Positions 1 to 64,000 of a stretch of DNA of 64,000 bases are shown in pieces; position 1 is the stretch's first letter, and each line of letters begins with the position of its first letter. Source of the stretch: Sphingobium arseniciresistens (lineage in GTDB: Bacteria > Pseudomonadota > Alphaproteobacteria > Sphingomonadales > Sphingomonadaceae); contig JARFNK010000011.1 of the NCBI GenBank assembly GCA_029167225.1, positions 124,001 to 188,000 on the forward strand, given 5' to 3'. The notes below the pieces were generated by a model that was not told the DNA's origin, did not search any database, and saw only the letters and a list, made by a program, of their open reading frames with translations. A program made the translations under genes and the position numbers.

Positions 1-129
1 CCGCGTCAGGAGCCAGCTCCCGACTGCCAGCACCGCCATGATGCCCCAGGTCGTGACGACCGGCTGGCTGATCGGCACCGGTCCGATCGCGAACAGGACA
101 TGACTTTCGAGTGGAGACGCGAACTTCAT
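1..129 (-). CDS. atpB: N-type ATP synthase subunit a (AtpB), 5' part only
   Basis: This is the first 43 codons of the membrane a subunit, which with the c-ring forms the ion path of the F-type ATPase. The visible N-terminus starts MKFASPLESHVLFAIGP and runs into a hydrophobic segment containing TTWGIMAVLAVGSWLL, as in AtpB of N-ATPases. The ATG overlaps the TGA of atpR by 4 nt (ATGA). The rest lies beyond the window start. The call rests on the short visible sequence plus its place after atpR, which is where atpB sits in the known N-ATPase order atpDCQRBEFAG. Confidence 0.8.
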   Translation of the reverse strand, partial: MKFASPLESHVLFAIGPVPISQPVVTTWGIMAVLAVGSWLLTR

Positions 130-392
130 ACTTTCACCTGCAGGCGCCGGACAACCAGCTGCCGGGCCGCCAGAAAGCCGATCGTCGCTGCCAGAAGCGT
201 CGGCCAGCCGTGCAGCGCCGCGGCAATCAGGATGCCGGCAGTGAGCAGGAGCCGCGCGAGCCTCAGTCCGACCGCTATGAGAGCCGATCCGCCGTGGACG
301 AGAAGATCGGCGTCCTTGGCGATCAATGCGAAATGCACGCTCCCTGCCACGGTGCCGAGCATCAGAAAGAGGATGGCGAGGAGGATGTTCAT
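126..392 (-). CDS. atpR: N-ATPase subunit AtpR
   Basis: An 88-residue membrane protein starting MNILLAILFLML. It has three predicted hydrophobic segments and a basic C-terminus (RQLVVRRLQVKV). AtpR is found only in N-type F-ATPase operons, next to AtpQ, and is thought to assist assembly of the membrane sector. I chose the ATG at 392 because it overlaps the atpQ stop (ATGA) and begins at the first membrane helix. A longer in-frame start at 605 would run antiparallel-style through atpQ and is unlikely. The stop overlaps the start of atpB by 4 nt. Confidence 0.8.
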   Translation of the reverse strand: MNILLAILFLMLGTVAGSVHFALIAKDADLLVHGGSALIAVGLRLARLLLTAGILIAAALHGWPTLLAATIGFLAARQLVVRRLQVKV

Positions 393-666
393 TGTCGGTT
401 GATCCACTTCCAGGCCGACCAGCAGCCAAGCCCGACTCCAAGGATCAGCAATGGGGCCGTCCAGAAAATGCCGCTGGCGAGCCGGTGGTCGAGCCAGCGG
501 CCGATCGCGAGCGCGACCAGCGCCGGCACCACGATCTGCCATCCGAGCACGCCGATCTGTCCGAAATTGCGGGCGAACGAGGGCAAGCCCCGCGCCTTGC
601 GGCACCGTTCGGCCCGCTCCCGGACGGCTTCGACCATGCGTTCATGCGGGGGTGGCAAGGGCTCTG

Positions 667-670
<4 letters not shown>
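389..670 (-). CDS. atpQ: N-ATPase subunit AtpQ (AtpI-like)
   Basis: A 93-residue protein with a charged N-terminal third (about residues 1-35, rich in Arg and Glu) followed by two membrane helices (IVVPALVALAIGRWLD and FWTAPLLILGVGLGCW). This is the AtpI/AtpQ layout. In N-ATPase operons AtpQ sits between the epsilon subunit and AtpR, as here. Both ends overlap neighbours by 4 nt, so the genes are translationally coupled. AtpI-type proteins are regarded as chaperones for c-ring assembly; that role is family knowledge. Confidence 0.8.
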
Positions 671-2516
<1,846 letters not shown>

Positions 2517-2722
2517 CTATCGCCGTTTTCCGCGAGGTCGATATGCGTGTCTTTACGGAGGACTTTGGCGAGATGCCTGTGGTCCGGGGCGCGTCCAGCC
2601 CGCGGCCAGGCGGTCCGCTGAGTTACGTACATGTCCCGATGGCGAGCCGCGCCGATGCTTGCGACTTTACCATGCGCGGCCCCTATGGCGCCTCAAGCCC
2701 ACAAGAAACTGGAGATGCCGAC

Positions 2723-3148
2723 ATGGCGCAACCCCTCGATGCTATGCTGGCGCTGACGCAGGCGAACATGCGTCTGGCGCTGAAGCTTGCCGAAACCTGG
2801 CGGGAAAGCGGCCAGACGATCATCGAGATCGGCGGGCGAGGAGCATCCGAGGTCGCCGAAGAAACCCGTCTTGCGATTTCGAAGAGAGCTGAAGGCGGCA
2901 CGGTCTCCTTGCCAAACACCGGCCATTTGCAAGACTATCTCGGGGAGCTGGAATCGCTAAGGGTCGCGACGGCGGAGAAGGTGGAAGAAGCGGTCGCCGA
3001 CTGGCGGAGCAGCCTCTCATCGACGGTAACCTCAAGCCTCAATGCCAAGGGCGCGACACCGTTCGATACTCTTTTCAAGCCCTGGCTCACGGCGCTGCAG
3101 GGCGGTGGAACGACCGAGAAGCCGGATGCGACCAAGCGGGGCAAATGA
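2723..3148 (+). CDS. Phasin-family-like protein
   Basis: A 141-residue, mostly helical, charged protein starting MAQPLDAMLALTQANMRLAL. It contains a long amphipathic stretch (ESLRVATAEKVEEAVADW) and a basic C-terminus. It resembles the phasin at about 27.5 kb in length and plan (short N-terminal helix, LKLAETWRESGQTIIEIG against LAQIARESGETYVQIS). Phasins coat polyhydroxyalkanoate granules. The ATG at 2723 is preceded by GGAG at the right spacing; a longer in-frame start lacks support. It diverges from the N-ATPase operon. Family membership is inferred from this internal comparison. Confidence 0.6.
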   Translation: MAQPLDAMLALTQANMRLALKLAETWRESGQTIIEIGGRGASEVAEETRLAISKRAEGGTVSLPNTGHLQDYLGELESLRVATAEKVEEAVADWRSSLSSTVTSSLNAKGATPFDTLFKPWLTALQGGGTTEKPDATKRGK

Positions 3149-3252
3149 AGGATGCCAGCGGCCGCGACCTGAATGGCCCGCGTTCAGATCAAAGCTCCAG
3201 AGAAAGTTTCGGTGCCATTCAAGCGCCGCTTAGCTGAAAAGGATCGAGTTCG

Positions 3253-3996
3253 ATGGCACAATGGTCTGACCCGAAGGCAAACGCCGTTCCACGCGCAGCA
3301 ACCACAGCTGTTGGCGAGGCCGCATTCGACCGCGGGCTGCGATCCTATATGCTGTCTGTCTACAACACCATGGCGTCAGGCGTCCTGCTCACCGGAATCG
3401 TGGCGTTGTTGTTCGCCTCCGGTGGCGACACCTCGCTTGCTGCGCAGCTCTTCACCCAGGGCGGCCCCCTGAAGTGGCTCGTGATACTCGCGCCGCTGGG
3501 CATTGTCATGGTCCTTAGTTTCCGCGTCAACACGCTTTCGCCCGGTGCAGCGAAGGGGCTCTACTGGGCTTTTGCTGTACTCATGGGCCTGTCTCTGTCG
3601 ACGATATTCCTCGTCTATACGGGCACCTCGATCGCACAGACTTTCTTCGCGACCGCAGCGGCGTTCGCCGGCCTCAGCCTCTTCGGCTACACGACGAAGA
3701 GGAATCTCTCGGCGATCGGCACGTTTCTCATCATGGGCGTCGTCGGTCTTCTGGTCGCGATGGTGATCAACCTGTTCCTGCAATCGAACGCCATGGCGTT
3801 CGCCATCAGCGCGATCGGTGTGCTGCTGTTCGCGGGTCTCACCGCCCACGACACGCAGAAGATCAAGGGCATGTACTTCACGGTCCAAGGTTCGGACCTC
3901 CTCGGCAAATCCGCGGTCTTGGGTGCGCTGACGCTCTATCTCGATTTCATCAACCTGTTCACCTTCCTGCTCCAGCTGACTGGAGATCGCCGCTAG
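3253..3996 (+). CDS. Bax inhibitor-1/YccA-family membrane protein
   Basis: A 247-residue inner-membrane protein with about seven hydrophobic helices. It carries the BI-1 family hallmarks: a start with FDRGLRSYMLSVYNTMASGV, the central SLFGYTTKRNLSAIGTFL, and the end LTAHDTQKIKGMY then GALTLYLDFINLF. Bacterial members (YbhL/YccA type) are linked to membrane protein quality control and calcium leak; the precise role here is unknown. Its length is normal for the family. A rho-independent terminator lies about 230 bp downstream. Confidence 0.88.
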   Translation: MAQWSDPKANAVPRAATTAVGEAAFDRGLRSYMLSVYNTMASGVLLTGIVALLFASGGDTSLAAQLFTQGGPLKWLVILAPLGIVMVLSFRVNTLSPGAAKGLYWAFAVLMGLSLSTIFLVYTGTSIAQTFFATAAAFAGLSLFGYTTKRNLSAIGTFLIMGVVGLLVAMVINLFLQSNAMAFAISAIGVLLFAGLTAHDTQKIKGMYFTVQGSDLLGKSAVLGALTLYLDFINLFTFLLQLTGDRR

Positions 3997-4338
3997 ATAA
4001 AATCCGCTTGGGACTGAGTGAGCGCATCACAATGTAGCCCTGCGGGGCGGAAGCGGCTGCAATTTCGACGCCAAAATTTCGACGCTAATCTGAACACGGG
4101 CGCTGGGCTTACCATCACCTGATGCATGCTGCAGCGGGGGCGGGTTATCCGCTCTTCTTTAGCCAACTCCTGATCGAACGCCACGTGAGAGCAGGGAAAC
4201 GCACTTTCGTCGCCGAACTGCTCGCCCCGTCGCTTCGGGGTTTTTAACGTCCTCACGGATATCGCTGACCCTTGCGTGCTACATCGCGTTCACACACGCA
4301 CCTTGATGCAAGATTTCGTCCGGTTCATATCTTTATCT
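3997..4338. other. Intergenic stretch with short direct repeat
   Basis: No coding gene is supported. The stretch holds two copies of an 11-bp direct repeat (AATTTCGACGC) 14 nt apart at 4061 and 4075. A related 14-bp run (ATTTCGACGCCAAA) recurs near 11947. Its second half holds the terminator listed separately. Confidence 0.4.
4225..4245 (+). terminator. Rho-independent terminator
   Basis: A CCCCG stem pairs with CGGGG across a 6-nt loop and is followed directly by TTTTT. It would end transcripts coming from the BI-1 gene or from a short untranslated RNA upstream. Confidence 0.65.
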
Positions 4339-4690
4339 ATGGCGCGACCTTTATCATTGGCCGTCGCATTGGCGGCAGTTTTGTTAGCGGTCTGCGCGGC
4401 CTCGCTCGCCGCGCAGACGCCAGACCAGAAGCTAGCGCCTCCGCAACCGAGCATGATCTATGTGCCGGGACGCGGCAATGTAGTTGTTCAGCCCTTGCCG
4501 ACCGACGATCCCGCGCGATTGCACACACGGTTATCGTGCTGGGCTTCGGCGAAGTCTATGCAATGCCCGTGCAGTCGAAGGACACCCGGCCCCCTAGGCA
4601 GCGTTGCGTTGACGAGGAAATTGCGAACGAAGGGGTTCTCCCTCACCGCTCGCACAAGGCGCTATCGACCTGAAATGTAGCCAGCGTTGA
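4339..4690 (+). pseudogene. Frameshifted small secreted protein gene
   Basis: Three reading frames must be joined to recover a sensible protein. The first frame gives a signal peptide (MARPLSLAVALAAVLLAVC...AAQ) and PSMIYVPGRGNVVVQPLP. A second frame, entered near 4525, gives VIVLGFGEVYAMPVQ and RQRCVDEEIANEG. A third frame, entered near 4633, gives GSPSPLAQGAIDLKCSQR and then TGA at 4688. The C-terminal CVDEE...GSPSPLA...AIDLKCSQR pattern is, from memory, a conserved small exported protein family of sphingomonads. Two indels therefore broke the gene. Function is unknown. Confidence 0.6.
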
Positions 4691-4866
4691 GCCGACGGCG
4701 CCATGCGGGTAACGCCGCTGGCGAGGGCTTATGGGAGCTGCGCGTCTCGCGCGCTTCAGCACGCCTCATGCAGGTCTCCATCTGGCGGGGCGGGGGGTGA
4801 CGCGGCCCAGGCAACCCCTTAGGGCGCGCCACACGGCCCTTACTCCATAGCGAGCAATGACCATCA

Positions 4867-4903
4867 CTCCTGACAAGGGCTCCCTCAGGGCCCTTGTCAG
4901 GAG
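4867..4903. terminator. Perfect 14-bp hairpin downstream of the MgtC-like gene
   Basis: CTCCTGACAAGGGC and its exact reverse complement flank a 9-nt loop. It lies about 40 bp past the stop of the minus-strand MgtC/DUF4010 gene. No T-run follows on either strand, so it may be a factor-dependent terminator or RNA-stabilising hairpin. The rest of 4691-4944 shows no gene. Confidence 0.5.
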
Positions 4904-4944
4904 ACCATTTTCGCCCTGCCGCTAAGCCACAGTCTCGATGTCTT

Positions 4945-6219
4945 TCAGAACGGCAGACGCGCATCGATCAGCAGAAGCGGAAGCATCAGTAACGCTGCTG
5001 CTATGCTGAGAAGGAGCGGGCGTGCCGCAGGAAGGCCGCGACGCCACCCCGCAATCCCGATGGCGATACCGGCCTTCAAGACCGTATTGAGGAGAACCGG
5101 AGCCGCCAGGATCAGCCCTGCAGTGACCGGCGCAAGACTGGAAGGCGGCAGCCCTCCCATGGTGATGATGGCGGAATCGACGTCCACCATGCCGGAAATG
5201 GCGAGCACTGTCGCCAGCCCGACATCGCCGAAATGGGCAAGGACCCAGCGTGCGATAAGGGAAAGGAACATCACCAGGGCCACGAGGATCAGCGCTGGTC
5301 CAAGATCGAATGGATTGCGAAGTACGACCTGTTTCTCACCGGCGCGCTGCTGCCCGGACACCTTGCGCAACGACCACCAGGTGGCGATGAGGCTGATCAA
5401 TGCCGCAGGTCCGATGATCAAGGTGAGCGACCTCAGGGCAAAGGGCGCGAGCACTGACACCATCAGCAGAACACGCAGGAACATCACCGCCGAAGAGGCC
5501 GCGATTCCTGCAATCAACGTATCGGGCGCTGCATCGTCAGCGCGAAGACGGGTTGCAAGTGAGGCCGTGACCGCCGTCGATGACACCATCGCGCCGGCGG
5601 CGGCTGTGGCGATAGTGCCTCGCGATGGCCCGAACCTCTTCGAGGCGACATAGCCGAGGAAGGACAGGCCGGAGACAAGAACCACCATCGTCCAGAGCTG
5701 GTGCGGGTTCCACGCTTCATAGGGGCCCATCGCGCGGTCGGGGAGCAGGGGCAGGATTGCAAGCGCAATCAATGCAAATCGCGCAATGGCCTGAACTTCG
5801 ATTTCGCTGAGGCGGCCGAGCCATCCGTGCAACTGACGCCGAAGCGACAAGACCAGCGTTACGACCGCAGCTGTGACGCTGGCAATGACCGGTTGGCCGA
5901 TCGTCGCGAGCAACCCTATGCCGAGCGTGAGCAGCATGACGATGGCCATCGTTGCGCTCACGTTGGGGGCATTTGAAAGAGATCCCCGATATCCGATCAC
6001 CACCAACGCAGCCACTGCTGCGATCAATATGGCCGCCAGAGCAATATGAACCGTCGAGCCGATCAGCCCCGCCAGGCCTCCCGCCAGAGCGATCAGCCCA
6101 AAGGTGCGAATCCCGGCAATGCGGGAACCTGCCTCCGCTTCACGATAGGCCCATCCGCGCTCGACTCCGATGAGCAGGCCGAGCGCGAGCGCAAGGCCGA
6201 GATACTCGAGTTGCACCAT
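4945..6219 (-). CDS. MgtC/SapB family protein with DUF4010 domain
   Basis: A polytopic membrane protein of 424 residues from the start I prefer (MVQLEYLGLALALGLLIGVERGW). The N-terminal MgtC-like part (about residues 1-140) carries the LGLLIGVERGW and GIRTFGLIALAGGLAGLIG motifs. The C-terminal DUF4010 part has many helices, including VSGLSFLGYVASKRFGPSRG and SGMVDVDSAIITMGGL. The family is linked to growth under low magnesium or stress, but transport is unproven. An in-frame ATG at 6339 would add 40 polar residues unlike the family. A stable hairpin follows the stop. Confidence 0.82.
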   Translation of the reverse strand: MVQLEYLGLALALGLLIGVERGWAYREAEAGSRIAGIRTFGLIALAGGLAGLIGSTVHIALAAILIAAVAALVVIGYRGSLSNAPNVSATMAIVMLLTLGIGLLATIGQPVIASVTAAVVTLVLSLRRQLHGWLGRLSEIEVQAIARFALIALAILPLLPDRAMGPYEAWNPHQLWTMVVLVSGLSFLGYVASKRFGPSRGTIATAAAGAMVSSTAVTASLATRLRADDAAPDTLIAGIAASSAVMFLRVLLMVSVLAPFALRSLTLIIGPAALISLIATWWSLRKVSGQQRAGEKQVVLRNPFDLGPALILVALVMFLSLIARWVLAHFGDVGLATVLAISGMVDVDSAIITMGGLPPSSLAPVTAGLILAAPVLLNTVLKAGIAIGIAGWRRGLPAARPLLLSIAAALLMLPLLLIDARLPF

Positions 6220-6582
6220 CGCGGCCGTGGACTGAGCGGTCACGCGATCGGCCGCACAGGACGCGAGAACGGTAGTGATCGAGTCGGAACGTGCTGCCTG
6301 CGGGTCATATGGTTTGAGCGCCCCGGTTGGGTAACACATGCGAACCTGTCACTCTCGATGCTCCAGTCGTTTTCCAAGGTGACAATAGAGAAGGGCAGAG
6401 GCGACCTGAATAAGCAATGCTACGCGGTCACCTCTCGCGGGCATACAGCCAGAGAGCGCCACCTCGGCAGACAGGGGTTGGTGTGCTCTCGACATAGGAA
6501 CGTTACGTAGGGACACGCGTCATCGTACAGACACATATTAGAAACGATGAAGGACAGATCGGCACGTGCGAGGATGCAAGAA
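6220..6582. promoter_or_regulatory. Intergenic region between divergent genes; weak EcfG-like promoter
   Basis: No gene is supported here. On the plus strand GGAAC at 6497 is followed after 16 nt by CGTC at 6518. This is close to, but not identical with, the GGAAC-N16/17-GTT pattern of alphaproteobacterial general stress (EcfG) promoters. It would serve the response regulator downstream. The match is weak and inferred. Confidence 0.25.
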
Positions 6583-6969
6583 ATGACCGCTCCGGCGCCA
6601 CCGGCCCGTCCCCGGATCGTCCTGGTCGATGACGACATCATTGTCCGCCGATCGTGCCAACTGACCCTCCAGGGCTGCGGCTATGATGTTCGTGCGCATT
6701 CCAGTCCAGTCCAGGCATTGGTGGACCCCGCCATCCACGAAGCGCTCTGCCTGATCACGGAGTTTCGCATGGTCGGCATGGATGGGATTACGCTGGTCCG
6801 CAGCTTGCGCGCCAATGGCTGGACCAGCCCAGCCATATTGGTAACCGCGCACCGCGCAGACTATGTCGCTGCGGCGCAGGGCGACGAGATCTTTCTGGAA
6901 ATCCTGGAGAAGCCCTTGCCCGAGAGGCGCCTTATCGCATCGGTCGATCGGGCGACGGGGCGCGTGTGA
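6583..6969 (+). CDS. Stand-alone receiver (CheY-like/FixJ-type) response regulator with Glu at the phosphorylation site
   Basis: A receiver domain of 128 residues with no output domain. Acidic pocket VDDD is at residues 15-18, the switch Thr at 88 (ILVTAH) and the conserved Lys at 110 (LEKPLP). The position that should be the phosphoacceptor Asp, 28 residues before the Thr, is Glu60 (LITEFRMVGMDG; family LITD-x-RMPGMDG). Glu there often mimics the phosphorylated state, so the protein may be locked on or act by binding alone. GAGG before the ATG at 6583 supports this start; an ATG at 6547 is possible. Its neighbour is a universal stress protein. Confidence 0.82.
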   Translation: MTAPAPPARPRIVLVDDDIIVRRSCQLTLQGCGYDVRAHSSPVQALVDPAIHEALCLITEFRMVGMDGITLVRSLRANGWTSPAILVTAHRADYVAAAQGDEIFLEILEKPLPERRLIASVDRATGRV

Positions 6970-7068
6970 AAGCAAGGCAGAATATCCTCGTTTAAGTATA
7001 ATCACCAAATGATAGCGCCGTGCATTTCGGCAACGATCGCCTTTCGGAAGCAGGAAAGGCGAAAACAG

Positions 7069-7842
7069 ATGCTGAAGGACATATTGGCGTTCGTGGACAC
7101 TGGGGAAGACGACGAACAATTCTTGAAAGATGCGCTCGCCCTGGCCCGCTTCCATGACGCGCATCTCAGCATCGCGATCATGTCGGCCGTTCCAACGCCC
7201 GACTACGCTTTGGCATATGCCCCACCGTACATCGCCCTGTCCGACTTCCTCAAGGCGTCGGAAGAAAAGCAGGAACGTGTGGCCAAACTGGTCGCGCGTG
7301 ACGGCGTGGAAGTGCGAATCCTGAGCGATGATCCAACAGTGTTGCTCGACAAAGCCCCGGTTCAGGCACGCTATGCGGATCTTATCCTGTTCGGTCCGGC
7401 GGCAGCTTATACCAACCAGCATCTGCGCCGACGCTTGCTGGAAAATATTGCCCTATCCTCCGGTCGGCCGGTGCTCGTGTTGCCGGATGGCTGGCAGCCG
7501 AAGGTCTTCGAACATCTCGTTATCGGATGGAACGCCACGGCCGAAGCGACGCGGGCCGTGGCCGAGGCACGCCTGGTGGCCGCGCCGAATGCAAGAATCG
7601 AGGTGGTGACTGTAGACGCCGACCCTTCGACGAAGGGCCATGGCTATGCGGTGACCGTGCATCCGCTTGCGTCGGAGGGGTATAGCCAAGCAGAGGTCTT
7701 AACCGAGCTGGCCCGCAATCAGCGGGCTGATCTGCTGGTTCTGGGCGCTGCAGCGCACTCGCGCCTTCGTGAGCTCTTCCTTGGCGGTGTCACTCATGAC
7801 CTTCTCGAAGGAGCGGATGTACCGATCCTCTTCGGTCACTGA
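7069..7842 (+). CDS. Universal stress protein, tandem-domain
   Basis: A 257-residue UspA-type protein. The first half starts MLKDILAFVDTGEDDEQFL and the second resembles a fuller Usp domain: VFEHLVIGWNATAEATRAV, then DLLVLGAAAHSRLRELFLGG, which matches the nucleotide-binding G-x2-G-x9-G(S/T) region. It ends DLLEGADVPILFGH. Cytoplasmic Usp proteins are induced by starvation, low oxygen and other stress. GGAAAGGCG precedes the ATG at 7069; an upstream in-frame ATG at 7009 is less likely. A TAAGTATA motif lies about 75 bp upstream and recurs near the phaB genes. Confidence 0.87.
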   Translation: MLKDILAFVDTGEDDEQFLKDALALARFHDAHLSIAIMSAVPTPDYALAYAPPYIALSDFLKASEEKQERVAKLVARDGVEVRILSDDPTVLLDKAPVQARYADLILFGPAAAYTNQHLRRRLLENIALSSGRPVLVLPDGWQPKVFEHLVIGWNATAEATRAVAEARLVAAPNARIEVVTVDADPSTKGHGYAVTVHPLASEGYSQAEVLTELARNQRADLLVLGAAAHSRLRELFLGGVTHDLLEGADVPILFGH

Positions 7843-7957
7843 AGCATTCATCACTGCCACTGGGCGGCCATGGATGGCGTGAAGACGGTCTGGACGACCC
7901 CGGCAATCTGCTGGGTGGGCTCAGCCGATCCAATGATGCCGCTGCTAAGGCGACAAG

Positions 7958-8191
7958 TCACGACTTGGACTTCGCGATGGAATCGTCAGGAAAGGTGGCC
8001 TGTGGGGGGACGGCGTCGCAGGTGCCGTTTCGCACCCCGCCATGCGCGCACAGAGCCTGGCGCTGCGCCAAATCGAATCGCTCTGAACCGGCTTGCGCGA
8101 CAGCTGGCGGTGAAGCAAAGATTGGGAGCAGTCCAACGACGGCAAGCACTCTTACTACTTCCAAAAGACGGATCGGTACTAATCCGAGCAT
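7958..8191 (-). pseudogene. Internally deleted copy of the DUF2059 protein gene
   Basis: The 77-residue ORF keeps the signal peptide and start of the intact 193-residue protein found at 11.0-11.6 kb (SERFDLAQRQALCA here, SERSDLPQRQALCA there). It then jumps to DNA that matches the end of the intact gene (GGTGCGAAACGG...CCTGCG) in a different frame. About 350 bp is missing, apparently by recombination at a short GCGCACAG-like match, and the tail is read out of frame. It is a decayed paralogue. The following 150 bp up to 8343 shows no gene. Confidence 0.65.
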
Positions 8192-8343
8192 TCGGTGCCC
8201 TATCTGTTTACTCCGTCATATTCTGTAGGAATTGCCGCATGGACCTATCCGACCTCCCGTCTCGCCAGGTTAAGGTTGCCTTCCATGAAAGACCACGGGC
8301 ATCCTGCCGATATGCAACAGACATCGGGAGGGCCATGTTGCCA

Positions 8344-8559
8344 TCAGGATGTACGGCGAAAGCCGCTCTTGCGTCCGCGCTTTCCCAACCTTGAGAAGAT
8401 CGAGAGGCGCGGAGCGTAGAGAGCTGCGATGCAGGACAGCGCGAGGAAAACCAGTGCGACGACCATGGCAAACACCCAGAACCTCGGGTCTTCGCGCGAG
8501 ACCACCCAACCGGCCACAATGGCCGGAACAGCCAGAAGCAATCTTGCCAGCCATGCCAT
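8344..8559 (-). CDS. Small two-helix membrane protein
   Basis: A 71-residue protein starting MAWLARLLLAVPAIVAGWVV. It has two hydrophobic segments (about residues 3-21 and 29-52) and a strongly basic tail (LGKRGRKSGFRR). The ATG at 8559 is preceded by GGAG 7 nt upstream, which makes it a credible gene although short. I do not recognise a characterised family. It sits alone between a decayed DUF2059 copy and a RibD-type reductase. Confidence 0.55.
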   Translation of the reverse strand: MAWLARLLLAVPAIVAGWVVSREDPRFWVFAMVVALVFLALSCIAALYAPRLSIFSRLGKRGRKSGFRRTS

Positions 8560-8700
8560 GATCAATCTCCGTCGTCGCCAGGGTCAACCTGTCCAAGTCA
8601 ACAGGATATTGTGGGCCGTCTCCCGGGTGATATACGTAATAATCCGCTTACCCAACACGGAGTAGCCACTGAGTTTGAATTTCGGGCAGGACGCAAGTCA

Positions 8701-9225
8701 TCACCCGCTGATCTTGTACTCGCTTTGAACCAGACCGCTCCGGTAGTGTCGGGTCTGGATGTGTTGGAGCTGGATGTCGCCGGCTAGCGCACCGAAGAGC
8801 GGAACGCCATCCCCTATCAGCACCGGCACGCGGGTGATGATCAGGCGCTGAATGCACCCGGCACACAGAAAGCCTTGGATGGTGACCCCTCCGTCGATGT
8901 AGAGATGGCTCGCGCCACTGGCAGCAAGGCGTGAAACAATCTCGGCAGGAGGTCCCGCCATCTGTTCGACGACACCCCCCACCACTGCCGACAAGTCAAT
9001 CGGGCGACCGCTCAGGACCACAACACGCTTGTCGCCATAGTGCCACGGGCCGAGGGTCAGCACCTTTTCGAAGGTCTTACGCCCAATGACGATCGCATCG
9101 ACGCTGGCCATGAACTCGTCATAGCCATGAGGTTCGCCGCCGCCTTCCGGCAGCCAGTCCAGACTATCATCCGCCCGCGCTATGAACCCATCGACACTGG
9201 TGCCGACGAAGACAGACGCCATCAT
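8701..9225 (-). CDS. RibD C-terminal/dihydrofolate reductase-fold protein
   Basis: A 174-residue protein of the RibD_C family of NADPH-dependent reductases. Motifs seen in order: SVFVGTSVDGFIARADDSLDWL at the N-terminus, VDAIVIGRKTFEKVL, VVVLSGRPIDL, then HLYIDGGVTIQGFL with the nucleotide-binding Gly pair. Members of this single-domain group are common in soil bacteria and their substrate is usually unknown. AGGGAAG before the two adjacent ATGs (9225 and 9222) supports this start. An upstream ATG at 9306 would add residues not typical of the family. Confidence 0.85.
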   Translation of the reverse strand: MMASVFVGTSVDGFIARADDSLDWLPEGGGEPHGYDEFMASVDAIVIGRKTFEKVLTLGPWHYGDKRVVVLSGRPIDLSAVVGGVVEQMAGPPAEIVSRLAASGASHLYIDGGVTIQGFLCAGCIQRLIITRVPVLIGDGVPLFGALAGDIQLQHIQTRHYRSGLVQSEYKISG

Positions 9226-9361
9226 TGCCGACTTCCCTATATGTCTGCCCGACTGGTACGCTACAGCTACCCCAAAGTCCAATTTCGCGCGTTCAGCGAA
9301 GTCCAAACTGAAGTAAACCCAATACTGTGCCGTCAGGCGACTGCCGATCGGTCGTCATCCC

Positions 9362-9790
9362 TCATCGGCGCAACGCGGATAAATTCCCCGCCCGTCTCAG
9401 TCCTAGTGCGAGGGCCGCAAGAAAAAATGTACCTCGAACGCGGAAGCTTACGCCAACCATGACGGCAAGGACGATCAACGCGCTTATGGGTCCCGCCAAC
9501 AGCAGTGCAAGACCAATCACGACGTCGAGGGTGCCCAGGGTCTGAAACCACCCACGATGATGAAGCGAGCGCGTTGCGGTGGCGATCTCCAGCATGCCGA
9601 TGATGAGAAACCATGCTCCTATCATCCAGACGAGCGAGAGGGCACCTGCGAAGGGAGCGAACAGCACCAGTACACCGAGAAGCACGCACAGCAGGCCGAA
9701 AATGATGTCGAGCCAGTCGCCTCGCCATCCGCGCCCAGAAAAGCCCGCGGCGATACCCGCAGTGCTCCCGGCAACGAAGACATACCGGTG
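9362..9790 (-). pseudogene. HdeD family (DUF308) protein gene lacking its N-terminal half
   Basis: The reading frame holds the last two thirds of an HdeD-like membrane protein: GIAAGFSGRGWRGDW, FAPFAGALSLVWMIGAWF, DVVIGLALLLAGP. It aligns well with the C-terminal half of the intact HdeD at 38.5-39.1 kb (LFNPFAGALSLAWAIGAW). The first about 80 residues, with two or three membrane helices, are absent. Upstream sequence instead belongs to an unrelated short-chain dehydrogenase remnant. The frame can be opened from an ATG at 9877, but that ATG lies in the other remnant, so a working gene is unlikely. Confidence 0.6.
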
Positions 9791-9809
9791 GAAATTCCGG
9801 TCACGAAAC

Positions 9810-10047
9810 CTACGGTGAGCGGTTCGGCGAGGCGAGGCGGCCCAGATCCGGCTTGACCAGTGCTTCCCGCGCCGCAATCTCGCGCCTTGGTTCCGCGTCG
9901 GCTGCCATTTGTTGCTTTAGCGGAAACAAGGTTCCGTCGAAGAACGCCGGCTCCAGCCCGAACCGCGCGGCAAAACGGCTCCACATTGCCAGCGGAAGAT
10001 GTCGCAGTTGATGACATTGAAGGCCTCATCATCCACCACAATATCAG
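9810..10047 (-). pseudogene. Remnant of an extended SDR (PRISE-like) reductase gene
   Basis: Reading the minus strand from 10047 gives VVDDEAFNVINCDIFRWQ, a C-terminal part of the progesterone 5-beta-reductase/iridoid synthase-like SDRs. A few nt are then missing, and a shifted frame from 9986 gives MWSRFAARFGLEPAFFDG and REIAAREALVKPDLGRLAS before a stop at 9810. In family proteins these two pieces are continuous (FRW-x2-MW). The Rossmann N-terminal part and the extreme C-terminus are gone. The remnant abuts the truncated HdeD gene, so a deletion joined the two. Confidence 0.6.
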
Positions 10048-10068
10048 ATTCGGCAGGAAGGACTTTGG

Positions 10069-10965
10069 ATGAATCGACTGAGACTTATACTTCATGGAAA
10101 GGCTGCGCAGGACGAACGAGTGCGTGCAGCGGTAGAAGCTGTAAGGGAAAATGGGCATCATGTAAGCGTGCGTGTGACCTGGGAGGCTGGCGATGCCGCG
10201 CGCTTCACCCTGGAAGCCATGGAGGAGGCGAAACGGGGAGAAGTTGATTGCGTCGTGGCGGGTGGCGGCGACGGGACGATCGACGAGATTTTCGTGACCG
10301 CCTATCAGTCAGGGCATTCCAGTGCCTGTTCCTTTGGCATTCTGCCGCTCGGCACGGCCAACGACTTCGCACGATCGGTCGGGCTTAGGGTAGACGATAT
10401 GACTGCCGCTCTTCGCTTGATTGTCAGTTCGCCCGCGAGGAGGATCGACCTCGGATTGTTAGGCGGGCGCCCCTTCGTCAATGTCGTCACCGGAGGGTTT
10501 GGTGCTCGCGTAACGGCCGAAACAGACCCGACATTGAAGAAGTCGCTGGGTGGCCTGGCCTATCTTTTAACAGGAGTCAGTCGCGCGCGCGAGTTTGTGC
10601 CATGCCGGGGCCGTTTTCGGGCGGAAGGCTTCGCATGGGAAGGGATGTTCCTGGCCATGGCCATTGGGAACGGCCGTCAGGCTGGTGGTGGTATTCCGCT
10701 TTGCCCTGACGCACTCATCGATGACGGCCTGCTCGACTTGCTTATAATACCAAGAATCGATCTGGCTGCAGGGCGCGAGGCCCTGACGGTCCGAACGCGC
10801 AGCTCATGGATCGAATTCGAAGCGGATGAAGCGATCAACATCAGTTTAGATGGCGAACCCGACCAGGTCCGCCGATTTCGCGCCGAATGCCTCGCAGGCG
10901 CCCTGCCGGTGCATCTTGGGCATGGCCTGCTGCTGAAGAGCAGCAGCGACGGGCTAACATCGTGA
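10069..10965 (+). CDS. YegS/diacylglycerol kinase-family lipid kinase
   Basis: A 298-residue cytoplasmic or membrane-associated lipid kinase. The nucleotide-binding signature GGGDGTIDEI is near residue 67, followed by FGILPLGTANDFARSVGL, both classic DAGK-catalytic motifs. The C-terminal beta-domain contains INISLDGEPD. YegS-type enzymes phosphorylate phosphatidylglycerol or diacylglycerol; the substrate here is not known. A good ribosome binding site (GGAAGGA) precedes the ATG. It overlaps none of its neighbours and is transcribed away from the decayed SDR and HdeD pieces. Confidence 0.87.
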   Translation: MNRLRLILHGKAAQDERVRAAVEAVRENGHHVSVRVTWEAGDAARFTLEAMEEAKRGEVDCVVAGGGDGTIDEIFVTAYQSGHSSACSFGILPLGTANDFARSVGLRVDDMTAALRLIVSSPARRIDLGLLGGRPFVNVVTGGFGARVTAETDPTLKKSLGGLAYLLTGVSRAREFVPCRGRFRAEGFAWEGMFLAMAIGNGRQAGGGIPLCPDALIDDGLLDLLIIPRIDLAAGREALTVRTRSSWIEFEADEAINISLDGEPDQVRRFRAECLAGALPVHLGHGLLLKSSSDGLTS

Positions 10966-11033
10966 CGCGGAACCGATGTGATGCCCCTATTTCAAGGCTC
11001 GCGGTCAGGACCTGTGCGAAGCCGCCTCGGCGG

Positions 11034-11615
11034 TCAGGAAACATGACTTGCCGGGGACCGCGCCGCAGGTTCCGTTTCGCACCCTCCCATGCGTGTGCAG
11101 AAGCGCTTTTGCGTATCGGCAAAGACACCCGGTACGACATCGGCAATGGCTCGATCGAGGGCGGGGCGCATGAGAATACGGCCCTTCTCGAGCCAGGCAC
11201 GACCTGCGCTGCTTTCGTAGAAAGCATTGATCCCGTTCAACTCGTCGACCGTGAACGCCGCTGCACAGCTTTCCTTCATTCGCGCCAGAACGGGGGCCTT
11301 GGCGGCGATCATCGCTTCGGCGAAGGATTGACGATAAGCTTCCACGCCCTTGACGTCATCGGGAAAGGCTGCGGTGAGCGTCTTGAACGATTCTTCGAGG
11401 GCGGCCTGGATATTTTGGTCCATCTCCTGTTCCAGGCCAGAAAGGGCGACTGAGCGAGCGCACAGGGCCTGGCGCTGAGGCAAATCGGACCGCTCTGAAG
11501 TTGTTTGTGCGACAACTGGCGGTAAAGCACAGACATGGACAATCGCTGCGGCAGCAAGCAGCCTTGCTGCGCGCGAGAAGCGGCTCGTCGTTAACCCGAG
11601 CATTCGGAATTTCAT
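11034..11615 (-). CDS. Exported DUF2059 domain protein
   Basis: A 193-residue protein with an N-terminal signal peptide (hydrophobic LLAAAAIVHVCALPPVVAQ, cleavage expected after VAQ) and a mature part containing the DUF2059 signature FTVDELNGINAFYESSAGRAWLEK. Four Cys residues in the mature part may pair in the periplasm. Function of the family is unknown. AGGAG 8 nt before the ATG at 11615 supports the start. A second copy at 8 kb has lost its middle, so this locus was once duplicated. Confidence 0.75.
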   Translation of the reverse strand: MKFRMLGLTTSRFSRAARLLAAAAIVHVCALPPVVAQTTSERSDLPQRQALCARSVALSGLEQEMDQNIQAALEESFKTLTAAFPDDVKGVEAYRQSFAEAMIAAKAPVLARMKESCAAAFTVDELNGINAFYESSAGRAWLEKGRILMRPALDRAIADVVPGVFADTQKRFCTRMGGCETEPAARSPASHVS

Positions 11616-11944
11616 CTGTTAACTCCTCTAGATTGGACAGAGCTTGCGCAATGCGCGCCTACCGAGCCGGCCATTGCCTTCCCCACTGAGGTTCACCTTC
11701 TAAAAAGCGCCGGATATCTTTTTGATATGCATTAGTGGCAGCAACAGCACGAAGGTGGACGGCCCATAAGAATCTATTACGAATGCCGCTCTTGCGACCA
11801 TGATTGCACAATACCGAACATCCAGAATCTCGAATCATCGCACGAGATGAAGCAACCCTCGACAGCGCTTCCACGCACAGGGTCATTTGATCCGGTCATC
11901 GGGGACCTCCATGAAATTGAAATCGGGCGATGCTGTATTCTTAA
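11616..11944. other. Intergenic stretch, no gene seen
   Basis: I see no coding pattern, repeat array or clear terminator. The first 20 bases carry the ribosome binding site of the DUF2059 gene on the minus strand. Confidence 0.4.
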
Positions 11945-12094
11945 TTATTTCGACGCCAAACGGTATAGTTCTTTGCCCAGTCCAGTGTGGAATTTTGCTA
12001 AGTGAGTTCTGTCGGGGCCCGACTGGGTGACACCATCTCCTATGATGTATCCCTTGCGCACATACTCCGAAACTGCCGCCCGTTCGCCAGTCAT
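11945..12094 (-). CDS. Possible 49-residue protein coupled to the mla operon
   Basis: A short ORF whose ATG overlaps the stop of the PqiC-like gene by 4 nt (ATGA), the same spacing used by nearly every upstream gene in this operon. It reads MTGERAAVSEYVRKGYIIGD, then a polar stretch, and ends GKELYRLASK. It has no signal peptide or membrane helix and I do not recognise it. The overlap is the main support; a chance ORF of this length is quite possible. Confidence 0.35.
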   Translation of the reverse strand: MTGERAAVSEYVRKGYIIGDGVTQSGPDRTHLAKFHTGLGKELYRLASK

Positions 12095-12756
12095 TGCGAC
12101 CCGGCGGATGCGGCGCGTGATGGCGTCTGAACCGCCGTCGACGACCAGTCGACGATGTCGGCTGCGAAACGCACAACCGCGCTGTCGAAGGCGGCAACAA
12201 TGGCCGCTTTGCCGTTAGCGGCGGCGGTCTCCTCGGCCGAAAAACCGCTGGCCTCCATGACTCGACGGTTTGCGGGATCGACAAGTTCCGCGATCCCGGA
12301 CACGAGGATCACGGGGGGATCGTCCTTTGACCCATCGGGCGCATACCGAGCCTCGAATCTGTCGACTTCAATCCGCAACACCATGCCTTGGGTCGAACGT
12401 TCCTGTGGAGAGCCCAGCCGGAGGCCAGGCGCCCGCCCGGCGAACTGGCGCGTCAGGGTCTGTGTGAAGAGATCCGGGGCAGGCGCGGCCCAGCGGGCGT
12501 CCTTGATATAGAGGACGCTGTCGCCACGAGCCGTCAATATACGATCGCCCTCGATTTCTGGCGCGAATCTTACGCGGGACAGCGAAAGGGTAATCGGGTT
12601 GGTACGGCGAGCAGCAGTCTGCACATCTTCTCGTTCGGGAACTCCGAAACGATACAGATTGTCAGGTTTGCCGCCGCCCAGCATGGCGCTGCATGCCGCA
12701 AGGGGCATGAGCATCGCAAGAATGCAGCATCCGCGAACGCGGTGAGTCTGTGTCAT
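12091..12756 (-). CDS. ABC-type transport auxiliary lipoprotein (PqiC/MlaD-partner type)
   Basis: A 221-residue outer-membrane or periplasmic lipoprotein with lipobox LAAC at about residue 22. The mature domain has the ABC_trans_aux features: NLYRFGVPE near the start, SLSRVRFAPEIEGDRILTA, and a LRIEVDRFEARYA strand. Such lipoproteins partner MCE transport systems (PqiC in PqiAB, and the fused partners in Mce loci). It overlaps mlaD by 4 nt and closes the mlaEFD set, which supports a role in phospholipid movement across the envelope. Confidence 0.82.
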   Translation of the reverse strand: MTQTHRVRGCCILAMLMPLAACSAMLGGGKPDNLYRFGVPEREDVQTAARRTNPITLSLSRVRFAPEIEGDRILTARGDSVLYIKDARWAAPAPDLFTQTLTRQFAGRAPGLRLGSPQERSTQGMVLRIEVDRFEARYAPDGSKDDPPVILVSGIAELVDPANRRVMEASGFSAEETAAANGKAAIVAAFDSAVVRFAADIVDWSSTAVQTPSRAASAGSQ

Positions 12757-13688
12757 TGAGGTAGCTCCAGTTCCCTGCCACTATCCTTGCCGATTGCCTG
12801 CCGCGGGTTCTGCCGGATCTGGCGGATCAGGCCGTTGAGCGAATCCGCAGTCTCCTGCAGGCTTTGCATGGTAGCGTTGACGGTCGGCAACGTGCGTGAT
12901 CCGATCGCGTCGGTCTGTCGGCCGATTTCGGCGATCGTCACGCGCGTTTCGGCGATGGCGGCCTTGAGTTCTTTCGCTGCGGCTGAGACCTCTGCAACCG
13001 TATCGCGGCCATCACCGTCGACGATCGTCCGCACCGACGCCGCCGTCTGTTCTATATCATCGGCCGCGCGATCGAGCTTGGCGAGGGTCGAGGCTGCATG
13101 TCCGAACATCGCGCGGTTGGCGGCAAGCTCGCCTGTGGTGAGTTTCAGATCCTGGACCATTGCACTCATTGCATCGATATTGCGGTCGGACAGAAGCCTG
13201 TTCACCCTCTGGAGCGCTTCACTTGCATTCTGCACGACCTGGCCTCCGCCCTGCAGCAGGGAGGAGAGGGCGTTAGGCTTGCTCTGGATGATGGGACGTC
13301 TCTTGTTGCTCGCCTTGCGCAGCAGCGGCCTGGCCGGCGTTCCCGCGCTGATCTGGACGATGGAGACGCCCGATATGCCCTGCGTCTCGGTCGATGCGAG
13401 GGAATCGACCCTGACGGGCGTACCGTGTGTCAGAACGACGTCTGTTATCACGCGATTGGGATCCTGTTCATCGAGCCGGATGCGTTCGATCTGGCCGACC
13501 TTGATGCCGTTGAACTGCACTTCGGCGCCGACGCTCAACCCCCGCACCGGTCCATGGAAAACGACACGATAGGGATCGTCGGATCCTCCGAACCGGCTCC
13601 CTCCCAGCCAGACCACGAAAACGATCGCAGCGACCAGCAGCAGGGTCGAGAGAATGCCCACCAGGGCGTAGCTTGCATGGCGTTCCAT
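12753..13688 (-). CDS. mlaD: MlaD-family MCE protein
   Basis: A 311-residue periplasmic substrate-binding part of a phospholipid ABC transporter. An N-terminal helix (YALVGILSTLLLVAAIVFVVWLGG) anchors it. The MCE domain follows (YRVVFHGPVRGLSVGAEVQFNGIKVGQIERIRL, with the family G-L-x2-G-x2-V-x-x-x-G-I-x-V-G pattern). A long helical C-terminal tail (about residues 150-300) is typical of alphaproteobacterial MlaD and probably forms the hexamer channel. Start and stop overlap mlaF and the lipoprotein gene. Confidence 0.85.
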   Translation of the reverse strand: MERHASYALVGILSTLLLVAAIVFVVWLGGSRFGGSDDPYRVVFHGPVRGLSVGAEVQFNGIKVGQIERIRLDEQDPNRVITDVVLTHGTPVRVDSLASTETQGISGVSIVQISAGTPARPLLRKASNKRRPIIQSKPNALSSLLQGGGQVVQNASEALQRVNRLLSDRNIDAMSAMVQDLKLTTGELAANRAMFGHAASTLAKLDRAADDIEQTAASVRTIVDGDGRDTVAEVSAAAKELKAAIAETRVTIAEIGRQTDAIGSRTLPTVNATMQSLQETADSLNGLIRQIRQNPRQAIGKDSGRELELPQ

Positions 13689-14470
13689 CAGCGATCTTTC
13701 TTGGCGTCATGCGCCGCGCGCCCGCGCGGCCCCAGGAAATAGCTCCTGATCCAGGGGTGGTCCGATCGTTCCAGCTCACTGACCGGCGCCAGCGCGACGA
13801 CCTTCCGGTCAGCCAGGACGGCGACGCGGTCGCAAATGGCGTAGAGCGTGTCGAGATCGTGGGTGATGATGAACACGGTGAGACCGAGCGCGTCGCGCAG
13901 CGTGCTGACGAGTCCATCAAATTCGCTTGCGCCGATCGGGTCGAGGCCGGCGGTGGGTTCGTCCAGGAACAGGATCGCTGGATCGAGCGCCAGTGCTCGC
14001 GCGACGCCGGCGCGCTTGCGCATTCCGCCGGAAAGTTCGGACGGCCTGAGCGCGGCAGCGGTGGCCGGAAGTCCTGCCAGCCGGATCTTGAGGCGCGCGA
14101 TCTCGGCCGCCAGCGGCAGGGGCAGACCGGTATGCTCGATCAGGGGCGCCTCGACATTTTCCTGGACGGTGAGGAACGAGAAGAGCGCGCCCTGCTGGAA
14201 CATGACGCCCACATGTCGGCCCACCCATGTCTGCGCATCGTCCTGCGCGATGTTCCGGCCGAGGATCTCGACGGTGCCGCCGTCCGGCTGCTTGAGCCCG
14301 AGGATGGTGTTGAGCAACACGGATTTGCCCGAACCCGAGCCGCCCACGACGCCCAGTATCTCGCCGCGCCGAACCTCGAGATCGAGATCGTCGTGGATGA
14401 CCTTCTGCCCGAAGGCCGTGCGCAGACCCTGTACGCGAATGGGCGGAATGTCCTGGGCGTGCGCGCTCAC
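13688..14470 (-). CDS. mlaF: MlaF-type ABC transporter ATPase
   Basis: A 260-residue ATPase with Walker A GGSGSGKSVLLNTI, signature LSGGMRKRAGVARALA and Walker B AILFLDEPTAGLDP, then the switch His in FIITHDLDT. It energises the MlaE permease for phospholipid transport. I chose the GTG start at 14470 because it overlaps the mlaE stop (GTGA) and gives the usual N-terminus (IRVQGLRTAFGQKVIHDDLD). A longer frame from 14605 would lie inside mlaE. Confidence 0.87.
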   Translation of the reverse strand: MSAHAQDIPPIRVQGLRTAFGQKVIHDDLDLEVRRGEILGVVGGSGSGKSVLLNTILGLKQPDGGTVEILGRNIAQDDAQTWVGRHVGVMFQQGALFSFLTVQENVEAPLIEHTGLPLPLAAEIARLKIRLAGLPATAAALRPSELSGGMRKRAGVARALALDPAILFLDEPTAGLDPIGASEFDGLVSTLRDALGLTVFIITHDLDTLYAICDRVAVLADRKVVALAPVSELERSDHPWIRSYFLGPRGRAAHDAKKDR

Positions 14471-15576
14471 AGGTCGAGCGCCATGAAGATCACGGCGAAG
14501 ACCGCGTCGAACATGATGATCATGAAGATCGCCTGGACCACGGCCGAGGTGACATGATGACCCAGGCTCTGGACGTCGCCACCCACCATCAGGCCATGGC
14601 GGCACCCCGAAGCTGCGATGACGATCGCCAGGAAAGGCGCCTTGCTCATGCCGATCCAGAAATGCTTGACGCTGACCGTCTCGAGGGTCCGCTGGACGAA
14701 AAAGACGGGATTGATGTCGATCGTCACCCAGCTCACAAGCATGCCGCCCACAAGTCCGCCGATATCGGCGAAGAAGGTCATCAGCGGCATCATCAGGATC
14801 GCGGCAAGCACACGCGGGACGACGAGCGCATCGAACCGGTCGATGCTCATTACCTGCATGGCGTCAGTTTCCTGGTTCATCCGCATCGAGCCGAGCTGGG
14901 CAGCAAAGGCCGATGCCGATCGGCCGGCAAGGAGGATCGCGGTGATCACGACGCCGAACTCGCGCAGGATCGCCACGCCGACGAGCTGCACAGTGAATAC
15001 CTCGACACCAAGTGTCGTCAGGAGATTGGTGCCGACGAGCGCGATCACCGCACCAATGAAGAAGGTCATGATGAACACGATCGGCAGCGCGTTGATACCG
15101 GCATCCTGCATCATAGCGACCAGGGGCGTGAACCGCAGCCGCCGGGGATGGCGAAGCGTCTTGCCTGCGGCGACGATCAGATGACCGGAGAAAATCTGCA
15201 TCGCATAGGCGTCGGAGGCGATCGCGGCGACCTGTCTGCCGAAGCGTTCGAAGAAGGCGATCAGCCCGGTCTGGCGCGCCGGAGATGCCGGATCTTCTTC
15301 CATCAAGGGTTCGACGAGCCCGGCGAGCCGCTTGAGGTCGTCCCGACCTGACGAACCATAATCATAGCTGCCCTTCATGGCACCCACGAGGACGAAGGTC
15401 CCGGCTGTGTCGATGCTGCCGAGCCTGCTCGTCTCAAGGCGATCGGCGCGGATGTCCCCGAGCGCCGCGTGCAGCCGCTCGGACAGGTCACCCATTTCGA
15501 GCGCAGTCCAGTCGCCGATGGCGTGGAGCGCGGAGCCGTCCTGCGTCTCCTCGATCCGAAAATCCGAAGCCGTCAT
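14467..15576 (-). CDS. mlaE: MlaE-type permease with N-terminal STAS-like domain
   Basis: A 369-residue inner-membrane permease. Residues about 1-110 look like a degenerate STAS domain (IDTAGTFVLVGAM), as found in many alphaproteobacterial MlaE proteins. The permease part has the family motifs GINALPIVFIMTFFIGAVIAL, REFGVVITAILLAGRSASAFAAQLG and MRMNQETDAMQVMSID. Start and stop each overlap a neighbour by 4 nt, placing it between pldA and mlaF. Confidence 0.87.
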   Translation of the reverse strand: MTASDFRIEETQDGSALHAIGDWTALEMGDLSERLHAALGDIRADRLETSRLGSIDTAGTFVLVGAMKGSYDYGSSGRDDLKRLAGLVEPLMEEDPASPARQTGLIAFFERFGRQVAAIASDAYAMQIFSGHLIVAAGKTLRHPRRLRFTPLVAMMQDAGINALPIVFIMTFFIGAVIALVGTNLLTTLGVEVFTVQLVGVAILREFGVVITAILLAGRSASAFAAQLGSMRMNQETDAMQVMSIDRFDALVVPRVLAAILMMPLMTFFADIGGLVGGMLVSWVTIDINPVFFVQRTLETVSVKHFWIGMSKAPFLAIVIAASGCRHGLMVGGDVQSLGHHVTSAVVQAIFMIIMFDAVFAVIFMALDL

Positions 15577-16796
15577 CGCACGAGCGCCACGCCGATGCGG
15601 AAGCGGGTCATGCGGCGATCATAGTCGAGCAAATTCTCGCCATAGCCGATGAAGCTTTGGCCGAAGAGATAGAAGTCTGGTCCGCCGCCAAGAATTCGGG
15701 ACAGGGGGTAGGAAATGTCCGCGTTGAACGCGCCTTTGCCGCTGCCGAAATTGAACCGGGTGGAGGTGGAGAGGCGCAGTCCGTGATCCTCCCCAACCTC
15801 CATAAAAAGGCCTGTGTTGCCGCGATAATGCGCAATGTCCGGATTGTCCGACTTGTCGCCGACGAACAGGGACAGCCTCGGCGCGATCGAAAGCCGGACG
15901 TCGCCCCCGAGAGGGACTGCGGCCATCGGCGCCAGATAGATGCTGTTGATGCTGCGGGAAGCCGCGCCGTCCCTGCCGTTCGACTCGTGCCGAATGCCGC
16001 CTTGGGCGCTCAGCGAGATACCGCTGGCGAGCGTCGCTGACGGTGTCTGGTAGAAGAATTCGGGCTGATAATCGATATTGCGGAACGGCGAGGATTGCGC
16101 GCCCAGATCCCAGAACATACGCTGGGTGTAAGCAAAATACAGTCCGTCCCGCCAGGAACGCGACAGGCCTTCCGCGCGGCGCCTTCCGAACAGCTGATAT
16201 TTGAAGCTGAACTGGATGCGCGCCTCGCTGTTGGTGCCCGGACCATAGACCGCATAGATGGGCTCATAGGCCGAGAGGTTGGCGATAAAGGCATTGCCTG
16301 CCGACCGGTCTGATGGCGGCGGCGCTGCCGTCTTTGCCTCGCCTACCGGTTCCCAAGGCGTCGGCTGAGTGGCAGCCAGTTGCGGTGCCACCGTCTCCGG
16401 CCGCATCGCTATCCCGGTCGGCCGCACATTCCATGCGGGAATGGAGATGTCCGCGCCGTTGAGTGCCTGGTCGAGGTGGGCGGTGGTCCGATAACGCGCG
16501 CGCAGGAAACCACCGGAAGGAATGGTCAGGGTGTCGGGCAGATCAGACGCGCGATCAAGCCACAGGGTTTGCGTTTGACCCGCATGCTCGACCCTGGCTT
16601 CGACGCGGTCGGGCAAGGCAAAGGGCTGCGGTTCGTTGCTTTCGTTCAGTAGACGCAAATCAACCCATATGGCGCCATCCTGATCCCTCTCGCCCGCATC
16701 TCGGATGAGCACGTCAATGGTCGGAGCTGCATGTGCGGGCGGCGCAAAGAACAGCGCGGTGCCTGCCAGTGCCCACCGTCGGGAAGGCGCCGTCAT
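15573..16796 (-). CDS. pldA: Outer-membrane phospholipase A1 (OMPLA)
   Basis: A 407-residue exported protein with signal peptide ending AHA. An unusual N-terminal beta-rich region (about residues 25-165) precedes a PldA barrel. The barrel has NPxYxxYG-like PIYAVYGPG, FQ-type strands, and the catalytic HESNGRDG, where His and Ser match the His142/Ser144 pair of E. coli PldA (H-x-S-x-G). The barrel ends RIGVALVR. PldA removes phospholipids that reach the outer leaflet of the outer membrane. Here it is translationally coupled to mlaEFD, whose products deal with the same lipids. Confidence 0.87.
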   Translation of the reverse strand: MTAPSRRWALAGTALFFAPPAHAAPTIDVLIRDAGERDQDGAIWVDLRLLNESNEPQPFALPDRVEARVEHAGQTQTLWLDRASDLPDTLTIPSGGFLRARYRTTAHLDQALNGADISIPAWNVRPTGIAMRPETVAPQLAATQPTPWEPVGEAKTAAPPPSDRSAGNAFIANLSAYEPIYAVYGPGTNSEARIQFSFKYQLFGRRRAEGLSRSWRDGLYFAYTQRMFWDLGAQSSPFRNIDYQPEFFYQTPSATLASGISLSAQGGIRHESNGRDGAASRSINSIYLAPMAAVPLGGDVRLSIAPRLSLFVGDKSDNPDIAHYRGNTGLFMEVGEDHGLRLSTSTRFNFGSGKGAFNADISYPLSRILGGGPDFYLFGQSFIGYGENLLDYDRRMTRFRIGVALVR

Positions 16797-17566
16797 GCGA
16801 GCAGATGCTGGCCGCTGTCGACCGGAATGATTGTACCCGTAATCCGCTTTGCAGCGTCGCTGACGAGAAAGGCGGCGAGCGCACCGACGTCTTCGATGTC
16901 GACCAACTGGCCCCGCGGAACCTGGGACGCCGCGCGCTCCAGCAACGCGTCGAAACGGTCGATCCCGCTTGCCGCGCGCGTTGCGATCGGGCCGGGCGAT
17001 ATGGCGTGCGCGCGGATACCCTTGGCGCCAAGTTCCGCCGCAACATAGCGCGTCGCGCTTTCGAGTGCGGCCTTGACCGGCCCCATCAGATTATAGTGCT
17101 CGACGACGCGCTCGGATCCATAGAAGGTCACGCAGAGCAGGCATCCGCCCTCGGTCATCAGCGGTTCGGCGAGTTTCGCCATGCGCAGGAAGCTGTGGCA
17201 GGAGACATCCATCGCCACGGCAAAGCCCTCTGGAGACGAGTCGATGACGCGTCCGTGCAAATCCTCCCTTGGTGCGAACGCGATGGAATGGAGCAGGAAA
17301 TCCAGCCCGCCCCATTTCTGCTTCACCTCCTCGAACAACGCCTCAAGCTGGCCAGGAACGCGAACATCGCAGGGCGCGATCCATTCTGCGCCAAGGCGCT
17401 CCGCGACAGGCTCGACCCAGCCTTTCGCCTTGTCATTGAGGTAGGTAGCCGCGAGCCGTGCACCACATTGTGCGAACGCAGCCGCACAACCGGCCGCAAT
17501 GCTCTTTTCATTGGCAATGCCTACGACGAGGCCGCGCTTGCCTTCCAGATTCACCAGCGGCCTCAT
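16793..17566 (-). CDS. fabI: FabI-type enoyl-ACP reductase
   Basis: A 257-residue SDR with FabI motifs: GIANEKSIA near residue 16, CDVRVPGQ, LHSIAFAP, and catalytic Tyr149, Tyr158 and Lys165 (Y-x6-K in YNLMGPVKAALES), spaced as in E. coli FabI (146/156/163). It reduces enoyl-ACP with NAD(P)H in fatty acid synthesis. Its place between ackA and pldA suggests an accessory copy tied to acyl-CoA, PHA or lipid turnover rather than the housekeeping enzyme. That is inference. Confidence 0.83.
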   Translation of the reverse strand: MRPLVNLEGKRGLVVGIANEKSIAAGCAAAFAQCGARLAATYLNDKAKGWVEPVAERLGAEWIAPCDVRVPGQLEALFEEVKQKWGGLDFLLHSIAFAPREDLHGRVIDSSPEGFAVAMDVSCHSFLRMAKLAEPLMTEGGCLLCVTFYGSERVVEHYNLMGPVKAALESATRYVAAELGAKGIRAHAISPGPIATRAASGIDRFDALLERAASQVPRGQLVDIEDVGALAAFLVSDAAKRITGTIIPVDSGQHLLA

Positions 17567-18753
17567 TCTGCCTTCTCCACGATGCTCAGAGTGTGCAATG
17601 CGATCATGCGTTCCTCGTCGGTCGGAATGACGTAAGCCTTGATCCGGCTGTCGGGCAGGCTGATCAGAAGACGGTCTCCGGCATTGGCGATCTCATCGAT
17701 TTCCAATCCCAGCCATTCGAGCCTGCGCGCGATGCGGCTGCGCATGTCCGCATCATTCTCGCCGATCCCGGCGGTAAAGACGATGCCGTCGAGCCCGCCC
17801 AGCGAGGAGGCGAGCGCGCCGGCCTCCCTGCCGGCGCGCCAGGCGAACAGCGCCATTGCCTCTTCCGCTTGTGGCGCGCCGGATGCGGCGAGCGTGCGCA
17901 TGTCGCTCGATATGCCAGAAACGCCGAGCAGCCCCGATTGCTTGTAGAGCAGTTCTTCGACTTCGGCCGCGCTCCTGCCCATCTGGGTTTGCAGATGCAG
18001 CACCGCGCCCGGATCGAGACTGCCGCAGCGCGTTCCCATCATCAGCCCGTCGAGCGCGGTGAATCCCATGGTGGTGTCGATGCTTTGTCCGGCCTTCATA
18101 GCGCAGAGGCTGGCGCCGTTGCCAAGATGCGCGGCGATCACCCGGCCCGACGCAAGCTCGGGATCGATTTCGGACAGGCGGCGGGCGATATATTCATAAG
18201 ACAGTCCGTGGAAACCATAACGGCGGACGCCCTGATCGTGCAGCGCGCGTGGGATTGCGAAGCGCGACGCCAGAACCGGTTTGTCGTGGTGGAAGGCGGT
18301 GTCGAAGCACGCCACCTGCGGCAGGTCGGGACGAAGCTTCGCGATGGCGTGAATGGCGGCAAGGTTGTGAGGCTGGTGAAGGGGTGCCAGCGGGCAAAGC
18401 GCCTCCAGCGCGTCCAGCAGTTCGGGTTCGATCAGCCTGGGCGCGGCAAATTGGGTGCCGCCATGAACGACCCGGTGTCCGATCGCGATGATCTCCCGGC
18501 CCTCCAGCGGATGCTCGGCAGCCCAGGAGAAAAGGTCAGCCAACAGGTCGGCATGGCTCAGCGACGCGCCTTCCGGCCAGTTCCGTTCGAGCAGTATCGC
18601 GCCATCGACCGATTTGGCCTTCAGGTACGGCGCGATGCCGATCTTCTCGATCTTGCCGCCGGCCGAGAACTGAAGCTCGCCCTGCGTATCGAGTACGAAG
18701 AGCGAGAACTTGATGCTGGAGGAGCCCGAGTTGAGGCTGACGACCGCCTTCAT
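17563..18753 (-). CDS. ackA: Acetate kinase
   Basis: A 396-residue ASKHA-fold kinase. It has VVSLNSGSSSIKFSLF at the N-terminus, IGHRVVHGG, DTAFH (the family catalytic DTAFH), RRYGFHGLSYEY, AHLGNGASL, DTTMGFTALDGLMMGTRCGSLDP and FTAGIGEND. It interconverts acetyl phosphate and acetate with ATP formation. It overlaps the phosphotransacetylase gene upstream, so the two steps acetyl-CoA to acetyl-P to acetate are made together. Length is normal. Confidence 0.93.
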   Translation of the reverse strand: MKAVVSLNSGSSSIKFSLFVLDTQGELQFSAGGKIEKIGIAPYLKAKSVDGAILLERNWPEGASLSHADLLADLFSWAAEHPLEGREIIAIGHRVVHGGTQFAAPRLIEPELLDALEALCPLAPLHQPHNLAAIHAIAKLRPDLPQVACFDTAFHHDKPVLASRFAIPRALHDQGVRRYGFHGLSYEYIARRLSEIDPELASGRVIAAHLGNGASLCAMKAGQSIDTTMGFTALDGLMMGTRCGSLDPGAVLHLQTQMGRSAAEVEELLYKQSGLLGVSGISSDMRTLAASGAPQAEEAMALFAWRAGREAGALASSLGGLDGIVFTAGIGENDADMRSRIARRLEWLGLEIDEIANAGDRLLISLPDSRIKAYVIPTDEERMIALHTLSIVEKAE

Positions 18754-20174
18754 GCCTGCGCGCTTTCAGGAAGACCTGGCGCTGCCTTGGTCGCCGCCCG
18801 GGCCATCAGCACTGCCACGGCACAGGAGGCGAGGCGCGTGCGCAGACTGTCGGCGCGGCTCGTAAGGATGATCGGCACGCGCGCCCCCAGTACGATGCCC
18901 GCTGCGTCCGCTCCGCCTAGGAAGGTGAGCTGCTTGGCGAGCATGTTGCCTGCTTCGAGATTGGGGACGACCAGGATTTCTGCCTTGCCGGCGACCGGCG
19001 AGACGATGCCCTTCTCCTTGGCTGCCGCTTCGCTGATCGCATTGTCGAAGGCGAGGGGACCATCGAGCAGGCCGCCGGTGATCTGCCCCCGATCGGCCAT
19101 CTTGCACAGGGCTGCCGCGTCGAGGGTGGAAGGCATGTCGGGATTGACAGTCTCTACCGCTGAAAGAATCGCGACCTTGGGCTCGGCGATGCCGATCACA
19201 TGGGCAAGATCGATGGCATTGCGAATGATGTCGGCCTTGTCGTTAAGAGTTGGCGCGATGTTGATCGCCGCATCGGTGATGATCAGCGGCGTCGGATGGT
19301 CCGGCACATCCATGACATAGGCATGGCTGATCCTGCGCTCGGTTCTGAGGCCCGTTGCGGAGGGAACGACCGCGCCCATCAGTTCGTCAGTATGAAGCGA
19401 GCCTTTCATGAGCAGCCTTGCTTCGCCCGAGCGGATCAGCGCGACGGCTTTTGCGGCCGCGTCATGGCTGTGGTCGGCATTGATCAGGCGGAAGCCCGAG
19501 ATATCCTTGCCTGCTTCCTGCGCCGCCTTTCGGATCCTCCCTTCGGGGCCGACAAGGATGGGCGCGATCAGCTTCGCCTCGGCCGCCTCGACGACCGCCG
19601 AAATGGCTGCGGCGCTGCATGGATGGGCAACGGCGGTGCTCTCGGGTACGCCATTCGACGTCAACTCGATCAGCCGCCGATAACCGTCATGATCGCGGAT
19701 CTGAACCTCAGGGAGCGCGGTGCGGGGACGGCGAACCTTCTCGGATGGTGCCTTCACCTCGGCCTGACCCGAGATCACGACTTCGCCATTCTGATTGACG
19801 CAGCGGCAATCGAATAGAACGATGTGATGCTCCGCCCGTTTCTCAGCAACTGTCACCGATGCGGTGATGGTGTCGCCCAGACCCACCGGATGTGCGAAGC
19901 GCAGCGACTGGCTGAGATAGATGGCGCCCGGCCCAGGCAATTCGGTTCCCAGCACGGCGGAGATGAGCCCACCGCCCCACATGCCATGCGCGATGACCCG
20001 CCGGAACAGGTCGGTCGCGGCATAGTCCGCGTCGAGATGCGCCGGATTGACGTCGCCCGACACGAGCGCGAAGAGTTGGATATCTCGCTCACCCAGAGTA
20101 CGTACGATGCTCGCCGTTTCACCGATTTCGATTTCGTCGAACGTGCGGTTCTCGATCATGCCATCGTCTGTCAT
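18750..20174 (-). CDS. Bifunctional MaoC-like hydratase/phosphate acyltransferase
   Basis: A 474-residue fusion. Residues about 1-145 form a MaoC hot-dog domain with the hydratase motif (GDVNPAHLDADYAATDLFRRVIAHGMWGG; catalytic Asp/His expected here). Residues about 155-465 are a Pta/Ptb-type acyltransferase (LIELTSNGVPESTAVAHP, MKGSLHTDELMGAVV, ITDAAINIAPTL). The first part would hydrate (R)-enoyl-CoA, the second makes acyl phosphate. This fusion is known beside ackA and phaC in proteobacteria. It starts 3 nt after phaC and overlaps ackA. Confidence 0.88.
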   Translation of the reverse strand: MTDDGMIENRTFDEIEIGETASIVRTLGERDIQLFALVSGDVNPAHLDADYAATDLFRRVIAHGMWGGGLISAVLGTELPGPGAIYLSQSLRFAHPVGLGDTITASVTVAEKRAEHHIVLFDCRCVNQNGEVVISGQAEVKAPSEKVRRPRTALPEVQIRDHDGYRRLIELTSNGVPESTAVAHPCSAAAISAVVEAAEAKLIAPILVGPEGRIRKAAQEAGKDISGFRLINADHSHDAAAKAVALIRSGEARLLMKGSLHTDELMGAVVPSATGLRTERRISHAYVMDVPDHPTPLIITDAAINIAPTLNDKADIIRNAIDLAHVIGIAEPKVAILSAVETVNPDMPSTLDAAALCKMADRGQITGGLLDGPLAFDNAISEAAAKEKGIVSPVAGKAEILVVPNLEAGNMLAKQLTFLGGADAAGIVLGARVPIILTSRADSLRTRLASCAVAVLMARAATKAAPGLPESAQA

Positions 20175-20177
20175 GGC

Positions 20178-21935
20178 TCAGCGCTCCAGCACATAGTGGC
20201 CGGGCGCATCCGCGATGGGGGCATAACCCTTGTCGGGTGCGCCCAGGGGCGGGGGAGCGACCGGCGCGCCGGATTGGCGGGAAAGCCATTCCGCCCATTC
20301 GATCCACCAGCTGCCCTGCTTGGGCTCGGCGTGCTCTTCCCACTCCTCCGGATCATAGGTAAGACCATCGGCTTCCCGGGTCAGCACCTTGAAGCGGCGA
20401 CCTTTGTGGCCGGGCTCGGAAACGATGCCGGCATTGTGACCGCCACTCGTCAGAACGAAAGTGATTTCCGCATCGGTCAGAAGATGGATCTTGTGGACCG
20501 ACCGCCAGGGCGCGACATGGTCGCGCTCGGTACCGACCACGAACAGGGGCTTGCGGATCGCGGAGAGCGCAATGCTCCTGCCGCCGGCCTTGTATTTGCC
20601 CTCGGCGAGATCGTCGTCTAGATACAGGCGCCGCAGATACTGGCTGTGCATGGCATAGGGCATGCGCGTGCCGTCGGCGTTCCACGCCATGAGGTCGTTC
20701 AGCGATTCCCGCTCGCCCATGAGATACGTGCCCAGCACGCGCGACCAGACAAGGTCGTTGGACTTCAGGATCTGGAATGCGCCGCCCATCTGGCTGCCGT
20801 CGAGATAGCCACGGCTCCACATCATCTTTTCAAGCAGATCGAGCTGTCCCTCGTCGATGAAGAGGCCAAGCTCGCCCGGTTCGCTGAACTCTGTCTGGGT
20901 CGCCAGAAGCGTGGCGCTGGCAATGCGCTCGTCGCCGTCGCGCGCCATCGTGGCGAGGGCGATCGAGAGCAGGGTACCGCCTATGCAGTAGCCCACTGCA
21001 TGGATGGACGATGCGCCCGTTATCGCCGTGATCGCATCGAGCGCCGCCATCGGCCCCATCAGCCGATACGCCTCCATGTCGAGATCGCGATCCTCGGTTC
21101 CCGGATTGTGCCAGGAGATCATGAAGACGGTGTAGCCCTGGCTGGTCAGCCAATTGACCATCGAGTTTTCGGGCGAGAGGTCGAGGATGTAGTATTTCAT
21201 GATCCAGGCCGGAACGATCAGGATCGGTTCGGGCCGGACCTTGTCGGTCGTTGGTTCATATTGGATCAGTTCGATGAGCCGGTTGCGATAGACGACCTTG
21301 CCCTTTGCCGTGGCGACCGTGTCGCCGACCCGGAAATCCTCGACACCGACGGGGGGAAGGCCTCGCACGAGATGCTGCATGTCCTCCACGAGATGCTGGA
21401 AGCCGTCGACCAGGCACTTGCCCCCGGTTTCGACGATCCGCTGCTGAAGCAGGGGGTTGGTGGCCAGAAAATTGGTCGGCGCGACCATGTCAAGGATCTG
21501 CCGCGCGGTGAACTGGACCATATCCTCATAATGGCTGTTCACGCCGCCCACGCCAGTCGTGGCGGCATGCCACCATTGCTGCTGGAGGAGGAATGCCTGC
21601 GAGAGGATATTGAAAGGCGGTTTCTGCCAGGCCGAATCGGAGAAACGCCGATCCTGCGGAAGCGGCTCGATAGCGAGCCCCGCGTTGCTGTCGGATGCGC
21701 TTCGCGCCGCATAATCGAATAGACGCATATGCTTGCGGCCCATTTTCGCGGCCAGTTGCAACTGTTTTCCCGGCGAGAGGGCGAGGTGCAGCGCCCAGTT
21801 CGAGAAGGCCTCGACCAGGGTTGCGGGCGACAAGCCCAGCGTCACCTGTGCGATCGCGCCGCCCGCAGCATTGTCGAGCGTCTCGGCAATCCCGTCGAGC
21901 GGGTCGGGAGGCGATGTTATGATGTCAGCGCTCAT
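20178..21935 (-). CDS. phaC: Class I poly(3-hydroxyalkanoate) synthase
   Basis: A 585-residue synthase. The catalytic lipase-like box is GYCIGGTLL, with the nucleophile Cys. The N-terminal domain includes FNILSQAFLLQQQWW, then PTNFLATNPLLQQRIVETGG and the alpha/beta core PILIVPAWIMKYYILDLSP. The conserved Asp and His (ERDHVAPW and GGHNAGIV) complete the triad. It polymerises 3-hydroxyacyl-CoA into storage granules. It lies downstream of phaB, phaA and lptB and 3 nt before the maoC-pta gene. Confidence 0.93.
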   Translation of the reverse strand: MSADIITSPPDPLDGIAETLDNAAGGAIAQVTLGLSPATLVEAFSNWALHLALSPGKQLQLAAKMGRKHMRLFDYAARSASDSNAGLAIEPLPQDRRFSDSAWQKPPFNILSQAFLLQQQWWHAATTGVGGVNSHYEDMVQFTARQILDMVAPTNFLATNPLLQQRIVETGGKCLVDGFQHLVEDMQHLVRGLPPVGVEDFRVGDTVATAKGKVVYRNRLIELIQYEPTTDKVRPEPILIVPAWIMKYYILDLSPENSMVNWLTSQGYTVFMISWHNPGTEDRDLDMEAYRLMGPMAALDAITAITGASSIHAVGYCIGGTLLSIALATMARDGDERIASATLLATQTEFSEPGELGLFIDEGQLDLLEKMMWSRGYLDGSQMGGAFQILKSNDLVWSRVLGTYLMGERESLNDLMAWNADGTRMPYAMHSQYLRRLYLDDDLAEGKYKAGGRSIALSAIRKPLFVVGTERDHVAPWRSVHKIHLLTDAEITFVLTSGGHNAGIVSEPGHKGRRFKVLTREADGLTYDPEEWEEHAEPKQGSWWIEWAEWLSRQSGAPVAPPPLGAPDKGYAPIADAPGHYVLER

Positions 21936-22004
21936 GATGGATCCTTATGTGCGAGATAATCTCAAGATCAGTGAATGTTTGCCAATCTGCCGGTTCGGTT
22001 GAAA

Positions 22005-22829
22005 TCATCCCTCGTAATCCTCGCCAAGATAGAGTCGCCGCACGTCAGGATCGTGAAGGACCGCCTGCGGCGCGCCGGCAAACAGTAGCTTGCCGGCATG
22101 GATGACATAGGCCCGGTCGACGAGTTCGAGCATCTCGTGGACATTGTGGTCGGTAATGAGGATGGCCACGCCGCGCGCCTTGAGATCCCGGACCATCGCC
22201 TTGATGTCGGCGATCGACATGGGGTCGATGCCAGCAAAGGGCTCATCGAGCAGAATGACCTTCGGCTCGGCACCCATGGCCCGCGCGATCTCGCACCGGC
22301 GGCGTTCGCCCCCGGAGAGAGCAAGCGCCGACAATGCGCGCAGATGCGTGATGTTGAATTCGGCCAGCAACGCATCCAGCCGTCTGCGGATGATATCGGG
22401 ATCGCGTACGCGCAGTTCGAGCACCGCACGGATATTCTCCTCGACGCTCATACCCCGAAAGATCGAGGCCTCCTGCGGAAGATAGCCAAGGCCGCGTCTG
22501 CCGCGCCCATCCATCGTCAGGGATGTCACATCCTCTCCGCCCAGCAGGATCCGCCCTCCGTCCAGGGGAATGATTCCCATTATGCCATAGAAACAGATGG
22601 TCTTGCCCGCGCCGTTCGGCCCCAGCAGGCCGACTACCTCGCCCGACCCGACATCGAGAGAGACACTGTCGAGAACCTTGCGAGAGCCGAACGATTTTCC
22701 GATCTGCCGGACCGAGAGCGCAAAAGTGATCGGCTTGGATACCACGCCGCTGTCCGGCCACACCGCATCGGCATCACGCGCGCAGCCTGATCCTGACCCG
22801 GCGTCAAGCGGTGGAGCCTCTTCGAACAC
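22005..22829 (-). CDS. lptB: LptB-like ABC transporter ATPase
   Basis: A 274-residue ATPase with Walker A GPNGAGKTICFYGIMGI, LGYLPQEASIFRGMSVEENI, signature LSGGERRRCEIARAM, Walker B VILLDEPFAGIDPMSI and switch His ITDHNVHE, all strongly LptB-like (LPS export ATPase). It has about 30 extra N-terminal residues before ITFALSVRQIGKSFG; an internal start such as GTG is possible. It sits between phaA and phaC, with no lptC, lptA or other lpt gene nearby. It may be a second LptB, or an ATPase recruited to another envelope transporter. Confidence 0.8.
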   Translation of the reverse strand: MFEEAPPLDAGSGSGCARDADAVWPDSGVVSKPITFALSVRQIGKSFGSRKVLDSVSLDVGSGEVVGLLGPNGAGKTICFYGIMGIIPLDGGRILLGGEDVTSLTMDGRGRRGLGYLPQEASIFRGMSVEENIRAVLELRVRDPDIIRRRLDALLAEFNITHLRALSALALSGGERRRCEIARAMGAEPKVILLDEPFAGIDPMSIADIKAMVRDLKARGVAILITDHNVHEMLELVDRAYVIHAGKLLFAGAPQAVLHDPDVRRLYLGEDYEG

Positions 22830-22890
22830 CCTTACACCACCGGCTGGAACAGACGCGGCTCGGGAGCTTGCCGTGGATCACGCGCCGGCG

Positions 22891-24072
22891 TCATAAGGCC
22901 TCCACGGCAAGAGCGACGCCCTGACCGCCGCCGATGCACAGGGTGACGAGGCCGCGCTTGAGATTGTCGCGCTTCATCGCGTGCAGCAGGCGGGTGGTGA
23001 GTACCGCGCCGGTGGCGCCAATCGGATGGCCGTGAGCGATGGCGCCGCCCTCGACATTGACGATCTCCTCCGCGAGCCCCAGTTCGCGCGTGACCGCGAT
23101 GGCGATGGCGGCGAACGCCTCGTTGATCTCGACACGATCGAGATCGGCGACCGACCAGCCCGCCCGTTCCAGCGCCTGGCGGACGGCGGGAACCGGGCCG
23201 AGGCCGAACAGGGCGGGCGCCACCGCGCCGACGCCGAAGGCGACCAGACGCCCGAGTGGAGTCACGCCGTTGCGGCCGGCCCAGTCCTCGCTGGCGACGA
23301 TCATCGCTGCGGCGCCGCTGTTGAGGCCGGGTGCGTTGCCCGCCGAGATCGTGCCCTCCGGGCGGAAAGCGGGCTTCAGGCGCGCCAGGCTTTCGAGGCT
23401 CGTATCGGGCCGGTTCTGCTCGTCCCTGCCGAAAATGATCGGGCCCTTACGCGAAGGGATTTCGACCGCGACGATCTCTTCCTCGAAACGGCCGTCGGCC
23501 TGGGCTGTGCTGAAATTCTGCTGGGAACGGACCGCCCAGGCATCCTGCGCATCGCGCGTAATCTGGAACTGGTTGACCAGATCCTCGGTGACCCAGCCGG
23601 AATGCTGGTTGCAGAAGGCATCGTTGAGACCGTCATGCAGCATGGCGTCGACGAGCTTGCCGTCACCCATGCGGTAGCCCCAGCGGCCTTTCTCGATGAG
23701 GTAAGGCGCCTGGTCCATATTCTCCATGCCCCCCGCCACGACGGCGTGGCTGAAGCCAAGCATGATCTCCTGCGCGGCCGACGCGATTGCCTGCGCGCCC
23801 GAGCCGCAGACGCGGTTCACGGTCAGGGCCGGTACGCTGTCGGGAAGCTTGGCGCTAATTGCCGCCTGACGCGCCGGGTTCATCTTCGCCCCGGCCTGGA
23901 CGACCTGGCCCATGACCACTGCATCGATGCTCTCGACGCCGACACCCGCGCGCCTGACCGTCTCGGCGATCGCGATGCTGCCGAGCTCCGGAGCCGTCAT
24001 GTCCTTGAGGGTTCCGCCATAGGCGCCGATCGGGGTTCGGACGGGCGCGCAGAGAACGACGTTGCTGGTCAT
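22891..24072 (-). CDS. phaA: Acetyl-CoA acetyltransferase (beta-ketothiolase)
   Basis: A 393-residue thiolase. The acylated Cys lies in NRVCGSGAQAIASA near residue 88. The C-terminal motifs NEAFAAIAIA, GGAIAHGHPIGATGA and the proton-donor Cys in LVTLCIGGGQGVAL are all present. It condenses two acetyl-CoA into acetoacetyl-CoA for PHB. phaB lies 22 bp upstream. A more general thiolase role cannot be excluded, but the phaB/phaC context supports PhaA. Confidence 0.9.
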   Translation of the reverse strand: MTSNVVLCAPVRTPIGAYGGTLKDMTAPELGSIAIAETVRRAGVGVESIDAVVMGQVVQAGAKMNPARQAAISAKLPDSVPALTVNRVCGSGAQAIASAAQEIMLGFSHAVVAGGMENMDQAPYLIEKGRWGYRMGDGKLVDAMLHDGLNDAFCNQHSGWVTEDLVNQFQITRDAQDAWAVRSQQNFSTAQADGRFEEEIVAVEIPSRKGPIIFGRDEQNRPDTSLESLARLKPAFRPEGTISAGNAPGLNSGAAAMIVASEDWAGRNGVTPLGRLVAFGVGAVAPALFGLGPVPAVRQALERAGWSVADLDRVEINEAFAAIAIAVTRELGLAEEIVNVEGGAIAHGHPIGATGAVLTTRLLHAMKRDNLKRGLVTLCIGGGQGVALAVEAL

Positions 24073-24094
24073 AGGAAATCCTTTCCTTGGGCCC

Positions 24095-24817
24095 TCAGGC
24101 CAGATATTTGCCGCCGTTGACCGACAGGGTGGCGCCGGTCACGAAACCTGCCTCATCCTCGACCAGGAAGAGCACGGCCCGTGCGATCTCCGCCGGCGTG
24201 CCGAGCCGCCCGACCGGGACCCCGGCAAGTACGGCCTTCAGCGCCTCCTCGGGCACCGCGGCGACCATGCCGGTGTCGGTGTAGCCGGGCGCGATCGCAT
24301 TGGCAGTGATGTTGCGGGAGGCACCTTCCAGCGCAAGCGCCTTGGTGAAGCCGATCACGCCGGCTTTCGCGGCGGCGTAGTTGGTTTGGCCGAACTGGCC
24401 GGAGAGGCCATTGACCGAACTGATATTGACGATCCGTCCGAAACGGCGTTCGCGCATGCCCTCGATCACGGCGCGGCACATGTTGAAGCATCCGCCAAGA
24501 TCCACGTCGATGACGCTTCGCCATTGCTCCTCGGTCATCTTGTGCAGTGTCCCGTCGCGGGTGATGCCCGCGTTATTGACGAGGATGTCGACCGGACCGA
24601 TGTCCGAGACAATCTTTGCCACGCCTTCCTGGCTCGCGGTGAAGTCGGCCACATTCCAGCTGTAGACCGGAATCGACGTCTCCCTGACGAAATGCTCGGC
24701 TACCTCGTCATTGCCATAATAGTTGGCGGCGACGAGGTAGCCCTTCTCCTTGAGGAGCTTGGCCGTCGCGGCGCCTATTCCGCTGACGCCGCCGGTGACA
24801 AGCGCGATTCTGGGCAT
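24095..24817 (-). CDS. phaB: Acetoacetyl-CoA reductase (first copy)
   Basis: A 240-residue SDR with ALVTGGVSGIGAATA at the N-terminus, VNNAGITRDG, the catalytic Ser-Tyr-Lys set (NISSVNGLSGQFGQTNYAAAK) and the C-terminal VNGGKYLA. PhaB reduces acetoacetyl-CoA to (R)-3-hydroxybutyryl-CoA. It is the first gene of the long minus-strand operon. A second phaB at 26.6-27.3 kb is roughly 60% alike by eye. Confidence 0.9.
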   Translation of the reverse strand: MPRIALVTGGVSGIGAATAKLLKEKGYLVAANYYGNDEVAEHFVRETSIPVYSWNVADFTASQEGVAKIVSDIGPVDILVNNAGITRDGTLHKMTEEQWRSVIDVDLGGCFNMCRAVIEGMRERRFGRIVNISSVNGLSGQFGQTNYAAAKAGVIGFTKALALEGASRNITANAIAPGYTDTGMVAAVPEEALKAVLAGVPVGRLGTPAEIARAVLFLVEDEAGFVTGATLSVNGGKYLA

Positions 24818-24851
24818 GAATATTGTCCTTCAGGCTGAAAATGGGAGCGCA

Positions 24852-25079
24852 TCATTGCGCGAGGCGACCGCTATCGACCGGATAGCAGCCGCCGAAAATG
24901 AACGAGTCGCGATCAGATCGCTGGGCGGCGACGAGTGCCGCGATCTCCTCAGGCTGCCTTAGCCGGGAGATGGCATGCGCGCGATTATGTCGGGCGGTGG
25001 ATGCGCATCGGTCGAGGCGTCCACCGCTTCCCGAAGCAGCGCCCGGGATGAAAATGACCTTGTCCTGGATATCAGGCAT
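24852..25079 (-). pseudogene. SDR gene with its middle deleted
   Basis: The 75-residue frame starts like an SDR (DKVIFIPGAASGSG, family VIFITGAASGIG). After a short unrelated run it goes straight to an SDR C-terminus (ISRLRQPEEIAALV, then FGGCYPVDSGRLAQ). The middle of a normal ~250-residue protein, with the catalytic Tyr and Lys, is gone. Several glycines or threonines of the motifs have also changed. It is a dead remnant in front of phaB. Confidence 0.6.
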
Positions 25080-25758
25080 ATGACTTCTCCGGCCTTGAGC
25101 AGTTACCAGCCGAAAATCGGGGCCGGACAAAAGGTGCGGAGACACTCCCGGCCGGGGGCGTCACCGCGCGCCATTTCACGCAACCTCTCCTGCCGCTGCC
25201 ATTGTCGGCGGTCGCAACGGCTTTCGCCGTGAAGCCGGTCATCCGCCATCCGGAACTATACTTATAAGTTTCGTATTCCCGACGTCAACGGCGTCCGCAG
25301 ATCACGCCATGCATCACGGCGGCGGCCGTCTTGCCCTCGGGTTGGGGCATCCGGACTTTGCGCTCTATCTGTGCTGGCATCACGCCCGGTAGCGACTGTC
25401 ATTCCCAGGATGACGATGCCGACGGCAACCAGCATGGCCTCCATTATGCCGCAGCGCACCAAGCGGGACGCGGCATTCCAGGCGATCTCGACGACGGTCG
25501 TCCATGGCTTGCAGGCGAAGCCTTTGCGTCGCCAACATCATGAATGTCCTTCCGCACACGGCCCTGCATGAGTTCGTACCTGCCGACCGCGCCGCATCCG
25601 CCCATCCGCGACCACCTCCTCAGCATAGCCGTTAGAACGGCCCTCAGCGGGTCACAGTGGTCACCGATCCGGGATTGCAACCCAAGCTCGGTTGATGCTT
25701 ATTTCTCATGCCCGGAGTTCAGCTGGCCCGCAGGCGCGGGGAATGACCGAAGCCCTAC
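25080..25758. other. Gene-poor stretch with possible remnant
   Basis: No firm gene. On the minus strand around 25262-25540 a frame without a clear start reads EIAWNAASRLVRCGIMEAM and then a hydrophobic helix (LVAVGIVILGMTVA), which may be the end of a small membrane protein. A 9-bp motif TATACTTAT at 25257 occurs inverted at 26536, in the tetR/phaB2 gap. Confidence 0.3.
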
Positions 25759-26454
25759 TCAGGTCCCACACCCATCCTGTTGCGGGAAAGATAGAATAGC
25801 CCGGAAGATAAAGTCTATCGCCTGCTCCAGATAGGCGGTTTTTGCCTGCGGAGTATCTGGCAGGTCCTTGCGGATGAGGATCCGCTGGCGTGGTGCGGTG
25901 ACCAGAGCGTCGAAAATAAACACCGCGAGAAAGGGCGGGTCGAAGGAGCCGGCATGATCCGGTCCGGCCGCTTCCTCAATCAATGTCCGGATCAGTGCAA
26001 TTCCCGGATTGATCCCGAGTAAAGTCTGGATGTCGATATCGTCGATATTCTGATCTCGAACCCAGTATGCAAGCTTCTCAAGCCCGATGATTTCCGGCTT
26101 GAGGCAAAGGTCGAGCATCTTTTGCGCGGTTCGCAGCAAGCGCTCGCGCGGGCATCCGGAGCGCATCGTCGCGACGATGGGTTTCAGGCGATCGTCGATC
26201 GCGTACTGCATCACTGCGACCAGCAGCCCCTTCTTCGAACCGTAGCGCGCATAAAGGGTGCGCTTGGACACGTTCGCCGCTGCTGCGACATCATCCATGC
26301 TCGTTCCTTCGGGGCCGTCGGCGACGAAACGCGCCAATGCGATTTCGAGAATATGCTCGCCGAGGCGTGCGGCAACGTCCTGGGTGGGCCTGCCGCCTTG
26401 GGGGTCGCGCGGTGGGAGGCCGCGCTTGCGTGGATTTGTTCTCGATGTCGTCAC
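25759..26454 (-). CDS. TetR family transcriptional regulator
   Basis: A repressor-type protein of about 231 residues. The N-terminal TetR helix-turn-helix reads ILEIALARFVADGPEGTSMD, then VAAAANVSKRTLYARYGSKKGL. The C-terminal ligand domain is of the TetR_C/AefR-like kind. The GTG at 26454 is a likely start (VTTSRTNPRKRGLPPRD); no ATG gives a better one. It diverges from the second phaB, so it probably controls that gene and itself through the 160-bp gap. A ligand is unknown. Confidence 0.85.
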   Translation of the reverse strand: MTTSRTNPRKRGLPPRDPQGGRPTQDVAARLGEHILEIALARFVADGPEGTSMDDVAAAANVSKRTLYARYGSKKGLLVAVMQYAIDDRLKPIVATMRSGCPRERLLRTAQKMLDLCLKPEIIGLEKLAYWVRDQNIDDIDIQTLLGINPGIALIRTLIEEAAGPDHAGSFDPPFLAVFIFDALVTAPRQRILIRKDLPDTPQAKTAYLEQAIDFIFRAILSFPQQDGCGT

Positions 26455-26616
26455 GTTATCGTCATTAGACCTAATTTCGGCGCGCCTCAAAGATCGCTCT
26501 TGATCCTCGAGCGAGCAATGGCAATAACAAAACCCATAAGTATACATACGCATTGTCCGGAGAGGCTGCGCGATGGAGTCGTCGCGCTGAAGCCTGAGAG
26601 AAGGGAACCGGATGAT
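26455..26616. promoter_or_regulatory. Divergent tetR/phaB2 control region
   Basis: The gap must hold both promoters. CATAAGTATACATACG at 26535 includes TAAGTATA, which also occurs before the universal stress gene (about 6994) and, inverted, at 25257 upstream of phaB1. It could be a shared operator or a -10-like element; this is inferred from repetition only. Confidence 0.35.
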
Positions 26617-27345
26617 ATGACTGACATCGCACTTGTAACCGGCGGCACGCGTGGCATTGGCGCCGCGATCGCCGTTGCGCTCAAGGCAGGGGGCTGGGAG
26701 GTTGCCAGTGTCTATCACGGCAACGATCGGGCGGCCCAGCAGTTCAGGCAGGAAACGGGCATATCGGTGTTCCGCTGGGACGTCGCGGATGAAGCTGCCT
26801 GCCGCAACGGCGTGGCCGAAGTTGAAGCGGAACTTGGTCCGATCTCTGCGCTCGTCAACAATGCCGGGATCACGCGTGACGCAATGTTCCACCGGATGGC
26901 CTGGAGCCAGTGGCGCGAAGTGCTGGCGACCAATCTCGACTCGATGTTCACGATGACACGCGCGGTGATCGAGGGCATGCGCGAGCGCGGGTTCGGGCGC
27001 ATCATCAACATCTCCTCGATCAACGGCCAGAAGGGCCAGGTCGGTCAGGTCAATTATTCGGCCGCCAAGGCTGGTGTGATTGGTTTCACCAAGGCGCTGG
27101 CTCAGGAGAATGCCGCTCGCGGCATCACGGTCAATGCCGTCTGCCCCGGCTATGTCGACACCGACATGGTCGCTGCCGTCAGGGACGAGGTGCGGGCCGC
27201 TATCGTCGCCGGCATTCCGATTGGCCGGTTGGGCGCGCCGCAAGAGATCGCCGAGGCCGTTTCCTATCTGGCCTCGCCCGGGGCGGCTTTCTGTACCGGA
27301 TCCGTGCTCACCATCAACGGAGGGCAATATATCGCCAACGGATAG
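26617..27345 (+). CDS. phaB: Acetoacetyl-CoA reductase (second copy)
   Basis: A 242-residue SDR starting MTDIALVTGGTRGIGAAIAV. It has VNNAGITRDAMFHRM, the catalytic region NISSINGQKGQVGQVNYSAAK and the end TINGGQYIANG, all PhaB-like. The ATG at 26617 follows GAGAGAAGGG; a much longer open frame upstream is the antisense of tetR. It is followed by a phasin gene, so this copy belongs with granule coating and the TetR regulator rather than the big operon. Confidence 0.9.
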   Translation: MTDIALVTGGTRGIGAAIAVALKAGGWEVASVYHGNDRAAQQFRQETGISVFRWDVADEAACRNGVAEVEAELGPISALVNNAGITRDAMFHRMAWSQWREVLATNLDSMFTMTRAVIEGMRERGFGRIINISSINGQKGQVGQVNYSAAKAGVIGFTKALAQENAARGITVNAVCPGYVDTDMVAAVRDEVRAAIVAGIPIGRLGAPQEIAEAVSYLASPGAAFCTGSVLTINGGQYIANG

Positions 27346-27450
27346 GAGGTGCCGGATCGTCGCAACGACTAAGTGTCATCACGTATATCGCACCGCAGCA
27401 TCAGAAACCAGAACTGCTCCAACCGGTTCCGTTATGAAAGGAATGCTCCC

Positions 27451-27891
27451 ATGACCTATCCCTTCGATCAGATCGCCGCGCTCGGCAAAGCCAACGGGCA
27501 ATTCGCTACGGTGCTCGCGCAGATCGCGCGCGAGAGTGGCGAGACCTATGTGCAGATCAGCAGTAAGGCAGCCACGACAATTTTCGACCAGTTCAAGGAG
27601 TTCAAGCCCGGAAGCGTTCCCGCCTTGAAGGGGGAACAGTTCACGGGTCTTCTTGGTGAAATCGAGAAACGCCACGAAAACGCTTCGACGCGGATCAAAT
27701 CCGCGTTCGAGGAATGGCAAGGCGCGGTCAAGGATGCATTCTCGCAAGCTACGGAAGGCCAGCAGGCGTTCACCGAGAAGCTGGGCGTCTGGTTTCAGCC
27801 CGTGGCCAAAACGCCGGTAGCGCCGGAAAAGCCTGCCGAAGAGGCCGCCGCGACGCCACGCGCTGCAGCGAAATCCAAAGAGACAGCCTGA
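27451..27891 (+). CDS. phaP: Phasin family protein
   Basis: A 146-residue protein starting MTYPFDQIAALGKANGQFA, mostly amphipathic helix. It has the phasin pattern FDQFKEF and a helix FEEWQGAVKDAFSQATEGQQAF, then an Ala/Pro/Lys-rich tail (EEAAATPRAAAKSK). Phasins coat PHA granules and limit their size. AAAGGAA precedes the ATG. It lies 105 bp after phaB2 and is followed by a strong hairpin. Confidence 0.8.
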   Translation: MTYPFDQIAALGKANGQFATVLAQIARESGETYVQISSKAATTIFDQFKEFKPGSVPALKGEQFTGLLGEIEKRHENASTRIKSAFEEWQGAVKDAFSQATEGQQAFTEKLGVWFQPVAKTPVAPEKPAEEAAATPRAAAKSKETA

Positions 27892-27906
27892 GGGTGCAAC
27901 TCAGGC

Positions 27907-27940
27907 CATCGGCTCTCGCGCATCAGCGCGGGAGCCGATG
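27907..27940 (+). terminator. Stem-loop after the phasin gene
   Basis: CATCGGCTCTCGCGC pairs with GCGCGGGAGCCGATG across a 4-nt loop (14 of 15 pairs). It follows the phasin stop by 15 bp and precedes the exporter operon. There is no T-run, but stem strength and place suit a transcription end. Confidence 0.55.
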
Positions 27941-27976
27941 CTGCGCGCTATCGAAACAGGGACGACGCAAGAGGAT

Positions 27977-29458
27977 ATGAACGCTTCAGCGAAAAGGGAT
28001 GGTGTAGGGCGAGGCTTTGCGCCAATTGCGGCCTGTCTCATCACAACCGTCCTTCTGGCGGGGTGCTCGTTCGCACCCCCTCATGTCCGGCCGGCTCAGC
28101 CGGTACCGCAGGCTTATCCCGCCGCGGTTTCCACAGACACATCGATCGCGCGTATCGGCTGGCATGATTTCTTCCGGGAAGATCATATGCGCGCGCTGAT
28201 CGCCGCGGCCTTGGACAATAATCGCGATATCCGCATTGCTGCAGCCCGCGTTGCCGAGGCACGCGCGGCCTGGCGGATCGAAGGCGCGGCGCTCTACCCC
28301 GAACTCGACGCCGTCGGCAGCGGAACACGCGGACGGTCGATCATCAGCCTGCCTGGGCTGGGCACGCAAAGTTACGACGTCAAGCAGGTAACCGCGCAGC
28401 TGAGCGCGGGCTGGGAACTCGATTTCTGGGGCCGGCTGCGCAACCTCAGGGAAGCGGCACGCAACGAGTATCTCGCAACCGAGGAAGCACGCCGGGCGCT
28501 GGCGACCGACCTCGTCGCCCAGGTAGCCAACGGCTATCTGCTCGAGCGCGAATATGAAGAGCGTGTCACGATCGCCGAACAGACGATCGCCACTCGCGCG
28601 GAGTCGCTGCGGATCATGCGCCGACGCTATGAGGTGGGTTCGGGCTCGAAGCTGGAGATGACACAAGCGCAAACACTGTTGGCGCAGGCGCAACTAACAC
28701 TGCAGGGGCTCGATCAGGACCGCCAGATCAATCGGAATGCGCTGGCCCTGCTTGTCGGGCAGCCCGTAGAGATCGCGCCGGGCCCGCTGGGGCTCGCCGA
28801 GGCTGCGCCGCAAATTGATCTGCCTGCGGGTCTGCCCGCCGAATTGCTCATATATCGTCCTGATATCGTCGCGGCCGAGTATCGCCTGCGCACCGCCAAT
28901 GCGAATATCGGCGCAGCGCGCGCGGCCTTCTTCCCCAATATCGCTCTGACGGCAGCCTTTGGTACGGCAAGCCCGGCTTTGGACGGCCTCTTTGGCAACG
29001 GCAGTCGGGCCTGGAGTTTCACGCCCACGATCACGCAGCCGCTGTTCAACGGCGGACGGCTCGCCGCTAATCTCGACGTGGCGAAGGCTCGGCAGATCGC
29101 GGCGATCGCGGACTATGAGAAGACTGTCCAGGGCGCGTTCCGTGATGTTTCCGATGCGCTGGTGCGGCGACGCCAGCTGGCGCTGCAGATCGACACGACG
29201 CGGACCGTGCTCGACACGCTGCGCGAGCGGGCCCACCTGGCACAGCTTCGTTTCGACAATGGACGGTCGGCTTATCTCGAAGTCCTCGACGCCCAGCGCG
29301 ATCTGTTCGACACCGAACAGTCGCTGGTGCAGTTGCGCCGCGCGCATCTCGCCAGCGCCATTGCCCTTTATGCCGCCTTGGGCGGCGGTTTCGTCGGCCA
29401 GCCCGTTTTTGACACGGCCGCCGTCGGCATCCCAGTATCAGGAGAACAGCAACGATGA
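27977..29458 (+). CDS. NodT-type outer-membrane efflux lipoprotein
   Basis: A 493-residue TolC-like channel protein. The lipobox LLAGC is near residue 32. Two OEP repeats follow, with typical RPDIVAAEYRLRTANANIGAARAAFFPNIALTA and FTPTITQPLFNGGRLAANLD. It forms the outer-membrane duct for the adaptor and ABC pump encoded directly downstream. I prefer the ATG at 27977 (MNASAKRDG) because the signal then has normal length. Its stop overlaps the adaptor gene (ATGA). Confidence 0.88.
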   Translation: MNASAKRDGVGRGFAPIAACLITTVLLAGCSFAPPHVRPAQPVPQAYPAAVSTDTSIARIGWHDFFREDHMRALIAAALDNNRDIRIAAARVAEARAAWRIEGAALYPELDAVGSGTRGRSIISLPGLGTQSYDVKQVTAQLSAGWELDFWGRLRNLREAARNEYLATEEARRALATDLVAQVANGYLLEREYEERVTIAEQTIATRAESLRIMRRRYEVGSGSKLEMTQAQTLLAQAQLTLQGLDQDRQINRNALALLVGQPVEIAPGPLGLAEAAPQIDLPAGLPAELLIYRPDIVAAEYRLRTANANIGAARAAFFPNIALTAAFGTASPALDGLFGNGSRAWSFTPTITQPLFNGGRLAANLDVAKARQIAAIADYEKTVQGAFRDVSDALVRRRQLALQIDTTRTVLDTLRERAHLAQLRFDNGRSAYLEVLDAQRDLFDTEQSLVQLRRAHLASAIALYAALGGGFVGQPVFDTAAVGIPVSGEQQR

Positions 29459-30528
29459 CGGCGTCCCAGAAGACATGGCTCATTCGGGGCGGCATTGCCG
29501 TGGTGGTCGTCGCAGGCGCATTCCTGCTGTGGCGGCTGCTTGTGCCCGGCGGGCTTCCTGACGGGATCGCCAGCGGCAATGGCCGGATCGAGGCGGTGGA
29601 GATGGACGTCTCCGCCAAGTCGCCCGGAAGAATCCGCGATATCGTCGTAGACGAGGGCGCATTCGTGAAGGCCGGCCAGGTGGTCGCGCATATGGACACC
29701 GATGTTCTGAACGCCCAGAAGGCGGAGGCCGAAGCGCAACTCGCCCAGGCACAAAACGCCATCCTGATTGCGCAGAGCCAGGTTGCGCAGCGGCAAAGCG
29801 AGCGCGCCGCAGCGCTCGCCGCCGTCCGCCAGCGCGAGGCGGAACTCAATGCGGCGCGCAAGCGGCTCGGGCGTTCCGAGACGCTGGCGCGCGAGGGCGC
29901 CACCGCGGTTCAGGAGCGGGACGACGATCAGGCCCAGGTGGAAGGCGCGACGGCTGGGGTTGAAGCGGCCAAGGCGCAGCTCGCCGCGGTCGATGCCGCC
30001 ATCGGCACGGCGCAAAGCCAGGTCATCGGCGCCCGCTCCAATGTCGATGCGGTGCGCGCGACCATCCAGCGCATCGAAGCAGACATTCATGATAGCGACC
30101 TGCGGGCGCCGACCGATGGCCGTGTGCAATATCGCGTGGCGCAGCCGGGCGAGGTCGTCGCCGGCGGCGGTCGTGTGCTCAACCTCGTCAACCTGGGCGA
30201 CGTCACCATGACCTTCTTCCTGCCCGAGACCGTGGCGGGGAGGGTGGCGCTTGGCAGCGACGTACGCCTCGTGCTCGACGCCGCGCCCGACTATGTGATC
30301 CCCGCCAGGGTGAGCTTCGTCGCCGACGTCGCCCAGTTCACGCCCAAGACCGTCGAGACGCAGAGCGAGCGGCAGAAGCTCATGTTCCGTGTCAAAGCCC
30401 GCATCGACCGCAAGCTGCTCGAACGCTACATCACGCAGGTCAAGACGGGCCTGCCGGGCATGGCCTATGTGCGGATCGATCCGCTAGCGGAATGGCCTGC
30501 GAACCTAAAGTTGAATGTGAGGCCATGA
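29455..30528 (+). CDS. HlyD/YhiI-like membrane fusion protein
   Basis: A 357-residue periplasmic adaptor. One N-terminal membrane helix ([18 protein letters not shown]) precedes a biotinyl-lipoyl-like part ([20 protein letters not shown]), a long coiled coil (about residues 90-200, rich in Ala, Gln and Glu) and beta-barrel strands ([20 protein letters not shown]). It joins the inner-membrane ABC pump to the outer-membrane channel. Length and order match E. coli YhiI, which precedes rbbA and yhhJ. Confidence 0.87.
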
Positions 30529-33305
30529 GCGAGGTTCCGCCGCCGCTCGCGGCGCGCCTTTCCGGCGTCAGCCTCCATTATGGAAAGACGCTGGCGCTTG
30601 GCGGGATCGATCTTGATATTCCGGCGGGCAAGATGGTCGCGCTGATCGGTCCCGACGGTGTCGGCAAGTCGAGCCTCTTCTCTCTGCTGGCCGGCGCGCG
30701 CTTGATCCAGGAGGGTCATGTCGAGGTCCTGGGAGGTGACATGGCGGACCGCGATCATCGCGAGGCCGTCTGCCCCCGGATCGCCTATATGCCGCAAGGT
30801 CTCGGCAAGAACCTGTATCCCACGCTGTCGATCGACGAGAATCTGGAGTTTTTCGGCCGGCTCTTCGGCCAGGACGCGACGGAGCGCGAGAGGCGCATTT
30901 CGGAACTGACCGAGAGCACCGGTCTTGCGCCTTTCCGCAAGCGCCCGGCCGGCAAGCTGTCAGGCGGCATGAAGCAGAAGCTCGGCCTGTGCTGTGCGCT
31001 CATCCACGATCCCGACTTCCTGCTGCTGGACGAGCCGACAACCGGTGTCGACCCGCTATCGCGTGCGCAGTTCTGGGATCTCATCGACAGCATTCGCCAG
31101 GATCGCCCACATATGAGCGTGCTCGTGGCGACCGCCTATATGGAGGAGGCAGAACGCTTCGACTGGCTGATCGCCATGGATGCGGGCAGAGTGCTCGCCA
31201 CCGGCACGGCGAGTGATTTCTTCGCCCGCACCGGCACGACGAACCTGGAGCAGGCCTTCATCGCGCTTCTCCCTGAAGAGCGTCGACGCGGTCACAAACC
31301 CGTCACCATCCCGCCCCGCGGCGAAGGCGACGAGGCAACCGCCATCGAAGCCCAGGGGCTGACGATGCGCTTTGGCGACTTCACCGCGGTCGACCATGTC
31401 GATTTCCGGATCGAGCGCGGTGAAATCTTCGGCTTCCTCGGCTCCAACGGCTGCGGCAAATCGACGACCATGAAGATGCTGACCGGCCTTCTGGCCGCCA
31501 GCGAAGGCCAGGCCTGGCTGTTCGGGCAGGAGGTCGACAGCCGCGACATCGCTACACGCCAGCGCGTCGGCTATATGTCCCAAGCGTTCTCGCTCTATTC
31601 CGAGCTCACCGTTCGGCAGAATCTGGAACTTCATGCCAAGCTGTTCCATGTGCCGCCGGCCGAGATTGCGGGGCGCGTCGAGGAGATAGCCGGGCGCTTC
31701 GGTCTTGCCGACATCATGGACGCTTTGCCCGATGCATTGCCGCTCGGCCAGCGCCAGCGCCTCAGCCTCGCGGTCGCGATGATCCACAAGCCCGAGATGC
31801 TGATCCTTGACGAGCCGACGTCGGGGGTCGACCCCATCGCGCGCGACCAGTTCTGGCAGATGATGATCGATCTTTCGCGCAACGACAAGGTCACGATCTT
31901 CATCTCCACGCACTTCATGAACGAGGCCGATCGCTGCGATCGCATCTCGCTGATGCACGCCGGAAAGGTGCTGGTGAGCGACACCCCGGCGCGCATCGTC
32001 GAGACCAGAGGGGCAGAAAATCTAGAACAGGCGTTCATCGCCTATCTGGAAGATGCCTCCATCGGCGCGCCGGCCGGGCCGGATCGCGGGACGGCCGTTC
32101 AGCCTGCGGCTACCGTGATCACTGCGGGCGTTCCGTCGTCGCCTTCCGGCGAGGCCAGGAACATCCGCTTCTCGCGGCTCTTCTCTATCCGCCGTATGCT
32201 GGCCTATACACGGCGCGAGCAGCTCGAACTGCAACGCGATCCGATCCGGGGACTTCTCGCGCTGCTGGGCAGCGTCATCCTGATGTTCATCATCGGTTAC
32301 GGGATCAGCATGGACGTCGAGAACCTGCCCTTCGCCGTGCTCGACCGCGACGGTACGACCACCAGCCAGAACTACACACTGAACCTTGCGGGCTCGCGCT
32401 ACTTCATCGAACGTCCGCCCATCACCGACTACGCCCAGCTCGATCGCCGGATGCGCTCGGGGGAACTGAGTGTAGCGGTCGAGCTGCCCCCCAACTTCGC
32501 GCGCGATTTGCGACGCGGCGTTCCCGTCGAGGTCGGCGTGTGGATTGATGGGGCGATGCCGATGCGCGCGGAAACCGTCCAGGGCTATATCCAGGCGCTG
32601 CATGGCCAGTGGCTGAGCGAGATGAGCGTACAGGAACTGGGCGTCCGTCCAGCGGCCGGGCTGGTCAAGATCGAGATCCGCTATCGCTACAATCCCGATG
32701 TCAAGAGTCTGGTCGCCATCGTTCCCGCAGTGATTCCGGTGTTGCTGCTCCTGCTGCCAGCGATGTTGACCGCCTTGAGCGTGGTGCGCGAAAAGGAACT
32801 GGGCTCGATCATCAATTTCTATGTGACGCCGGTCGGGCGCGCTGAATTCCTGATTGGCAAGCAGTTGCCATATGTCGTTCTGGCCATGCTCAACTATGTG
32901 TTGCTGGTGCTGCTGGCGCTCACCGTCTTCCAGGTTTCGATCAGCGGTAATATATTCGCGATGACTCTCGGCGCGTTCCTGTTCACACTTTCCTCCACGG
33001 CGCTCGGGCTGCTTTTCTCTGTCTTCATGCGTAGCCAGATCGCGGCCATGTTCGCCACCGCGATCGGTACGATCCTGCCGGCGGTCCAGTTCTCGGGACT
33101 GATCAATCCGGTTTCCTCGCTTGAAGGCGTGGGCGCCGTGATCGGGCGGATATTCCCCGCGACGCATTTTATCACGATTTGCCGCGGCGTCTTCTCCAAG
33201 GGCTTGGGCCTTGCCGACCTGGTTTCGCCGCTGATGTCCCTTGCAGCCGCTTTCCCAGTGATCCTGGGCGCGTGCGTCCTGCTGCTCAGGAAACAGGAGC
33301 GCTGA
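30525..33305 (+). CDS. rbbA: RbbA-like ABC-ABC-permease fusion
   Basis: A 926-residue protein with two ATPase domains and an ABC-2 permease domain. First Walker A is [14 protein letters not shown] near residue 37, with signature [11 protein letters not shown] and DEPTTGVDP. Second Walker A is [14 protein letters not shown] near 305, with [15 protein letters not shown] and DEPTSGVDP. The C-terminal third has a large periplasmic loop and about six helices. E. coli RbbA has the same plan and near-equal length and is reported to bind ribosomes; operon context here points to export. The ATG at 30525 overlaps the adaptor stop. Confidence 0.85.
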
Positions 33306-33306
33306 A

Positions 33307-34431
33307 ATGCGTAACGCTGCCAATATCCTGAATCTGGGGATCAAGGAGCTGCGCAGCCTTTGGCGCGACCCAATGATGCTGTTCCTGATCGTCTATGCCT
33401 TCACGCTCAGCATCTATATCGCTGCATCGGGTATTCCCGAAACGCTGCACAAGGCGGCGATCTCCGTTGTCGATGAAGATCAGTCACCGCTGTCGAACCG
33501 AATCACAGGGGGCTTTGCTTCGCCCTATTTCACGCGACCTGCCCTGATTGGCCTCAACGAGATCGATTCTGGCCTTGATGCCGGCCGCTATACCTTCGCC
33601 ATCGACCTTCCGCCCGATCTCCAGCGCGACGTGCTGGCCGGCCGCCAACCGACGGTCCAGTTGAACGTCGATGCGACCCGCATGAGCCAGGCTTTCACCG
33701 GCGGGTCCTATATCCAGCAGATCGTCCAGACCGAGACCGCCGAGTTCATGACCGGCACCCGGGCGACGGCCCCGCCACCTGCTGATCTCGCGATGCGCTC
33801 CCGCTTCAACCCGACGCTGGCGCAGAGCTGGTTCGGAGCGGTGATGGAAATCATCAACAATGTGACCATGCTCTCGATCGTCCTGACGGGCGCGGCGCTG
33901 ATCCGCGAGCGTGAGCACGGCACGATCGAGCATCTGCTGGTCATGCCCGTGACGCCGTTCGAAATCATGGCAAGCAAGGTCTGGGCGATGGGTCTGGTCG
34001 TTCTCATCGCTTGCGGGTTTTCACTCTACACCGTCGTCCAGGGCGTTCTCGGGGTGCCCATTGAAGGCTCGATCCCCCTTTTTCTGCTTGGCGCCGGATT
34101 GCACCTGTTCGCGACGACATCGATGGGGATATTCATGGGGACCATCGCGCGATCGATGCCGCAGTTTGGTTTGTTGTTGATGCTCGTGCTCCTGCCGCTC
34201 ATGCTGCTTTCAGGCGGTATCACGCCACGCGAGAGCATGCCCGAGCTTGTCCAGAACCTGATGCTGGCCGCGCCCACCACCCACTTCGTTAAGATGGCCC
34301 AGGCGATCCTGTATCGCGGCGCGGGCATCGATGTCGTCTGGCCGCAATTTCTGGCAATCATCGTCATTGGCGCCGTCTTTTTCGGTATCGCTCTCACCCG
34401 CTTTCGCAAGACTATAGGAGCCATGGCATGA
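33307..34431 (+). CDS. YhhJ-like ABC-2 permease
   Basis: A 374-residue inner-membrane permease. It starts with a cytoplasmic run (NILNLGIKELRSLWRDPMML) and a first helix, then a large extracytoplasmic domain, then five helices with the ABC-2 motif REREHGTIEHLLVMPVTPFEI and LSGGITPRESMPE. It is the partner permease of the RbbA-like protein (YhhJ is 374-375 residues). It starts 1 nt after the rbbA stop. A 22-codon Cys-rich ORF overlaps its stop but is too short to call. Confidence 0.87.
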   Translation: MRNAANILNLGIKELRSLWRDPMMLFLIVYAFTLSIYIAASGIPETLHKAAISVVDEDQSPLSNRITGGFASPYFTRPALIGLNEIDSGLDAGRYTFAIDLPPDLQRDVLAGRQPTVQLNVDATRMSQAFTGGSYIQQIVQTETAEFMTGTRATAPPPADLAMRSRFNPTLAQSWFGAVMEIINNVTMLSIVLTGAALIREREHGTIEHLLVMPVTPFEIMASKVWAMGLVVLIACGFSLYTVVQGVLGVPIEGSIPLFLLGAGLHLFATTSMGIFMGTIARSMPQFGLLLMLVLLPLMLLSGGITPRESMPELVQNLMLAAPTTHFVKMAQAILYRGAGIDVVWPQFLAIIVIGAVFFGIALTRFRKTIGAMA

Positions 34432-34609
34432 ATGACGGAGGGAACCGCTGCAAAATGCCCTTCTGCTCGCGACGATGTCTTTGCGCTTTGAAATGAAAGC
34501 CAATAAATTCGGACCGAAACGTCAATAACGGCGGCGTCGATGACCGAGGCACAGGAGTTTTCCGGCGCGGGCGACACACGGGCATAAGCACAGGATAATC
34601 CATGACCGC

Positions 34610-34990
34610 CCGCAGATCATCATCCCGTTCAGCTTTTCGAACTCCGGATTAGCGATGGACGTGACAATCAAGGGTATGCTCTCCAAATGATCATCGACAC
34701 GAGCGTTGACCCATCAGACGTCGATCTTGAGCAGGCGGGAAAGCTAGGCCTCCCCGTAGATACAAGCGTTGGGGACACGGTGAGCGGATTCGGCGACGGA
34801 AGGGACGCAATGATGTGTCCCATCGTCGTCGACGGCGTCGCGCTCGGAGCGATGTCGGCGCGGTTCGATCGTAGGCTCGACCGGCACGCGCGTCGTCAAT
34901 GTCGGCAGTGGATTGCCCGCCGCCATGGAGCTCAAGCTGCTGCTCGATTGTCCGGGAAGGGCGATGATCTTCTACGGCGATTGCACATAA
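34610..34990 (+). pseudogene. Decayed aspartyl-protease-like gene
   Basis: Pieces in three frames form one plausible protein: IIPFSFSNSGLAMDVTIKG, then MIIDTSVDPSDVDLEQAGKL and GLPVDTSVGDTVSGFGDG from 34687, then VVNVGSGLPAAMELKLLLDC and PGRAMIFYGDCT ending at TAA 34988. The IDT-x-x-x-PS core and the GLPV...GFGDG strand pattern resemble retropepsin-like aspartyl proteases (IDTG), with the Gly after Asp-Thr changed to Ser. At least two frameshifts make it non-functional. The family call is a judgement by eye. Confidence 0.45.
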
Positions 34991-35054
34991 GCCGCCGCGC
35001 CTTACTTTAGCACCAGACTTGCCCTTGCCTCTCCAGCGGCTTCCCCAAGGTCGG

Positions 35055-35444
35055 CTAGTTTCCCAGATTGTCGAGTATGGGGCATTCCGGTCGATCGTCG
35101 CCGTTGCAGGCGGCTGCAAGACCGAGCAGAGTCTCTCGCATCGCTTGAAGCTTTGCCACCTTCTGGCCGAGTTCTCCCGCTCGCGATAGCGCGAGCCGCT
35201 TGACGTCGCCGCTCAACCGGTCGCGGTCTTGCCATAGGTCCAGCAGAGACCTGATCTCTTCTATAGGAAAGCCAAGGTCGCGCGCATTCGCGATGAAGCG
35301 TAGCCGATGCACGTCGACATCAGAATAATCGCGATAGCCGCTGTCCCGGCGCAGTGGCGCTGGCACGAGGCCGATCTTCTCGTAATGGCGGACCATACGC
35401 TGGGAGACGCCACTCGCCTGAGAGGCCTGTCCGATATTCACCAT
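35055..35444 (-). CDS. cueR: CueR-type copper-sensing MerR regulator
   Basis: A 129-residue MerR-family activator. The winged helix is at residues 1-70 (NIGQASQASGVSQRMVRHYE), followed by a dimerisation helix, then the metal loop with Cys113 and Cys121 (C-x7-C, ACNGDDRPECP), matching CueR Cys112/Cys120. Ser78 stands where Hg/Zn sensors have Cys, which favours a Cu(I)/Ag(I) sensor. Its ATG lies 1 nt after the copA stop, so it is made with the pump it controls. Confidence 0.9.
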   Translation of the reverse strand: MVNIGQASQASGVSQRMVRHYEKIGLVPAPLRRDSGYRDYSDVDVHRLRFIANARDLGFPIEEIRSLLDLWQDRDRLSGDVKRLALSRAGELGQKVAKLQAMRETLLGLAAACNGDDRPECPILDNLGN

Positions 35445-35445
35445 C

Positions 35446-37797
35446 TCACCGATCGAGCCGAGCGGCGTTGAGGCGCAGCGCATTGGCGACCACGGTGAAG
35501 GATGAAAGAGCCATGGCGGCACCCGCAAACATTGGGGAGAGGAGGATGCCGGCGACCGGATAGAGAACGCCTGCCGCGACCGGCACGCCGACACCGTTGA
35601 ACAAGAAGGAGAAGAACAGGTTCTGACGAATGTTCGCCATCGTGGCGCGCGCGAGCCGCCGTGCGCGCACCATGGCGGCGAGGTCTCCCTTGGTCAGCGT
35701 CAGGCCGGCGCTTTCGATCGCAACGTCGGTCCCCGTTCCCATGGCGACGCCCACATCGGCTGCTGCAAGCGCTGGCGCGTCGTTGATGCCATCGCCAGCC
35801 ATTGCGACTGTCAGTCCTTTCGACTTGAGCTCACCGACGATCCGAGCCTTGTCTTCGGGCTTCAGATCGGCGTGAACCTCGTCGATCCCGCCGATCTCGC
35901 TTGCCACGGCCTGCGCCGTCGTCAGACTGTCGCCGGTCAGCATGACGATCCTAAGGCCCTCGGCGCGAAGCGCCGCGATGGCGGCGCGCGCCGACGCCTT
36001 GACCGGATCGGCGACCGCGATGAACCCCGCCGCGCGCCCGTCCACCGCGACTAGCATGACGCCCGCGCCAGTGGCGCGGCGCTGATCGGCCGCAGCCTGC
36101 AACCCTTGCGCTTCGGCGCCGACCCGGCGCATTTGCTCGGCATTGCCCACGGCGACGGCGCGGCCGCCGACATTGCCGCTGATCCCCATGCCCGTCTGGG
36201 ACTCGAAGTCCTGGACTTGGCTTACCGCGATGCCGCGTTTGTGCGCGCCGGCCACGATCGCGACGGCGAGCGGATGTTCCGAGCGCGCCTCGACGGCGGC
36301 TGCCAGCGCGAGCAACTCGTCTGCCTCAAACCCGTCCGCCGGTTCCACCGCGACAAGACTGGGCCTGCCTTCGGTCAGTGTACCGGTCTTGTCGATCACC
36401 AGCGTATCGACCTTGTCGAGAGCCTGGAGGGCCTCGGCGTTCTTGACCAGCACACCCGACTGAGCGCCGCGTCCGGTCCCGACCATGATTGACATCGGCG
36501 TAGCGAGCCCTAGCGCGCAGGGGCAGGCAATAATCAGCACCGCGATCGCGTTGAGCAGCGCATGACCGAAGCGCGGCTCCGGCCCCACCAGATTCCACAC
36601 GGCGAAGGTGACCAGCGCGATCAGCACAACCAAAGGCACGAACCAGCCGGAGATGCGGTCGGCGACGGCCTGGATCGGCGCCCGACTGCGTTGCGCCGCG
36701 GCGACCATGGCAACAATGCGCGCGAGCATCGTTTCCGAACCGATCGCGCGGGCTTCCATGACGAGGCTGCCGGTGCCGTTGACGGTGCCGCCGGTCACCG
36801 CCGCACCGGCGGTTTTTAGGACGGGAACCGGCTCGCCTGTCAGCATCGACTCGTCGACAGACGAACGGCCCTCGATCACCTGCCCATCGACCGGGATCGC
36901 TTCGCCGGGGCGCACCTGCAGCCGGTCGCCCTTGACCACCGCAGACAGCTGGATCTCGCTTTCCTTGCCGTCGGCTCCGAGCCGGCGTGCGGTTTTCGGC
37001 GCCAGGTTGAGGAGCGCCCGGATCGCGCGTCCGGTCGCCGCGCGGGCACGCAGCTCGAGAACCTGGCCGAGCAGCACGAGCGCCACGACGACACCGGCAG
37101 CCTCATAATAGACCGGCACCATGCCGCCATGCTCGCGGAACGTCGCCGGGAAGAGACCAGGCGCGACCGTCGCGACCAGGCTGTAGAGGAAGGCGGCGCC
37201 GACGCCGATCGCGATCAGCGTGAACATGTTATAGTGGCGCGACTTGAGCGAGGCCCATCCCCGTTCAAAGAAGGGCAGGCCGCCCCACAGCACGATCGGC
37301 GCGGTGAGCGCGAGCTGCACCCAGGGCGACCAGTGCATCGGCACAAGATGCAGGCCCAGCATCTCTGCGCCCATCGAGATCAGCAGCAATGGTATGGCGA
37401 GCACCGCGCTGACCCAGAAGCGGCGGGTGAAGTCGACGAGTTCGGGATTGGGGCCTTCCCGCGCGCTCGGTTCGGCGGGTTCGAGCGCCATGCCGCAGAT
37501 CGGGCAGGTGCCTGGTTCGGCGCGCCGGATCTCGGGATGCATCGGGCAGGTCCAGAACGTCGCCACCGCAGGCGGCGGCGAGGGATCCGTGCCGGCACCC
37601 AGATATTCTTCGGGATCGGTGACAAACTTCGCACGGCAGTCGGCGCTGCAGAAATGATAGGTCTTACCGCCATGTTCGGCACGATGACTGGTAACATTCG
37701 GGTCGACCGACATGCCGCAAACCGGGTCCTTGACCTTCGTCGGAGCAGGCGTGCCGGGCGAACAGCAGGAACTTCCGTGACCGTGGTGGATGTGCAT
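35446..37797 (-). CDS. copA: Copper-exporting P1B-type ATPase
   Basis: A 783-residue pump. It begins with a His-rich tail ([11 protein letters not shown]), then a YHS domain ([10 protein letters not shown]...CSADCRAKF), then a heavy-metal-binding domain ([20 protein letters not shown]) instead of classical CxxC HMA domains. Membrane motif [13 protein letters not shown] (CPC), phosphorylation site DKTGTLTEG and hinge [16 protein letters not shown] follow. CPC marks Cu+/Ag+ transport. AAAGGAG precedes the ATG at 37797; an upstream ATG at 37833 is less likely. A CueR-type promoter lies just upstream. Confidence 0.92.
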
Positions 37798-37816
37798 CGT
37801 CGACTCCTTTGGGCCT

Positions 37817-37847
37817 GATCTAGGGTCTGACACTATGTCAGGGTCAA
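37817..37847 (-). promoter_or_regulatory. CueR-type promoter of copA
   Basis: Read on the minus strand: TTGACC, a 19-bp spacer, then TAGATC. The spacer holds a perfect dyad CTGACA-TAG-TGTCAG. A 19-bp rather than 17-bp spacer with a dyad inside is the mark of MerR-family activators, which untwist the DNA. The start codon of copA is 20 bp downstream of the -10. Confidence 0.75.
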
Positions 37848-37882
37848 GTGTTGCGGTTTGATCGGGATCATCGACTCACGGC

Positions 37883-37913
37883 TTGACCCTGACATGGTGT
37901 CAAATCGTAATAA
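37883..37913 (+). promoter_or_regulatory. Second, divergent CueR-type promoter
   Basis: On the plus strand TTGACC, again a 19-bp spacer, then TAATAA. The spacer contains TGACA-TGG-TGTCA, nearly the same dyad as in the copA promoter. It points toward the small DUF2933-like gene at 38175, so both directions should answer to the same regulator. Confidence 0.7.
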
Positions 37914-38174
37914 AAAGGCGACTCGGGACGGTGCGTGGGAGATGAATCACAAGACGCTGCTGATCGACGGGCAGATGCCCGCTCATCGCGCTCTCTGGCG
38001 ACGAGGTCACGCTGACCATCGCGCGGCAGGCGATGATGATAGGCAGCCGCAAGAGCCATCCATCGGCATCGTCGGAAGTCGGGGGAATACGAAGGTCAAG
38101 GCCATGGTTCATCAATGGCGCTGATCGCCCTGTTCGCCTCTTTCACGTCTGCTTTCGCACAGGATAACGGCATC
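37914..38174 (+). other. Leader region after the divergent promoter
   Basis: A possible 60-codon ORF (37942-38124, starting MNHKTLLIDGQMPAHRALWR) lies here but has no properly spaced ribosome binding site and no known family. Just before 38175 an in-frame run (MALIALFASFTSAFAQ) resembles a signal peptide; it may be a remnant or an alternative start of the next gene. Confidence 0.3.
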
Positions 38175-38381
38175 ATGGATGAGCACATCAAAAGCTTCGC
38201 TACGATGATGGCTACCGCGGTCGCGGCGGCCGTTTTGTTTTGGTTTCTTCGCGATCATTGGCAGCACGCCTTTGGCGTGCTGCCCTATCTCCTGTTCCTT
38301 GCTTGCCCGCTGATGCACCTGTTCATGCATCGTGGACATCGGCATCATGGCGCCCGATCACACCATCCACCGACGGAATGA
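38175..38381 (+). CDS. DUF2933-type small membrane protein
   Basis: A 68-residue protein: one or two hydrophobic helices with the pattern FLRDHWQHAFGVLPYLLFLACPLMHLFMH, followed by a His-rich tail (HRGHRHHGARSHH). DUF2933 proteins often sit in copper and silver resistance clusters. The Cys, Met and His ligands and the CueR-type promoter upstream suggest a role in copper handling in the inner membrane. AGGATAA precedes the ATG; a start at 38115 would add a signal-like run. Confidence 0.7.
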   Translation: MDEHIKSFATMMATAVAAAVLFWFLRDHWQHAFGVLPYLLFLACPLMHLFMHRGHRHHGARSHHPPTE

Positions 38382-38484
38382 GTGGAAGGGCATCGCTTGG
38401 CGTTGCGGTGAACAAAACCGGCTTCGCCTGAGCGCGGGCGAAAGCATGGTTGCGTCAGGACGAGTGGTCTTCTTTACAAGACCT

Positions 38485-39063
38485 TCAGGCCCTTACCAGC
38501 TTGCGAAGCCCGACGGCCAGCGTCACCAGGAACATGCCGCGAAACAGGAAGCTCAGCCCGACCGCGACCGCGAGAAAGGCAAGCGCGGTGCCGGGGCTGC
38601 TGAAAAGGAGCCATGCGCCCAGCACCACGTCCAGAATTCCCAGGAACAATCGCCACCCGCGATCATAGGCTGCCCGAAAAGCGCCGCTGATCTGGAAAAT
38701 GCCGGATAACAGCAGCCATGCGCCTATCGCCCAGGCGAGCGACAGAGCGCCAGCGAACGGATTGAACAGGACGATCATGCCCGCAAGCAGCGCCACCACG
38801 CCGAGCAGGATCTCGATCCAGCGCGCCCGGGTGGCAAGCGAGGACAGCCCTGCAGCGATGGCGATAACGCCATAGACCAGCAGGATGAACCCGAAAAGAA
38901 TCCCGGTCGCCAGTCCCGTTGCAAGCGGGTTGCACAGTGCGAGTAAGCCAATAACAATAACGAGCACCGCGTAAGCCAGAATCCAGCCCCAGCTGCTGCT
39001 TAACGAAGGAGAGATTGGCCCACGCTCGAAGTCGGGGCCTCTGGTCGCATAGGGGTTTGCCAT
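38485..39063 (-). CDS. HdeD family (DUF308) membrane protein
   Basis: A 192-residue protein with six hydrophobic helices in three similar pairs, for example ILLGVVALLAGMIVLFNPFAGALSLAWAIGAWLLLSG. The helix pairs and FNPFAGALSLA pattern are typical of HdeD, linked to acid and other stress. It is full length, unlike the truncated homologue at 9.4-9.8 kb. The ATG follows GAAAGGAG. An AAGTATAC motif lies about 155 bp upstream. Confidence 0.85.
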   Translation of the reverse strand: MANPYATRGPDFERGPISPSLSSSWGWILAYAVLVIVIGLLALCNPLATGLATGILFGFILLVYGVIAIAAGLSSLATRARWIEILLGVVALLAGMIVLFNPFAGALSLAWAIGAWLLLSGIFQISGAFRAAYDRGWRLFLGILDVVLGAWLLFSSPGTALAFLAVAVGLSFLFRGMFLVTLAVGLRKLVRA

Positions 39064-39281
39064 GGATCTGCTCCTTTCAACCGCGGTCTAAACTCTTGCG
39101 TCTCATCGACGCATCTCCAAAGCACGGGAAATCTTGGCACTCCGAGGTCGTGAGAGCCAGTATATCTTCCGGTCAATATATTCTGTACCTTCATCACCAC
39201 GGGCCGGCTATTATATCCGGAAGTATACGTAGGCCGCCGCGATGGCGGGCTCTCGCCGGGGGCGAGGGCCCGCAAATGCGC
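39064..39281. other. Intergenic, AT-rich patch
   Basis: Contains several TATATT/AGTATAC-like short runs between 39158 and 39230, in front of the HdeD gene on the minus strand. It probably holds that gene's promoter. No ORF is supported. Confidence 0.35.
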
Positions 39282-40673
39282 TCAGAAGCGCGCGTCGATA
39301 TCGACGATGTCGATGAGCTTATGGTTCACGAACTCCTTGAGGCCAAGCCCGATCAGTTCGCGACCATAGCCCGAGCGCTTGATGCCGCCGAACGGCAGGT
39401 CGGCCTCGACCTTGGTCGGATGATTGACGAAGACCATGCCGGTCTCGATCTTCCTGGCCACGGCGGCCCCGCGAGCGGGATCGGACGTGAACACTGACCC
39501 GCCAAGGCCGAAGGGCGAGTCGTTGGCGATGCGCACGGCATCATCTTCGTCCTTCGCTCGGAAGAGCATCGAGACCGGTCCGAAAAATTCCCAGTGGCGC
39601 GCCGGGTTGTCGTCCGCGAGATCGGTGAGGATCGTGGGCTGAACGAAGGCGCCCTGATTGGGGACAGGCGGACCGACCTCCTCAGCCTTCGCTCCAAGCT
39701 TCACCGCCTCGCGGATCTTGTCCTTCACCTCCTCGGCGGCTCCCTGTGAAGACAGCGGGGCCAATGTGGTATCCGGATCGAACGGATCGCCCGCCACAAG
39801 GCCTGCTACACCCTTGCGGTACTTCGTCAGGAATGTGTCATAGACATCGTCGACCACGATCATGCGCTTGGAGGACACGCACACCTGTCCGCCGTTCCAG
39901 TGACGGCCGAACACGCCCCATCTGGCGGTCTTGTCGAGATCGGCGTCCGCCAGCACGACGAACGCATCGGCGCCGCCTAGTTCCAGCGTGGATTTCTTGA
40001 GCGCCTTGCCCGCCTGCGCCGCTACGATCGATCCTGCGCCTTCCGACCCGGTCAGCGCCACCCCATGAACCCGATCGTCGTTGAGGATCAGTTCGATCTG
40101 CGACCGGGTGGCATAGAGATTGCGGAACGCGCCTTCGGGCAGACCGGCTTCCTTCATCAGCCCTTCAAAGGCGGCTGCGCTCTGGGGCACGTTCGAGGCG
40201 TGCTTGAGCAGCACTGTGTTGCCAGCCGAGAGTTGCGGGGCGATGATGCGAGCGATCTGGTAATAGGGGAAGTTCCAGGGCTCAATCGCGAGCAGTACGC
40301 CCAGTGGCTCATGGACAAGGATCGCCTCGCCCTCGGCCGGATCGAGCACGGGAAGCGTCTCAGGCTTGAGCAGATCTTCGGCGTTTCGGACATAATATTC
40401 GAAGATACTGGCCGACAGCTCGACCTCGGCTTTTGCCTCGGAGAAGAGCTTGCCCATTTCGACCGTCAGAAGTTTGGCGTACGCGTCGCTGCTGGCACGA
40501 AGCAGATCGGCGGCCTTCTGGAGAATGCGTCCGCGCTCGGCAAAGGGCGCCTGCTTCCAGGACAGGAAGGCATTGTGGGCCTTGCCGATCGCGACGCGCA
40601 CTTCGTCATCCGTGGCGTCGGGGAAAGTCTTGAGTGTCTCGCCCGTATAAGGATTGATTGTCGCATAGGCCAT
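39282..40673 (-). CDS. NAD(P)-dependent succinate-semialdehyde dehydrogenase-like
   Basis: A 463-residue aldehyde dehydrogenase. Motifs: PWNFPYYQIARIIAPQLSAGNTVLLKHAS (cofactor binding), ALTGSEGAGSIVA, catalytic Glu in ELGGADAFVVL, catalytic Cys in GQVCVSSKRMIV, and FGGIKRSGYGRELIGLG at the end. The length and the GQVC motif fit the GabD1/Sad subgroup, which oxidises succinate semialdehyde. The exact aldehyde is not shown by the sequence. Confidence 0.85.
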   Translation of the reverse strand: MAYATINPYTGETLKTFPDATDDEVRVAIGKAHNAFLSWKQAPFAERGRILQKAADLLRASSDAYAKLLTVEMGKLFSEAKAEVELSASIFEYYVRNAEDLLKPETLPVLDPAEGEAILVHEPLGVLLAIEPWNFPYYQIARIIAPQLSAGNTVLLKHASNVPQSAAAFEGLMKEAGLPEGAFRNLYATRSQIELILNDDRVHGVALTGSEGAGSIVAAQAGKALKKSTLELGGADAFVVLADADLDKTARWGVFGRHWNGGQVCVSSKRMIVVDDVYDTFLTKYRKGVAGLVAGDPFDPDTTLAPLSSQGAAEEVKDKIREAVKLGAKAEEVGPPVPNQGAFVQPTILTDLADDNPARHWEFFGPVSMLFRAKDEDDAVRIANDSPFGLGGSVFTSDPARGAAVARKIETGMVFVNHPTKVEADLPFGGIKRSGYGRELIGLGLKEFVNHKLIDIVDIDARF

Positions 40674-40852
40674 GATGGATCCTTTCCATTGATTTGCCCG
40701 TCAAGCCGCCGCCGGCGCACGATCGGAACGGCAAGGAGAGGCGAGAGGCGCCGTGAAAACGTGAGAGATCTCGGCGGCGATTATGACGGTCACAGGAGCT
40801 TAGGGTCGCTTGCTGGCGTCGAGACACGGTCAACGGGCGACCCCGGCAATGT

Positions 40853-41692
40853 TCAGGCATCTGAAGCGTCGAGGAACAGGCGCGCATGTGCCACGAACAG
40901 CTCGGGATATTGGAACTGCGAGCCATGCCCTGAATCCGGATAGAGGATTAGCTGGGCGTTCGGGATATGCTGCTGCAGGGTGAAGGAGTTGATCGTGGGG
41001 ACCATGATGTCGTTGCTGCCATTGACGATCAACGTGGGCTGGCGAATGTCCTTGAGATAAGCGTAGCGTTCACCGCGCGGCTCGCGCCACTCGCCGATCG
41101 CAGCGGCCTGGGCTTTCAGCGTATCAATCGACGATGGCGGATCCTGGTCCTGCCGCTCATGACGGCGCGCCCAAAAGTCACGGCCCGCCGCCTGGCTCAC
41201 CTCGGAAGGCGAGAAGAACAGGTACAGGAAATCCTCTTCGGTCGGTACGGGATTACCCGCAACCTGGAGAACCTTCGGATCAGGATTGACTTCGCCATTG
41301 CGTGGGCCAGTGCCTACCAGGACGAGACGCCGGACTAGGTCCGGATTGCGATGGGTAAAGCTCTGCGCGACGAACCCGCCGATCGAGAAGCCGAGCACGT
41401 CTACCGTGTCGAGCCCGAGCGCGCGTACAAAGGCAACCGCGCCGTCGGCCATCCCGTCCACGGTCGTCGCGTTCTCCCCAGTGGAACTCGCAACGCCGGC
41501 GTAGTTGAACAGGATCACCGGCCGGCTCGCCGCAATCCCGTCGGTGACAACCGGATCCCAGTTGTCCAGTCCCCCGCGGAAGTGCTGCAAAAACAGGAGC
41601 GGCGTGCCTGTTTCGGCGCCGAAGCGGCGATAGGCGTAGCGGACGCCGTCAGCTTCGACGAACTGCGTGGGGGCCGTGTTATGTGTGGTCAT
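40853..41692 (-). CDS. Alpha/beta hydrolase
   Basis: A 279-residue hydrolase. Oxyanion region LLFLQHFRGGLDNWDP, nucleophile elbow GFSIGGFVAQ (Ser), acid Asp in IVNGSNDIMVPT and catalytic His in YPDSGHGSQFQ. This subgroup often sits beside Old Yellow Enzymes and dehydrogenases in stress or xenobiotic clusters. The substrate is unknown. It shares strand with the reductase gene 72 bp upstream and may be in one transcript with it. Confidence 0.85.
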   Translation of the reverse strand: MTTHNTAPTQFVEADGVRYAYRRFGAETGTPLLFLQHFRGGLDNWDPVVTDGIAASRPVILFNYAGVASSTGENATTVDGMADGAVAFVRALGLDTVDVLGFSIGGFVAQSFTHRNPDLVRRLVLVGTGPRNGEVNPDPKVLQVAGNPVPTEEDFLYLFFSPSEVSQAAGRDFWARRHERQDQDPPSSIDTLKAQAAAIGEWREPRGERYAYLKDIRQPTLIVNGSNDIMVPTINSFTLQQHIPNAQLILYPDSGHGSQFQYPELFVAHARLFLDASDA

Positions 41693-41764
41693 TTTCTCAT
41701 CCTCTTGTCCGGGCAGCGTCGGGCCTGCGGGTGGCGGCCAGCAGGCCGCACCCGCAGGATTGCC

Positions 41765-42847
41765 TCAGTCCACCAGAGCCGGATAATCGGTGTATCCCTT
41801 GGCTCCGCCGCCATAGAGCGTGCTCGGGTCGAGCGGATTCAGCCCTGCTCCCGTTTCCAGCCGCTCGACGAGGTCGGGGTTGGAGATGAAGAGACGGCCA
41901 AAGGCGATCAGGTCTGCCTTGCCTTCGGCAAGATACTGGTTGGCAAGATCCAGACCATAGCCATTATTGGCGATGTAGGTGTTCTTGAAGATCTGCCGAA
42001 GCGCTGCAAAATCGAACGGGGCGACATCGCGCGGGCCGCCGGTCGCTCCTTCGACGACATGGATGTAAGCGATTCCGAGATCGTCGAGCTTCTCGACGAC
42101 ATGGTTGAACTGGGGTTGCTCGTCATCCGAGATTACGATGCCGCTTGCAGGGGAGACAGGCGAGAGGCGCACGCCCGTGCGGTCAGCACCGACCTCCCGG
42201 GCGACGACCTCGGCCACCTCGATCAGCAGGCGTGCGCGATTCTGGATCGAGCCGCCATAGGCATCGGTACGGACATTGGACGACTCTCGCAGGAACTGGT
42301 CGAGCAGATAGCCATTCGCGCCATGAACCTCGACGCCGTCGAAGCCCGCCTCGATCGCGTTGGCGGCCGCCTTGCGAAAATCCTCGACGATGCCGGCAAT
42401 CTCGTCAAACTCCAGCGCCCGGGGCTCGGACACGTCGGCAAAGCCATTGTTGACGAAGGTTTTGGTCTCGGCCCTTATCGCCGAGGGGGCAACCGGAGCC
42501 TGTCCGGCCAGAAGATCGACATGGCTGACACGGCCGACGTGCCAGAGCTGGACGAAGATACGGCCGCCCTTGGCATGAACCGCGTCGGTGACCCTGCGCC
42601 ATCCGGCGATCTGCTCAGGCGTGTAGAGGCCAGGCGTGTCCTGATAGCCTTGAGCGCCCTTGGAGATCTGGGTCGCCTCGGTAATGACAAGGCCGGCACC
42701 GGCACGCTGTGAATAATAGTCTGCCGCAAACTCGCTGGGCACGAGGCCCGCACCGGCGCGGTTGCGCGTCAGCGGCGCCATGACGGCGCGGTTGGTGAGG
42801 GTGATCTTGCCCAGCGTGTAGGGCGAAAAAAGGGTGATGTCGGCCAT
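41765..42847 (-). CDS. Old Yellow Enzyme family alkene reductase
   Basis: A 360-residue FMN enzyme of the NemA type. It begins ITLFSPYTLGKITLTNRAVMAPLTRNRA. It holds GAGLVITEATQISKGAQGY, FVQLWHVGR, the substrate-binding HGANGYLLDQFL (His/Asn pair with neighbouring Tyr) and IAFGRLFISNPDLV. It reduces activated C=C bonds or nitro groups with NAD(P)H. The ATG at 42847 fits the family N-terminus better than one at 42859. Confidence 0.88.
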   Translation of the reverse strand: MADITLFSPYTLGKITLTNRAVMAPLTRNRAGAGLVPSEFAADYYSQRAGAGLVITEATQISKGAQGYQDTPGLYTPEQIAGWRRVTDAVHAKGGRIFVQLWHVGRVSHVDLLAGQAPVAPSAIRAETKTFVNNGFADVSEPRALEFDEIAGIVEDFRKAAANAIEAGFDGVEVHGANGYLLDQFLRESSNVRTDAYGGSIQNRARLLIEVAEVVAREVGADRTGVRLSPVSPASGIVISDDEQPQFNHVVEKLDDLGIAYIHVVEGATGGPRDVAPFDFAALRQIFKNTYIANNGYGLDLANQYLAEGKADLIAFGRLFISNPDLVERLETGAGLNPLDPSTLYGGGAKGYTDYPALVD

Positions 42848-43216
42848 ATATCGTGTCACCTTGGTTTGCAGCCCCTCGATGGAGCGTTCGTCGAATCCCT
42901 TGCCGCGGTGATCTCTTCTACCCCGGCGTAAAAATGATGATGATCATCGAAATTTATATGATAGTCGTCATTAAAGATGTCAAACCCCCGGGTCACTTTT
43001 TACATGATTGACGATATAAGCTACTGTAATATATTAAGATAATCACGGATTTCCTCGTTGTCGCTAATCTACGCAAAGCTTTGCCCAGCGACCGCGAGCG
43101 GATCGCTCGTCGATATCAAGCGACCTTGGTCGCCACCGCCATAGATTGGGTCTTGCAGCCTGACCTGCACCGCCAACGACGCAATTCGAGAGAGGGAGTC
43201 GGACGACGATGCCAAA
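42848..43216. promoter_or_regulatory. Control region upstream of the alkene reductase
   Basis: AT-rich compared with its surroundings. GATGATCATC at 42939-42948 is a perfect 10-bp palindrome about 90 bp before the reductase start and could bind its regulator. No gene is supported until the truncated GST. Confidence 0.35.
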
Positions 43217-43332
43217 GTGACCGGAAACCAGAACCGCCGCCTACTGCTGCTGACCCTGCCGCCGCCGCATTATTGCGAGCGGGCCCGCTGGGCGCTGGAT
43301 TGTCAGGGGATCCTGTATGATGAGGAGCGGCT
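43217..43332 (+). pseudogene. Glutathione S-transferase, N-terminal piece
   Basis: From a GTG at 43217 the frame reads VTGNQNRRLLLLTLPPPHY then CERARWALDCQGILYDEERL, a clear thioredoxin-fold GST start with the S/H-x-C-x-R active-site region. It ends at an IS630-family insertion at CTAG; reading on into the element gives stop at 43346. The rest of the gene is not found elsewhere in the window. The true start could be slightly different. Confidence 0.65.
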
Positions 43333-44134
43333 AGAGCATCGAGCGTGAAACCTGAATCGAGGGGATTCCCCTGACGGGTGAGATGTGATTCACCGTGATC
43401 GGAGGTGGATCATGGGTAAGGCTTATTCGGGCGATCTGCGCGAGCGGGTTTATGATGAGATAGCCGATGGGAGTTCGCGGCGAGCTGCGGCGCGTCGCTT
43501 CGGGGTGAGTGCAAGCACGGGTGTGCGGCTTGCACAGCGGATGGCCCGGACCGGATCGGTTGCGCCGTCGCGTCAGGGGCGTCCGCCAGGCGGCGGCAAG
43601 CTGGCGCCGTATCGCGAGTTGCTGATCGGTTGGATCGAGCAAAACGGCGAGATCACCATGCCCGAGCTTGCTGACCGCCTGGCAGAGGCGACCCAGGTCG
43701 TGGCCCATCCGGCCTCACTCTCGCGCTTCCTGAAGGCGTGCGGCTTCACGTAAAAAAAAACGCTGCTGGCGAGCGAGGTCGCACGCGCTGACGTGGCCGA
43801 GGCGCGCCGGGTCTGGCGCGAGGATCGGCTGCCGCGAATGCGACGGGAACCGCATCGCCTGGTGTTCATCGACGAGACCGGCACGACGACGAAGATGGCG
43901 CGTCTGCGCGGTCGGGCGCGGCGCGGGGAGCGGCTCAGGGCCAGCGCGCCGTTCGGTCACTGGGGCACGCAGACCTTCATCGCAGGGCTGCGCTGCGATG
44001 GCCTGACCGCCCCATGGATCATCGACCAGCCCATGAACCGGCACCTCTTCGATACCTGGGTCGAGACGCAGCTCGCGCCAACCCTGCAGCCGGGCGACGT
44101 CGTGATCCTGGATAACCTCTCCAGTCACAAAAGT

Positions 44135-44350
44135 TGTCTAATTGATTTCTGCATTGGTCTTCCTTTTGCCCGTTCGCCAATGGTTGTCTTCGAGGTCATC
44201 GGACAGCTGGGGTAGCGGTTCATCCGTGCCTTCATGATCGCGACCGAGCGGGAGTGGGAGGACGTCTCTGAGTCCCAAACGAGGTTTGACCCTCTACTTT
44301 TCTGACGAGATCGTCCGGGGCATGGCTGATCAGGAGGAGGAGCGCCGGGT
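44135..44350 (-). ncRNA. Possible guide (seek/bridge) RNA region of the IS110-family element
   Basis: IS110-family elements make a structured guide RNA from a non-coding end; in the IS1111 subgroup it lies after the transposase gene. Here that side has about 215 bp without a gene, against about 75 bp on the other. GTCCCAA at 44272 matches the target flank at 45442, a weak hint of a guide segment. No structure was computed. Confidence 0.35.
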
Positions 44351-45367
44351 CTATGTCCAGCGGAACTCGGTCTCGTTCAGCCAAAGCGAATGGAGCAAAG
44401 CGGCGAGCTTGCGTGCGACGGCCACCCTGGCGCGCTTTCCGCCTTTGGCCTCCGCGATCTTCCTGCCCCATTGCTGGAGCGCGGATGGCCGCTTCACGTG
44501 CGACAAGAGTACGTTGGCGGCCTCATACAGCGACCAGCGCAACATCCGATCTCCGGTTTTCGAGATATGGCCGCTGATGTCGCGCTCACCCGACTGATTG
44601 CGTCGTGGCACAAGTCCAGCATAGGCTCCGACATCTTCGCCCCTTGCGAAGCGCCGGGGATCTTCGATTGTGGCGGTGTATGTGAGCGCAGTGATTGGGC
44701 CAACACCTGGAACACTCATCAGTCGAGCGCAGACCGGGTCGGCCGCGGCCCGTTCGACGAGCAAGCGACCGGAGGCACGCAGTTGCTCCTCAATCGCTTC
44801 CATGGACGCAATGAGCGGAGCGAACAGCGGGGCGAGATCAGGACGCTGAGCGTAGAGGGCTGCCAGACGCTCAGTCCGCCGCCCTGACGTTCTGGCAGTA
44901 CCCATGCGTAGGCCGAACAACTTCAGTAGCCCGCGCAGCTGGTTGGCCATGGCCGTTCGGGCCGTGATCAGCTGCACGCGGATACGAAGAGCGGCACGGT
45001 CAATGTGCGTCGCCGACGCCTTCATGTGGACCCGTTTGAACCAGCCGGTGCGGGCAATCTGCGCAAGACCCTCAGCATCGTGGACGTCGCTCTTGTTTAC
45101 CCGCGCCGAGAGCACTCCCTTGGCGTGGCGGGCGCAGATGCAATCGACCGCGACACCGCGTTCGACCAGGCCATGATACAGGAACGTCGAGAGCGGCCCA
45201 GTCTCGAGCACGACACGAGCGAGTTCGGGACAATGCCCGTTCAACCACTTGGCCAGAACGTCCGGGTCGCTCGCAACTACGTCGCGGCGAAGAACCTTGC
45301 CTTCGGCATCGACCACGCAAATGTGCGTCGTCTTGTCACTCACGTCCAATCCTGCATAGATCGACAT
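44351..45367 (-). CDS. IS110-family transposase (DEDD)
   Basis: A 338-residue recombinase. The N-terminal RuvC-like DEDD domain starts IYAGLDVSDKTTHICVVD, has VVLETGPLSTFLYHGL and NKSDVHDAEGLAQIA (D-x2-D). The C-terminal Transposase_20 domain has LMSVPGVGPITALTYTA and the FARGEDVGAYAGLVPRRNQSG region with its catalytic Ser. It looks intact and of normal length. It excises and inserts without the DDE chemistry of its host IS630. Confidence 0.9.
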   Translation of the reverse strand: MSIYAGLDVSDKTTHICVVDAEGKVLRRDVVASDPDVLAKWLNGHCPELARVVLETGPLSTFLYHGLVERGVAVDCICARHAKGVLSARVNKSDVHDAEGLAQIARTGWFKRVHMKASATHIDRAALRIRVQLITARTAMANQLRGLLKLFGLRMGTARTSGRRTERLAALYAQRPDLAPLFAPLIASMEAIEEQLRASGRLLVERAAADPVCARLMSVPGVGPITALTYTATIEDPRRFARGEDVGAYAGLVPRRNQSGERDISGHISKTGDRMLRWSLYEAANVLLSHVKRPSALQQWGRKIAEAKGGKRARVAVARKLAALLHSLWLNETEFRWT

Positions 45368-45662
45368 CGGTCACCCTCCTGCATTGAAGCGCCATGGCGA
45401 CTTCGTACCATCCAGGAGGGTGGCTAAATCAATTACGCGGTGTCCCAAGGCCGCCGCCATTCTCAAGGAGCGTGGCGCATGGTTCCTCTTCCTGCCGCCT
45501 TACTCGCCCGATCTCAATCCGATCGAAATGGCCTTCGCCAAGCTTAAGGCTCATTTGCGGCGGATCGGTGCCAGGACCATCGACCAACTCTGGCAGGCCG
45601 TCGGTCACATCTGCGATCTCTACTCCGACGATGAATGCTGGAACTACTTGGGGGTTGAGTAG

Positions 45663-45688
45663 CAACGGAACAGAAAACCTACATAAGG
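45663..45688 (+). repeat. Tn3-family terminal inverted repeat, left
   Basis: Starts CAACGGAACAG and is exactly repeated in inverse at 49971-49996. The tnpA stop lies only 8 bp inside. The outer end lacks the usual GGGG start of many Tn3 elements. Confidence 0.8.
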
Positions 45689-45695
45689 CGCGGCT

Positions 45696-48600
45696 TCAGG
45701 CATCGTCGATGCCCGTGACGCTGGGATCACGGAGCGGCCGCAGCTCGCCGCGCGCGACCATGTCGGGGATGGTGAAGGCGTAGCGCCCGAGCATGTTGAT
45801 GTGTTGGGAGCCGAGCGGCGAGAGGCGCGCGACGTCCTCGTCGAGGATCACATGACCTTCGGTGCGGAGCTGGTTGAGCGCGGCGTCGATGTAGATCGTG
45901 TTCCAGAGCACGACCAGATTTACGACGAGCCCAAGCGCGCCGAGTTGATCTTCTTGCCCTTCGCGGTAACGCTGACGAAGCTCACCGCGCTTGCCGTGGA
46001 ATACGGTGCGGGCGAGCTGGTGACGGCTCTCGCCCCGGTTGAGCTGGACCAGGATGCGTCGCCGGTAGGTTTCGTCATCGATGAACCGCAGCATGTAGAG
46101 CGACTTGATGAGGCGGCCAAGTTCCTGGAGCGCGCGCGCTAGCTTGGTCGGGCGATCGTTGGTCTGAAGGACACGGGTGAGCCCAGTCGCGCGCACGACG
46201 CCGAGTTTGAGCGATCCGGCCAGGCGCAGCAGGTCATCCCAGTGCTCGACGATCAGCTTGGTGTTGATCCTGTTCGACGCGAGGTCGTCCAGCACACCGT
46301 AATCGGCCTTTCCATCGACACGCCAGAACCGCGCGCCGCCGATATCGGCGATGCGCGGCGAGAACTGGAGCCCGAGGAGGTAGAAAACGCCGAAAATCGT
46401 GTCGGTATAGCCGGCCGTATCGGTCATGATTTCGCTTGGCCGCAATTCGGTTTCCTGGTCGAGCACGACCGCCAGCAGATGGAGGCTGTCGCGCAACGTA
46501 CCGGGGACCGTCACGGCATTCAGCCCGGAAAAACGGTCGGAAACCAGATTGTACCAGGTGACGCCGCGTTCGCGCCCGAAATAGCGCGGGTTCGGGCCGG
46601 CGTGGATCGTGCGGACCGGCACGGTGAATCGCAGCCCATCGGCCGAGGCGACCTCGCCGCCGCCCCAGGCACGGGTCAGTGGAATCCTGTTATGCGCGGC
46701 GACCAGTAGCGCGTTGGCCGCCGTCAGCGTTTCGGCCCGCATGAAGTTCTGCTTCACCCAGCTCAGCCGCGACCGGCGCAAGGCGGGGACCTCCGAGCGG
46801 ACAAGCGGCTCGAACCCGGTATTGGTTGCCTCCGCGACAAGCACTGCACAGATCGTGGTCGCTATATCCTCAGCGCGCGCATTGCCCTCACTGGCATGAG
46901 TGAACGCTGCCCCGAACCCCGTTCGCGCGTGCATCTCCAGGATCAGCTCGGGGAGATCGAGCCGCGGCAGTCGCGCATCGATCGCATTATGCAGGTTGGT
47001 GAGGCTCAATGGCTCGTCGATCTTATCGAGCGGTGCGATTGATAGGTCGGCGGCGCTCGCGGTCTTCGTAATTGTCACCGCATCGTTGTCCGGCACGCGC
47101 GCGGCTGTTTCGCGGTAGGCAAGATCGAGCCGCGCCGAAAGTTTGGCGATTTCCTCGTCGCCAGCGACCGCCACGCCGACCGTGCGGCATACCGTCGGTC
47201 GCGCCGCCTCCCAGCCAGCTCCCGTCAGTAGGCCCTTGCGAGGATCGGCATAGCGAAGTGAGCGAACGGGAAAGACGTCGCGGCGACGGATGGCGCGGCG
47301 TAGTCGGTCGAGCGTACAAAGCCGGTATCCGATCAGATCGAATGCACCGTCCGCGGTCTTCAGCTGGCGGGCCCAGGCCTTGGGTACGAAAGATGTTGGT
47401 ACCGGTCCACGGCGCTTTTCACCCTGGTGAACTCTCCGCAGGTGATCGACCGCGTCCAACAGCGGCTGCCCCGCTGGCGCCGCCGCAAGATCGAGCCCAG
47501 CAAGCATCTTCGGCAGATAGCGCATCGTGCCAGTCTGCTGGCGCAACTCGACGAAGTAGCTCTCGTCGGTCGGCCGGGCGAGCAGGTTCACCTGCGCGAC
47601 GGCCTCGGTCAGCGCTGCCCGGTCGACGAGCGCGAACACGGCTGCGCGGACCTCGGTGTCGCCGATACTGTCATCGAGCAGCACCGCCCCGACATCGCGA
47701 AGCCGGAGCGATGCGGCGTCGAGATCGCGCAGTGAGCGCATCCGCGCCTCCTTGGCGTTGATGCGCGCATTGGAGAACATCTTGGTCGACACGGCGTCGA
47801 ACAGGTCGATGACATCGTCGCTGGCCGACGCTTCAAGCGTCCGGATGAAGGCAACCAGGGTCGCCGCGCGGCGATCGTCCGGCAACCGGGCGACGGCCTG
47901 CGCTTTCGCGGCGCCGGCAAATCGCGCTAATGCGGCGGCCTTGCCGGGCGGTACGCGGTCGAGTTCGGGCAAGCCTGTGGTGAATGTACGGATTTCGGTC
48001 AGTCGGTCGATGGCCCGGCTGATCTCAGGGCCGCTTTGCAGATATGGCCCATCACGGAGTCGATCGAGCGGGCTTTGCCGTCCATCTTCGGCAACAGCAA
48101 CGAGCGTATCGAGCCGGGTACGTTGCTCTGACGTCAGCTTGTCGACCAGGCGGCGATGGACGTGCGCGGCGACTCGCGTGCGGACCCGTGCGATATCGCG
48201 CTCGAGGACGGACAATCCCGGTAACATCACCTTGAACTCGAGCAGCCATGTCGCGGCTGCGTCGAACAGGGCCGACGGTCGATCGGTGCCCGTCCAGCAC
48301 AGCGCATACAGGAAACGATGCAATCGGAACGCGACGCCGGGATCGGAGAAGACTCGGTAGCCATAATGAATGCGGATGCGCGGGCCGTGCCGCCATCGTC
48401 CCTTGGTCGCGCAATATCGCGCCATTAGTTCGGCCGATCCGTCGATCGCCAGTTGGTCGCCAGCAAATCGCGTGACGGACGCAGGTATTTGCGCCGGATC
48501 TTCGAGAAAAGTGCCGAGCAGCCTCAACGAGCCAAGCTGCACCGCGACACCGAGCCGGTTGTGGTCGCCGCGGTGTGCGCCGATGAACGCCCGGTCCGCA

Positions 48601-48701
48601 TCGTCGAGATGAAAGTGCCGCGCCAGCTGTTCCGAGGTCGGATCGCCTACGAAGCGACCATATCGCAGTGCCTGGTCGTCCGAGAGAAAGCTGACTGGCA
48701 C
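45696..48701 (-). CDS. tnpA: Tn3-family transposase
   Basis: A 1001-residue DDE transposase, normal Tn3 length. The N-terminal DUF4158 part (VSFLSDDQALRYGRFVGDPT) binds the ends. The catalytic half holds TDTAGYTDTIFGVFYLLGLQFSPRIADIGG (one catalytic Asp in the TD-x-x-G motif) and the end region LNRGESRHQLARTVFHGKRGELRQRYREGQEDQLGALGLVVNLVVLWNT, typical of the family. No frameshift is visible. tnpR ends 9 bp upstream, so both are co-transcribed. Confidence 0.93.
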   Translation of the reverse strand: MPVSFLSDDQALRYGRFVGDPTSEQLARHFHLDDADRAFIGAHRGDHNRLGVAVQLGSLRLLGTFLEDPAQIPASVTRFAGDQLAIDGSAELMARYCATKGRWRHGPRIRIHYGYRVFSDPGVAFRLHRFLYALCWTGTDRPSALFDAAATWLLEFKVMLPGLSVLERDIARVRTRVAAHVHRRLVDKLTSEQRTRLDTLVAVAEDGRQSPLDRLRDGPYLQSGPEISRAIDRLTEIRTFTTGLPELDRVPPGKAAALARFAGAAKAQAVARLPDDRRAATLVAFIRTLEASASDDVIDLFDAVSTKMFSNARINAKEARMRSLRDLDAASLRLRDVGAVLLDDSIGDTEVRAAVFALVDRAALTEAVAQVNLLARPTDESYFVELRQQTGTMRYLPKMLAGLDLAAAPAGQPLLDAVDHLRRVHQGEKRRGPVPTSFVPKAWARQLKTADGAFDLIGYRLCTLDRLRRAIRRRDVFPVRSLRYADPRKGLLTGAGWEAARPTVCRTVGVAVAGDEEIAKLSARLDLAYRETAARVPDNDAVTITKTASAADLSIAPLDKIDEPLSLTNLHNAIDARLPRLDLPELILEMHARTGFGAAFTHASEGNARAEDIATTICAVLVAEATNTGFEPLVRSEVPALRRSRLSWVKQNFMRAETLTAANALLVAAHNRIPLTRAWGGGEVASADGLRFTVPVRTIHAGPNPRYFGRERGVTWYNLVSDRFSGLNAVTVPGTLRDSLHLLAVVLDQETELRPSEIMTDTAGYTDTIFGVFYLLGLQFSPRIADIGGARFWRVDGKADYGVLDDLASNRINTKLIVEHWDDLLRLAGSLKLGVVRATGLTRVLQTNDRPTKLARALQELGRLIKSLYMLRFIDDETYRRRILVQLNRGESRHQLARTVFHGKRGELRQRYREGQEDQLGALGLVVNLVVLWNTIYIDAALNQLRTEGHVILDEDVARLSPLGSQHINMLGRYAFTIPDMVARGELRPLRDPSVTGIDDA

Positions 48702-48710
48702 CGCTTCACG

Positions 48711-49328
48711 CTATGCCGCTGCCGCGGATCTGGTCCCGCGCTTGGCCAACAGTTCGCTGGCCCGCTCTCGCGGCTGTCCTTTGGCGTCGACATAGGCATA
48801 GAGTGTCGACACCGATACTCCGAGCTGGACAGCGACGTCGCGCGCGGCATTGTCGCGGTCTGCCATCAACGCCATTGCGGCCTTCAACTTCTGTTTCGTC
48901 ATCACCCGTGGCCGCCCGCCCGCGCGGCCACGGGCCCTGGCCGCAGCCAGCCCTGCCATCGTGCGCTCGTGGATCAGGTCGCGCTCGAACTCGGCCAGGG
49001 TTGCGAAGATGCCGAACACTAACCGGCCCGTGACGGTCGTCGTATCGATATCGCCGGTCAGCACCTTCAGGCCGACGCCGCGCTTCTGCAGATCTCCGAC
49101 CAGCCCGACGACGTGAGGCAGCGACCGTCCAATTCGGTCGAGCTTCCAGACAACAAGAGCGTCGCCATCACGCATGATATCGATTGCCTTGTCGAGCCCA
49201 GGCCGTTCGGTCGTACGGCCCGAGCAAACGTCGTCGAAGATCCGGTTGCATCCGGCACGATCGAGCGCATCACGTTGCAGATCGAGATTCTGCTCGCCCG
49301 TCGACACCCGCATGTACCCGATCAGCAT
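48711..49328 (-). CDS. tnpR: Serine resolvase/invertase
   Basis: A 205-residue serine recombinase. Catalytic Ser in YMRVSTGEQNLDLQRDAL (residue about 9), FDDVCSGRTTERPGLDKAI, VVWKLDRIGRSLPHVV, and ERDLIHERTMAGLAAARARG, then a C-terminal helix-turn-helix (VAVQLGVSVSTLYAYV). It resolves cointegrates at a res site, expected in the 215 bp upstream. It looks intact. Confidence 0.92.
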   Translation of the reverse strand: MLIGYMRVSTGEQNLDLQRDALDRAGCNRIFDDVCSGRTTERPGLDKAIDIMRDGDALVVWKLDRIGRSLPHVVGLVGDLQKRGVGLKVLTGDIDTTTVTGRLVFGIFATLAEFERDLIHERTMAGLAAARARGRAGGRPRVMTKQKLKAAMALMADRDNAARDVAVQLGVSVSTLYAYVDAKGQPRERASELLAKRGTRSAAAA

Positions 49329-49544
49329 CGACGCCCGCTCCCTCTTGCATCAATCTATCGAACGATGGGTTTACCGGCTATAGGTTTCTGGACGGGTAGA
49401 TGTGAGATTGAAGGCCGTCCAGTGGGTCGATCGCGTTCGTCGGACCGCTTCGCATCAAACCGGGGTTTGTTGTGACGTTCAGGCAAGGCTTTTGTGGATG
49501 CCACCGGTGGAGCATGGGGGAAAATCTCTTGCGAGCGAAACGTG
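49329..49544. promoter_or_regulatory. Region upstream of tnpR, expected res site
   Basis: Separates the divergent tnpR and passenger gene. Tn3 res sites and promoters usually lie here. I could not define the three subsites by eye. Confidence 0.4.
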
Positions 49545-49937
49545 ATGACTGACAACGACGACCACCAGGATGTCGCGGACCTGCCGCCAGAAGATAAAAT
49601 GGGCTTTGCTGTTCCGAAGACACCGACCCACTCGCTCATGCTTTTGAACAGCTACATGCGGACCGACATGCTGCAACACATCCATTTGCGCCTTCATAAG
49701 ATGAGGGATGAGAATGGACCTGGTTCGCCGTTGCATCATATGGCGAAAAGCCTCGAACAGGTTATCGACACCTGGGACGGCATCAATCTGTTCGAGTGCT
49801 TTACCCGAAACCGATTCTACATCGATCCGGATTACGAGTTTCGGCCGGAGCAGGATTACCTCCACGACATCAGGCTGATGAAGCATCACCTCAAATGTCA
49901 CAGGAAAATGATCAAGGACCTGGATAGCTGGCGCTAA
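49545..49937 (+). CDS. Unknown passenger protein of the Tn3 element
   Basis: A 130-residue, polar, helical protein starting MTDNDDHQDVADLPPEDKMG. It has His- and Asp-rich parts (YLHDIRLMKHHLKCHRKMIK) and no signal peptide or membrane helix. I do not recognise a family. It lies between tnpR and the right end, transcribed toward the end. The ATG at 49545 gives a start after GAGCGAAACGTG; one at 49494 is also open. It may be an accessory or target-control protein of the transposon. Confidence 0.55.
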   Translation: MTDNDDHQDVADLPPEDKMGFAVPKTPTHSLMLLNSYMRTDMLQHIHLRLHKMRDENGPGSPLHHMAKSLEQVIDTWDGINLFECFTRNRFYIDPDYEFRPEQDYLHDIRLMKHHLKCHRKMIKDLDSWR

Positions 49938-49948
49938 CTAACCGAGCT

Positions 49949-50455
49949 ATGCGGGAAAAGTCGGCTGATCCCTTATGTAGGTTTTCTGTTCCGTTGATAC
50001 TCAAACCCCTGATCGGCCTGACCGGCATTATCCTCGTCTCGATCGGGGCGCCGAGCAGCCGCAAGGCGCCTGCCCCGATCTCCGAGACATCCGAGCCGGC
50101 ACCGCCCACCAGCGTCTCAGCCCGCGGCTTTTCGCTCGCCTCGACCAGCGTCGACCTGCCGGTCGATGACGCTACCTACCCCGATGGTCCGCACGCCGAC
50201 GTCATCAACGCCAACTGCACTTCGTGCCACTCGGCCAGCATGGCGCTAACTCAGCCTGCGCTATCGGCGGACCAGTGGAAGGCGACCGTCACCAAGATGC
50301 GTGAGGTGTACAAGGCGCCGGTGGCCGAGAAGGACGTTGACGCGATCGTTGCTTATCTCACCGCTATGCCGAGCCAGAAAGCGGCACCCGCAACCGGCAA
50401 GGCACAGGATCCCGACCCCAAGGTGGCTCCTGATGTCTCAGGTGGAACCGGATAA
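49949..50455 (+). pseudogene. c-type cytochrome with a transposon-derived N-terminus
   Basis: The frame opens at an ATG inside the Tn3 element, reads through the inverted repeat (MREKSADPLCRFSVPLI), then enters a normal signal-like helix (LKPLIGLTGIILVSIGAPSS) and a cytochrome domain with haem motif ANCTSCH and a Met ligand candidate (MALTQPALSADQWKATVTKM). It resembles the cytochrome subunit of sulfite dehydrogenases, whose molybdenum partner normally lies upstream but is missing here. A protein may still be made, but its own start and promoter are lost. Confidence 0.6.
49971..49996 (-). repeat. Tn3-family terminal inverted repeat, right
   Basis: Exact inverse copy of the left repeat. It forms part of the coding frame of the following cytochrome gene. 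Confidence 0.8.
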
Positions 50456-50508
50456 GCAAACCTCTCGCATAATCTAAAAAGGCGATTTCGACAGACGATC
50501 GGCAGCCT

Positions 50509-50589
50509 TCAGTAGGACTTTTTCAACAGCCACGGCCGCTTGCTCTCGGCAAGCGTGCCGTCGAGGTCGAAGGCGATCAGCCACTTCAT
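50509..50589 (-). pseudogene. HAD phosphatase gene stub
   Basis: The ATG overlaps the stop of the P1B ATPase gene (ATGA). The frame gives MKWLIAFDLDGTLAESKRPW, the first HAD motif (D-x-D-G-T), and then stops after six more residues. The rest of a normal ~200-residue HAD hydrolase is missing, so the gene has been cut, perhaps by the same rearrangements that lie beside the Tn3 element. Confidence 0.6.
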
Positions 50590-53087
50590 GCCGCCTTCCC
50601 TGCCGGATCGCGGTAGGCGAGCAGCCTGAGCGCATTGATGACGACGAGCAGCGTCGATCCCTCATGAACCGCCACCGCTGGCCCAATGCCGAGGCCGAGG
50701 ATGGTAGCAGGCACCAGGAAGGCGACGACACCCAGGCTGACGAAGACGTTCTGCCGGATGATTCCACGGGTATGGCGGCTAAGACCGACTGCGAATGGCA
50801 GGTGCGCCAGATCGTCGGCCATCAGCGCCACGTCGGCTGTCTCCAGCGCAACGTCCGACCCCGCCGCGCCCATCGCGATGCCGACCGTGGCGCTTGCCAT
50901 CGCCGGCGCATCGTTCACGCCGTCGCCCACCATCGCGACCTTGTCTTCGCCGGCGAGCTTCTTGATCGCGGCAACCTTGTCTTCGGGCATGAGGTCGCCC
51001 CACGCTTCGTCGATCCCGACTTCGTCGGCGATCGCTTCGGCGACTTTCTGGTGATCGCCGGAGATCATTATCATCCGCGACACGCCCATCTCGTGCAGCC
51101 GACGCAACGCGGTCTTGGCAGCTTCGCGAGGCGTGTCCATCAGGCCGATCGCGCCCAGGTCGCGGTCCCCCTTGCGGACCACCATTGTCGTGCGGCCGTT
51201 CTCGCGCAGCTTCGCGATTGCGTCCTGCGCGCCCTGCCCCAGCGCCGGAATGCCCTCACTTCCGAACATCTCGGCCTTGCCGATCCACACCGTCTCGCCA
51301 TCCACGCTCGCGGTGACGCCCCGACCGGTCAGGCTCTTGAGGTCGCCGGCAGTCGGCACGGCACGATCGTTCAGACGTTCGCGGCCGTCCTTGACGATCG
51401 CTTGGGCCAGGGGATGGTCGCTCAACGCTTCGACGGCGACAGCCAGCGCCAGCAACTCGCCTTCATCGGCGCCATCGACGGGCACGACATCAGTGATGCG
51501 CGGACGACCTTCGGTCAGCGTGCCCGTCTTGTCGAAAGCGATCGCTTTGAGCGACCCGAGGTTTTCGAGCGGTGCACCGCCCTTCACGAGCACGCCGCCC
51601 CGCGCTGCACGGGCAACGCCCGACAGGACCGCGCTCGGCGTTGCGATCGCGAGCGCGCACGGGCTTGCCGCCACCAGCACCGCCATCGCGCGATAGAAGC
51701 TGTCGCGGAACGGCTCGTCGACGACCACCCATGCGAACAGCAGGAGCACTGACAGGACCAGGACGGCGGGCACGAAGATCCGTTCGAACCGGTCGGTGAA
51801 GCGCTGCGTCGGCGACTTCTGCGTCTCCGCTTCGCTCACCATCTTCACGACCTTGGCAAGCGCGCTTTCATTGGAACGGCGTGTCACCTCGATCTCGATC
51901 GCGCCGCCGCCGTTGATCGTACCAGCAAAAACCCGGCTTTCCGCGTCGACTGCATCGGGCTTGGCGCGTGCCGCTGCGGCATCTGCGACCGGCACCTTGT
52001 CGACCGGGATGCTTTCACCCGTGACCGGGGCCTGGTTGATCGCGCTGGTGCCCTTGATGACGAAGCCGTCGGCAGGCAGGCGCTCGTTCGGGCGGACGAT
52101 GGCAATGTCCCCGACGACCATCTGCTCGACCGGGATTTCGCTGGTCTGCCCGCCGCGTCGCACGGTCGCGGTTTCGGGCGCGAGCTTCGCCAGCGCCTCG
52201 ATCGCCTTCTTGGCGCGGCCCATTGCATAATGCTCAAGCGCATGGCCGAGGCTGAACAGGAACAGCAGCAGCGCACCTTCGGCCCATGCGCCCAGCGCAG
52301 CGGCGCCGGCCGCAGCGACCAACATCAGCGTGTCGATCTCGAACTTCTTCATCCGGAGGTTGTCGATCGCCTCGCGCAGCGTGAAGAATCCGCCGAAGAA
52401 ATAGGCTGCGATATAGCAGGCGGTCGGCAGCCATTCGGGCGCGCCAGCGACCAGCCTCTCGATCGCGTAGCCGATCCCCAGCAGCGCGCCACAGGCGAGC
52501 GCGAAGATCAGCTCGGTATTGGGGCCGAGAAATTCGGCGTGGCTATGGTCGTGGCCATCGCCGGGGCCGTGCTTCTCTTCGCCCGCGCCGTGGCCCCCGG
52601 GGCCGTGGTCGTGGCCGGCATGTTCATCGGCAGCGACCCGCTTGCCCACCCTCACCTTCAGCTTGCGAAGCGCAGCGCGCACCTCCTCTTCGGTGGTTTC
52701 GCGGCGATCATATTCGACCCGGACAGACCCGCTGGTGCTGGCGCTTGCCTGGACCACGCCGGGCAAGGCGCACAGCGCATCGCTGACCGTGCGCGCCCGA
52801 CGTTCGTGGTTGATCCCCGTCACCTGCCAGATCGCATGGCCGTAGCGCTCGGTGATTTCGGCACCTGCGGCGCGCACCATTTCGCGCAACCGTGGCAGCG
52901 GCAGCTTGGCGGCATCGAAATGGATGCACAGCGCCGCTGGCGTGTTGCCGTCGAGACAGATCACATGCGCCCGCTCGACACCTTCGCGCTTTGACAGGGT
53001 TGATACGAGACGGTCCAGGCAGGCATCGGCCGCGTCAGGAAGGTCCGGCAACAACACTGGAATGTCGAGTTCGAGCTTGTCGTTCAT
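50586..53087 (-). CDS. P1B-type metal ATPase, SPC class (Co/Zn/Cd)
   Basis: An 833-residue pump. Residues about 1-150 look like two worn ferredoxin-like metal domains without CxxC. A His-rich linker follows (HAGHDHGPGGHGAGEEKHGP). Membrane motif AASPCALAIATPSAVL has SPC, and the last helices hold HEGSTLLVVINALRL. SPC plus HEG(S/G)T marks the P1B-4 class (CzcP/CtpD; Co, Zn, Cd). Phosphorylation site DKTGTLTEG and GDGVNDAPAMASATVG are intact. A perfect AAAGGAGGTC precedes the ATG at 53087, which overlaps the CDF stop. Confidence 0.88.
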   Translation of the reverse strand: MNDKLELDIPVLLPDLPDAADACLDRLVSTLSKREGVERAHVICLDGNTPAALCIHFDAAKLPLPRLREMVRAAGAEITERYGHAIWQVTGINHERRARTVSDALCALPGVVQASASTSGSVRVEYDRRETTEEEVRAALRKLKVRVGKRVAADEHAGHDHGPGGHGAGEEKHGPGDGHDHSHAEFLGPNTELIFALACGALLGIGYAIERLVAGAPEWLPTACYIAAYFFGGFFTLREAIDNLRMKKFEIDTLMLVAAAGAAALGAWAEGALLLFLFSLGHALEHYAMGRAKKAIEALAKLAPETATVRRGGQTSEIPVEQMVVGDIAIVRPNERLPADGFVIKGTSAINQAPVTGESIPVDKVPVADAAAARAKPDAVDAESRVFAGTINGGGAIEIEVTRRSNESALAKVVKMVSEAETQKSPTQRFTDRFERIFVPAVLVLSVLLLFAWVVVDEPFRDSFYRAMAVLVAASPCALAIATPSAVLSGVARAARGGVLVKGGAPLENLGSLKAIAFDKTGTLTEGRPRITDVVPVDGADEGELLALAVAVEALSDHPLAQAIVKDGRERLNDRAVPTAGDLKSLTGRGVTASVDGETVWIGKAEMFGSEGIPALGQGAQDAIAKLRENGRTTMVVRKGDRDLGAIGLMDTPREAAKTALRRLHEMGVSRMIMISGDHQKVAEAIADEVGIDEAWGDLMPEDKVAAIKKLAGEDKVAMVGDGVNDAPAMASATVGIAMGAAGSDVALETADVALMADDLAHLPFAVGLSRHTRGIIRQNVFVSLGVVAFLVPATILGLGIGPAVAVHEGSTLLVVINALRLLAYRDPAGKAA

Positions 53088-53692
53088 GACGACCTCCTTT
53101 CGCTTTTCTTGGTTTCGGCGCGCGCGTCGCGCAGGATTTCGACACCGCCCTTGATGGCGATGATGGCGGTGGCGAAGCCGACCAGCAGGTCCGGCCAATT
53201 GGTACCCAACCACAGCACCAGCACGCCGGCGATCAGGATGCCGCCGTTGGAAATGAAGTCGTTGAAGCTGAAGGTGGTTGCGGCCCGGAGATTGACGTCC
53301 GGATCCTTGAGGCGCTGGAGCAGCCGCAGGCAGAGGTAATTCACGACGCCGGCGATCGCGGACATGACCATCATGGTAGGTCCGATGGGCTCGCTGCCCT
53401 GCACGTAGCGCCGTCCGACATCGATCAAGATGCCGCCCGCGAAGATCAGCAGCATGACGCCCGAAGCGACCGCGGCGCGTGTCTTCCATGTCTGGCCCCG
53501 GGTGAGCGCCACAAGGCTCAGCGCATACACAGCCGTATCGGACAGGTTGTCGACGCCGTTGGCGATCAGCGCGCTCGAGTCCGCGAAGAAGCCGGAAACG
53601 AAGAAGCCCGCAGCGATCGCCGCGTTCAGCAGCAGGACGATCCACAGTGTGCGGCGCTCCTGCCCGCCATTGTTGTCGTTGCCCGGGATCAT
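53084..53692 (-). CDS. Cation diffusion facilitator-type transporter, short
   Basis: A 202-residue membrane protein with six helices. Helix 2 has ADSSALIANGVDNLSDTAVY, a CDF metal site variant (N-x2-D in place of the usual HxxxD), and helix 5 has FSFNDFISNGG. The cytoplasmic C-terminal domain of full CDF proteins is absent; this short form is common beside czc genes. Overlaps of 4 nt with both neighbours place it in the metal operon. Confidence 0.82.
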   Translation of the reverse strand: MIPGNDNNGGQERRTLWIVLLLNAAIAAGFFVSGFFADSSALIANGVDNLSDTAVYALSLVALTRGQTWKTRAAVASGVMLLIFAGGILIDVGRRYVQGSEPIGPTMMVMSAIAGVVNYLCLRLLQRLKDPDVNLRAATTFSFNDFISNGGILIAGVLVLWLGTNWPDLLVGFATAIIAIKGGVEILRDARAETKKSERRSS

Positions 53693-54375
53693 CCCATCAT
53701 CTCCTCAAGTGTCAGCAGGGCCAGGAAGCCGACGAAAAACATCGAGCTGATGAGCGGGGTGTCGGGTTTCTCGTGCGCCTCGACCAGCAACTCCTCCGTG
53801 ACGAGGTAGAGCAGCGCCATCAGCCCGAAGCTGAGGAAGCCGGCGATCATCACCGGCGACAGCGCGGCGACCGGCACGGCAGCGAGCGCGCCGATCGGCA
53901 GCAGCAGGGCCAATGCCGAGACGATCACGATGATGCGCAAGCGCGAGCGATAGGTTTCCGCCAGCTCGTCGGTCAGCGTCAGTCCCAGAAATAACACTTC
54001 CAGAGTGAGCGCGATCGTCAGCAGGAGACCTGCCTTCTCGCCCGCCACGAAAGCGAGGCCGAGCACCAGGCCGTCGACCAGAATGTCGATGCCGATCGCG
54101 GCGAGTAGCGCCATCGGCCCCTTGAAGCGGGCCTCAAGAGCCTTGAGCCCCAGCATGGTCGCGACGCCCGCCGCCCCGCCGATCAACGTCGCGCTGGGCG
54201 ATGCCTCATGCTTGACCTGCGGCAGGATTTCGGTCGCTGCCGCCGCGAACACGACGCCGGCAGCGAGATGCTGTAGGCCCGCCACGAGGCCAGGTTTCAA
54301 CTTGGTGCGGCTCGCGACAATCGCGCCGAGCACGACCGCCAGCACAGGCGCAAGCGTATAGAGCAGTGCCTGCAT
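53689..54375 (-). CDS. ZIP-family metal transporter
   Basis: A 228-residue protein with eight hydrophobic helices. The ZIP helix IV pattern is seen in LQHLAAGVVFAAAATEILPQ (H-x-x-x-G with Glu), and helix V in GIDILVDGLVLGLAF has Asp in place of the common His-x3-Glu set. ZIP proteins usually take up Zn or other divalent metals. In an efflux operon it may balance export, or work in reverse. It overlaps the CDF gene by 4 nt. Confidence 0.78.
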   Translation of the reverse strand: MQALLYTLAPVLAVVLGAIVASRTKLKPGLVAGLQHLAAGVVFAAAATEILPQVKHEASPSATLIGGAAGVATMLGLKALEARFKGPMALLAAIGIDILVDGLVLGLAFVAGEKAGLLLTIALTLEVLFLGLTLTDELAETYRSRLRIIVIVSALALLLPIGALAAVPVAALSPVMIAGFLSFGLMALLYLVTEELLVEAHEKPDTPLISSMFFVGFLALLTLEEMMG

Positions 54376-54378
54376 TTC

Positions 54379-54843
54379 CTAGGACTCCTCCGGGGTTCGG
54401 TGGCAGACGCGGATCTTCCCGCGTCGCGTGAACGCGATCGATCCGCCCGCCACGACAGCCCGCGAATGGTCGCCGCGAAACTCGTCACCGGTTCGCTGCG
54501 CGCGCAGGATCTCGGTCCTGCCCTTCGGCAGCCAGGTGACGGCCATTTTCAAGCCGTCATCGATGAAGTCGACATCGGCGCGTGTGCCGTCGTCGCAGTA
54601 CATGATGCGCTGCGCGATTAGTTTCGACGTCAGATGCTTTTCATGCGCCGGCTCGGTAGGCTGGGTCGGCGCTGGATTACACGCCCCTATAACCGCCCCG
54701 GAGACGAGAACGACGCCGAGGCGCGCGATCGCCAGACCGGCCCGATTCAGGCCGCACAAGGTTGTCACATTTGAAATCGACGTGTCAGACATCGGTCTCT
54801 TCCGACGAAGCGCCCTGTGGCGTTCGAAGGCAGGGCAGTTCAT
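54379..54843 (-). CDS. MliC-like lipoprotein (first)
   Basis: A 154-residue lipoprotein with lipobox VIGAC at about residue 55 and a MliC-like domain (MYCDDGTRADVDFIDDGLKMAVTWLP, ending KIRVCHRTPEE, two Cys likely bridged). MliC proteins inhibit c-type lysozyme; in this operon the role may be metal binding or envelope protection. The ATG at 54843 overlaps the previous stop (ATGA) but gives a long leader; MSDTSISN at 54792 is another possible start. Confidence 0.65.
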   Translation of the reverse strand: MNCPAFERHRALRRKRPMSDTSISNVTTLCGLNRAGLAIARLGVVLVSGAVIGACNPAPTQPTEPAHEKHLTSKLIAQRIMYCDDGTRADVDFIDDGLKMAVTWLPKGRTEILRAQRTGDEFRGDHSRAVVAGGSIAFTRRGKIRVCHRTPEES

Positions 54844-55217
54844 CGCGTGCCTTCCTGCTCGCAGATCCGGGTACGGCCATCGCCTTCCACGATGGTGAGC
54901 TGCGACCCCTTGAAGGTCGCGGTGGCTGTTTCGCCGACATATTGCAGGCCCTGCGCTGGCGCGGTCAGCATCATCGGCGGTCCCCCGTTGGAGCGCCGCA
55001 AATCGATCTGCAGGCCGTTGTCCTTGTAATCGACGAACAGCGGTTCCCCGTCGGAACAGCGATATCTATGCCGCCCCATTTCCCCGGTCGCCACGGCGCT
55101 GTCGGACGAATGGATCTGCTGCTCCGTTGGCGGGGCTGGCGGCTTTCTTTCCGAGCACGCCGCGAGCCCGACAACGAGGATGACGGCGGGCAGCACCCGC
55201 TTACAGTGCATCATCAT
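54840..55217 (-). CDS. MliC-like lipoprotein (second)
   Basis: A 125-residue lipoprotein with clear signal and lipobox (VVGLAACSERK). The mature domain has YRCSDGEPLFVDYKDNGLQI and TFKGSQLTIVEGDGRTRICEQ, the MliC fold pattern with two Cys. It overlaps the SRPBCC gene upstream and the other MliC-like gene downstream, by 4 nt each. The two lipoproteins are diverged tandem copies. Confidence 0.72.
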   Translation of the reverse strand: MMMHCKRVLPAVILVVGLAACSERKPPAPPTEQQIHSSDSAVATGEMGRHRYRCSDGEPLFVDYKDNGLQIDLRRSNGGPPMMLTAPAQGLQYVGETATATFKGSQLTIVEGDGRTRICEQEGTR

Positions 55218-55702
55218 CGCGCCTTCCTCCTGCAGCGGAAGGGGACGCGCTGACGATTGATAGCCCGGGCAGGCTGACCTACCCGCCAGCGGAGATAGGT
55301 TGCGAGGCGATCGTCAGATTCGACCATCAGGGATCGCAGGCGGCGCAACATCATCGCCGCGAACGGCAGGGAGAGCGCCCCGCGCAGCGTGCAGCTATGC
55401 GTTAGCCTGGTGCCGCCATCGTCCCCCGCCAGCTCGTACCGCTCTTCGAGCGTGAACAGATAGGGGATGCCGCAGGACCAAGCGAAGGCGTGCGGTTTAT
55501 CGAATCGATCAATCCGTGCTGGCGTCCGAATTGGCCGGGTGATGCCCTGGATCGCAAAGGTGCATTCTGTGTCGCCGAGCCGGGACGGATCATCGAGAAA
55601 TACGAGCGGACTCCACGCCCGGCGATGATCCGGATCGGTGAGTGCCGACCAGATGCGCAGTGGCCCGCCGTGAAGCATCGAGCTGGTTATGGTGCGAGGC
55701 AT
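55214..55702 (-). CDS. SRPBCC (START-like) protein
   Basis: A 162-residue protein of the polyketide cyclase/SRPBCC fold. It starts MPRTITSSMLHGGPLRIWSA (helix-grip start: IWSALTDPDHRRAWSPLV) and includes FAWSCGIPYLFTLEERYELA and the long C-terminal helix. It binds an unknown hydrophobic ligand. I prefer the ATG at 55702, after GGGGAT; the frame is open to 55756. A perfect hairpin lies between it and czcA. Confidence 0.75.
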   Translation of the reverse strand: MPRTITSSMLHGGPLRIWSALTDPDHRRAWSPLVFLDDPSRLGDTECTFAIQGITRPIRTPARIDRFDKPHAFAWSCGIPYLFTLEERYELAGDDGGTRLTHSCTLRGALSLPFAAMMLRRLRSLMVESDDRLATYLRWRVGQPARAINRQRVPFRCRRKAR

Positions 55703-55718
55703 ATCCCCATCTCCCAGA

Positions 55719-55753
55719 GATGGGCGGGGCGATCGCGGATCGCCCCGCCCATC
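55719..55753 (-). terminator. Perfect 16-bp hairpin between czcA and the SRPBCC gene
   Basis: GATGGGCGGGGCGATC and its exact complement flank a GCG loop. It begins 2 bp after the czcA stop codon. With no T-run it may only reduce read-through, or protect the czcCBA message from 3' decay, so downstream genes would be made in lower amount. Confidence 0.6.
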
Positions 55754-55755
55754 CA

Positions 55756-58700
55756 TCAGGCCAAGTTGTTCACGAAGGTCTGACCGTGGTCGTCCCCTTC
55801 ATGCTCCTCATTGTAGTGCTCGGGTTTCTCGATCACTTTCTGCCCGAACCGGGCATAGAGTGTCGGCAGCACGAACAGCGTAAGAAGCGTCGCCGAGATC
55901 AGACCGCCGATGACGACCGTCGCCAAAGGCTTTTGAACCTCTGCGCCGGCGCCTTCGCCCAGCGCCATCGGCACGAAGCCGAGGCTGGCGACTAGCGCGG
56001 TCATGATGACGGGTCGCAGACGCTGCATCGCGCCAACATGCGCGGCTTCCTCGCGGCTCATCCCTGATCGGATCAGATCTTGGATCGAGCTGACCATGAC
56101 GAGGCCGTTGAGGACCGCGATGCCCGAGAGGGCGATGAAGCCCACTGCCGCCGAGATCGAGAAGTCCATGCCCCGCAGGAACAGCAACAGGACGCCGCCC
56201 ACCAGCGCGAAAGGCACGCCGGTGAACACGATCGCGGCGTCGCGGACCGATCCCAACGCCCCGTAGAGGAGCAGCAGGATCAAAATGAAGCAAGCCGGAA
56301 TGACCAGCTTCAGCCGTTCGCTTGCCGATTGGAGGTTCTCGAACTGGCCGCCCCATTCGAGATAGGTGCCGGCAGGCAGCCGGAGTTGGCTGCCGATCGC
56401 CGCCTGCGCATCCGCCACGACGGATCCGACGTCGCGGCCACGCACGTTGGCTTGCACCACCACGCGCCGCTTGCCGTTCTCGCGGCTGATCTGGTTCGGA
56501 CCATCGACCACCTTGATCTCGGCGACGCTGGACAGCGGTACATAGCCGCCGCCTGCCACCGGCACCTGCACCTGTTGGAGCAGGCCGATGTCGGCACGCT
56601 GCGCCTCCGACAGGCGGATCACCACGGGGAAGCGACGGTCGCCCTCGAAGATCTGGCCCGATGTTCGCCCGCCGATCGTCGCAGTCACGGTGTCCTGCAC
56701 ATCCTGAGCCGTAACGCCCAACCGCGCCATCGCGTCGCGGTTGACGCGAATGTCGAGCATGGGAAGACCGGTCGTCTGCTCCACCTTCACGTCCGCTGCG
56801 CCTTGCGTTCTGCGCAGCACCGCCGCGATTTGCTCGGCCGTCCGGTTCATCTGGTTGAAGTCGTCCCCGAACACCTTCACCGCGATGTCGCCGCGCACGC
56901 CGGCGATCAGCTCGTTGAAGCGCATCTGGATGGGCTGGGTGATCTCGTAGGCATTTCCCGGAATCTTCGCGAGATTACCCTCGATCCGGCTGACCAGCTC
57001 CTCCTTGGGAAGCTCAGGATCCGGCCAATCCTTGCGCGGCTTCAGGATGACGAACATGTCGGTCGCGTTCGGCGGCATCGGGTCGGCCGCCAGCTCGGCG
57101 GTGCCCGTCTTGGAATAGACGAATTGCACCTCCGGCTGCTTCGACATCATCCGCTCGATCGGCACCTGCATCGCCTGGCTCTGCTGGACCGACGTTGCCG
57201 GAATGCGGAGCGACTGGATCAGCAAATCGCCTTCGTCGAGCTGCGGCAGGAACACCGAGCCGAGCGTAGTGAAAGCAAGCGCCGCCACCACAAGGCTTCC
57301 CACACCCGCACCGATCGTCAGCGTCGGGCGCTTCATGGCCCGGTCGAGACCGGGTTCGTAGCGCTTCTTCAGCCACGTGATGATGCGGCCGTCCTTCTCC
57401 TCGACCTTCTTCGACAGCCAGATCGCAATCATCGCCGGCACGAAGGTGAGAGAGAGGATGAAGGCGAAGGCGAGCGCGATGATGACGGTCAGCGCCATCG
57501 GTCCGAACGTTTTACCCTCCACGCCGGTCAGCGTGAGCAGCGGTACGTAGACGAGGATGATGATTGCCTGCCCGTACACAGAGGGACGGATCATCTCACG
57601 CGCAGCGGCTGCCACGGTCGCGAGCCGTTCCTTGACGCTGAGCAATCGGCCTTCATGATGCTGTTGCTCGGCAAGCCGGCGCAGCGCGTTTTCGACAATG
57701 ATGACGGCGCCGTCGACGATCAGACCGAAGTCCAAAGCCCCAAGGCTCATCAGATTGGCCGAGACCCCAGCGCGCAGCATACCAAAGCCTGTCAGCATCA
57801 TGGTGATCGGGATGACCAACGCCGCGATCAGGGCCGCACGGAAGTTGCCGAGCAGCAGGAAGAGCACGACGATGACCAGCACCGCGCCTTCGGACAGGTT
57901 TTTCGCGACCGTCTTGATCGTCGAATTGACCAGCTCGGTGCGGTTCAGCACCGGCTGAATTACGACGTCAGGAGGCAGCGAAGCGTTGATCGTCTTCAGT
58001 TTCTCAGCGACCGCGGTCGACACGATGCGGCTGTTCTCGCCGATCCGCATGATCGCCGTGCCGACGACGACTTCGGTACCGTTCTCCGATGCCGAACCCA
58101 TGCGGATCGCCTGACCCGTCTTCACAGTCGCAACTTGTTCGACCGTGATCGGCACGCCGTTACGTGTCGCGATCACGGTCCTGGCCAACTCGCTGGCATT
58201 GCGAACGAGCGCATCCGAGCGAACAGCCAGACCTTCGCCATTGCGATTGACGAAGCCACCGCCGACGCTGGTGTTATTGCGCTCCAGCGCATTTCCCAGG
58301 TCCGTCAGCGTGATGCCGAGCGAGGCCAGCTTCTGCACGTCGGGCACGAGGAGGAACTGCTTGGCGTAACCGCCAATCGAGTCGACACCGGCGAGGCCCG
58401 GTGTGGTCTTCAGAAGCGGCGTCACGATCCAGTCCTGCGCGGTGCGCAGGTAGGTCGCCTTGTCCTCTTCGGTCGTCAGTCGCTCGCCCTCTGGCGTGAT
58501 GTAGCTGCCATCGGGCTGTTGGCCCGGTTCACCGGGCTTGTGCTTGTCGTCCTCGCGATGATCGAGACGAACGGTGTACATGTACACCTCGCCCAGGCCT
58601 GTCGCGATCGGACCCATTTCAGGGTTCACGCCGTCGGGCAGATTCTCTTGCACGCCCCGCAGACGCTCGCCCACCTGCTGGCGGGCGAAATAGATGTCCG

Positions 58701-59001
58701 TCGCGTCCGAAAAGACCGCCGTGATCTGCGCGAAGCCGTTGCGGCTCAACGAGCGCGTATATTCCAGGCCGGGGGTGCCGGCGAGCGCGGTTTCGATTGG
58801 AAACGACACCTGCTTCTCGACCAGCTCGGGCGAGAGGGCAGGCGCGCGGACGTTGATCTGGACCTGATTGTTGGTGATGTCCGGCACCGCGTCGATCGGT
58901 AGCCGGTAGAGGGAAAAGGCGCCGATGGCGGCGACGATGACGGTGAGGAGCAGGACTAGCCAGCGCTTCTCGACCGCCCAGGTTACGATACGGGCGATCA
59001 T
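55756..59001 (-). CDS. czcA: Heavy-metal RND pump CzcA
   Basis: A 1081-residue inner-membrane proton-driven pump. It has the RND N-terminus (IVTWAVEKRWLVLLLTVIVAAIGAFSLYRLPIDAVPDITN), and helix IV holds LDFGLIVDGAVIIVENALRR, the DFG-x3-DGA-x3-EN motif of the HME1 group that exports Zn, Co and Cd, rather than the Cu/Ag (CusA) form. C-terminal HNEEHEGDDHG is His/Glu rich. It works with CzcB and CzcC encoded just upstream. Length is normal and no damage is seen. Confidence 0.92.
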   Translation of the reverse strand: MIARIVTWAVEKRWLVLLLTVIVAAIGAFSLYRLPIDAVPDITNNQVQINVRAPALSPELVEKQVSFPIETALAGTPGLEYTRSLSRNGFAQITAVFSDATDIYFARQQVGERLRGVQENLPDGVNPEMGPIATGLGEVYMYTVRLDHREDDKHKPGEPGQQPDGSYITPEGERLTTEEDKATYLRTAQDWIVTPLLKTTPGLAGVDSIGGYAKQFLLVPDVQKLASLGITLTDLGNALERNNTSVGGGFVNRNGEGLAVRSDALVRNASELARTVIATRNGVPITVEQVATVKTGQAIRMGSASENGTEVVVGTAIMRIGENSRIVSTAVAEKLKTINASLPPDVVIQPVLNRTELVNSTIKTVAKNLSEGAVLVIVVLFLLLGNFRAALIAALVIPITMMLTGFGMLRAGVSANLMSLGALDFGLIVDGAVIIVENALRRLAEQQHHEGRLLSVKERLATVAAAAREMIRPSVYGQAIIILVYVPLLTLTGVEGKTFGPMALTVIIALAFAFILSLTFVPAMIAIWLSKKVEEKDGRIITWLKKRYEPGLDRAMKRPTLTIGAGVGSLVVAALAFTTLGSVFLPQLDEGDLLIQSLRIPATSVQQSQAMQVPIERMMSKQPEVQFVYSKTGTAELAADPMPPNATDMFVILKPRKDWPDPELPKEELVSRIEGNLAKIPGNAYEITQPIQMRFNELIAGVRGDIAVKVFGDDFNQMNRTAEQIAAVLRRTQGAADVKVEQTTGLPMLDIRVNRDAMARLGVTAQDVQDTVTATIGGRTSGQIFEGDRRFPVVIRLSEAQRADIGLLQQVQVPVAGGGYVPLSSVAEIKVVDGPNQISRENGKRRVVVQANVRGRDVGSVVADAQAAIGSQLRLPAGTYLEWGGQFENLQSASERLKLVIPACFILILLLLYGALGSVRDAAIVFTGVPFALVGGVLLLFLRGMDFSISAAVGFIALSGIAVLNGLVMVSSIQDLIRSGMSREEAAHVGAMQRLRPVIMTALVASLGFVPMALGEGAGAEVQKPLATVVIGGLISATLLTLFVLPTLYARFGQKVIEKPEHYNEEHEGDDHGQTFVNNLA

Positions 59002-59004
59002 GGC

Positions 59005-60186
59005 TTAATCCTCGTGGCTCGCTTCGCCCTTGCCGATCTCGGCCTTGAGCGTGAAACTTCCGGTGGTGGCGATCTGTTCGTTGCCGGTCAGGCCCGACCG
59101 GACGATCACCGTGTCGCCCGACGCATCGCCGAGCTGGACCGGGGTCGCCTTGAAGCCGGTGGGCGTGCGCACGAACACGACCGACTTGCCCTCGAAACTC
59201 TGGACCGCCGTCGTCGGCACGCGGACCGCCCCGCTCCCGCCGCTGCCCGTGAGCTGCACGGCTGCCGTCACAGGCTCGCCGACCCGCCATTCGCCACCGC
59301 GATTGTCGAGGGTGGCGAGCGCAGGCACGAGCCGCGTCTGCGGATCAAGCGCCGGCGACACGAAGGTCACGCGGGCGGTCGCCTGACGGCCTGCCGCCTT
59401 CACCAGCACCGTATTGCCGGGACGCACCCGGCCCGCATCCTCGGGCTTGAGATTAAGCGCGATCGACACCTGGCTCAGGTTGGCGATGCGATAGAGTTCG
59501 GCATCCGCCGCGACCGTTTGTCCCAGCGTCACGGGGCGCGCAATGATCTGGCCCGAGATCGGCGCGGCAATGCCGAGCCGGTTGAGCCCGCCGCCGCCGA
59601 CACCCGCCGCCGAAACCATGCTCTGCGCCTGCGTCAGGGCGATCCGCGCCTCCGTCGCCGCTGTGCGGGCGGCGATCAGATCCTGTTCAGGGGAGACTCT
59701 CTGCGCGAACAGCCGCTGTTCGCGCGCGAGGTTCGAATTAGCGAGCTGAAGCCGCGCCCGCGCCGCCTCGACCTCGCCCTTGATCTGCGCCGCCTCGCGG
59801 CTTTCGATGACCGCAATGGTCTGGCCGCGTCCGACCGATTGGCCGAGGTTACGGGTGAGCGCGACCACGCGTCCCGCAATTGCGGCCGAGACGACCTGCG
59901 TTCCCTGTGGGTCGCCCTCGATGATCGCGGGCAGCTCGATCGTCCCGGCCCCGCCGATGATCGGCCGTCCGACCTGGACGCCCGCTGTGGCGATCTGGTC
60001 GGCACCCAATGTGACGACGCCTTCACCGGCATGACCGCCTTCAGCACCGCCCTTTTCCGTGCCCGCTGCCGTCTCATTGGCAGCTGCGCCTTCGGCAGTT
60101 GCCTCGTTTCCGCCATCCTTGCCGCCGCAGGCAGCCAAGAGCAGGGCGAGCGACGCCGCGCCCGCGAGATAAAAGCTCTTCATCAC
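59005..60186 (-). CDS. czcB: Periplasmic adaptor lipoprotein CzcB
   Basis: A 393-residue membrane fusion protein. Lipobox ALLLAACGG at about residue 20, then an acidic low-complexity part, then lipoyl-like GRVVALTRNLGQSVGRGQTIAVIES, a helical hairpin (about residues 130-190) and AAPISGQIIARPVTLGQTV. It links CzcA to the outer-membrane CzcC. It overlaps czcC by 4 nt and ends 3 nt before czcA. Confidence 0.88.
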   Translation of the reverse strand: MMKSFYLAGAASLALLLAACGGKDGGNEATAEGAAANETAAGTEKGGAEGGHAGEGVVTLGADQIATAGVQVGRPIIGGAGTIELPAIIEGDPQGTQVVSAAIAGRVVALTRNLGQSVGRGQTIAVIESREAAQIKGEVEAARARLQLANSNLAREQRLFAQRVSPEQDLIAARTAATEARIALTQAQSMVSAAGVGGGGLNRLGIAAPISGQIIARPVTLGQTVAADAELYRIANLSQVSIALNLKPEDAGRVRPGNTVLVKAAGRQATARVTFVSPALDPQTRLVPALATLDNRGGEWRVGEPVTAAVQLTGSGGSGAVRVPTTAVQSFEGKSVVFVRTPTGFKATPVQLGDASGDTVIVRSGLTGNEQIATTGSFTLKAEIGKGEASHED

Positions 60187-61460
60187 TGATTCCCCCCATT
60201 GGGCGCACGAGCGGTCAGTCGCTCCACTTGCGCGCGGGCATTCTGGTAATTGGCAAGCGCGTCGATCGCGGCGACCCGCGTTTCGGCGAGCGTGCGTTCA
60301 GCATCGAGCAATTCGAGCTGGCCGAACTTGCCCTCGCGATAGCCGATCCGCGCGATGCGGGCGGCCTCCTGTGCAGCCGCCAGCGCCGGCCCCGACGCCG
60401 CACGAGCCGTCGTTGCGGCATTGGCCGCCTGCGCCTGCGCGTCCGTGATCGCCTGTTCGATGTCGAGCGCGGTCACGCGGCGCTGCGCATCCGCCTGGGT
60501 CCGCTGCGCGGTCGCCTGCGCAATCGCGGCGCGACCATTGTTGAACACCGGGATCGGGATCGACACGCTGAACACCGCCGCCATGTCGTTGGTCGCTTCC
60601 AGGCGGCGGATCGACGGCCCGACGTTCAGGTCAGGCACGCGATTGGCGCGCGCGAGCCGCACGCCGGCTTCGGCAATGGAGAAATCCGCGTTGGCTGCCG
60701 CCAGCGCGAGTGTGCCGGTCGTGTTGACCGGTGCCAACGGCCCATAGACGTTCACATCGGGAAGGCGATCGAGCAGCGTGTCATCGAGCAGGCCGTCGAT
60801 CGGCCGTCCGATCCGACGCGCCAGATTGGCGCGGGCCGCCTCGGCCAAGCGAAGCTGCCGCTCCACATTGGCGTCGGCATTGATACGCGCGACATCCGCG
60901 CGCTGTTGCTCGAGTGGCGATGCCCGCCCTGCCTGCACGCGAACGCTCGCGGCCCGCAGCGCATCGCTGGCGATCCGGGCCTGATCGCGGGCTGTCATTA
61001 CCCGGCGATCGGCCGCGACCGCTTCGACATAGAGCTGCGTTACCTGAAGCCGGACATCCGCCGCGATGATCGCGGCCTGGATCTCGGCCCGGGACAATTG
61101 CGCATTGGCGACCGCGACGCGGGCGCCGCGCTTGCCGCCTAGCTCGATCGGGATCGCAAAGCCGACCGTGGTTTCCGCGCTGCGGACCCCCCGATACGGC
61201 CCGGAGCCGATGACATTCTCGACTTGGCCTTGAACCACCGGATTGGGCCGCAAGCCGGCGACTGTGCGACCTGCACGGGCCGCGTCGATTCCAGCTGTCG
61301 CCGCTTCCGCAGCAGGGGCCGAACCGCCCGCTGCACTGACCGCTTGGTCAAGCGTGTAGACCGGCGCATCCTGCGCAACAGGCGCGGACGGTCCGACCTG
61401 CGCCTGCGCCATCGTGGCGCAAGACGCTGCGGCCAGCATGGCCGCGAGGATACGATTCAT
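60183..61460 (-). CDS. czcC: Outer-membrane efflux protein CzcC
   Basis: A 425-residue TolC-like channel with signal peptide (MNRILAAMLAAASCATMAQA). OEP repeats: GLRPNPVVQGQVENVIGSGPY then VGFAIPIELGGKRGARVAVA, and PDLNVGPSIRRLEATNDM then VFSVSIPIPVFNNGRAAIAQ. The duplicated half-barrel and hairpin plan is complete. It completes the CzcCBA trans-envelope exporter for divalent metals. Confidence 0.9.
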   Translation of the reverse strand: MNRILAAMLAAASCATMAQAQVGPSAPVAQDAPVYTLDQAVSAAGGSAPAAEAATAGIDAARAGRTVAGLRPNPVVQGQVENVIGSGPYRGVRSAETTVGFAIPIELGGKRGARVAVANAQLSRAEIQAAIIAADVRLQVTQLYVEAVAADRRVMTARDQARIASDALRAASVRVQAGRASPLEQQRADVARINADANVERQLRLAEAARANLARRIGRPIDGLLDDTLLDRLPDVNVYGPLAPVNTTGTLALAAANADFSIAEAGVRLARANRVPDLNVGPSIRRLEATNDMAAVFSVSIPIPVFNNGRAAIAQATAQRTQADAQRRVTALDIEQAITDAQAQAANAATTARAASGPALAAAQEAARIARIGYREGKFGQLELLDAERTLAETRVAAIDALANYQNARAQVERLTARAPNGGNQ

Positions 61461-61520
61461 GAAAATAGGACTCCTGACGATGATCGACAGGGGCGCGCCA
61501 ACGCACGCCCAAATCGGACG

Positions 61521-61850
61521 TCAGGCTTGGGGGGGCCTCAAATGGACCATGCCGGTGCGGCCGTCGAGCGACGCAGAGGCGGAGATTGTCGGCTTGGGCA
61601 CTGTGAGGACGGGGGTATATTCCATCGTCGTGCGCGCAGGCACGCCGACGTCGTGTCCGTGACAATAATTGTGATGATGCGGGACATTCTTGTCCGAGTC
61701 CGATGGCACCTGATCGATGTCACCGGCGGTATGGACCGTGAACTCAACGCCCGCGATGCTTCCCCCCGCCAGATCGGCGGCATGGGCCATGCCGGAGAAG
61801 CTGGTCAGGACCAGCATCAGGCATGTCAGGAAAGGCAAAAAGGCTCGCAC
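61521..61850 (-). CDS. CzcI-like small exported protein
   Basis: A 109-residue protein with signal peptide (FLPFLTCLMLVLTSFSGMAHA). The mature part has a His-rich patch (HHHNYCHGHDVGVP) suited to metal binding. Such short genes often precede czcC in sphingomonads and other proteobacteria and are called czcI, a regulator or periplasmic metal binder of unclear role. It starts with GTG after GAGG. Confidence 0.65.
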   Translation of the reverse strand: MRAFLPFLTCLMLVLTSFSGMAHAADLAGGSIAGVEFTVHTAGDIDQVPSDSDKNVPHHHNYCHGHDVGVPARTTMEYTPVLTVPKPTISASASLDGRTGMVHLRPPQA

Positions 61851-61890
61851 TAGCTTGCCTCTATCACGGAAGGGTTTTCATGTCATTGCA

Positions 61891-63858
61891 CTAATTCGAA
61901 CCAAGGGTCACTGAGCCGGAACCCGAGCGGGATCGGTCGCGCCCGTTCCAGGCGAACCCGACCGCAATGGCGACCGCCATCAGGAGTTGCGCCAGCACCG
62001 ATTGCCAAGTGGGAAACACGCCGAGCATCGACAGCCGTGGCACGTCCGCGAGCGGTGCGATGTTGATAAGGCCGGCTTCCTGGAGCGCGGCGACGCCTTT
62101 ACCCGCCAGCACGACGGTCAGGACCGCCATGAGCCAGGAGCTATAGCGGAAGAACTGCGCGATCGGCAGCTTGCGACTGTAGCGAAGCATGGCCCAAGCG
62201 ATCAGGCTGAGCAGTCCAATCGCCGACCCGGCCCCCGCGAGAAGCATCCCGTTGTCACCTTGCGCCGAAAGCGCGGCATAGAACAGGATCGTCTCGAAGA
62301 CCTCGCGATAAACTACGACGAACGCCAGCCCGAACAGGAACCAGCCCGACCCGCCCGAGAGCGCCCGCGACATCTTCTCGCGAATATAGCGCTGCCACTG
62401 ATCGGCCTGCGCCTTGCCGTGCATCCAAATCCCGACCGAGAGCAGCACGACCGCGGCGAACAGCGAGCCAAACCCTTCCGTCAGCTCCCGGCTCGCACCG
62501 CTGATCCCGATCGCATAGGTGGCGACCGCCCAGGTGATCCCGCCCGCGATGATCGCGCTGACCCAGCCGCCATGCACGTACCGCAGCGCCTCGCCGCGCT
62601 CGGCTTTACGCAGGAACGCGATCATGGCGACAACGATGAGCAGGGCTTCGAGCCCTTCACGCAGCAGGATCGTGAACGCGCCCAGGAACGTGGACGCTTC
62701 GGTGGCGGCATCAGGCGCGAGCGCCGCTTCCGCATCGTCGAAAAGGCCGCCCAGTACTGCGACCTTCTCCGCGAGATCATCGGGCGACGCGCCCCGGTCG
62801 ATCGAGGCGCGGAACTCCCCCATCGCGCCCTCGATTCGACCCATCAGCGTCGCGTCGCGCGCGGTGAGTGTTGGCTCGATCGGCTCGAACCCATCGAGAT
62901 AGGCCGACAGCGCCAGCTCTTTCGCCATGCGCGCATCGCCGCGCCGCGCAGCCGCCACGCTTTCGGCGAGTTTGGCGCGGGCGACCGCGAGCGAGCCGGG
63001 AGCCTGTTGTATCACCTGTTCGGGATGACGACGCAGGAACGCGAGCACTGGGTCAGCCTTGGCGTCGCCGATCGCCGCGCCGAGCGCGGCCGGGGTGAGC
63101 GCGACCAGGGTTTTCAGGTCCGGAATGCGCCGGCGAAGGGTCGGGTCGGATTTCCAAAGCCGCTCGCCTTCGCGCGCCTGCGCATCCGTGAAGGCGAAGC
63201 TCCCAGCTCGGAATGCTAACGCCCAGCGCTGATCGTTGGGCAGATCGGCGAAGCTCTGCATCGCGGTCCCGTCGATGCCTTGCGTCACCACCTGATAGAG
63301 CGCGAACACGCTGCGCTGGCGCGCGCGCTCGGCATCGGTGAAAGCAATCGGGGGCGTAGCGAGCTTGGCGGCGTCAGGGCCACGGCCGTTGCCCGTCATC
63401 CCGTGGCAGGACGCGCAGGATTGTCGGAACAGTGCATCGCTGGAGACGAGGTTCGGAGCCTTATCGGGCGCGAGCGGCACCGGGTAGGCGCGCAACAGAT
63501 CGGCCGCGAGCCCGTGCGCCAATGTTGCCACCTGTTCAGTCGGTCCCTTTTCCGCGATCACCGCCTGGAGGTTGGCAGCCCGCTGGATGAGGGCTTGACG
63601 CTCCGGCTTCGCCGGCAGGCCCTGAAGCCGTGTCGAGACCGACGCGGCGAACTCCGTCATCTCGGCATATTCCGACGTGCTCTTGATCCGACCGTTGGCG
63701 ACCGCGCCGCCATAATCGACGGCCATATAGTCGAGCAGCCGCCATGCGGTTTGCACGTCGCCGGGTTCGGCGATTGCCGCAGCAGGGATCAGCAGCGCCG
63801 CGAGCGCGGAGAGCAGCCGCAACGAGAGCATTGCCCGGATCAACGCGAGCAGACGCAC
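61891..63858 (-). CDS. FTR1-family permease with N-terminal cytochrome c domain
   Basis: A 655-residue protein. Signal peptide, then a periplasmic part with haem motif CASCHGMTGNGRG (about residues 145-160) and helical spacer to about 370. A seven-helix FTR1 permease follows with the two iron-pathway motifs LREGLEALLIVV and YREVFETILFYA. FTR1 proteins take up Fe(III) after oxidation; the fused cytochrome may serve redox steps. In this operon it may also be used for other metals. The GTG start overlaps the stop of the CDF gene; MLSLRLL at 63831 is another choice. Confidence 0.87.
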   Translation of the reverse strand: MRLLALIRAMLSLRLLSALAALLIPAAAIAEPGDVQTAWRLLDYMAVDYGGAVANGRIKSTSEYAEMTEFAASVSTRLQGLPAKPERQALIQRAANLQAVIAEKGPTEQVATLAHGLAADLLRAYPVPLAPDKAPNLVSSDALFRQSCASCHGMTGNGRGPDAAKLATPPIAFTDAERARQRSVFALYQVVTQGIDGTAMQSFADLPNDQRWALAFRAGSFAFTDAQAREGERLWKSDPTLRRRIPDLKTLVALTPAALGAAIGDAKADPVLAFLRRHPEQVIQQAPGSLAVARAKLAESVAAARRGDARMAKELALSAYLDGFEPIEPTLTARDATLMGRIEGAMGEFRASIDRGASPDDLAEKVAVLGGLFDDAEAALAPDAATEASTFLGAFTILLREGLEALLIVVAMIAFLRKAERGEALRYVHGGWVSAIIAGGITWAVATYAIGISGASRELTEGFGSLFAAVVLLSVGIWMHGKAQADQWQRYIREKMSRALSGGSGWFLFGLAFVVVYREVFETILFYAALSAQGDNGMLLAGAGSAIGLLSLIAWAMLRYSRKLPIAQFFRYSSWLMAVLTVVLAGKGVAALQEAGLINIAPLADVPRLSMLGVFPTWQSVLAQLLMAVAIAVGFAWNGRDRSRSGSGSVTLGSN

Positions 63859-64000
63859 TACCGCTCTCCCAATTCGCGCCGAGCGCCAGTGACGATTTCA
63901 TAAGCGGAGTGGAGGAACAGGAGGGCGATGAGGCCGGCGACGGCGAGGTCCGGCCAGGCGCTTCCTGTCCACGCCACCAGACCGGCCGCGGCGATCACCG
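63858..64000 (-). CDS. CDF-type cation transporter, 3' end only
   Basis: The last 46 codons of a membrane protein: VIAAAGLVAWTGSAWPDLAV, a final helix ending LLFLHSAYEIVTGARRELGE. The TGSAWPDL-x-V pattern is typical of the last helices of CzcD/CDF-type transporters. Its stop overlaps the GTG of the FTR1 gene (TAGTG). The operon therefore continues beyond the window end. Confidence 0.65.
   Translation of the reverse strand, partial: VIAAAGLVAWTGSAWPDLAVAGLIALLFLHSAYEIVTGARRELGER

Follow-up and report, generated by a model that had tools for sequence, protein, structure and literature searches.

The window, that is, the whole 64,000-nucleotide stretch of a Sphingobium arseniciresistens contig analysed here, carries twelve genes on its minus strand, phaB-phaA-lptB-phaC-maoC/pta-ackA-fabI-pldA-mlaE-mlaF-mlaD-pqiC, in one run from 24817 (phaB start) to 12091 (pqiC stop), which probably forms one transcription and translation unit, joint transcription being deduced from the gene layout (Table 1). 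With moderate confidence, we regard this run as an accessory, horizontally mobile form of the known phaC-maoC/pta-ackA-fabI cluster, extended by acquired pldA, mlaEFD-pqiC and an extra lptB. It would be a survival module for cells limited in energy, perhaps through oxygen shortage, and would link PHB and acetate metabolism to outer-membrane lipid upkeep. The twelve genes, their order, single strand and families had already been proposed in a sequence-only reading, with which Pfam and NCBIfam profiles and the sequence itself agree; the bounds proposed there (11945-24817) are right at the right edge, while the left one lies about 150 nt beyond the pqiC stop.

Table 1. Features of the run and its surroundings, in positions of the window.
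Feature	Position	Strand	Evidence or remark
pqiC-like ABC_trans_aux lipoprotein	12091-12756	-	PF03886 68 bits, above cut-off; NCBIfam pqiC 23.9 bits, cut-off 200
mlaD, MCE-domain protein, long C-terminal part	12753-13688	-	PF02470
mlaF ATPase	13688-14470	-	PF00005; NF008809 top match, under cut-off
mlaE permease	14467-15576	-	PF02405
pldA, outer-membrane phospholipase A	15573-16796	-	PF02253
fabI, enoyl-ACP reductase	16793-17566	-	NF005717 424.8 bits, above cut-off
ackA, acetate/propionate kinase	17563-18753	-	PF00871; TIGR00016 362.8 bits, above cut-off
maoC-pta fusion, enoyl-CoA hydratase/phosphate acetyltransferase	18750-20174	-	NF006045 759 bits, cut-off 282
phaC, class I-like PHA synthase	20178-21935	-	PF07167, PF12551; TIGR01838 552.8 bits, under cut-off 622.65
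lptB-like ABC ATPase	22005-22829	-	NCBIfam TIGR04406 325 bits, cut-off 240
phaA, acetyl-CoA acetyltransferase (thiolase)	22891-24072	-	PF00108/PF02803
phaB, acetoacetyl-CoA reductase (SDR)	24095-24817	-	PF13561/PF00106; counterpart named phbB in plasmid pDE1
Remnant of upstream SDR gene	24852-25079	-	Sequence; intact in L136 and L115
Conserved promoter-like block before the run	25254-25279	-	Identical in L115, L136, L145
TetR-family regulator, between both pha units	25759-26440	-	PF00440
phaB2	26614-27345	+	
Small gene in the position of a phasin (name unproven)	27373-27891	+	No family above cut-off in profile search; "hypothetical protein" in pDE1

From pta to the last gene, neighbouring genes overlap by 1-4 nt, just as the sequence-only reading had it. 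The 4-nt overlap ATGA is common to pta/ackA, ackA/fabI, fabI/pldA, pldA/mlaE and mlaD/pqiC; mlaF/mlaD overlap by 1 nt (TGATG), and mlaE/mlaF by 4 nt (GTGA), provided that mlaF starts at GTG 14470, a presumed start in a frame open up to 14605. Further upstream, phaC and pta are separated by 3 nt without overlap, and the gaps in the window are 22 nt (phaB-phaA), 61 nt (phaA-lptB) and 69 nt (lptB-phaC). As order and overlaps recur in relatives, the run is beyond chance. A promoter and terminator scan covering 11500-26600 remained at chance level (4 versus 3.3; 10 versus 9.2) and, on the minus strand, found nothing promoter-like from the phaC start to pqiC. It returned one promoter-like match (9/12) directly before phaC (21985-21956), in a stretch that is not conserved in relatives. 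The conserved block before the run, in turn, may be read as -35 TTGACG and -10 TATAAG. Joint expression is thus likely, based on the conserved overlaps, the lack of internal promoter-like matches from the phaC start to pqiC, and this block. Separate promoters for the pha and mla parts, which the sequence-only reading had named as the finding that would speak against it, did not appear in the window, but in relatives phaB-phaA-lptB and the genes from phaC onward each have their own upstream element.

Concerning the envelope proteins, the pldA of the run is the sole pldA match in the genome. Alignment of 34 homologues showed H270 and S272 to be invariant and N284 nearly so, which we take, from sequence alignment and what is known of the family, to be the catalytic His-Ser-Asn. 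The predicted PldA model has a barrel fold with OMPLA as its top fold match, and the protein has an additional beta domain at its N-terminus. The permease MlaE, the ATPase MlaF and the MCE protein MlaD are encoded together in one operon, all above their Pfam cut-offs, with NCBIfam scores under the E. coli-type ones. The run shares the MlaE, MlaF, MlaD and PldA families with the E. coli Mla and OMPLA/PldA systems, but lacks mlaC, mlaA and a separate mlaB (STAS) gene, has a PqiC-like lipoprotein, and is joined to carbon-storage genes. MlaE has an N-terminal extension of about 115-120 aa, for which (115 aa searched) no Pfam family was found at E<=1; a second mlaE occurs elsewhere in the genome. 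The MlaD model was left uninterpreted because its mean pLDDT was 50.5, and the substrate and direction of the Mla-type transporter are presumed. The LptB of the run reaches its family score, has the ATPase motifs and was aligned to solved LptB; a second lptB at C41, 62% identical to it, is presumably the canonical copy, and the genes for LptF, LptG and LptC are not part of the run. The surface lipid of sphingomonads is glycosphingolipid instead of LPS.

The metabolic half resembles known clusters. In the run, phaC stands beside the fused hydratase-Pta, with ackA and fabI directly after. Burkholderia sensu lato carries phaC-phaJ/pta-ackA-fabI clusters, with phaC groups D1 and D2 (PMC8231600), and Herbaspirillum a phaC2-pta-ackA cluster (PMC8222739); as described there, these share with the run phaC, the fused hydratase-Pta, AckA and FabI, often with PhaB adjoining. 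Unlike the clusters described there, the run goes on, its genes overlapping by 1-4 nt, to pldA and mlaEFD-pqiC, and carries lptB between phaA and phaC. A joint pha-pta/pldA-mla operon was not found in the open-licence papers searched. Phospholipase A genes occur on some sphingomonad plasmids, for which the operon supplies a context; a paper on sphingomonad plasmids (PMC10734547) holds nothing on pldA or mla.

According to the sequence-only reading, acyl chains freed by PldA would pass into the CoA pool and on to PHA through MaoC and FabI. MaoC-type hydratases can provide (R)-3-hydroxyacyl-CoA, in favour of such a route; however, FabI uses acyl-ACP, and PhaC, which scores best as class I (TIGR01838) and is called class I-like only because it stays under that cut-off, would belong to the short-chain kind. 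Moreover, the run has no fadD or other acyl-CoA synthetase, and pldA clusters without fabI exist (L002, L116, L148). In E. coli, fatty acids freed by PldA do become acyl-CoA through FadD, but they are described there in a signal role for which beta-oxidation is not needed (PMC5874903). We therefore find this route very improbable; what stands of that interpretation is the likely joint expression and an adjacency extending beyond one genome.

Phospholipid remodelling would suit low phosphate, and the run could be a phosphate-starvation operon under PhoB, in which PldA and Mla strip phospholipid while carbon goes to PHB. Its pta-ack-fabI core is common to the Sinorhizobium meliloti ORF-pta-ack-fabI operon; the latter is under PhoB control (Summers 1999, cited in PMC8231600), and that text names no pldA or mla for it. 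Nevertheless, matches to the Pho-box pattern used were at chance in the window (5 versus 3.8 expected), with none ahead of the operon, and we consider this explanation improbable.

The adjacency, which the sequence-only reading had proposed to look for in other genomes, is not unique to the window: over two samples, 249 genomes of the family and 94 of the genus, phaC-to-pqiC is present in nine genomes, the window's included. On the same strand and within 4 kb downstream of maoC-pta, pldA was found at 13 of 48 pldA places in the family sample and 22 of 60 in the genus sample; likewise, 4/8 and 12/25 of the close mlaE places, respectively, fall no more than 6 kb downstream of pta. With starts chosen by script, the 4-nt overlap recurs for fabI/pldA in 14 of 16 rows having both adjacent and for pldA/mlaE in 6 of 10. 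Judging from the loci compared, the run is modular, with phaC-pta-ackA as its core and fabI, pldA, mla and phaB-phaA-lptB gained, lost or inverted; the phaB-phaA-lptB block can be separated from the others, as in L005 and L131-L133, where it diverges from phaC.

Six genomes, representing two distinct sequence types, have pldA apart from the cluster, and all six retain a PhaC N-terminal remnant before pldA with the same ATGA overlap, as compared with 0/17 of the other pldA places lying away from pta. Four of the six also have the core of the phaC-type upstream element. Tentatively, pldA may be the most tightly kept partner, still coupled to the pha leader where the intervening metabolic genes were deleted.

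These observations also bear on whether transposition and deletion packed the genes on plasmids and islands, the overlaps being mere compaction and storage and envelope functionally unlinked. Modules do swap, invert and decay among relatives; IS6100 adjoins the pDE1 copy, and the window holds a Tn3 transposase and metal-resistance genes; 13 of the 25 close mlaE places in the genus are away from pta, and the mla set of R. dicambivorans p2 has neither pta nor pldA within the stretch shown. Yet several lineages share the pairing, exact overlaps included, dN/dS of 0.05-0.19 against the nearest relative (L136) indicates purifying selection on all 12 genes, and pldA has stayed coupled to a PhaC leader where the genes between them are gone, so that we judge mere packing rather unlikely.

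As for the function of a survival module, PhaA, PhaB and PhaC would turn acetyl-CoA and reducing power into a PHB reserve, and Pta-AckA would obtain ATP from acetyl-CoA; the co-produced PldA and Mla-type transporter would destroy or retrieve phospholipid straying into the outer leaflet once envelope synthesis stops, so that lipid and ATP would not be lost. The energy role is in this sense presumed. Stationary-phase cells of Vibrio cholerae keep up their ATP and culturability through Mla (PMC11796348). Energy storage and envelope maintenance are mostly investigated separately, and an operon that recurrently joins them offers direct genetic access to the question of how Gram-negative cells that do not grow hold their outer membrane intact, which the V. 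cholerae work ties to energy status (PMC11796348).

The linkage to FixLJ and oxygen sensing is absent from the sequence-only reading. FixL and FixJ genes precede phaC in L138-L143 and follow pldA in L117, and the FixL heme-pocket region aligned in the relatives' FixL; FixL-FixJ-receiver genes are also present on the window's own contig. Less favourably for this linkage, the 40-kb flanks of five other copies contained FixL in one case; in a further copy, G253, it precedes phaC, and other stress markers are patchy. A FixJ-like site, TTACGTAA, stands at position -66/-67 relative to phaC in 10 of the 52 loci, which represent few lineages; in the sole control run, allowing one mismatch, 11/52 loci carry it, where shuffling gave a mean of 3.8 and a maximum of 10. 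Other loci have exact FNR boxes (10/52; mononucleotide-shuffle mean 0.13). Together, these genes, sites and boxes point to oxygen control in the relatives. It is possible, though we hold it tentatively, that outer-membrane lipid repair is wired directly to carbon storage through a mobile oxygen-/energy-sensing module: PldA, the Mla-type transporter and the extra LptB would be made in step with the PHB and acetyl-phosphate enzymes, and a non-growing sphingomonad would keep its envelope sealed and recover lipid during a respiration stop.

Several results weigh against the survival module that we prefer. For the window's operon, a search up to 350 nt from phaC and phaB gave no FNR box and no TTACGTAA, and the FixL-FixJ-receiver genes of its contig are about 27 kb away. 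Across the window, FNR boxes with up to two mismatches are in excess (30 versus 14.4 expected), which was not counted as operon evidence because none lies ahead of the operon. In addition, 49 of the 61 pta places in the genus have no mlaE nearby, an interval of 163-400 nt sets mlaE apart in some copies, and a single joining of mla to pta is weakly rejected by the MlaE tree (p-AU 0.041), a result that agrees with module shuffling and with shared function alike.

The lxa low-oxygen locus resembles the run in having phbB and a phosphate acetyl/butyryl transferase; it is oxygen-responsive and contains universal stress (USP) and heat-shock proteins and a phospholipid-binding BON protein, with no pldA or mla named in the account used here. 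Six USP genes belong to lxa, versus one among the 36 window ORFs searched against Pfam. As for possible regular partners, the 40-kb flanks of the five other copies, scanned outside the central 20 kb, contained neither the extra ATP-synthase genes nor BI-1. A transmissible stress-tolerance locus, considered from a DUF308/HdeD-like gene (9362-9877), was dropped, the remaining genes of such a locus being missing; in L002, L116, L146 and L148, an HdeD-like gene follows pldA by 20-140 nt.

Profile family scores gave the twelve genes of the run (phaB-phaA-lptB-phaC-pta-ackA-fabI-pldA-mlaE-mlaF-mlaD-pqiC, with pta fused to maoC) the same set and identities that the sequence-only reading had assigned, and the overlaps it had claimed from pta to the last gene could be read off the sequence. 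Stop and start share ATGA at pta/ackA, ackA/fabI, fabI/pldA, pldA/mlaE and mlaD/pqiC, and mlaF/mlaD join in TGATG; mlaE and mlaF meet in GTGA, provided that the inferred mlaF start is correct, and phaC and pta are separated by a 3-nt gap, with no overlap. The assembly (6.6 Mb in 120 contigs, the window being positions 124001-188000 of contig C12, which has 193,002 bases) also holds a second phaC (contig C44), a second mlaE (C66) and a second lptB (C41, 62% identical to that of the run and presumably the canonical one), and the run thus supplements functions several of which are already present; pldA has a single match in the whole genome.

Earlier reports describe phaC-phaJ/pta-ack-fabI clusters (PMC8231600), phaC2 in one operon with pta-ackA (PMC8222739), and a low-oxygen locus in which phbB accompanies a phosphate acetyl/butyryl transferase (PMC6127331, PMC9104464); no description of a joint pha-pta-ackA/pldA-mla operon was found in the open-licence literature searched. 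We take the run to be a new form of the known phaC-pta-ackA-fabI cluster. When pldA beside mlaE and ackA was sought in other sphingomonads, as had been proposed, the whole order from phaC to pqiC proved to be present in nine genomes (that of the window and those carrying loci L130-L137, L131 being from the same strain as L005), which amount to about five distinct versions, since L131, L132 and L133 are near-identical, as are L134, L135 and L137. In 249 family genomes, 48 pldA places were counted over 41 genomes; at 13 of them (10 genomes) pldA follows maoC-pta within 4 kb and on the same strand, as it does at 22 of 60 pldA places (20 genomes) in 94 genus genomes. Close mlaE homologues follow pta within 6 kb at 4 of 8 family places (at least 57% identity, 8 of the 44 matches listed) and at 12 of 25 genus places, and 7 of these 25 lie within 1 kb after pldA.

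Across 30 gene-order rows picked for closeness, phaC-pta is found in 29, followed in 28 of those by ackA at a 4-nt overlap. The phaB-phaA-lptB block leads in the direction of phaC in the window, L115 (the S. baderi plasmid pDE1 copy), L134-L137 (2,059 nt from phaC in L137) and L145, and is divergent in L005/L131-L133. The pDE1 copy, the one row of the 29 that does not continue into ackA, is cut short. L144 carries mlaEFD-pqiC then pldA, its 19.5 kb containing no pha gene. Rhizorhabdus wittichii pDC02 and Novosphingobium resinovorum pSA2 are among the plasmid copies that show no mla over the stretch examined, and maoC-pta relatives (82-83% identity) were also met in a 7-kb MAG contig labelled Hoeflea and under the label Roseiarcaceae; this distribution fits horizontal spread. 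As separate observations, an HdeD-like (DUF308) gene lies 20-140 nt after pldA in L002, L116, L146 and L148, where mla is absent, as though another envelope module had replaced it; the 44-kb plasmid pSRL3 (L118), with lin genes, has pldA but no pta; R. dicambivorans p2 (L119) has its mla set apart from its maoC-pta; and genome G057 has maoC-pta at six places and pldA at five, unusually many copies of the module.

All twelve genes gave dN/dS values of 0.05-0.19 against L136, and values against L133 and L134 were 0.05-0.27; for L130, the rows of lptB (paired with a non-orthologue at 31% identity and 0.63), phaA (a fragment only) and phaB (no partner) are void. The MlaE tree (24 rows) did not resolve the pta-linked rows from a group of six others, and forcing the 13 pta-linked rows into one clade was weakly rejected (p-AU 0.041).

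In six genomes, of which G253, G264, G279 and G285 are near-identical and G057 and G289 identical, pta-ackA(-fabI)-mla lacks pldA, which lies ~16-18 kb off in five and on another contig in the sixth (G285). In 6/6, a PhaC N-terminal remnant (residues 1-83, 34-45% identity) precedes this detached pldA, remnant stop and pldA start overlapping in ATGA; no such remnant precedes pldA at 17 control places (L222-L238, from 33 other genus places not adjoining pta). The element core GCAGTACCGTT, elsewhere ahead of phaC, is kept in G253, G264, G279 and G285, and the phaC-type element scores 34.4 bits in L197 and L221 and 13.5 in L219 and L220, the best of the 17 other pldA places reaching 7.0. We read the detached pldA as a case of metabolic genes having been lost, with the leader and the coupled pldA retained. 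A similar fossil, that of a second copy, stands on the window's own contig (in L175) ahead of an acetyltransferase-like (GNAT-like) gene, ~2.4 kb from the FixL-FixJ-receiver genes.

In PldA, H270 and S272 are invariant and N284 nearly so among aligned homologues, and the first structural match of its model is E. coli OMPLA, which lacks the added N-terminal beta domain of the sphingomonad protein. Within the run, the mla set has no separate mlaB gene and no mlaC gene, and it ends in a PqiC-like lipoprotein. Family score and motifs are both preserved in the LptB-like protein; sphingomonads are described as carrying sphingolipids in place of LPS on their surface (PMC11165598). Fatty acids freed by PldA are converted to acyl-CoA by FadD (PMC5874903). 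The acyl-chain route to PHA that the sequence-only reading had put forward is possible yet unsupported. In starved V. cholerae, Mla sustains ATP and regrowth (PMC11796348). The reading we favour for the run is a module that helps cells short of energy to survive.

Coordinates of the gene run and of features near it (L175 is G000:C12:104000-123999, on the window's contig)
Feature	Position	Strand	Remark
Gene run, phaB to pqiC	window 24817-12091	minus	
pldA, added N-terminal beta domain (residues ~27-118)	window 15573-16796		
Decayed SDR gene, operon head	window 24852-25079		intact in L136 and S. baderi pDE1
Conserved 26-nt block	window 25279-25254	minus	identical in L115, L136, L145
Second phaB (phaB2)	window 26614-27345	plus	
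FixJ-like candidate site TTACGTAG	window 6503-6510		gap ahead of receiver-domain and USP genes; without control
Extra ATP-synthase-type operon	window 389-2507 and L175 16078-19920		between FixLJ and pha-mla run
FixL-FixJ-receiver genes	C12:106369-109352		~27 kb beyond pqiC end
PhaC-FabI fossil	L175 ~7700-8100	minus	PhaC N-terminus running into FabI-like C-terminus
Metal-resistance region	window 35446-61460		two P-type ATPases, CzcA-type pump, Tn3 transposase

The 26-nt block, scanned over 6.75 million positions on both strands, recurs with 3-4 mismatches in L134, L135 and L137 and with 5 in ten more loci, and precedes the SDR-phaB block in the four loci inspected (window, L136, L115, L005). 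Together with the preceding TTGAC, we infer a putative promoter, TTGACG-N16-TATAAG. Ahead of phaB2, the window, L115 and L005 have weaker matches at 9 mismatches, a level at which unrelated matches also appear, so these are no more than a lead. A second element, TTGC-N5-ATCT-N2-CC-N5-AGTACCGTT (pattern built from five sites), precedes phaC in 13/43 rows, with one further weak match in L168, and was not found in the window.

Exact FNR boxes (TTGA-N6-TCAA) lie ahead of 10 of 52 phaC genes, near-identical loci included (shuffle mean 0.13, maximum 2), eight of the ten in clusters with at most 59% PhaC identity. TTACGTAA stands at -66/-67 of phaC in 10/52 of these loci and, with one mismatch allowed, in 11/52, compared with 3.8 on average and 10 at most after mononucleotide shuffling; CTACGTAG stands at -66 of the PhaC-FabI fossil. 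TTACGTAA, CTACGTAG and TTACGTAG resemble the FixJ SELEX class GTAMGTAG (PMC4999443). None of these oxygen-type sites was found in the window's operon at a distance of up to 350 nt from phaC or phaB.

In L138-L143, phaC is preceded by a FixL-like kinase and a FixJ-like regulator; in L117, FixL/FixJ genes directly follow pldA with a 4-nt overlap. The nearest solved relatives of the PAS kinase are FixL, whose heme-pocket region could be aligned; the histidine of this region is taken to have its usual role. For five copies located on megabase contigs, the 40-kb flanks contained FixL in 1/5, a USP gene (at least 40% identity) and RbbA in 2/5 each and a metal P-type ATPase in 3/5, and control stretches 1 Mb away contained no marker at this identity; a further copy, that of G253, has FixL upstream of phaC, within the central stretch. 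The oxygen link is thus a good one for some copies of the group and unproven for the window's copy; oxygen is a likely trigger of the module in some relatives and a possible one in that copy. On the window's contig, ATP-synthase-type genes (those in L175 named by eye) lie between FixLJ and the run, in a gene order that resembles that of the N-ATPase.
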